A stretch of 27,950 nt of DNA from a virus. The DNA is taken from positions 1 through 27,950 of the IMG/VR virus record IMGVR_UViG_3300042310_000537; one strand, written 5' to 3'. Of this stretch, positions 1 to 27,950 are shown one piece after another. The notes below the pieces were generated by a model. That model made no database searches. It was not told the origin of the DNA and was given only the letters and a program-made list of their open reading frames with translations. A program made the translations under genes and the position numbers. The first letter of the stretch is position 1. Every line of letters starts with the position of its first letter.

Positions 1-155
1 TGTATGTAAGGATTGTTTAAGAATATCTCTGGGAAAGAACATACTACGATGAGTTTTCTATCTGGATATTTTTTGTAAATGTTTTTAAGGATTGCTGTTG
101 CAGCTACATTTTTACCTAGTCCACCTTCTACGTGGAAAATAACGAATTTGTCCAT
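1..155 (-). CDS. Likely glycosyltransferase (GT-B/heptosyltransferase-like), N-terminal fragment
   Basis: Only the first 51 codons are in the window; the gene runs off the left edge. The translation begins MDKFVIFHVEGGLGKNVAAT and continues through KYPDRKLIVVCSFPEIF. A hydrophobic first strand, a glycine-rich loop (GGLGKN), a helix and a second strand ending in a PE motif resemble the first Rossmann unit of family-9-type (ADP-heptose:LPS) glycosyltransferases found in some phage genomes. The glycine loop also recalls P-loop/ParA proteins, but the Lys is followed by Asn rather than Thr/Ser, so nucleotide hydrolysis is less likely. The start is the first ATG, behind an A-rich leader with no Shine-Dalgarno. 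It lies 65 bases downstream of the 860-aa fibre gene. If the call is right, it could glycosylate virion fibres or alter host surface glycans; this is inference. Confidence 0.5.
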   Translation of the reverse strand, partial: MDKFVIFHVEGGLGKNVAATAILKNIYKKYPDRKLIVVCSFPEIFLNNPYI

Positions 156-180
156 TTATAACTTTTTAATGTTTTATAGA

Positions 181-188
181 AATAAATA
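181..188 (-). promoter_or_regulatory. Weak ATATTTATT motif before the glycosyltransferase-like gene
   Basis: Coding strand reads GTATATTTATTTC, one mismatch from the core, 26 bases before the ATG in the 65-base gap after the 860-aa fibre gene. Less certain than the exact copies. Confidence 0.3.
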
Positions 189-220
189 TACGAAAAATAA
201 TTTAGAATACCAAAATTAAA

Positions 221-2803
221 TTAAGATATTCCTAAACAACTTTCTAATAATTTAATTTTACATTGTTGTTCTTGCATAGCTTTTACCGTCAATGCCAATA
301 TTCCATTGTAATCTAAACCCAAATACTCATTCTCCGATTCATTTCCAGTTACAAAATTAGGTAACACTTCTTTTACTTCTTGAGCAATAAATCCACTTTT
401 AGAAATAGTAGGATGTTCAATCATATTATATGACTTCGGAACTAATTGTAATAGTTTTTCAGTAGCATTATAATTTATTATTTGAATATTTTCTTTTAAT
501 CTCACATCGGAAACATTAGAACCGGCAAAAGAATAATTACCATTATTTTGAACTCTGTGCAAATTAGTTTGACCTCGATATAAATTCATTTCATCGGTAA
601 TCCCCGCTACACCCGGTCTATGTCTACCTATAAACCAAGATATGTCATTAGCTGCGGTGTACATATTAATACCTATTATAACATTATCCTCGGCACCCAT
701 TTCAAGTCTTGCATCTCCTGATAAACTAGATTTAATAGTAAATTGCATATGATTAGGTGCAACAATTGTTACTTTTCCGTTTGAACATATTCGCATACGC
801 TCGGTAGGAGTTGCCGCTCCCGCTTGAGTAAACCATCTAAAATTACCTCCGGATGTAAATGTACCTCCTCCTGCAATTTTAAAATCAACATTGTCTGAAG
901 TTTCCCCTGAACCAAAATTATAGGTTGTACCCAAATAATTCATGTAAGCATAATAGCTCGTGTTTGTCCCTGCGTGAGTACTAATTTCTCCTGCAACTTG
1001 TAGTTTATTTGAAACGGTAGTAAAACCAATTCCCACTCTTTGATTAGTTCCATCAATAACCATAATATCACAAGTGGTAGTACCATTATTAGTGGCAAAA
1101 TATATATCCCCAAAGGCCGAAGAATGTTTGTTTTGACCTATTATATATAAAGCTCCACCATTTCCACTAATCCATCCACCTTGACATAAATTTGAAGTTC
1201 TTTTAAAATAGATTCCTTCACTTGTTGGTGTACATCCTGCTCCAACAACTGTCATTATGGGTGTTACCGCCAATCTAAATTCAGGATAACTAAATCCAAC
1301 TGTTCCTATTGTTGCACAGTTTGATATTAGTAAATTTGGAGCACATACTTGACAAGCAAAACAAGATATACCTGTGCTCGTAATACGCATTCTTTCAGTA
1401 CCTGAACCAACTGAGTTGGTGTTAAAAATTAAATTATCCCCAATTATACGAAGATTTTCACCTGCTCCTGTATCACTAGCACCTTTAATTGTTATTATTG
1501 AATCGTCATAAGTAACAATAAACCTTCTAGTATTTACAAGTGTGACATCTAACTTTCCTACTGGTGTACAAGTTCCTATACCAACATTACCATTACTAAT
1601 AATACGCATTGCTTCCGTAGGAGAGCCTGCGCTCGGTGATACACTAAATGATAATCCGGTATTTGGTCCTCCTCCACCAATAACATAACTACCGGCTAAA
1701 TCAATTAAACTATTTTTTGCTCTAATTAATAATTGTGTACCATTTGTACTTGCTTTATAAAAATTTGCAATAGTATCAAATGTAGAATCACCTGTTGATG
1801 CTTTCTTTACATCTAATTGATATCCTTGGTCTGCCCCTCCTATACTTAGTGTGGATGCGGCGGTTATTGTGTTTCCGAAACAAGATGTGCCTGTTGTAAT
1901 TAAATTATTTTTAACACAAGTTGTAGTTCCATTATCAAAAATACAACTATCTACTAAATGTTCTTTGCCGGTACCTTTTGGAATTATATTAGAAGTCAAA
2001 TATGTTTCATTACCTAAACTATCGTAAGTTTCAGGACCTAATACAAAGTGTGAAGATGTTACATTGGTTCCGTTTCCTCTATGAACGAATACAAACTCAT
2101 CATGTACCGAATCGTATAAGAATGATCCTGAGCCTCCAATTGAGCCACTATCTATTATCGTCAAACCTGCAAATCTAACTGATGGGTTTGCCGTATTTAA
2201 TTGTACTATATTTGTACCAATACTTACTGAACTTGCACTTATATATTGAATAGACGAACTACCTTGTACAATTAAGTCATTTGCAATATAAACACTTCCA
2301 CTAAAGACTTGTGTACCATAGAATTGATTAGAACCAGTAGTTGCGTATGAACCTGTTTTTGAAATAAGTGATGAAGTTACATCTGCTAATATTGTATTTT
2401 TAGTATCTAAACTTCCAGTATATGTTCCTAATGTTGTAAACTTTGTATCGTTACTTGATGTGTAATTATTTATATTACTTATAGAAATGTCAACACTACT
2501 ACTCTTTGTTTCTAAATTGGACAAACGTGCAATATTAGATGCAGTTACAGAGTTGATATTACTTATTGATATATCTACACTTGCTGATTTTGTTTCTATG
2601 TTAGTCAAACGAGTTAATGTAGATGATGTAACTCCACTTAATGTTTCAAATTTAGCATCTGACGAACCAGTTGATGCTTGTACAGTTATCAATTGTGTTG
2701 AAACGGACTGACTTAATCCAGTTATGTTTATTCCATTAACTGTACCTGTTATATCTCCTGATACTTGTAATGATCCTGTTACTGTTGGGTTGTACTGTAG
2801 CAT
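221..2803 (-). CDS. Tail fibre with coiled-coil shaft, shared linker, Cys-rich tip and C-terminal S74 chaperone
   Basis: 860 residues. Order: short N-terminus (MLQYNPTVTGSLQVSG), Ser/Thr-rich coiled coil with two 28-residue repeats (about residues 50-115), the linker shared with four other genes (151-301), then beta-repeats including GNVGIGTCTP. The C-terminus is a peptidase S74 intramolecular chaperone of endosialidase: SDVRLKENIQ begins at residue 765, with the Ser-Asp autocleavage pair at 765-766, followed by the conserved GFIAQEV segment. In that family the chaperone drives trimer folding and is then cut off. Cysteines are absent from residues 1-286, while about 14 lie in 287-860, including CFACQVCAPN. 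It sits alone between the 82-aa gene and the glycosyltransferase-like gene, with an ATATTTATA motif 23 bases upstream. A host-binding role is inferred. Confidence 0.9.
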   Translation of the reverse strand: MLQYNPTVTGSLQVSGDITGTVNGINITGLSQSVSTQLITVQASTGSSDAKFETLSGVTSSTLTRLTNIETKSASVDISISNINSVTASNIARLSNLETKSSSVDISISNINNYTSSNDTKFTTLGTYTGSLDTKNTILADVTSSLISKTGSYATTGSNQFYGTQVFSGSVYIANDLIVQGSSSIQYISASSVSIGTNIVQLNTANPSVRFAGLTIIDSGSIGGSGSFLYDSVHDEFVFVHRGNGTNVTSSHFVLGPETYDSLGNETYLTSNIIPKGTGKEHLVDSCIFDNGTTTCVKNNLITTGTSCFGNTITAASTLSIGGADQGYQLDVKKASTGDSTFDTIANFYKASTNGTQLLIRAKNSLIDLAGSYVIGGGGPNTGLSFSVSPSAGSPTEAMRIISNGNVGIGTCTPVGKLDVTLVNTRRFIVTYDDSIITIKGASDTGAGENLRIIGDNLIFNTNSVGSGTERMRITSTGISCFACQVCAPNLLISNCATIGTVGFSYPEFRLAVTPIMTVVGAGCTPTSEGIYFKRTSNLCQGGWISGNGGALYIIGQNKHSSAFGDIYFATNNGTTTCDIMVIDGTNQRVGIGFTTVSNKLQVAGEISTHAGTNTSYYAYMNYLGTTYNFGSGETSDNVDFKIAGGGTFTSGGNFRWFTQAGAATPTERMRICSNGKVTIVAPNHMQFTIKSSLSGDARLEMGAEDNVIIGINMYTAANDISWFIGRHRPGVAGITDEMNLYRGQTNLHRVQNNGNYSFAGSNVSDVRLKENIQIINYNATEKLLQLVPKSYNMIEHPTISKSGFIAQEVKEVLPNFVTGNESENEYLGLDYNGILALTVKAMQEQQCKIKLLESCLGIS
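1901..2353 (-). repeat. Shared fibre linker, copy in the 860-aa gene
   Basis: A 151-codon block from GSYATTGSNQFYGTQVF to GTTTCVKNNL (residues 151-301). It shares very high protein identity and long identical DNA runs with the copies in the 758-, 811-, 906- and (less so) 1126-aa genes. Confidence 0.9.
2467..2650 (-). repeat. 84-bp repeat encoding coiled-coil units (860-aa fibre)
   Basis: Two units with 84-base spacing (TTTGTTTCTA at both) encode NLETKSSSVDISISNIN and NIETKSASVDISISNIN. The second unit is diverged at its N-terminal side. Confidence 0.8.
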
Positions 2804-2825
2804 TTAGTTAGTCCGATTTGTTTTG

Positions 2826-2833
2826 TATAAATA
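2826..2833 (-). promoter_or_regulatory. ATATTTATA motif before the 860-aa fibre
   Basis: Coding strand reads GAATATTTATACAAAAC, 23 bases before the ATG and eight bases after the 82-aa stop. Confidence 0.5.
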
Positions 2834-2841
2834 TTCTTTAA

Positions 2842-3090
2842 TTAGTTTATACCATTAGTTAATGAAGCAAGATATTCTGCAATTACTTCCTCTGTCCAAA
2901 TTGCATTTGCAATTGCTTGAACTTTTGAATCTTCGTTTGAAACATCTTCTCCTGGATGTTTTACGTGTCTATGGAAGGATTTAGAAATTTCTACTCCATC
3001 TCTTTCAATGATAGTAGCCGTTCTTATTTGAATAGAACCATTTTCTACTACTTCTATTTGATCTACTTTTGTTGTTTCCGTTAATGCCAT
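2842..3090 (-). CDS. Small hypothetical phage protein downstream of the 758-aa fibre
   Basis: 82 residues starting MALTETTKVDQIEVVENGS. It looks soluble: a beta-rich N-terminal half (IQIRTATIIERDGVEIS) with a basic, His-containing stretch (SFHRHVKHPGED), then a helical C-terminal half (AIANAIWTEEVIAEYLASL). No signal peptide, membrane segment or cysteine is seen. It starts 12 bases after the stop of the 758-aa fibre gene and has no ATATTTATA motif of its own, so it is probably cotranscribed and possibly coupled with that fibre. Small genes also follow other fibres here (65, 88 and 115 aa), so an assembly or accessory role is possible but unproven. No family is recognised with certainty. Confidence 0.75.
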   Translation of the reverse strand: MALTETTKVDQIEVVENGSIQIRTATIIERDGVEISKSFHRHVKHPGEDVSNEDSKVQAIANAIWTEEVIAEYLASLTNGIN

Positions 3091-3102
3091 GTTTTTAATT
3101 TA

Positions 3103-5379
3103 TTATACGTTATAAAATATTTCTCCAATTATCCAACTATTATTCTGCAATTGAGAGGTATTCCAATTAGTATCTCCATTATCGGCTATTCTACCATACA
3201 AATTGGCATCATTTCCACCCTTATATAATCTTGCTCTTTGTGCATAATCTGCAGTTGCTAAATTTCCAGTACTTACACTTACATTTGGTTCTTGGTAAGA
3301 TCCCCAGGCTGCAGCTACAAATGGTAAACCTGATATCGTTACGGTACCCGATTGTCCGCTAATTGATGTAATTCTAAAACCCCATCTTACAAATACATAG
3401 TTTCCTACTCTAATATAAGAACCTGATCTGTAGTCATAAGATACTGTTGCTTGTTGTAATGAGGGTGTCCAAGAACCTTCTTCGTAATAGTTTAATTGTC
3501 CTGATCCATTTCCAAATTTAACTCCAAATGGAGTGCAAACTAAACCATCTGTATTAATTGTCAATCTATTTGAACCAACATTATTATCGTAAATTCTAAA
3601 TAGTTTTGTTGTATTTCCTGTTGAACCAAGTAGTCTCCATGAACCGGCACCTCCACCGGTATTACACATCCAAATATCCGATTCATCTCCTATTGCCATT
3701 ATTTGTTGAGAACTAGCTCTTCCTACCAACAATGGAGCACAAACTGTTTGAGAGAAACAAGACACATTATTATCTATTTTTAATCTTGCTGTATTACTTG
3801 TGCCTGTAAAAAAAGAAATATTATTACCACCACCAGCACCACAAGATATTAAAGATAATTGAGCACTTCCATTATAGTCGTTTGTTAAACCATAATATTC
3901 TGCAGTGGTTTTGAAAGTGTAAAACTTAGCAGCACATTGATATCCTTTACCATTATCAAAGAAATCAATACCACCATATCCACAATCAGATGTTCTGTAA
4001 TTTGTTAGAGGTACTATTGTACAACTCATACGAAGAGTTGTATGAGTAGCATCAGTTGATATTAAGTTAGGAGTACAAGTCGTATTAGAAAAACAAGATA
4101 TACCTGCTGAGGTTATAATAAAGTGGGGTGTTGAAGAACCGCCTGCTGCCATTTTAATAGCTCCACTAGAAAAATCATTCAATATTGCAATATCTCCTGC
4201 TACACTATTATATAAGTAAGTATTACTTGCTGTTGTAATTTTATAAGGTGTTGTAATTGAACCGAATTTACCTACAGCACCTGCACCTGCACCAGAATCA
4301 CTTGTATAGGATGTTTCAATATAAGCTCCTGTTCCGGCTGTTGTATTAGATATTATTAACCTTGTTAGTGAATTTTGGTTTACAGATATAGTTACATTAC
4401 CGTTAAATGTTCCTGAAGTTCCAGATATAGTACCTCCTGTAAAGGAAGGTGCACAAACTTGTCCGTCAAAACAAGCAGTACCCGTTATTACTAAATTGTT
4501 TTTAATACAAGTAGTTGTTCCATTGTCAAAAATACAACTGTCTACTAAGTGCTCTTTTCCAGTACCTTTTGATAATATATTTGTTGTAAGATAAGTTTCA
4601 TTACCCAAACTATCATATGTCTCTGGTCCTAATACAAAATGAGATGAGGTAACATTTGTACCATTACCTCTGTGAACGAATACAAATTCATCATGTACAC
4701 TATCATATAAGAATGAACCAGAACCTCCAATTGATCCACTATCTATTATAGTTAAACCTGCAAATCTAACTGATGGGTTTGCCGTATTTAATTGTACTAT
4801 ATTTGTTCCAATTGACACAGACGATGCAGAAATGTATTGTATTGAAGAACTACCTTGTACAATTAAGTCATTTGCAATATAAACACTACCACTAAAGACT
4901 TGTGTACCATAAAATGAGTTTGACCCAGTAGTTGCATAACTTCCAGTTGCTGCAATTAAAGAACTTGTTACATTTGTTAAGGTTGTCCATTTTGTATCAT
5001 TACTTCCTGTGTATTGGTTAATATTACTTATAGAAATGTCAACTGATGCTGACTTACTTTCTAAATTTGACAAGCGTGCAATATTGGAAGCAGTGACTGA
5101 ATTGATATTAGAAATACTTATGTCAACACTTGCAGACTTACTTTCTAAATTTGACAAGCGTGCAATATTGGAAGCAGTGACTGAATTGATATTAGAAATA
5201 CTTATGTCAACTGATGCTGACTTACTTTCTAAATTTGACAAGTCCGATGATACCGATGAAGAATATTGTATTGTATCATTAAATCCATAAATAGATCCAC
5301 TAAATGAACCTGTTAGTGATACATTTGAACCAGTTGATACTGTTGTTGTTCCTTTAAATTGTGCCGAATATATCTTCAT
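3103..5379 (-). CDS. Tail fibre with three-unit coiled-coil shaft, shared linker, Cys-rich tip and 'YYEEGSW' C-terminal module
   Basis: 758 residues. After a unique N-terminus (MKIYSAQFKGTTTVSTGSN), the shaft has 28-residue coiled-coil repeats, two of them almost identical in DNA. The shared linker is residues 146-296. The tip carries about 14 cysteines, including three C-x5-C motifs (CFDGQVCAP, CFSNTTCTP, CFSQTVCAP). The C-terminus (about 620-758) contains YYEEGSWTPSL, then GSYIRVGNYVFVRWGF and SGTVTISGLPF. This is a beta-sandwich module common at the ends of phage fibre proteins and a plausible receptor-binding head. There is no S74 domain, so the C-terminal architecture differs from the neighbouring 860-aa paralogue. 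An ATATTTATA motif lies 18 bases before the start, only two bases after the preceding gene's stop. Confidence 0.9.
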   Translation of the reverse strand: MKIYSAQFKGTTTVSTGSNVSLTGSFSGSIYGFNDTIQYSSSVSSDLSNLESKSASVDISISNINSVTASNIARLSNLESKSASVDISISNINSVTASNIARLSNLESKSASVDISISNINQYTGSNDTKWTTLTNVTSSLIAATGSYATTGSNSFYGTQVFSGSVYIANDLIVQGSSSIQYISASSVSIGTNIVQLNTANPSVRFAGLTIIDSGSIGGSGSFLYDSVHDEFVFVHRGNGTNVTSSHFVLGPETYDSLGNETYLTTNILSKGTGKEHLVDSCIFDNGTTTCIKNNLVITGTACFDGQVCAPSFTGGTISGTSGTFNGNVTISVNQNSLTRLIISNTTAGTGAYIETSYTSDSGAGAGAVGKFGSITTPYKITTASNTYLYNSVAGDIAILNDFSSGAIKMAAGGSSTPHFIITSAGISCFSNTTCTPNLISTDATHTTLRMSCTIVPLTNYRTSDCGYGGIDFFDNGKGYQCAAKFYTFKTTAEYYGLTNDYNGSAQLSLISCGAGGGNNISFFTGTSNTARLKIDNNVSCFSQTVCAPLLVGRASSQQIMAIGDESDIWMCNTGGGAGSWRLLGSTGNTTKLFRIYDNNVGSNRLTINTDGLVCTPFGVKFGNGSGQLNYYEEGSWTPSLQQATVSYDYRSGSYIRVGNYVFVRWGFRITSISGQSGTVTISGLPFVAAAWGSYQEPNVSVSTGNLATADYAQRARLYKGGNDANLYGRIADNGDTNWNTSQLQNNSWIIGEIFYNV
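4492..4944 (-). repeat. Shared fibre linker, copy in the 758-aa gene
   Basis: A 151-codon block (residues 146-296), GSYATTGSNSFYGTQVF to GTTTCIKNNL. It has a 53-base identical run with the 860-aa copy (4754-4806 against 2163-2215). Confidence 0.9.
5023..5243 (-). repeat. 84-bp tandem repeat encoding coiled-coil units (758-aa fibre)
   Basis: The block starting GACTTACTTTC recurs at 5051, 5135 and 5219, an exact 84-base period. The first two full units differ only in their last eight or nine bases. Each encodes 28 residues, or four heptads, of the type ARLSNLESKSASVDISISN. Hydrophobic residues fall at alternating 3- and 4-residue spacing, as in a trimeric coiled coil. Confidence 0.85.
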
Positions 5380-5396
5380 TTTTCTTTATTCTTTTG

Positions 5397-5404
5397 TATA
5401 AATA
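5397..5404 (-). promoter_or_regulatory. ATATTTATA motif before the 758-aa fibre
   Basis: Coding strand reads AATATTTATACAAAAG, 18 bases before the ATG. It is nearly identical over 14 bases to the copy at 2826-2833. Confidence 0.5.
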
Positions 5405-5406
5405 TT

Positions 5407-6873
5407 TTATTTTGTTTTAAGTTCGTCCAATTCTTTTCTTAATTTTTGAACTTCGGACAATAATACAATTGATAACTTTTCATAGTCAACATTTCTTACT
5501 ATCTTATTATCATCTTCATCTTTCAATATTGCTAATTCTGGATAAACTTCTGCAACATCTTCTGCTATTAAACCTATTTGTGTTCCTGACTTCAATTCTT
5601 TTCCTAAATGTTTCCAATGTTCTTTGTAATCGTATGATACAGGTTTTAATTTCATAAACATACAACTATCCGTATTGTATTCACAGATGCTTGTTTTGTA
5701 TTCTTTTGAGGAACCTGCTGCGTAGAATGCTCCGTTAACATTTAGTTTATATGCTCCTGGACATGCTGTATTAATTCCTACGCTTGCATTTTCCGTTATA
5801 AACATTGCATCTGTTTGACACGTATTATTAGTACAACTAAAAGCTATGCTAAAACTTTGTAATACACCAACATCTCCTGCAACTAATTTAATTCTCTTTC
5901 TATTGCTTGCTGTACTTGTATCGTCCATAAAAATATAAGGACTATCAGCAGTCATATGGAGTGTAGTTTCAGGATTGCATGTATTGATTCCTACGTTACC
6001 AGGTCTTGTGATTGTAAGCCTAGATTTTGTAGATGTAAAACAATCCATTACGTGTATATTACAATCGCTAAATTCGCCCATAAACCATCTATCATTACCA
6101 TTAAAGTCTTGAAATCTCATGCCTGAAGCTCCTGAAGATTTTCTTAGAGCAACTAAAGCATCATCAGCACTCTGTAATTCTAAAATGCCTCTTCCGCCCA
6201 CATGAGATCCATAAACATGTAATTTAACAGCAGGTGCAGTAGTACCAATACCCAAATTTCCTGTACTAGTAAGTCTCATTTTCTCAACAATACCATTTGT
6301 AGTATCACTAGTGTAAAATTGCATAGCACTTTGAGGAGTAGTTGATGTTCCACTCTCTAAAAGTACTGCAATTATCCCGGCTCTTTTTCCGCTGGAAAAA
6401 TTAGGGCCTGCCCAAGTAATAGTACCAACAGAACCTGCATTTGTGGTAGCTCCGCTTGTTAATATAACGTGCGCTTGTGCATTTGCGGTAATATTAGTAT
6501 TTGCAATTTCTAAAATTTTATTAGTTCCCCCATGACCGTAACCTTGAGGTGTACAAGTATTAATACCTACATCTCCAGTAGCATATGAAACTGAAAGCCC
6601 ATAGTTACCGGTATTTGCGTTCTGAATATGATAGTTAAATTGAGTGTCACTCATGCCTGCAAACCATCTCTCGTTTCCTTGATATTTCAATCTAAGTCTG
6701 GCATCCGCATTAGCAGAATCCAAATTCAATATTGATGAATCCGATGAAATTGCATTAATTATACCAAGACCTGATGTGTGAACTCCTACAATATGAAGAG
6801 CTGTACTAGGGCTTTCTGTTCCAATACCAATTCTATTAGAGACCGTCCAACATCCATTTACACAATATGCCAT
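5407..6873 (-). CDS. Shaft-less fibre tip protein: GIGT beta-repeats plus S74-like chaperone
   Basis: 488 residues. It begins at once with tip-type sequence (MAYCVNGCWTVSNRIGIGT) and lacks the coiled-coil shaft and linker of its neighbours. About five GI[GN]T-type repeats follow (GIGTESP, GINTCTP, GIGTTAP, GINTCNP, GINTACP), each leading into a strand such as KLHV or KLNVNG. About 11 cysteines are present. The C-terminus (from residue 387) is S74-like: GSSKEYKTSI, LKPVSYDY, IGLIAEDVAEVYPELA, then a helical end. The Ser at the cleavage position is followed by Lys rather than the usual Asp, so autocleavage may be altered. It starts only six bases after the stop of the 1126-aa fibre, with no promoter-like motif. 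It is probably translated from the same message and may complete or cap that fibre. Confidence 0.88.
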   Translation of the reverse strand: MAYCVNGCWTVSNRIGIGTESPSTALHIVGVHTSGLGIINAISSDSSILNLDSANADARLRLKYQGNERWFAGMSDTQFNYHIQNANTGNYGLSVSYATGDVGINTCTPQGYGHGGTNKILEIANTNITANAQAHVILTSGATTNAGSVGTITWAGPNFSSGKRAGIIAVLLESGTSTTPQSAMQFYTSDTTNGIVEKMRLTSTGNLGIGTTAPAVKLHVYGSHVGGRGILELQSADDALVALRKSSGASGMRFQDFNGNDRWFMGEFSDCNIHVMDCFTSTKSRLTITRPGNVGINTCNPETTLHMTADSPYIFMDDTSTASNRKRIKLVAGDVGVLQSFSIAFSCTNNTCQTDAMFITENASVGINTACPGAYKLNVNGAFYAAGSSKEYKTSICEYNTDSCMFMKLKPVSYDYKEHWKHLGKELKSGTQIGLIAEDVAEVYPELAILKDEDDNKIVRNVDYEKLSIVLLSEVQKLRKELDELKTK

Positions 6874-6879
6874 ATTCTA

Positions 6880-9800
6880 TTACTTTATTTCTGTTAAATT
6901 AAATTTATATTTTTTACAACTTATCTGATTAATAATAAATAAGTCACTTTCTCCTTCTTGTATTAACCAACTACCTCTTGTACCATCTACATAGTTTGCA
7001 CATTCGTAATTCAAGTTATTCAAAATTAAGTCATTTGTTCCAATTGTTCCCGCAGTTAATGCTCCAGTAAATCTACCACACCCATTAACATCCAACTTAT
7101 AAGATGGAGTTGCACAATTTATACCAACATTTCCATTTGCACCAATTACCATTTTTATTTGACATGATTGGTTTGGTTTTGCCGGTGTGCCACCTGAACC
7201 AGCTACACCAAATGCTAAATATTCTTTACTATCGTTGTTATTATAAAAATGGAATAATGAACTTCCAGCTACTAGTGAGTCATTGTCATAGTAACGGGTT
7301 AATAATATATCTCCCAAAGGAACATTAAATGCATTTTCTCCAGATAGATGCAAAGTTGATTTTGGTGTTTGTGTTCCTATTGCCATACAACTAAAGTTAG
7401 ACATTACACCACAAACTTGTCCACTTGCTTTCAATGTTGCATTTACACAAACTGTAGTTCCGTCATCTATAATACAAGAATCATATAAATGATCACCACC
7501 ACCACTTTTAGCAATGTAGTTACAAGTCAAAGTAGTTTCCGAACCCAATGTAGATGCTCTCGGACCTGATAATAACATACCACCCGAATATCCTATTGTT
7601 GACGGATTTGAATATATCCATCTATTACAAAGTGAGTCCCATAACATTGAACCAGTAATACCTGCAGAACTTCCACTATCTTGTACACTCATTCCTGCAA
7701 ATCTCACACTTGGTGTTGCGGTATTAAGTTGGACAATGTTAGTACCTATACTTACACTACTAGCACTTATATATTGTATGCTTGAAGAACCTTGTACAAT
7801 TAAATCAGTTGCAATGAATACACTTCCAGAAAATACTTGTGTACCATAAAAGGTATTACTTCCAGTTGTTGCAAAACTTCCTGTTGTATTTTCTAAATTT
7901 GACAAACGTGCAATGTTAGATGCAGTTACAGAGTTAATGTTACTTAAAGAAATGTCAACACTTGCAGACTTTGTTTCTAAATTGGACAATCGTGCAATGT
8001 TAGATGCAGTTACAGAGTTAATGTTACTTAAAGAAATGTCAACCGATGCAGACTTTGTTTCCAAATTTAATATTCTTGGAGAGAAAGATGCAGTTGCACT
8101 ATTCAAAGATGTTAATATTTCAACTACTTGTGACGAACCAGAAACTGTACCCGTTGGTAAGGAGTTAATCAAACTAATACTACCACTATTAAGTGTGTCC
8201 GTTGTAACTATTGTTTGTGCAGATATTGTTCTTGTCGTTTGTGCTTTATCATCTACTAAAAAGATTGAACCTGTGCCTACATAAATGTGTCTCCAAGGTT
8301 TATTTTGACTTCCCAAATCGTATGTTCCACTTATTGCCGGAACTAAAGATTGTGAGATTGGATTTAAGTGAGATGCAGTTAATGCATTTGTTACTGTTAC
8401 ATTTGCAACCGGTGTCCAACTTGCCGTATAAGGTGATGTGTTGGAAACTTGTAAAACATATCCTGATTCTGCAGAACTAATAGCAGGTAAGTCACCACCT
8501 ATTGTTCCAACTGCCCAACCTGATGTTGTTTCTGGAAATGTAATTAGAGATGAAGTGTTATCCGTTAATACAATTGATTCAGGGATTATTTTTTCATAAC
8601 TTAAATCAAATGTTTGTATATTAACAAATCTATCTCCAAAGTTATGTTCAAATCTCCAACTTAATGAAGATGTAAAATTTTGTTTAACTGTTCTGCCTTG
8701 TACTTCAATTATACCACCAATTCCTGCAGTTGCATATCCTGCAACATTTGTACCGAATTCTAAAACTAATGTATTTGAGTCGGTTGCTGTAATACTTTGA
8801 GGTAATACAACTTGTCCTGCAGTTGAATATACTGTTACATTTGGATATTGTGCATTTAAGTTATGTGTGAATGTCCAAGTTGACGATGGTGTTGTTTGTG
8901 TATGTATTTTTCCTCCTGCAGTCAAACCGGTCAATAAAGAACCATCCCCTTTGAATGAACCCGTAAATGACCCACTAAATGACCCTGTATTAAATGATGA
9001 TGTAAATTGGTTTAATGAACTTACTATATCATAAACTTGTGACGAACCACTTACTAATGTGGGTTTTCCAGTTAATTCAGAAAATGTAATTCCAGTTCCA
9101 ATTAATCTATATCTTAAATCTAATGATGCAGTTGTTTGTTCGGAACCACTTATAATTCCACCTGGTTTAGATGCAATGTTGTCCCATGTAGTTTGAGTTA
9201 TTGAACCACTTACGACATATCTTGTATCATATGAACTTGTTAATTGTGACGAACCTGATACTAATGTAGGTTTATTTACAATTGTATTAAAGTTTGTAGA
9301 ACCTGTAATTGTACCTGACACATCTAAATCACCCGTTAAACTAATCTTACCAGTAGTTTGAGTCATTATAGAATCTCCAATATGATCGTCACCTACTGCG
9401 TAAACTATTTTTCCAGTAGTTAATCCTATCTCATCTCCTAATGAACCTGTATTTTGTGGGCCTGAAATTAACTTTGCAGATGTGTATGTTAATCCCGTTG
9501 GGTTTTGATACAACCAATTGTTATTTAAACTATCCCAAAATAGAGAACCACTTGCCCCTGCTCCTGAACCGGAATCTTGTACCGATATACCACCAAATCT
9601 GATACCAGGATTAGAAGTATTAAGAGTGATTGTGTTTGTTCCTATACTTACCGAACTACCTGTAATATTTTGCATTGATGAAGTTCCCAATACAATTAAG
9701 TCACCTTGTATGTAAGTTGAACCACTAATCGTTTGAGTACCATTAAATGTATTACTTCCTGTTGTTGCGTAAGACCCTGTGAAAGATGCTAACCCACTTA

Positions 9801-10260
9801 TTCTCGTAGTTTGTGTAATTTGTTCTTGTCCAACTGATGCACTAAAGTTTCCAGTCACTGTTGAAACCGATGCTGATAGAGAAGTTAAAGATGCATTACT
9901 TTGTGAGAATGAAGTTGCAACTGACGAACTAAAATCACCCGTTACTGATGCAACACTTGCAGATAAAGAAGTTATACTTGCATTACTTGAACTAAATGAT
10001 GTTGCAACTGACTGACTAAATGATTGTGTGAATGTATTTAGATTAGTTATAGAAGTATCTACACTACTACTCTTTGTTTCCAAATTTGACAAACGAGATG
10101 CTTGAGAACCCGTATCGGTAGTTAATGCATTTATTTTTGCATTCAACGATGCGGACACTACTAATAACGAAGATGATACTTCCGTATATCTTGGTATTTC
10201 TGCAAATTGTCCGGCTTGTTGTAGTAAGGAACCGGTTATAATAGGACTATCTAAAATCAT
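6880..10260 (-). CDS. Long tail fibre with two linker copies, two W-HNL domains and a Cys-rich tip
   Basis: 1126 residues. It opens MILDSPIITGSLLQQAG, resembling the start of the 906-aa fibre (DAPIITGS). Order: coiled coil (about 30-155), diverged linker copy A (162-299), a TTWDNIASKPGG repeat, two beta domains of the TWTFTHNLNAQYP type (about 450-590), a YDLGSQNKPWRHIYVG segment typical of phage fibres, two 28-residue coiled-coil repeats, linker copy B (794-943), then a tip with GINCATPSYKLDVNG. It ends in GSWLIQEGESDLFII and KKYKFNLTEIK, a short C-terminal module I associate with phage fibres. There is no S74 domain. Cysteine is absent up to residue 877, then about 11 occur in 249 residues. 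It has the best Shine-Dalgarno here (CGGAGAA before ATG) and an ATATTTATA motif 19 bases upstream. Two stops (TAA TAG) end it. Confidence 0.9.
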   Translation of the reverse strand: MILDSPIITGSLLQQAGQFAEIPRYTEVSSSLLVVSASLNAKINALTTDTGSQASRLSNLETKSSSVDTSITNLNTFTQSFSQSVATSFSSSNASITSLSASVASVTGDFSSSVATSFSQSNASLTSLSASVSTVTGNFSASVGQEQITQTTRISGLASFTGSYATTGSNTFNGTQTISGSTYIQGDLIVLGTSSMQNITGSSVSIGTNTITLNTSNPGIRFGGISVQDSGSGAGASGSLFWDSLNNNWLYQNPTGLTYTSAKLISGPQNTGSLGDEIGLTTGKIVYAVGDDHIGDSIMTQTTGKISLTGDLDVSGTITGSTNFNTIVNKPTLVSGSSQLTSSYDTRYVVSGSITQTTWDNIASKPGGIISGSEQTTASLDLRYRLIGTGITFSELTGKPTLVSGSSQVYDIVSSLNQFTSSFNTGSFSGSFTGSFKGDGSLLTGLTAGGKIHTQTTPSSTWTFTHNLNAQYPNVTVYSTAGQVVLPQSITATDSNTLVLEFGTNVAGYATAGIGGIIEVQGRTVKQNFTSSLSWRFEHNFGDRFVNIQTFDLSYEKIIPESIVLTDNTSSLITFPETTSGWAVGTIGGDLPAISSAESGYVLQVSNTSPYTASWTPVANVTVTNALTASHLNPISQSLVPAISGTYDLGSQNKPWRHIYVGTGSIFLVDDKAQTTRTISAQTIVTTDTLNSGSISLINSLPTGTVSGSSQVVEILTSLNSATASFSPRILNLETKSASVDISLSNINSVTASNIARLSNLETKSASVDISLSNINSVTASNIARLSNLENTTGSFATTGSNTFYGTQVFSGSVFIATDLIVQGSSSIQYISASSVSIGTNIVQLNTATPSVRFAGMSVQDSGSSAGITGSMLWDSLCNRWIYSNPSTIGYSGGMLLSGPRASTLGSETTLTCNYIAKSGGGDHLYDSCIIDDGTTVCVNATLKASGQVCGVMSNFSCMAIGTQTPKSTLHLSGENAFNVPLGDILLTRYYDNDSLVAGSSLFHFYNNNDSKEYLAFGVAGSGGTPAKPNQSCQIKMVIGANGNVGINCATPSYKLDVNGCGRFTGALTAGTIGTNDLILNNLNYECANYVDGTRGSWLIQEGESDLFIINQISCKKYKFNLTEIK
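7432..7881 (-). repeat. Shared fibre linker, copy B in the 1126-aa gene
   Basis: A 150-codon block (residues 794-943), more diverged after NPSVRFAG-like sequence (AGMSVQDSGSSAGITGS). It joins the Cys-free and Cys-rich parts of the protein. Confidence 0.85.
7890..8063 (-). repeat. 84-bp tandem repeat encoding coiled-coil units (1126-aa fibre)
   Basis: CGTGCAATGTTAGATG occurs at 7907 and 7991, an 84-base period. The two units are almost identical in DNA and encode the same 28-residue coiled-coil motif as the other fibres. Confidence 0.85.
9364..9777 (-). repeat. Diverged fibre linker, copy A in the 1126-aa gene
   Basis: About 138 codons (residues 162-299), GSYATTGSNTFNGTQTI to DDHIGDSIM. It is homologous to copy B in the same protein, so the module is duplicated within one gene. 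Confidence 0.8.
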
Positions 10261-10278
10261 TTCTCCGTTTTATTTAAG

Positions 10279-10286
10279 TATAAATA
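10279..10286 (-). promoter_or_regulatory. ATATTTATA motif before the 1126-aa fibre
   Basis: Coding strand reads GAATATTTATACTTAA, 19 bases before the ATG and followed by a GGAG ribosome-binding site. It lies 13 bases after the 65-aa stop. Confidence 0.5.
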
Positions 10287-10299
10287 TTCTTTTATTCTT

Positions 10300-10497
10300 T
10301 TATTCCAATGTAGGTCTGTCTGTAATTTCTGTTTTAACTATTTCACCATTTACCAATGTATATGTGTAATTGGCAAAATCTAAATTTTCATCGGTTTCAA
10401 TATACAATGAATTACTGGTTTCTATAAATGGTTTTATAGAGTCTAAATTATCACATGTTAGGTTGAATGTTCCGTTTTGATTAAATACTATTATCAT
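10300..10497 (-). CDS. Small hypothetical protein downstream of the 811-aa fibre
   Basis: 65 residues, starting MIIVFNQNGTFNLTCDNLD. Predicted soluble, acidic and beta-rich, with one cysteine; it contains NLDFANYTYTLVNGEIV and ends EITDRPTLE. No family is recognised. It starts 10 bases after the stop of the 811-aa fibre gene and has no ATATTTATA motif of its own, so it is probably cotranscribed with that fibre. The next motif (10279-10286) follows its stop and belongs to the 1126-aa gene. Its position matches the pattern of a small gene after a large fibre gene. A fibre-assembly role is only a guess from position. Confidence 0.65.
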   Translation of the reverse strand: MIIVFNQNGTFNLTCDNLDSIKPFIETSNSLYIETDENLDFANYTYTLVNGEIVKTEITDRPTLE

Positions 10498-10507
10498 AAT
10501 TTTTATA

Positions 10508-12943
10508 TTAAGGTTGTTTTCCTGTTACTTGTATCCAATAAGCGCCACCACCACCGTAAGTTCCTCCTATTTTACAAACTCTTAAATTAGTGCTACTTGT
10601 TTTATATGCCATCCAACTTCCACCATTTCCTGTTCCGCAACTAAACATTGTTAAAGCTTGTGTATTTGAATCTCTTGAAGTTAAAAATACATAATAGTGT
10701 GCTCCATAATTCCAGTTATAGAAGTGATCAAAAAACGCTTTAATTTCAAACATTTGTCCTTGACCTGCATCATCCCATGTTGGAAAATCAAAATAGGTCG
10801 CCGTATTACCGGCCATTGTTCCTCCTATTGATTTTGTAATAACACCGTTTGAAGTTATTATACCATACGATGAATTTACACAGCCTATTTGTGCATTTGG
10901 AGCACAAACTGTGAATCCAAAACAAGCTACACCATTTCCTGCTATTCTAAAAAGACTAGTTGTACTACTTTGATTTTGCACAATCATTGCATGGTCTGCA
11001 GAAGTAGAACCTGCTGTTACTAATAATCCTAAACTTTGCCCTGAAGTGGATGAACCAATAAAGTTAGCTGTCCAATTATTTGCTGGCCCTTGTACTACAA
11101 ATTTTTCACCAGGAGTTGTAATTCCTATACCAACATTGCCCGCACATGTAATAGTAAGTCTTGAATTTCCATCTGTATCTCTTAAATAAAAGTTACAACC
11201 TGCTCTATATTGTAAATATAAGTTATTATCACCGGCTAATGTTAATATGTTTCTAGCGGTAGCAGTTGAATCAGTAAAATTTAACCAATTATTGTTAGTA
11301 ATAGTTACATTCCCATTAAATGTTGCTGCTCCTGTACCCAGCATTCTAAATCTATTAACCCCGCCACTTTCTAAATCAAGTATTCTATCTGTTACGTCTG
11401 TGGAACATATTCTAACTAATAATCCTGCATTGTAATTGTTTGCAGTTGCACTTGTATTCCAAATAGTGCCTGCATAACCTTGTCCATTTACTGCCCAATC
11501 TAAACCATAAAGATTAAGACTCAAACCATCCACATTAGTTGGGCGAACTGATGTATTAGCTAGTAATGTAGCGGGAGATGTTGTACATATACCCACATTA
11601 CCATTATTAAGTACAAAACCACCAACATAAGATCCACTACTATTATAATTCTGGAAATCTAAATAATTTGAATTAAGATAGGCACCATTTATTTGAAAGG
11701 CCGAATAACAACAATTATATATTGCTCCGGTTGCAGTATTTCTATTAAACCCAATTCTTCCTCCATCAGAATTTTGAATTTTTAAATTTCCAATTTTTAA
11801 GCTTCCTGATACTTCTAATACTTCTGCAGGTGATGTAGTACCTATACCAACACAACCACTAAATAATCCAACAGGAGAACAAATAACCGTACTACCATAT
11901 ATTGTAGTTCCACTTATAGTCCCAGTTCCTACTAAATTGTTCTTAATACAAGTAGTTGTTCCATTATCAAATATACAAGAATCTACTAAGTGTTCTTTAC
12001 CTGTTCCTTTTGATAAAGTATTACAAGTTAAGTAAGTTTCATTACCTAAACTATCATATGTTTCGGGACCTAATACGAAATGAGAGGATGTTATATTACT
12101 CCCATTACCTCTATGTACAAATATAAACTCATCTTGTAGTGAATCGTATAAAAATGATCCTGATCCGCCTACCGAACCACTATCTATTATGGTTAAACCT
12201 GCGAATCTCACGCTTGGGTTTGCAGTGTTTAATTGTACTATATTTGTACCAATACTTACACTACTTGCACTTATATATTGTATGCTTGACGAACCTTGTA
12301 CAACTAAATCATTTGCTATATAAACCGAGCCACTAAAGACTTGTGTACCATAAAATGAATTAGAACCAGTTGTTGCATATGAACCCGTTTTTGAATTCAG
12401 AGATGTTATATCATTAGATGCAGTAAATGTATTTATACTACTTACTGATATATCTACACTTGCCGATTTTGTTTCTAAATTTGATAAACGTGCAATGTTA
12501 GATGCAGTTACAGAGTTAATGTTTGTAATAGAAATGTCAACACTACTACTCTTTATTTCTAAATTACTTAAGCGTGCAAGATTAGATGCAGTTACCGAAT
12601 TGATATTAGAAATACTAATGTCAACACTACTACTCTTTATTTCTAAATTATTCAATCTTCCAATATTAGAACCAGAAGTTGTTTGTAAAGTATTTAGTTG
12701 AGATGAAATTGACTGACTTATAGTATTAAATGACGATGTAAATACAAATGCAGTAGAGTCAAAACCATCTAACAATAATGCATTTGATGCAGTACCTGCC
12801 AATTGAACTTGTCCTAATGTTATTGTACTTGCATTTGAAAAGTCAACTGCTGATCCAGAGAATGTTATTGCTCCCTGTGCAGATGATGAAATCTGTGCTA
12901 CTACATTTCCGTTTATGTCCTTAAATCTATATTGTCCTGCCAT
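10508..12943 (-). CDS. Tail fibre with three-unit coiled-coil shaft, shared linker, Cys-rich tip and unrecognised head
   Basis: 811 residues. The N-terminus (MAGQYRFKDINGNVVAQISS) is unlike the other fibres. Three 28-residue coiled-coil repeats (about 94-165) lead to the shared linker (187-337). The tip contains VGIGTTSPAEVLEV, VGICTTSPATLL and VGIGITTPGEKFVV beta-repeats, and CFGFTVCAPN. About 16 cysteines lie after residue 300 and none before. The last 110 residues (FDFPTWDDAGQGQMFEIKAF, DHFYNWNYGAHYYVF, GGGGAYWIQVTGKQP) form an aromatic- and glycine-rich head I cannot assign to a named family. There is no S74 domain. An ATATTTATA motif lies 13 bases upstream, the closest such spacing in the window. 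The 65-aa gene follows. Confidence 0.9.
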   Translation of the reverse strand: MAGQYRFKDINGNVVAQISSSAQGAITFSGSAVDFSNASTITLGQVQLAGTASNALLLDGFDSTAFVFTSSFNTISQSISSQLNTLQTTSGSNIGRLNNLEIKSSSVDISISNINSVTASNLARLSNLEIKSSSVDISITNINSVTASNIARLSNLETKSASVDISVSSINTFTASNDITSLNSKTGSYATTGSNSFYGTQVFSGSVYIANDLVVQGSSSIQYISASSVSIGTNIVQLNTANPSVRFAGLTIIDSGSVGGSGSFLYDSLQDEFIFVHRGNGSNITSSHFVLGPETYDSLGNETYLTCNTLSKGTGKEHLVDSCIFDNGTTTCIKNNLVGTGTISGTTIYGSTVICSPVGLFSGCVGIGTTSPAEVLEVSGSLKIGNLKIQNSDGGRIGFNRNTATGAIYNCCYSAFQINGAYLNSNYLDFQNYNSSGSYVGGFVLNNGNVGICTTSPATLLANTSVRPTNVDGLSLNLYGLDWAVNGQGYAGTIWNTSATANNYNAGLLVRICSTDVTDRILDLESGGVNRFRMLGTGAATFNGNVTITNNNWLNFTDSTATARNILTLAGDNNLYLQYRAGCNFYLRDTDGNSRLTITCAGNVGIGITTPGEKFVVQGPANNWTANFIGSSTSGQSLGLLVTAGSTSADHAMIVQNQSSTTSLFRIAGNGVACFGFTVCAPNAQIGCVNSSYGIITSNGVITKSIGGTMAGNTATYFDFPTWDDAGQGQMFEIKAFFDHFYNWNYGAHYYVFLTSRDSNTQALTMFSCGTGNGGSWMAYKTSSTNLRVCKIGGTYGGGGAYWIQVTGKQP
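11933..12385 (-). repeat. Shared fibre linker, copy in the 811-aa gene
   Basis: A 151-codon block (residues 187-337), GSYATTGSNSFYGTQVF to GTTTCIKNNL, with the same boundaries as the copies in the 860- and 758-aa genes. Confidence 0.9.
12449..12665 (-). repeat. 84-bp repeat encoding coiled-coil units (811-aa fibre)
   Basis: Three units encode ETKSASVDIS / EIKSSSVDIS segments separated by NINSVTASN-type spacers. The units are more diverged in DNA than in the 758- and 1126-aa genes. Confidence 0.8.
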
Positions 12944-12955
12944 TTGTTATTTTTT

Positions 12956-12963
12956 TATAAATA
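12956..12963 (-). promoter_or_regulatory. ATATTTATA motif before the 811-aa fibre
   Basis: Coding strand reads AATATTTATAAAAA, 13 bases before the ATG, which would allow only a very short leader. It lies 12 bases after the stop of the 88-aa gene. Confidence 0.45.
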
Positions 12964-12975
12964 TTTTTTATTATC

Positions 12976-13242
12976 CTACAAAGAAGGTGTATAATTGTCT
13001 GTTTTATACTTTGCAGTTTGTACCCAACCTCTTTCATATGCATCAATAACTATTTCGTCTTTAGAACCAGGAATTGATATACTTAATTCTAAATATTTTT
13101 CTACTGCAAGTTTTACAATATCGTCTATTGCTATTCTTGCTCTTTCTTTCATTGCATTTTCAACCCAATCTTGTGGTTCGTAGGCAATGTATTCCATTGC
13201 GGCCTTTTCGGCATTTGTTAATTCAATTGTGTATGTATTCAT
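12976..13242 (-). CDS. Small helical hypothetical protein downstream of the 906-aa fibre
   Basis: 88 residues, starting MNTYTIELTNAEKAAMEYIA. Mostly helical and charged: EPQDWVENAMKERARIAIDD and IVKLAVEKYLELSIS, then a C-terminal segment ending KYKTDNYTPSL. No cysteine, signal peptide or membrane segment. Short proteins of this style occur in phage structural regions, but I cannot name a family. It starts 18 bases after the stop of the 906-aa fibre gene with no ATATTTATA motif between, so it is likely the last gene of the unit that begins with the 1451-aa fibre. The motif after its stop (12956-12963) serves the 811-aa gene. Confidence 0.75.
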   Translation of the reverse strand: MNTYTIELTNAEKAAMEYIAYEPQDWVENAMKERARIAIDDIVKLAVEKYLELSISIPGSKDEIVIDAYERGWVQTAKYKTDNYTPSL

Positions 13243-13260
13243 AATTTTTAATTTTTATTT

Positions 13261-15981
13261 TTATCCTAATAAGTATCCCATAAAGTTTAAGTACGAATCT
13301 GTTGTACCATTAACTCCGTATGGGAGTGTAGATGCATCACTAACAAAATAAATTCTAACCGTATCATTTGCTGCTAAATTTATAATTACATCTCTATTTC
13401 CATTTGTTGCATATGCGTCTCCCGTTTCATTTGTATCCTGTCTTAGATGATAATCTCCTAAGAAATTGGTATCATTTATTCTTAAGAACCATCTATAAAC
13501 ACTACCAGCAGTGGCACCAATAGCAGACCATGAAAAATAATATACTCCAGCTACTGGTGCTGTAAATACTCCAGTAGAAGCATTGTAATGACTACCTTTG
13601 TTAAGGTGTACACTTGGATATATTACATATGAATTAAGAGTAGTGTTTCCCATACCATAAGCCAAAAATGATGGTTGATACGGTTTTGTAACGATACCCG
13701 CGGGTGTGAATCTCATCACATTATCTGAAATAGAATAACTATAAAAATCCAAACAACTACCTACGGCCTTAACCGCAGTACCAATAGACCAAACCGATGT
13801 TCCCGCATTTTTCCAGTTAACGTCTGATTGTGCTGATGTGGCCGCTCTATCTAATTTAACTCCTGGGAAAGACCCACGTACATAAACTGCTTCATTTACA
13901 CAAATTGCTCCTGCAAAACAAGCTACACCTGTGCACATTAATTTTAATATGTTTGTATTAGAACCTTTTTGAATTGCAAACTCTCCATTAGTACCAAATT
14001 GATTACCTATTGTACCATTAGCCGTTCCTAAATAAATTATATCATTAGATACGGTTGATAATACTCCAATAGCTTGTCCACCATCACCACTAAAAGCAAT
14101 TGCTGCATATCCCGATGTACCACCCGCTCTAAAATAAGATGCGTTGGTATTTGTCGGTGCGGTTACTTCTAATTTGTATGAGTTTTGTGTACTTCCTAAT
14201 AACAAATATTGGTTAGTAGTTACTCTAAATGCTTCTACATTATTTGTACCAATATAAATAGGTGCGTTATTTGCAGTTCCTATCAACATCCCTTTACCAC
14301 ATGCACCATCCGTACCAACAAATGCCATACATTGTGTATTTATTCCAAATAATCCCGCGTCAACACCTGAACCATACATTTTAGTATAAACTCCAGTCAT
14401 TGAACTTCCTATACAAATCTGACCATATAATCCAGGTTGAAATGAAGAACAATTAGTCCATGCATAAAAACTATTACTACCATTGTATATAATTACATTA
14501 TTATTTACACATATATTACATGCAAAATTAACTAAACCACTTGCATTTATTCTAACTTTTTCAGTTGGTAAACATTTTGCAGCACTATTAGTTGAAAATA
14601 CTATATCAGTACCATTACAACCTGCTGACCAGTTTTCTGCAGCTGATCCAAATATTTTTGCACCCATTTTATACGAAGAACCATCATGTCCACCAATTGC
14701 AAGTCCACCTAAATTATTTGCCGATTGAATTGCTGTTGGTGATGTTAATGAAGTTCCTCTAGATCTTCTAGCATAAAATAATGATGTACAATCTCCGTTA
14801 TCAGAACTTTCAGTTAATATAACCATACTATCTTGTGATGCTTTTGCTATATCTAATACATTTGATGGAGCTCCAACACCAATACCAACATTACCACAAT
14901 AAGTCCAAGACATTATACAAAGATTACCCTGTGTAGTATGATTTCTTCTTAATATTAATGCATCGTCTACACCAGTTTTTACGTTATATACAAATTTAGT
15001 GACAGTACTACCATCACAAAAATATAATAAATCATCTCCGGCCGATGTTGCGTTTATATGTAATTTAGCACATGGTGAACTACTACCGATACCAACATTT
15101 CCACCTATTTCCCAAATACCACTATCTATTAGATGTTCTTTGCCTGTTCCTTTTGGAATTTTATTACATGTTAAGTATAATTCATTTCCTAAACTATCAT
15201 ATGTTTCGGGACCTAATACGAAATGGGATGATGTTATATTTGTTCCATTACCTCTATGAACAAATACAAACTCATCATGTACCGAATCGTATAAGAATGA
15301 TCCTGAGCCCCCAATTGAGCCACTATCTATTATAGTTAAACCTGCAAATCTCACACTCGGATTTGCAGTATTTAATTGTACTATATTTGTTCCAATACTT
15401 ACACTACTTGCAGAAATATATTGTATACTTGATGAACCTTGTACAATTAAGTCGTTTGCTATATAAACACTACCACTATATGTTTGAGTTCCAAAAAATG
15501 TGTTACTTCCAGTTGTTGCGTATGACCCTGTTTTTGAGTTTAACGATTCATTACCATTACTTGCTGTAAAATTATTTATATTACTTATAGAAATGTCAAC
15601 ACTACTACTTTTACTTTCCAAATTTGATATTCTTGGAGTAAATGATGCAGTTGCAGTATTTAATGATGAAATAATATCAATAACTTGAGATGAACCACTA
15701 ACTAAAGTAGGTTTATTTACAATTGTATCAAAGTTTGTTGAACCTGTAATTCCTGCAGATGCAGATATTGGTGCTATTACTTCAATCGTAGTACCGGCTA
15801 TTCCGTCAATTCGTCTTAAATATGCTCTATCGTTTGCAGTAAGTTGATCACCAGCAAATGATGTTGCACTTTGTCCACCAAGAAATGTATTTGAACCTGT
15901 TGTTGCAACCGATGCTAAACTCCCCAATGTACTACCATTTAGTGAGAAACTTCCTGTAATTATTGGTGCGTCTATTCTCAT
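13261..15981 (-). CDS. Tail fibre with shared linker, Cys-rich tip and C-terminal C1q/TNF-like head
   Basis: 906 residues. It begins MRIDAPIITGSFSLNG, similar to the 1126-aa fibre. The shaft is short, with only one partial coiled-coil unit, then the shared linker (152-287), which loses similarity at DSGIWEIGGNVGIG. The tip has repeats such as NVGIGSSSP and NVGIGVGAP, plus about 17 cysteines (for example CFAGAICVN). The C-terminal 137 residues (770-906) look like a C1q/TNF jelly-roll: STGVFTAPVAGVYYFSWSA, an inner NDTVRIYF strand and a terminal YLNFMGYLLG, matching the usual 'G.Y.F' and 'F.G.L' landmarks. This would be a trimeric receptor-binding head. There is no S74 domain. The start codon overlaps the previous stop by one base (TAATG), implying coupled translation with the 1106-aa fibre. 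Confidence 0.9.
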   Translation of the reverse strand: MRIDAPIITGSFSLNGSTLGSLASVATTGSNTFLGGQSATSFAGDQLTANDRAYLRRIDGIAGTTIEVIAPISASAGITGSTNFDTIVNKPTLVSGSSQVIDIISSLNTATASFTPRISNLESKSSSVDISISNINNFTASNGNESLNSKTGSYATTGSNTFFGTQTYSGSVYIANDLIVQGSSSIQYISASSVSIGTNIVQLNTANPSVRFAGLTIIDSGSIGGSGSFLYDSVHDEFVFVHRGNGTNITSSHFVLGPETYDSLGNELYLTCNKIPKGTGKEHLIDSGIWEIGGNVGIGSSSPCAKLHINATSAGDDLLYFCDGSTVTKFVYNVKTGVDDALILRRNHTTQGNLCIMSWTYCGNVGIGVGAPSNVLDIAKASQDSMVILTESSDNGDCTSLFYARRSRGTSLTSPTAIQSANNLGGLAIGGHDGSSYKMGAKIFGSAAENWSAGCNGTDIVFSTNSAAKCLPTEKVRINASGLVNFACNICVNNNVIIYNGSNSFYAWTNCSSFQPGLYGQICIGSSMTGVYTKMYGSGVDAGLFGINTQCMAFVGTDGACGKGMLIGTANNAPIYIGTNNVEAFRVTTNQYLLLGSTQNSYKLEVTAPTNTNASYFRAGGTSGYAAIAFSGDGGQAIGVLSTVSNDIIYLGTANGTIGNQFGTNGEFAIQKGSNTNILKLMCTGVACFAGAICVNEAVYVRGSFPGVKLDRAATSAQSDVNWKNAGTSVWSIGTAVKAVGSCLDFYSYSISDNVMRFTPAGIVTKPYQPSFLAYGMGNTTLNSYVIYPSVHLNKGSHYNASTGVFTAPVAGVYYFSWSAIGATAGSVYRWFLRINDTNFLGDYHLRQDTNETGDAYATNGNRDVIINLAANDTVRIYFVSDASTLPYGVNGTTDSYLNFMGYLLG
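15121..15528 (-). repeat. Shared fibre linker, copy in the 906-aa gene
   Basis: About 136 codons (residues 152-287), GSYATTGSNTFFGTQTY to KEHLIDS. Similarity ends sharply there, where a different tip (GIWEIGGNVGIG) begins. A 68-base block (15266-15333) matches the 860-aa copy with one mismatch. Confidence 0.88.
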
Positions 15982-18900
15982 TATTGTCCGATTTTATTTT
16001 CTAATTGTTTAACTTTTTCCGATAACTCTTTAACTGCTCCGATTAATAATGTAGTTACTTTTGAATAATCTAACAACATTACTTCCTCATATGTATTTCC
16101 TATAAGTATTTCTTTTTTTGTCACTAATTCTGGTTGAACTGCATAAACTTCTTGAGCAATCATACCAATTTGTTTTACTCCACTTGCATTGTAATTTTCA
16201 ACCCAGTCAAAAGTATATCCATTTAATTTTTCTACTTTATCCAATGAGTTCTCAATCAATTCTAAGTTGGTTTTAAGACTTATGTCGGATGTTGTATTGA
16301 AATTCTGTGCATCTACCTCACCCGTAACTACCAACGAACCTGAGAACTGATATGACCCATTGCCCAAATCAGTTAATCCGTTTAGAACTTTAGCACCACC
16401 TTTTGAAATTGTTGCATTACCTGATGTTGGAGTTGCAAAGACTAAAGTTAATGTATTGTTATTAGTTGCCGTTACAGTTTGTGGTAACATCAATTGGTCA
16501 TTGTTATCATACACATCTACATTTACATATTTGTAGTTTAGTGCGTGAGTTATTGTCCAAGTTGAAGCAGGTGTTGATTGTGTATAAAGGTATCTATCAC
16601 CTGCAATATTACTTATACCACCAACCGATACATGTGCGTTTCCACTTTCTGCAGATGCAAATGTAATTGTTAATTGGTTATTAGAAATTCTTGTAATCTC
16701 ATCTGGAATAATTACTTTATTTGTATTGTCATAAATAGTTACCGATGGATAATCGTATTCTAAATTATGATTAACTGTCCACGTTGTACTTGCTGCACTT
16801 TGAGAATGTAAATATCTACTTGTATCAATGTTTGCGTTATCTAAAATAAGAGAACCCGAAATTGAAACTGACCCTGTAATTGTTTGATTACCTACGAAGT
16901 TATTAGAACCTGTTTTTGCCAATGTACCATACCCAACCATCGTACTAATATTATCACCGACTTGTAAATATCTTAAGTCTAATGAACTTGTTACTTGTTG
17001 GGAACCACTTACAATTCCTGCAGGTTTAGATGCAATATTGTCCCATGTAGTTTGAGTTATAGAACCACTAACAACATATCTTGTATCATATGAAGCCGTT
17101 AATTGTGAAGAACCACTTACAATTCCATCAGGTTTAGATGCAATGTTATCCCACGTTGTTTGAGTTATAGAACCGGAAACAACATATCGTGTATCGTATG
17201 AAGAAGTTAATTGAGATGAACCACTAATTACACCCGTTGGTAATTGTGCAGAACCACTCCAAACTCCACTTCCATTTAATATTTGTGAAGAACCACTAAC
17301 GACACCATCACCACCTGCTAATAAAATTTTACTTTCAGATCCAGATTTTCCTGCTATCCAATAATCATTTGAACCATCCCATAGAATTGAACCAGATACT
17401 AATGAAGCTGCCGTTGCATCTTTTATGTATATACCACCTTTAACCGCAGTACCACCATAGTTTAATTCAATAATAGAACTTGAAACATTAAGAGTAGTTG
17501 TATTAACTACACTTGATGTTCCTGTAATTATTAAATTACCATTGATTGTTAAATCTTGTCCACTTACACTTATTACCGATTTAAGAGATGAAGTATAAGA
17601 ATTAATATTAGAAATAGAAATATCAACCGAAGCTGATTTACTTTCCAAATTTGAAATAGAAATATCAACACTCGCTGATTTACTTTCTAAATTATTTAAT
17701 CTTCCATTTTGAGTATTGTCCGATGTATAAACTGAAGAACTTAAAGATGTTATATTTGCATTACTTGCTGATATTGAAGTTGCAACACTTTGTGAAAAAG
17801 ATGATGTAAAACTATTTAAGTTTACAATAGAACTATTAAGACTTCCTGAAATTGAAGTTAATGAAGATGATATTGCACCACTAATTGCTGATAATTCAGC
17901 ATCAGTTGCAAAAGAACTATTAAGAGAAGCACTGAAATTTTCTAAACTTACAAATCTACTATCTAACGAAGAACTGAATCCAGTATATCCGGTTGTTGAA
18001 CTTAATGTTATTTGTGACGAACCAGATACTAATGTTGGTTTATTTGCTATATCCGAATAAAGAACATAAGATGAAGAAACTGCATTTGAAACGGATGCAC
18101 TTACTATTGATTGCCAAGTTGGATAACCTCCTTGAACTTGTAATGTATATCCTTCGTAAGATGCACTAATTGAAGGTAACCCACCACCCACACTTGCTAC
18201 AACATATCCAGTTGTTGCATATGGGAAATAAATTTTAGCTTGTCCACTATCTACAGTTTCAATTCTAGATGGAATAACAACATCACCATTACTTCCGAAT
18301 ACCTGAAAAACAGGATATTTGTCACCTATATTGTGTTGAAATATCCATGTGTCGGAAGGAGTTGTTACTTCTAATCTTTTTGATGTACCTTGAGTTGAAA
18401 CACCACCCATACTTGCAACTGCGTAACCTCGTCTTGCAGTTGAGAATACGATGTCCATTGAAGATGTCGTCATTGCTTCAATTCTCAATGGTTGTATTAC
18501 TTGATTGTTTTCATCATAAACAGTAATTGTAGGATGTTGGTTATCTAAATTATGTAAGAAAGACCAAGTATCTGCAGCTATTGATTGTGATAATTGTGCA
18601 AAGTTTACAGTATCCATTGCAACTCCGGTACCGGTTGCAATTCCTCTAAATTCAATAGATGCAGTTGAATCGTTTACTGATATTCCAATACCTGATCCAG
18701 AAAATTGTAAAGTACCAGCTGTACCCATAAAAGTACTGCCACTATTGATTCTAACCCCACTACCGACACCAACCAAACCATTTAAGTTACTACCATCCCC
18801 TCTAAAAGAACCTGTAAATGAACCCGATAATCCGTTTATGATTGTTCCGTCTAATTGTGAGGAACTACTAATAATTCCAGAAGGTTTAGCTGCGATATTG

Positions 18901-19301
18901 TCCCATGTAGTTTGTGTTATTGAACCACTTAAAACATATCTTGTATCATATGAACCTGTTAATTGTTGAGAACCAGAAACTAATCCACCAGGTTTATTTG
19001 CAATGTTATCCCAAGTTGTTTGAGTAATGTCACCAACCAAAACATAACGAAAATCTAATGCACCGGTTACTTGAGTAGAACCAGAAACAACACCACTTAA
19101 ATTTTTTGCAAATACATTTCCACTTATAAAAAGAGAACCCGAAATAGTTTGGTCACCATTAAAAGTATTAGATCCAGTAATAAAGGTATTAATGTTATTA
19201 GTTTCCCATAAACGAGTACTTTCATTAAAATAAGGAATATGGTTCTGTTTTGGAGAACTTATATTTACTTCTATTGGTTTTCTACCTATTAACTTTGACA
19301 T
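15981..19301 (-). CDS. Long cysteine-free tail fibre with four W-HNL domains and C-terminal S74 chaperone
   Basis: 1106 residues with no cysteine. The N-terminus is MSKLIGRKPIEVNISSPKQN. Two 36-residue repeats (TTWDNIANKPGG type) are followed by two beta domains (WSFLHNL and WIFQHNI), a Ser-rich coiled coil (about 430-575), a diverged linker relative (GNLIITGTSSVVN), two more 36-residue repeats, and two more beta domains (WTVNHNL and WTITHAL). The C-terminus is a canonical S74 chaperone: TTSDISLKTN with Ser-Asp at 1005-1006, GYTFDW, QIGMIAQEVYAV, and a final helix (AVKELSEKVKQLENK). Autocleavage before Asp and trimer folding are expected from the family. It starts nine bases after the 115-aa gene and overlaps the start of the 906-aa fibre, so it lies inside a multigene unit. 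Confidence 0.92.
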   Translation of the reverse strand: MSKLIGRKPIEVNISSPKQNHIPYFNESTRLWETNNINTFITGSNTFNGDQTISGSLFISGNVFAKNLSGVVSGSTQVTGALDFRYVLVGDITQTTWDNIANKPGGLVSGSQQLTGSYDTRYVLSGSITQTTWDNIAAKPSGIISSSSQLDGTIINGLSGSFTGSFRGDGSNLNGLVGVGSGVRINSGSTFMGTAGTLQFSGSGIGISVNDSTASIEFRGIATGTGVAMDTVNFAQLSQSIAADTWSFLHNLDNQHPTITVYDENNQVIQPLRIEAMTTSSMDIVFSTARRGYAVASMGGVSTQGTSKRLEVTTPSDTWIFQHNIGDKYPVFQVFGSNGDVVIPSRIETVDSGQAKIYFPYATTGYVVASVGGGLPSISASYEGYTLQVQGGYPTWQSIVSASVSNAVSSSYVLYSDIANKPTLVSGSSQITLSSTTGYTGFSSSLDSRFVSLENFSASLNSSFATDAELSAISGAISSSLTSISGSLNSSIVNLNSFTSSFSQSVATSISASNANITSLSSSVYTSDNTQNGRLNNLESKSASVDISISNLESKSASVDISISNINSYTSSLKSVISVSGQDLTINGNLIITGTSSVVNTTTLNVSSSIIELNYGGTAVKGGIYIKDATAASLVSGSILWDGSNDYWIAGKSGSESKILLAGGDGVVSGSSQILNGSGVWSGSAQLPTGVISGSSQLTSSYDTRYVVSGSITQTTWDNIASKPDGIVSGSSQLTASYDTRYVVSGSITQTTWDNIASKPAGIVSGSQQVTSSLDLRYLQVGDNISTMVGYGTLAKTGSNNFVGNQTITGSVSISGSLILDNANIDTSRYLHSQSAASTTWTVNHNLEYDYPSVTIYDNTNKVIIPDEITRISNNQLTITFASAESGNAHVSVGGISNIAGDRYLYTQSTPASTWTITHALNYKYVNVDVYDNNDQLMLPQTVTATNNNTLTLVFATPTSGNATISKGGAKVLNGLTDLGNGSYQFSGSLVVTGEVDAQNFNTTSDISLKTNLELIENSLDKVEKLNGYTFDWVENYNASGVKQIGMIAQEVYAVQPELVTKKEILIGNTYEEVMLLDYSKVTTLLIGAVKELSEKVKQLENKIGQ
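16960..17230 (-). repeat. 108-bp repeats encoding TTWDNIASKP units (1106-aa fibre)
   Basis: TTTGAGTTATAGAACC occurs at 17051 and 17159, a 108-base (36-residue) period. Each unit encodes RYVVSGSITQTTWDNIASKP and a Ser-rich spacer. A second pair with the same 108-base spacing lies at about 18850-19080 in the same gene, and one unit is present in the 1126-aa gene. Confidence 0.8.
18850..19080 (-). repeat. Second pair of 108-bp TTWDNI repeats (1106-aa fibre)
   Basis: The homologous position recurs at 18911 and 19019, again 108 bases apart, encoding TTWDNIAAKPSG and TTWDNIANKPGG units near the N-terminus. Confidence 0.75.
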
Positions 19302-19310
19302 CTGTTATTC

Positions 19311-19658
19311 TTAGTTATTTGAATTTTCTAAAACTGATAATACTACTTCTAATGAACCAGATTGTGCAGTTTTCATAATTAATGCATCGTTTCTTTCCAA
19401 AATTACTTTTCCTGGAAATGGATTTAATGCTTCCCCCATTGGAATAGACGCGTTATATAACAATGCGTAAGGACTTACCGAACCACTCTTTTGTACTTGA
19501 ACTGTTACTGTTTGTGTACTACCTGTAACATTTGTAATTGCTGCAGATAAAAGAATAGTCGCTAAGTCTTGGTCTTCTTGATATATTGTAGTACTGCCAC
19601 TTGCTAAAGTTTTAGTAATTACTCTGAATTTATTTAATGGTAATTGACTTGTTGCCAT
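19311..19658 (-). CDS. Small structural protein between two long fibres
   Basis: 115 residues, starting MATSQLPLNKFRVITKTLAS. Beta-rich and cysteine-free, with ITNVTGSTQTVTVQVQKSGS, PYALLYNASIPMGEALNPFP and LERNDALIMKTAQSGSLEVV. The pattern of a strand, a 'spoken' loop and a final strand resembles small phage tail or virion surface proteins that form a single beta-sandwich, but no family can be named. It starts 10 bases after the stop of the 1451-aa fibre and ends nine bases before the 1106-aa fibre, with no promoter-like motif in either gap. It is therefore probably cotranslated with both. It may be a connector or a capping protein of the fibre complex; this is inference. Confidence 0.8.
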   Translation of the reverse strand: MATSQLPLNKFRVITKTLASGSTTIYQEDQDLATILLSAAITNVTGSTQTVTVQVQKSGSVSPYALLYNASIPMGEALNPFPGKVILERNDALIMKTAQSGSLEVVLSVLENSNN

Positions 19659-19668
19659 ATTTTATTTT

Positions 19669-22600
19669 TTAATTTTCTAATGCTAAGTTTAATGGTGTAA
19701 ATTGTGCAGATAATGCCTTTGTAAATGTTCTACCTTCAATTGTTCCGGTAGCTTGTCTAATTATAAAATCATTTCCTGCATAAAAATCACCTGTTTCATC
19801 TCCTGAAGTATGGAATACTCTACCACCACTTATTTCGGAAATTCTAATATCATAATTTGTTTCTCCGACACCACCCTGATTTACAGGAAGTGCTAAGAAG
19901 TTTACTCCAGCTCCCGCGTATGAAAAATCATGTGAAGTTGAAGTTACTAATGAACCAAATTCTTCTAATAAATTTGAACCTGAGTTTTGAACTACAACTT
20001 GAGTAAGAGTATTTGAAACTACATCAAATAGTTGTCCTATTTTGTTTTTTGCAATTGTAGTCATTGTTGTAAATCGTGAATCTGGATCAGAAATAACATA
20101 TTCTTTCATGTACCCATATGATTTTATATAGTCTCCTACCAAAGAACCACTTGTATTTGAAATCAATGGAAACACAGTTACCGCACCTTTATCAAATGTA
20201 GAACCAGTTGCCGGAGATAATGTATAAATACTTCCGGTTGAAATATCTTGTCCTTTGAATAGACCAGATGTAAATTGAAAAGTTCTACTAGCTTTAGGAG
20301 CAAGTAAATCATCTGAAATTGCATCTATTAACAAACCACTATCTTTGATTGTTCCAGCATAATTACTACCACTTCCACTTATATATGTTGAATTGTAACT
20401 ACCTGATGAAACTAATTTGTTTATCATATAGTTTTGTATATTTGTCTTTTCTGCTTTTATCAATAGAGAACCACTTACATCTATTGAAGCACTTACTGCA
20501 GTGATATCGGGCTTAACCAACATTCTCTTACCTTGTGCTCTCAAACCGAAATCACCAAATGTAGTATTTGAGTTTAATAAAGAAGCGTGTCCCCCATCAA
20601 TACAAAATACACCCGTACTACTAAAGTTTGTAAAGAATGATACCAATTGTCCATATCCTCTACCTCTAATACAAATACCAATACCATTAAATGCTACCTG
20701 TGTGTAAGCATCTACAATCATTGATTTAAGTGGAGAGTATCCATTTAATACTGAATCGTCTATAATCATTCCACCAGGTCCGTTTCCTACCAATGGGTTA
20801 TTATTTTCATAATCCAAAGGTACATAGAATTTATCAGCCGGCGTTGAAATTGCAGAGCAGTTTTGAATATATGGAGAAGTTACGATATAAGCATCAGGTG
20901 CGAATGCGAAGAAGAAACCTTTTCTTGGATTATCTAAATCATCAATTTCACAACCTTCTAATCTTAATCCCCAACAATATGTACCATTATTCATTAAGAA
21001 TAGGTTTTCATATTTTGTTCCAGTTGTAGGTCTAATTACAACACTTCTCAAATCATCTCCTAATATAGAAACATTTGATGGAACTGTAATTGGTGCTTCC
21101 TCTACATAGTATCCACTTTTTACTTGAACACTTTGTCTATAAACAGGAAGACCAGGATTTAATGCTAATGAAGCAGATGCTGCAGTAATTGCAGCTTTTA
21201 TTGTTCTAAATGATGTACTCAATGTTTTACCATCGTTTGTATCTGCACCATCCTCACTTACATAAAATACTTTTTCAGTTACACCTATATCAGTCAATCC
21301 TGCACCGGAACCACTAATTGCAGTTGCTATTAAAGTTCCCCCAACAGTTAAACTATCTCGTAAACTAACTGAACCTGTAACTGAAAGTGATCCCGTTATT
21401 AAAACTGAACCTGTGAATTGGTGTTTATCATCACCTGTATCTCCAAATTTTGTAGAACCGGAAGTATATAAAACTGATGCTGAAACTATTGTTGTATGAT
21501 ATTCATTTGCAGTTATTGTTCCACTTACATTTAAAGAACCGGTAATTATTTGGTCACCTCTAAATGTGTTTGAACCGGTTGATGCAATTTTGTCAATGTT
21601 TGTTGTTTGTAATACATCTATTTGTACCGAACCAGAAACTAATGTAGGTTTTTGTCCAATGTTAGAATATAATACATTTGATGCAGAAACTGCAGTCAAT
21701 GAATGTGATGCAGAAATTGGAGTTCCATTTTCCCAAACACCACTATTGTAAACTAAAGCTTGGCCGTTTGTTGGACCTGAAATGTTTACATCATAAATTC
21801 CATCCAATGTTAAACTTATAATAGAAGAACCACCAGATGAACCTGCAGTATTTCTAAATGTACCCGCTTGTATGAAAACATTATTGGTAGTATCTGCTAA
21901 ATTTGTAGTATTTCCTCTCATTACAACATAACCAACAAAAACTAATGATTTTGCGGTAAATTCACCTTCTACAAATGGGTCAGTTGCTAAATATTGTAAT
22001 GCGTTTAATAAAGTTGTGTATTCTCCATATTGTCCATAATAAACAACAGTTCTACCAGTTACGGGATTTACAAACACTCTTTGTATCTGCCAATCACCAC
22101 TTGCCATTGAATTTAATGTACCCGTTCCATCATCATATTTGGTAGAGTCTAATGTTGTATAAAATGAACCATTATTGTTATCTAAATAAACTCCCGAACC
22201 ACTTCTCCATGCTCTAGCTATTGAAGCCGTTGGAAGTGCATTTGATACATATGAACTTGGATGATTTGGGTCTTCTTTATAAAACCCTCCTAAATTGTAA
22301 GTTTCACCACTACCAACACTAATACCCATACTTCCCGTATGAGGTGCCAATGTTAATCCATTTATTTTAATAGGGCCGAAAGCTCTAATGAAACTATTTT
22401 GTTGTTGGTCACTATCATAAGTAGTTTGTACATTACTACCTGCACCCGTTATTGAAGTATAGTTAGCATGTGTTACTCTACCTAATGGAATAGCGTGTGC
22501 GTATTGAGTTGATGTAAAGTATGTGGGTTGTTGGTGTATTACTCCACTATCATCAACATAAATGTATGTATTTTGTGATGATGTTAAGTATGTTGCTACT

Positions 22601-24024
22601 TGTGAATATGCCGGCCATTGAACATATGTAAATATTGGTGCAACTTCTGAACCAGTTGTTGCGTTTAATGAATTTACAATCGCAGAACCTTTACTTACAT
22701 TTATCGTTGTACCACTATAACTTACAACACCACCATATAATAATCCCGTACTAACACCACCTTCAATCCACTTAAATTTAACAAGGTTATCATTTTGTCT
22801 AAAGTATAAGTCAAATCCCGCATCAGTATTAGACGCAGAAGTAAATAAAAATGATGATGAGGTATTTGTTACCCCAGGATCGTTTGTTACATCTAATCTT
22901 AATGGGCCTGTTAAAGTTGTTGAACCTGAAAGATTTAGAGAACCGGTAATAATTGAATTTCCGTTTATAGTTTGATTACCATAGAATTGATTAGAACCTG
23001 TTGTTGCGTAACTTCCTGTTTTTGAAATAAGTGATGAAGTTACATTTTCTAAAGTATTCCATTTAGTATCAATAGATGCCGTATAAGTTCCTAATGTACT
23101 AAACTTTGTATCAATAGAACCAGTATAAGTTGCTAATGTAGAATTTTTTGTATTTTCAGATGAAGTGAATGAGTTAATATTAGAAATACTAATGTCAACA
23201 CTTGCTGATTTTGTTTGTAAATTACTTAACCTACTATCTACTGAGGTTGAATAAGATGTTACATTTCCAATTCCTGAAATAGAACCACTAATTGTATTAT
23301 TTACAAACAAAGAACCCGTTATGGTTTCATCTCCTACAATATTTAAGCTTCCGCTAACTTTTAATGAACCTGTGGTATTTGTTGTGCCTATAAATGTTAT
23401 TTCACCTGTTGTGTATATTGCATCAACAATGTTAATAGTACCAACCATCATACCATGAAATTGGCAAATATAGTATAATGTTGATGGTGCATTATTTGCT
23501 ACTACAAAAGTTATTGTACCACTTTGAGTTCCATTATTTGTTACACCATCATTGTATTGATTGTCAGTACCAGTAGTTGCAACGGTTTTTATCCAAAATG
23601 GGTGGCCACTTGCATTTACATTAAATGTATAAGTAACACCTCTAACTAAAGTTAATGTTGGATTGGAATTTCCATCTATTACATAATTGGATGCACCATT
23701 AGTTGATACACTATATACAGTTTGTATGGATTCACTTGAAACCGGAATGTTATTTGCTGATACGATTAAACTACCTGTTTGAATCGTATCACCTCTCATT
23801 TGTAATGATCCTGTAATTATTACATTACCAATAGTATTTAATGACCCACTATTTTGCGTATTTGTGGTGAATATTTCTTGAATAGTTTCAACAGCAGATG
23901 CAGACCTTTCAAAATAAATCTTACCATCTACGGTGTTTATTGCTAATTCTCCTAAATCTAATTGGCCGGTAGTTGGACGATTTCCTGCTACGGCGCTCCT
24001 ACGCAACTTAATTGTCTGAGCCAT
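19669..24024 (-). CDS. Giant tail fibre with Mtd-like N-terminus, cupredoxin-like domain and beta-helix
   Basis: 1451 residues. The N-terminus (MAQTIKLRRSAVAGNRPTTG, then LGELAINTVDGKIYF) is the phage fibre attachment motif related to the N-domain of the major tropism determinant. Residues about 101-201 form a cupredoxin-like domain with potential copper ligands His141, Cys187, His190 and Met193 (YYICQFHGMMVGT). A 28-residue coiled-coil unit follows. A large beta domain spans about 375-690 (HAIPLGRVTHANYTSI, GDWQIQRVFVNPVTGRTV). From about 917 a right-handed beta-helix begins (KVFYVSEDGADTNDG, VPSNVSILGDDLRSVVIRPT). The C-terminus (GNDFIIRQATGTIEGRTF) matches a motif I know from fibres of T4-like marine phages. 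It follows a terminator and an ATATTTATA motif, and starts the unit that includes the 115, 1106, 906 and 88-aa genes. Confidence 0.92.
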   Translation of the reverse strand: MAQTIKLRRSAVAGNRPTTGQLDLGELAINTVDGKIYFERSASAVETIQEIFTTNTQNSGSLNTIGNVIITGSLQMRGDTIQTGSLIVSANNIPVSSESIQTVYSVSTNGASNYVIDGNSNPTLTLVRGVTYTFNVNASGHPFWIKTVATTGTDNQYNDGVTNNGTQSGTITFVVANNAPSTLYYICQFHGMMVGTINIVDAIYTTGEITFIGTTNTTGSLKVSGSLNIVGDETITGSLFVNNTISGSISGIGNVTSYSTSVDSRLSNLQTKSASVDISISNINSFTSSENTKNSTLATYTGSIDTKFSTLGTYTASIDTKWNTLENVTSSLISKTGSYATTGSNQFYGNQTINGNSIITGSLNLSGSTTLTGPLRLDVTNDPGVTNTSSSFLFTSASNTDAGFDLYFRQNDNLVKFKWIEGGVSTGLLYGGVVSYSGTTINVSKGSAIVNSLNATTGSEVAPIFTYVQWPAYSQVATYLTSSQNTYIYVDDSGVIHQQPTYFTSTQYAHAIPLGRVTHANYTSITGAGSNVQTTYDSDQQQNSFIRAFGPIKINGLTLAPHTGSMGISVGSGETYNLGGFYKEDPNHPSSYVSNALPTASIARAWRSGSGVYLDNNNGSFYTTLDSTKYDDGTGTLNSMASGDWQIQRVFVNPVTGRTVVYYGQYGEYTTLLNALQYLATDPFVEGEFTAKSLVFVGYVVMRGNTTNLADTTNNVFIQAGTFRNTAGSSGGSSIISLTLDGIYDVNISGPTNGQALVYNSGVWENGTPISASHSLTAVSASNVLYSNIGQKPTLVSGSVQIDVLQTTNIDKIASTGSNTFRGDQIITGSLNVSGTITANEYHTTIVSASVLYTSGSTKFGDTGDDKHQFTGSVLITGSLSVTGSVSLRDSLTVGGTLIATAISGSGAGLTDIGVTEKVFYVSEDGADTNDGKTLSTSFRTIKAAITAASASLALNPGLPVYRQSVQVKSGYYVEEAPITVPSNVSILGDDLRSVVIRPTTGTKYENLFLMNNGTYCWGLRLEGCEIDDLDNPRKGFFFAFAPDAYIVTSPYIQNCSAISTPADKFYVPLDYENNNPLVGNGPGGMIIDDSVLNGYSPLKSMIVDAYTQVAFNGIGICIRGRGYGQLVSFFTNFSSTGVFCIDGGHASLLNSNTTFGDFGLRAQGKRMLVKPDITAVSASIDVSGSLLIKAEKTNIQNYMINKLVSSGSYNSTYISGSGSNYAGTIKDSGLLIDAISDDLLAPKASRTFQFTSGLFKGQDISTGSIYTLSPATGSTFDKGAVTVFPLISNTSGSLVGDYIKSYGYMKEYVISDPDSRFTTMTTIAKNKIGQLFDVVSNTLTQVVVQNSGSNLLEEFGSLVTSTSHDFSYAGAGVNFLALPVNQGGVGETNYDIRISEISGGRVFHTSGDETGDFYAGNDFIIRQATGTIEGRTFTKALSAQFTPLNLALEN

Positions 24025-24075
24025 ATCTATGGTTTCTATTTACAGTATATACGAAAATGAATTATATAATTCTAT

Positions 24076-24083
24076 TATAAATA
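24076..24083 (-). promoter_or_regulatory. ATATTTATA motif before the 1451-aa fibre
   Basis: Coding strand reads TATTTATA, 52 bases before the start codon and directly after the terminator hairpin. A terminator followed at once by this motif is what would be expected if the motif restarts transcription for the downstream five-gene unit. Promoter function is inferred from repeated position. Confidence 0.45.
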
Positions 24084-24118
24084 TAAAAGGATTGCCGTTT
24101 CCGACAATCCTTTCCAAT
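24084..24118 (-). terminator. Hairpin terminator after the 684-aa fibre gene
   Basis: A nine-base-pair stem pairs 24086-24094 (AAAGGATTG) with 24105-24113 (CAATCCTTT) around a 10-base loop in which two further G-C pairs are possible. Read on the minus strand, the stem ends in TTT and runs into a T/A-rich stretch (TATATTTATA). It lies 22 bases after the 684-aa stop. The plus-strand side also has a T-rich tail further on (near 24118-24130), so it could act in both directions. It is the only clear intrinsic terminator in the window. Confidence 0.65.
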
Positions 24119-24140
24119 TTAATTTTTTTGTTGTGTTATT

Positions 24141-26195
24141 TTAGAATCCACCACCATCAATCATATATGAAAACTCTAATTTACCATTGTCTTCTCTATA
24201 TCCTAATATACCCGTTAATACATTTGATGTTGCTATTGTGGAAATGTATCCTAATTCATTTGAAGAATTTCTGAATAACATTGCAGATGAATTACTATTT
24301 GCATCTGTTCCACCACTATGTACCAATGTTACTTTACCTTTGATATAGGTTTGTCCACTTGATCCAGTTACAACCAATGCATCCGTATAATAAGAGAACG
24401 ATGTACCATCATCTTTTAAATAAGAATCTCCGATTGCACTAGCTCCAGTTGCTTTTGGTAAAGTGTTTGGTGTTAATGCTATTTCGGAACCTTGAGTGCT
24501 ATATGTTGTAGAAATTACTCTACCAGTTTCACCACTTGCAGAAGCAATTAAAAAATAATTAGATAATGAATCCCATAATAAAGATGCAGATACATTATTA
24601 GAACCACTATCCATCAATTCAATACCCGCATATCTTTGGAATGGTGCAAATGCATTTAATCTAATAATATTATCATCTATGTTTAATGTAGAAGCTGATA
24701 TATTAACAATGGATGAAGAACCTAAGATAGTCAAATCACCCATAATAGTAGTAGAACCAGAAACCCATAGATTTTTACCAATTCCAACACCACCTGCAAC
24801 TACTAAAGCAGCTGCGTTATAATCAGTTGCTTGTGTTACATTTGTAATAGTTGTTACACCATCAATTGCAACCGATCCAGTTACACCTAAATTGGATTTA
24901 AGTAAAGTAGAACCTGTTACTGTTAAAGTTGAATTCAATCCTACCGAACTAACTACTTCTAATGTAGATTTCAATAATGTTGACCCGGTAACTTCCAATG
25001 TTGAATTTAAACCAACTGCACCTACTGTATTTAAAGTACCTGCTATATTTGTATCACCACTTGCTTGTTGTACTTTGAAATTTCCAGTACCAATATTTAA
25101 TTCTGTACCATTGAATGTTAAATTTGCATCATCTTCAATTTCTCCAGATGTACCAGCTAAAACAATTCTATTATCGGTTAAGTCGGTTACATTTAATGAA
25201 GAAATTGTAGTTTGACCTAAAATACCAACTGAACCTGTGAATATACTTGAACCACTTACATTAAATGATGCAGTTACATTTACCAAATCCGTTACACGAT
25301 CACCTAAGAATGTTGAACCAGATACTGTTAAATTATTTTGAATTCTTTGAGAACCAACTAAATTATAGTCTCCTAATTGAAATAAAGAACCTGTAAGAGT
25401 TTGTGAACCACTAACATTTAATGAACCAGTTATATTTACCGAATCCGTTGTTCTATCTCCTAAAAATGTATTACCACTAACAATTAAATCATCAAATACT
25501 TGTGCACCATCCATTGAAATACTTACAATTTTTGCAGTATTTATAAAAGCAGTACCACTAAGATGTAAGTTTCTCCAGTTTTGAGTTGGTGAACCTAAAT
25601 CAAATTCATTATGTAATTCTGGTAAAATAGATGAACTAACTTCACCACCAAATACAATTAAGTCAGAATTTTGATTACCAATATTAATGTTACCACCTAA
25701 TGTGATGTTACCTTTAATATTAGCGTTTCCTTGTAATTCTAAATTTGAAGCAGATATATTACCACTTGCAGAAATATTTTGAGAAATGACTACACTACCT
25801 GTTACATTGATTGAACCATTAAGAGATGATAGAGTAATTTTATCAATACTTCTACCTTCTAAGTTACCGGTTAAATCCATATTGGTATGGCCTACATTAT
25901 CACGATTTAGAATGTATAATGTTTGGTCATTGGTAGAATAGAAAGGAGTACCATCCAATGTAGAACCATATGTACCAGCTGCAATTGTTGGTGCGTTTGT
26001 TCCTTGATATATTTTGGAAACGGCTTTGTATGCACCTGCAACACCTTCATCCGTTGTACTTGGAGAACCAATGAATACGAAAGGACCCGATAGGTCATTT
26101 ATTGAACCGGATGCTACAATCAATTCGGCGTTTCTAGCGGTTGTACTGAATACACTACCGATGCTACCCCTACGATGTTTTATAATTTGAGCCAT
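24141..26195 (-). CDS. Cysteine-free tail fibre with Mtd-like N-terminus
   Basis: 684 residues. It starts MAQIIKHRRGSIGSVFSTTA, close to the first residues of the 1451-aa fibre, so both probably attach by the same type of N-terminal domain. Residues about 120-460 are beta-repeats of the V-S/T-G-S type, with the common fibre segment FDLGSPTQNWRNLHLSG. An internal repeat (STLEVTGSTLLKS, STLTVTGSTLLKS) lies at about 385-430. The region after about 480 (GDLTILGSSSIVNISAS, IELMDSG, ALTPNTLPKATGASAIGDS) is a diverged relative of the linker in the downstream Cys-rich fibres. There is no S74 or recognised head; it ends in FSYMIDGGGF. No cysteine occurs. An ATATTTATA motif lies 34 bases upstream and a hairpin terminator follows, so it may be a single-gene unit. 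Confidence 0.9.
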   Translation of the reverse strand: MAQIIKHRRGSIGSVFSTTARNAELIVASGSINDLSGPFVFIGSPSTTDEGVAGAYKAVSKIYQGTNAPTIAAGTYGSTLDGTPFYSTNDQTLYILNRDNVGHTNMDLTGNLEGRSIDKITLSSLNGSINVTGSVVISQNISASGNISASNLELQGNANIKGNITLGGNINIGNQNSDLIVFGGEVSSSILPELHNEFDLGSPTQNWRNLHLSGTAFINTAKIVSISMDGAQVFDDLIVSGNTFLGDRTTDSVNITGSLNVSGSQTLTGSLFQLGDYNLVGSQRIQNNLTVSGSTFLGDRVTDLVNVTASFNVSGSSIFTGSVGILGQTTISSLNVTDLTDNRIVLAGTSGEIEDDANLTFNGTELNIGTGNFKVQQASGDTNIAGTLNTVGAVGLNSTLEVTGSTLLKSTLEVVSSVGLNSTLTVTGSTLLKSNLGVTGSVAIDGVTTITNVTQATDYNAAALVVAGGVGIGKNLWVSGSTTIMGDLTILGSSSIVNISASTLNIDDNIIRLNAFAPFQRYAGIELMDSGSNNVSASLLWDSLSNYFLIASASGETGRVISTTYSTQGSEIALTPNTLPKATGASAIGDSYLKDDGTSFSYYTDALVVTGSSGQTYIKGKVTLVHSGGTDANSNSSAMLFRNSSNELGYISTIATSNVLTGILGYREDNGKLEFSYMIDGGGF

Positions 26196-26228
26196 TTGCT
26201 TTACTTTATTATTATGGTTATTCTAATC

Positions 26229-26236
26229 TATAAATA
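26229..26236 (-). promoter_or_regulatory. ATATTTATA motif before the 684-aa fibre
   Basis: Coding strand reads ATATTTATAG, 34 bases before the ATG, in the 76-base gap after the 107-aa gene. Same core as the other copies. Confidence 0.45.
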
Positions 26237-26271
26237 TGTTTTTTTCATAGAAAAGATATATTTGTTATAAA

Positions 26272-26595
26272 TTAAAAAAATCCACCTAAGTCAATTACTC
26301 CAGGAAGTTGATACTCTGTGTTTCCAACTGGATTTGTTGTTCCAATTGTTCCTACTCTTTGAACGAAAATTGATGCTGATACTGCATTTCTTATAGTTGC
26401 ATCTAAACTAGACGTAACATAATTATCAACCACTGCCATAGCACCCGAAACAATTAACGAATATTCATCATCCGATCTTGCTCTAAAAGTGGAAGTACCA
26501 TCTATCGTTAAATTACCTCGTAAATCAATTGCTCCTGTTATTGGAACATCAAAATTGGTAAAATCTATTTGTTTGGGTTGAATTAACTCTGCCAT
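26272..26595 (-). CDS. Small structural protein upstream of the fibre array
   Basis: 107 residues, starting MAELIQPKQIDFTNFDVPIT. It has short fibre-like beta segments (GAIDLRGNLTIDGTSTF), SLIVSGAMAVVDNYVTSSLD, a helical stretch (LDATIRNAVSASIFVQRVG), and ends ELPG-like as YQLPGVIDLGGFF. The final GVIDLGGFF recalls the end of the adjacent 684-aa fibre (MIDGGGF). No cysteine is present and no family is recognised. It has its own ATATTTATA motif 28 bases upstream, one base after the stop of the 162-aa gene. It may be a short fibre, a connector or a baseplate-associated protein. Confidence 0.75.
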   Translation of the reverse strand: MAELIQPKQIDFTNFDVPITGAIDLRGNLTIDGTSTFRARSDDEYSLIVSGAMAVVDNYVTSSLDATIRNAVSASIFVQRVGTIGTTNPVGNTEYQLPGVIDLGGFF

Positions 26596-26622
26596 TTGTA
26601 TACGTTATCTATTATTTCTGTG

Positions 26623-26630
26623 TATAAATA
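26623..26630 (-). promoter_or_regulatory. ATATTTATA motif before the 107-aa gene
   Basis: Coding strand reads GATATTTATACACAG, 28 bases before the ATG and one base after the preceding stop. Same core, with the C after it as in three other copies. Confidence 0.45.
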
Positions 26631-26631
26631 T

Positions 26632-27120
26632 CTATTGTTTAAATTTACCTCTGACGCGAATATTATTTATTGTTACATTGTCAAAGTCAATATAATTACT
26701 ATTTAAAGTTATAACTACATTATCTCCAATTTCTTTTATTGAATAATTTCCGGGTATCTGTAATCCATAAACTAATACTTCAAAATTATTAGGTGATGCA
26801 CCTTCTGTACCATAATCTAATGATGAACTATAAATGATTAAACTTCCAAATCCAACATTACTAAAATCATTAATTCCTTTTTCAATCTGTTTTGCACTAT
26901 TTTCTAATATCTCTTTATAAAAATCAGATATAGTCGTTTTGTTATTTACTAATTTAATTGGGTTTGGATTGAAACGAGTTTTGGATTGAAATTTTGTATT
27001 AGTTGGAATTTCAATATTTTGTAAGCTTCCTGTTAAATCATTATTAGTAAGATTATTTACATTAACCTTTGGAACGACTCTATTAAGTTTTCTATTATTT
27101 GAATTAAATTGTTTAAGCAT
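26632..27120 (-). CDS. Small virion/baseplate-type protein, third of three related genes
   Basis: 162 residues, starting MLKQFNSNNRKLNRVVPKVN. The first ~75 residues are Asn-rich, basic and probably extended. A helix (TISDFYKEILENSAKQIEKG) follows. The C-terminal ~75 residues form a beta domain: NFEVLVYGLQIPGNYSIKE, NVVITLNSNYIDF and NNIRVRGKF. The same pattern (strand, 'Y/NG' turn, dYxI strand, VITF-like strand, closing I.I.GKF) appears in the two preceding genes, suggesting paralogous small domains. The start codon lies inside the end of the 109-aa gene (ATGCTTAA, eight-base overlap), so translation is coupled. The role is likely structural, from context; no named family is recognised. Confidence 0.75.
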   Translation of the reverse strand: MLKQFNSNNRKLNRVVPKVNVNNLTNNDLTGSLQNIEIPTNTKFQSKTRFNPNPIKLVNNKTTISDFYKEILENSAKQIEKGINDFSNVGFGSLIIYSSSLDYGTEGASPNNFEVLVYGLQIPGNYSIKEIGDNVVITLNSNYIDFDNVTINNIRVRGKFKQ

Positions 27121-27442
27121 ATTGTTCTATATCTCCTATTATGGTAATTATGTCATTTGCATCCAATGAGTAACTAAAATTACTTTTTTTAAATTTTATT
27201 AATAAACCATTAGGGCCGTTAGAAATTTCATAATCTCTTGGACTTATATTTTGTGTATTTATTCTTATATTTAATCTATCTTGAGTTTCTCTATATTCAA
27301 TTTCTCTTAATATAGTTGCAAAACGATATCCAGTAGCTTCAAAAATAAAAAAATTAGAATCATTTAAATCGTATGCAGATAATATTGCTCTATTAAATTT
27401 TCTACTTATTTTTTGAGTAATATCTAATAAACTTCTTTTCAT
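27113..27442 (-). CDS. Small virion/baseplate-type protein, second of three related genes
   Basis: 109 residues, starting MKRSLLDITQKISRKFNRAI. The N-terminal half is a basic helix followed by NFFIFEATGYRFATIL. The C-terminal half (LNIRINTQNISPRDYEIS, GLLIKFKKSNFSYS, ANDIITIIGDIEQYA) follows the same strand order as the C-terminal domains of the genes on either side. Its start overlaps the preceding stop by one base (TAATG) and its end overlaps the 162-aa gene by eight bases. The three are therefore translated as a coupled set. No catalytic motif, cysteine or membrane segment is seen. A structural role next to tail fibres is inferred. Confidence 0.75.
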   Translation of the reverse strand: MKRSLLDITQKISRKFNRAILSAYDLNDSNFFIFEATGYRFATILREIEYRETQDRLNIRINTQNISPRDYEISNGPNGLLIKFKKSNFSYSLDANDIITIIGDIEQYA

Positions 27443-27950
27443 TATACAATATCAATAAATTTACCAGTTATTGTAATTTCGTAAATACTAGTAACATCAA
27501 ATCCTAAAATTGCAGGTAAAAATGTTATAACTAATGAATTACTGGAAACTACTGCTGTAAAATGTGTTACATCATAATATCTAACACCATTTATATATAA
27601 TTTAATATCGTATATATTTCCACTATAAGTTATTCCTGATGTTACTACTGATGTTAATTGTGCAGGTGCTTGTATTAATTTTATTCCTGTAAAAGTAATA
27701 GTATTATTTGAAACAATATTTTGTACTTTACTATTGTTTAAAGATAAAAAGTCAATTAAATCTTTGTTGTCATAATATGGTGATGGTGTAGTTAACATAC
27801 CTTCTAATCTACCATTTCCAGTTACATCTGTCTCCGTTGAAACTACTACTCTTTTAATTGACATTGATTTTTTAATAGTATTTTCTCCGTCAAATTTTTC
27901 TGGAAGTAAATATGCTTTAACATTCAAAGTAAATTCTACTCTATTAATTC
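27442..27950 (-). CDS. Virion structural protein, first of three related genes (5' end outside window)
   Basis: At least 169 codons. The reading frame stays open to the right edge (INRVEFTLNVKAYLLPEKFD) with no ATG, so the real start is outside the window. A TTG at 27927 could be taken as a start but would split the smooth strand VEFTLNVKAYLLPE. Residues after this include ENTIKKSMSIKRVVVSTETD, a KAYLLPE-type segment that I have seen in phage structural proteins. The C-terminal domain (IKLYINGVRYYDVTHFTAV, NSLVITFLPAILGFD, IYEITITGKFIDIV) matches the pattern in the next two genes. The stop overlaps the next start by one base. Confidence 0.75.
   Translation of the reverse strand, partial: INRVEFTLNVKAYLLPEKFDGENTIKKSMSIKRVVVSTETDVTGNGRLEGMLTTPSPYYDNKDLIDFLSLNNSKVQNIVSNNTITFTGIKLIQAPAQLTSVVTSGITYSGNIYDIKLYINGVRYYDVTHFTAVVSSNSLVITFLPAILGFDVTSIYEITITGKFIDIV

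Follow-up and report, generated by a model that had tools for sequence, protein, structure and literature searches.

A pool of exchangeable, cysteine-rich fiber tips in a group of uncultured T4-like phages

The stretch of DNA analyzed here (the window) is a whole IMG/VR record of 27,950 bases and represents a phage fragment. All of its main ORFs lie on the minus strand, and nine of them encode large fiber or structural proteins (Table 1). Five of these, the 860-, 758-, 1126-, 811- and 906-aa fibers, share a Cys-free shaft of coiled-coil and β structure, which is followed by a conserved linker (SSIQYISASSVSIGTN...GKEHLVDSCIFDNGTTTC, or a GGDHL variant) and then by unrelated modular tips. Pfam searches placed a Peptidase_S74 domain in the 860- and 488-aa proteins, above the cut-off, and also in the 1106-aa protein, and did not find this domain in the 758-, 811-, 906- and 1126-aa ORFs. 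The 860-aa fiber contains SDVRLKEN, with putative S74 autocleavage at the conserved Ser. The 488-aa ORF matched the sequences of solved MAT tips with E values of 1e-7 (8ond) and 4e-6 (8oml), and a capping-loop motif, G-[IVM]-G-x-x-x-P, was present at 108 sites across the tip set. As judged from sequence, the window's tips are trimeric β-helix modules of the S74/MAT-like type, kin to the MAT fibers of Bdellovibrio.

Table 1. Coordinates of the fiber genes and cysteine-bearing elements in the window
Feature	Position	Strand	Remarks
860-aa fiber, ORF	221-2803	-	14 Cys, first at aa 287
Cys-rich tip of 860-aa fiber	224-1960	-	predicted β-helix modules and S74 chaperone (Peptidase_S74 E=4e-13); 14 Cys
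QQCKIKLLESC in C-terminal helix of S74 chaperone, 860-aa fiber	236-268	-	Cys at exposed helix positions
CFACQVC, 860-aa fiber	1343-1363	-	C0, C3, C6
GIGTCTP capping-loop motif, 860-aa fiber	1562-1582	-	Cys at the T/S position of homologs
SCIFDNGTTTC linker-end hairpin, 860-aa fiber	1916-1948	-	
758-aa fiber, ORF	3103-5379	-	14 Cys, first at aa 282
Cys-rich tip of 758-aa fiber	3106-4551	-	14 Cys; C-terminal ~140 aa without Cys
CFSQTVC, 758-aa fiber	3739-3759	-	
CFSNTTC, 758-aa fiber	4075-4095	-	
CFDGQVC, 758-aa fiber	4453-4473	-	
SCIFDNGTTTC linker-end hairpin, 758-aa fiber	4507-4539	-	
488-aa shaft-less fiber protein	5407-6873	-	11 Cys, GINTC caps, S74 chaperone
1126-aa fiber, ORF	6880-10260	-	11 Cys, first at aa 878
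Cys-rich tip of 1126-aa fiber	6883-7491	-	
SCIIDDGTTVC linker-end hairpin, 1126-aa fiber	7447-7479	-	upstream: LCNRW (7618-7632), LTCN (7519-7530)
811-aa fiber, ORF	10508-12943	-	16 Cys, first at aa 307
Cys-rich tip of 811-aa fiber	10511-11992	-	15 Cys
CFGFTVC, 811-aa fiber	10904-10924	-	
SCIFDNGTTTC linker-end hairpin, 811-aa fiber	11948-11980	-	
906-aa fiber, ORF	13261-15981	-	18 Cys, first at aa 272
Cys-rich tip of 906-aa fiber	13264-15135	-	17 Cys
C1q-like C-terminal knob of 906-aa fiber	13267-13641	-	Pfam C1q E=2.6e-11; without Cys
CFAGAIC, 906-aa fiber	13900-13920	-	
NFACNIC, 906-aa fiber	14509-14529	-	
1106-aa fiber with S74 chaperone	15981-19301	-	0 Cys; same-genome internal control
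684-aa structural fiber	24141-26195	-	0 Cys; internal control

Phage fibers are folded in the reducing cytoplasm and are normally low in cysteine. In the five shafted fibers, shaft plus linker contain 4 Cys in 2,079 aa versus 69 in 2,382 aa for the tips (Fisher P=7.6e-15). An initial annotation of this DNA had described Cys-free shafts and Cys-rich tips; these counts bear it out, except that the four "shaft" cysteines all fall among the final ~50 linker residues, where the enrichment begins (LCNRW and LTCN in the 1126-aa ORF, and LTCN in each of the 811- and 906-aa ORFs). That annotation correctly gave the 1106- and 684-aa fibers as Cys-free, but its list was incomplete, overlooking 6 Cys that lie in the 1451-aa ORF and also the 488-aa ORF, which brings the number of Cys-rich window tips to six. 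Most window cysteines lie within the β-helix body and some in the S74 chaperones; the C1q knob of the 906-aa fiber and the C-terminal domain of the 758-aa fiber are Cys-free ends. Group-wide, the Cys-rich tips contain 466 Cys in 17,565 aa, versus 8 in 9,120 aa for the tips that follow this linker in Cys-poor relatives, and an expanded tip set contained 868 Cys in 31,734 aa, or about 2.7%.

Relatives were collected by protein and DNA-pattern scans of IMG/VR, which added ~20 contigs whose tips are Cys-rich and at least that many in which the same linker precedes Cys-poor tips. One relative with Cys-rich tips, G001 (the contig behind locus L012), is a 209-kb T4-like phage. Its T4-type head, portal, sheath and baseplate were recognized by PHROGs (phrog_138, phrog_213, phrog_23 and phrog_219); these virion genes lie in the relative, outside the window fragment. 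Nine fiber genes of G001 encode 9-32 Cys each, and its sheath has 2 Cys in 746 aa, its capsid 0 in 541 aa and its other structural proteins almost none. A linker-bearing 784-aa fiber of the same genome has 0 Cys, S74 included, and the shafts are also Cys-free. Thus, the Cys trait is a property of the fiber class and not of the whole virion or the host. The orthologous fiber N-termini MLQYNP, MKIYS, MAYC, MILDSP, MAGQYRF and MRID are shared by phages whose tips differ, indicating that tips are swapped and that the Cys trait moves with the modules. On the sheath tree, the Cys-rich and Cys-poor states must have switched at least three times, with labels based solely on the fibers visible per contig. 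Cys-poor sister phages (L014, L016-L022, L081 and others) share the linker (L016-L022 and L014, up to 84% identity) or the GIGT-type tips (L014 and L081) with the window group but, unlike it, have 0-2 Cys per fiber. No linker relatives were detected in 84,980 GTDB genomes, a near-identical phage was not found in INPHARED, and scans for relatives of single modules returned one locus or none apiece. These comparisons show that the six tips are part of an exchangeable pool of trimeric β-helix modules common to a group of uncultured T4-like myophages, and that this pool has gained cysteine repeatedly, at the protein level.

Other arrangements were seen among these relatives. The 1125-aa ORF at position 3 of L100 is a nearly Cys-free β-helix fiber with most of its 7 Cys in the C-terminal ~250 aa, including S74, and looks like a Cys-class end module fused to a Cys-free fiber. 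Serial cassettes of the GGT-x-SGT and CFACQVCAP types occur in L123 (7761-10007, 22 Cys) and L126 (2555-7258, 41 Cys), possibly as the result of tandem growth of tip modules. G001 also encodes outer-membrane β-barrels (one TonB-plug receptor and one CarboxypepD_reg/OMP protein), an LCCL/C-type lectin protein and a cohesin-like protein (L057 2689-5967; L056 10123-12372, 14470-17127 and 17134-18780), genes that are unusual in a phage and point to a Bacteroidota host. Its fiber array is interrupted by a small block of non-structural genes (111081-113951), one of them glycosyltransferase-like by eye, and with exposed tip cysteines at hand it could be asked whether these are subject to S-linked modification.

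In-frame TGT is raised 16-fold (25.6 versus 1.6 per 1000 codons), whereas the remaining two frames show no difference. Because TGT is raised in frame only, selection acts on the protein. Two alternatives would have TGT either not specify Cys here or serve as a DNA signal, such as a recombination or regulatory motif. In their favor are positions that accept many residues and an excess of T before Cys codons: in all Cys-rich tip genes, the preceding codon ends in T in 367 of 639 cases versus 286.5 predicted by synonymous usage, perhaps through avoidance of out-of-frame ATG. However, both active-site cysteines of the phage thioredoxin (WCGPC) are encoded by TGT, Cys codons end in T or C in the same ratio as other two-fold codons do, and the frame test shows no rise out of frame. 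Codon reassignment and a DNA-level motif were rejected on these grounds and are extremely improbable.

When 143 tip cysteines were aligned with proteins from outside the group, none faced a Cys; the opposing residues were T (20), A (18), S (17), V (12), G (11), N (10), D (9) and others. The initial proposal that Cys stands in place of Thr, Ser or Ala therefore holds insofar as other residues are replaced and never Cys, but the replacement is not specific to these three. In a C-terminal domain that is 89% identical between the window protein and its relative, two Lys of the former correspond to Cys in the latter.

The five C-F-x4-C-[AT]-P motifs previously named were all located in the window, as was a linker-end C-x8-C, at four sites. 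A wider pattern, hydrophobic-x3-G-x-x-X0-F-x-X3-x-[VITL]-X6, matched 80 sites in Cys-rich ORFs and 15 equivalents in Cys-poor fibers. Cys occupies position +0 in 55 of the 80 sites and +6 in 57, versus 0 of 15 in the Cys-poor fibers. At least two of the three variable positions are Cys in 55 of the 80 sites (C0+C6 in 44, 16 of which include C3; C3+C6 in 9; C0+C3 in 2), whereas 16 sites have one Cys and 9 have no Cys. The presence of C0 is associated with that of C6 (odds 3.7, P=0.016), and sites lacking C0 tend to have C3 (9 of 13, P=0.056). A far stronger C0-C6 coupling (P=5e-8 and 3e-10) was discarded because the pattern used had included unrelated sites; P=0.016 comes from the cleaner count. 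An AlphaFold2 model of the 44-aa motif alignment, of low-to-moderate confidence (mean pLDDT 61), contains strands SCF and VCA, on which C0 and C6 oppose each other, places C3 at the loop, and suggests that the X-F-x4-X hairpin would set two cysteines directly across from each other. The linker-end SC-x8-C spans an NG or DG turn, with both cysteines opposite by hairpin geometry; in a weak, low-confidence AlphaFold2 model of the 758-aa fiber, strands CIFD and TTTC are placed over the NG turn. For a 489-aa tip, AlphaFold2 gave a pLDDT of 35, too low for interpretation.

Outside these hairpins, cysteines are scattered. In the capping loops, G-[C]-V-G-I-G-x-[C]-[C]-P, Cys is found in 19, 14 and 8 of 108 sites at the bracketed positions, respectively, and in 17 of 108 at seven residues past the Pro; pairing among the positions was not detected across the 108 sites. 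The S74 chaperones contain 26 Cys in 912 aa on Cys-rich fibers versus 2 in 4,006 aa on Cys-poor ones. These cysteines occupy variable, mostly polar or charged columns (entropy 2.50 versus 1.57, P=4e-7) and so are probably exposed and away from the trimer axis. Outside the hairpin motif, Cys spacings of 1-4 are avoided (z about -3.5); an apparent period of three in the spacing was gone once the motif was masked.

Among Cys-rich tips, Cys is kept at 0.62, 0.56 and 0.71 of positions at 35-50%, 50-70% and 70-90% identity, respectively, which is close to the retention of Thr, Ser and Asn. Fixed structural disulfides are expected to be retained more strictly. Tip Cys counts are even in 15 cases and odd in 14. 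It seems that the density of Cys is more conserved in these tips than its position. The scattered and poorly conserved cysteines, the avoided spacings and the exposed S74 sites argue against one fixed disulfide ladder and against classical metal sites. The structural purpose initially proposed is consistent with the C0/C6 hot spots, opposed in the AlphaFold2 model, but not with the poor conservation of the other cysteines or with counts that are not even, and the initial interpretation as a whole is partly supported.

The same data bear on the possibility that counter-selection was lifted, such that the tips, unlike most virion proteins, ceased to avoid Cys and its frequency drifted to what base composition dictates, with Cys a neutral surface residue. 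The observed 2.74% Cys against 3.28% expected from base composition, a conservation equal to that of Thr, Ser and Asn, and the preference of S74 cysteines for variable columns agree with this. However, hot spots that are ~70% Cys and the avoidance of spacings 1-4 are not neutral, and G001 retains its Cys-free linker-bearing fiber and shafts, so that the environment of the whole virion is not the cause. Pure drift accounts for the overall Cys level but leaves the hot spots, the avoided spacings and the Cys-free fiber in the same genome unexplained, and we consider it somewhat unlikely as the explanation.

Iron in phage tail fibers has precedent (PMC11705849), and the tips could likewise bind metal, akin to the iron-holding HxH of T4 gp37, through cysteines that act as ligands close to the trimer axis. 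A trimer would gather three or six cysteines, and C-x-x-C is indeed raised (51 versus 24) via the hairpin motif. However, C-x-C is avoided (9 versus 25 expected), H-x-H is not raised (3 versus 3.6 expected), C/H near-pairs are at or below chance, no four-ligand Cys/His arrays were found in the tips, and the Cys positions are not conserved. The iron sites of T4 gp37 and marine phages resemble the present tips in being trimeric with repeated potential ligands but consist of His-x-His on the axis, whereas neither HxH nor CxC is enriched here. Metal sites in the tips, as initially suggested, are thus quite improbable. Elsewhere in the window, aa 89-217 of the 1451-aa ORF (23374-23760, minus strand) are cupredoxin-like, with GHPFWIK and YYICQFHGMM, whose H, C, H and M follow the order of blue-copper proteins (Pfam Copper-bind E=0.1, below cut-off); a similar C-H-M site was absent from the other loci scanned, including the 1224-aa ortholog in L012.

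The reading we favor, at a probability of about 0.4, is that exposed thiols, some of them paired as hairpin staples, oxidize after lysis. Tip thiols would stay reduced inside the infected cell and oxidize on virion release, whereupon C0/C6 or C3/C6 of X-F-x4-X and the linker-end SC-x8-C would close as cross-strand staples and the scattered exposed thiols could link chains or neighboring fibers. The outcome would be a distal tip that is covalently locked and responsive to redox conditions, atop a Cys-free shaft, with possible effects on stability or adsorption. This reading is favored by the enrichment from the linker on, recurring on many unrelated modules; by the homologous sites in Cys-poor phages, which are never Cys, and the in-frame restriction of TGT; by the two Cys-rich positions that oppose each other in the AlphaFold2 model; and by the precedents of phages Milano and 7-7-1 and of MAT tip disulfides. 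Avoidance of spacings 1-4 is expected if mispairing or chelation is harmful. A thioredoxin is present in both Cys-rich and Cys-poor genomes and does not discriminate between them; this shared phage enzyme and reduced thiols in the cell are at least compatible. Against oxidation stand the Cys counts, which are not consistently even numbers, the turnover of cysteines outside the hot spots at the pace of Thr, Ser and Asn, the moderate C0/C6 association and the absence of the DsbA family from all records, in a search whose controls worked. A search for the thiol oxidase Evr1_Alr gave no match, its controls being likewise empty. S74 chaperone domains are normally cut off the mature fiber, and their Cys richness, which fiber staples leave unexplained, holds our confidence at this level.

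The closest known parallel comes from Milano (structural proteins with 2.1% Cys) and 7-7-1, large Agrobacterium myophages with disulfide-linked virions, whose virion proteins likewise have raised Cys and whose disulfide networks have been mapped (PMC10811340, PMC12796354). Their disulfides, including those joining tail fiber and tailspike to the baseplate, were mapped by cryo-EM. In those phages, Cys is raised in sheath, tube, baseplate and capsid, some of it clade-conserved; here, in contrast, the tips alone are rich, with fast positional turnover, and almost no Cys occurs in sheath, capsid or shafts. The phages with Cys-rich tips are not Milano-type virions, given the Cys-poor sheath and capsid of G001. 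Similar to the present fibers, Bdellovibrio MAT fibers (8ond Bd2133, 8oml, 8ol4) have β-helix modules, capping loops, S74 or other knobs and tips exchanged on conserved shafts, with disulfides in several tips (PMC10769870), but they are bacterial, and no large-scale enrichment in Cys has been described among them. A literature search of limited extent found no description of a Cys-rich fiber-tip pool.

Alternatively, the thiols could act in adhesion, through thiol-disulfide exchange with the host or its surroundings or through attachment to surfaces of metal or sulfur. The cysteines do sit at exposed positions in the distal, host-facing and swappable part, and the trait is common to nearly all GIGT-type tips of one phage. 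However, the S74 chaperones, normally released, are equally affected, and the hairpin hot spots suggest that cysteines face each other and not outward, which makes adhesion an unlikely account. A more speculative proposal, which we hold to be a long shot, is that exposed tip thiols zip the approximately ten parallel fibers of a virion to one another or to host surface proteins. Such a redox-gated adhesive bundle could swap its specificity modules freely because selection would act on thiol density only and not on position.

Receptor-binding tips with ~3% Cys that span lineages, beside Cys-free fibers in the same genome, constitute a natural experiment on the thiol chemistry of virions outside the cell. 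Single Cys pairs in these tips need not be fixed disulfides. If the thiols act by oxidation, redox conditions would govern adsorption, and a class of environmental phages would be recognizable in sequence by its Cys density.
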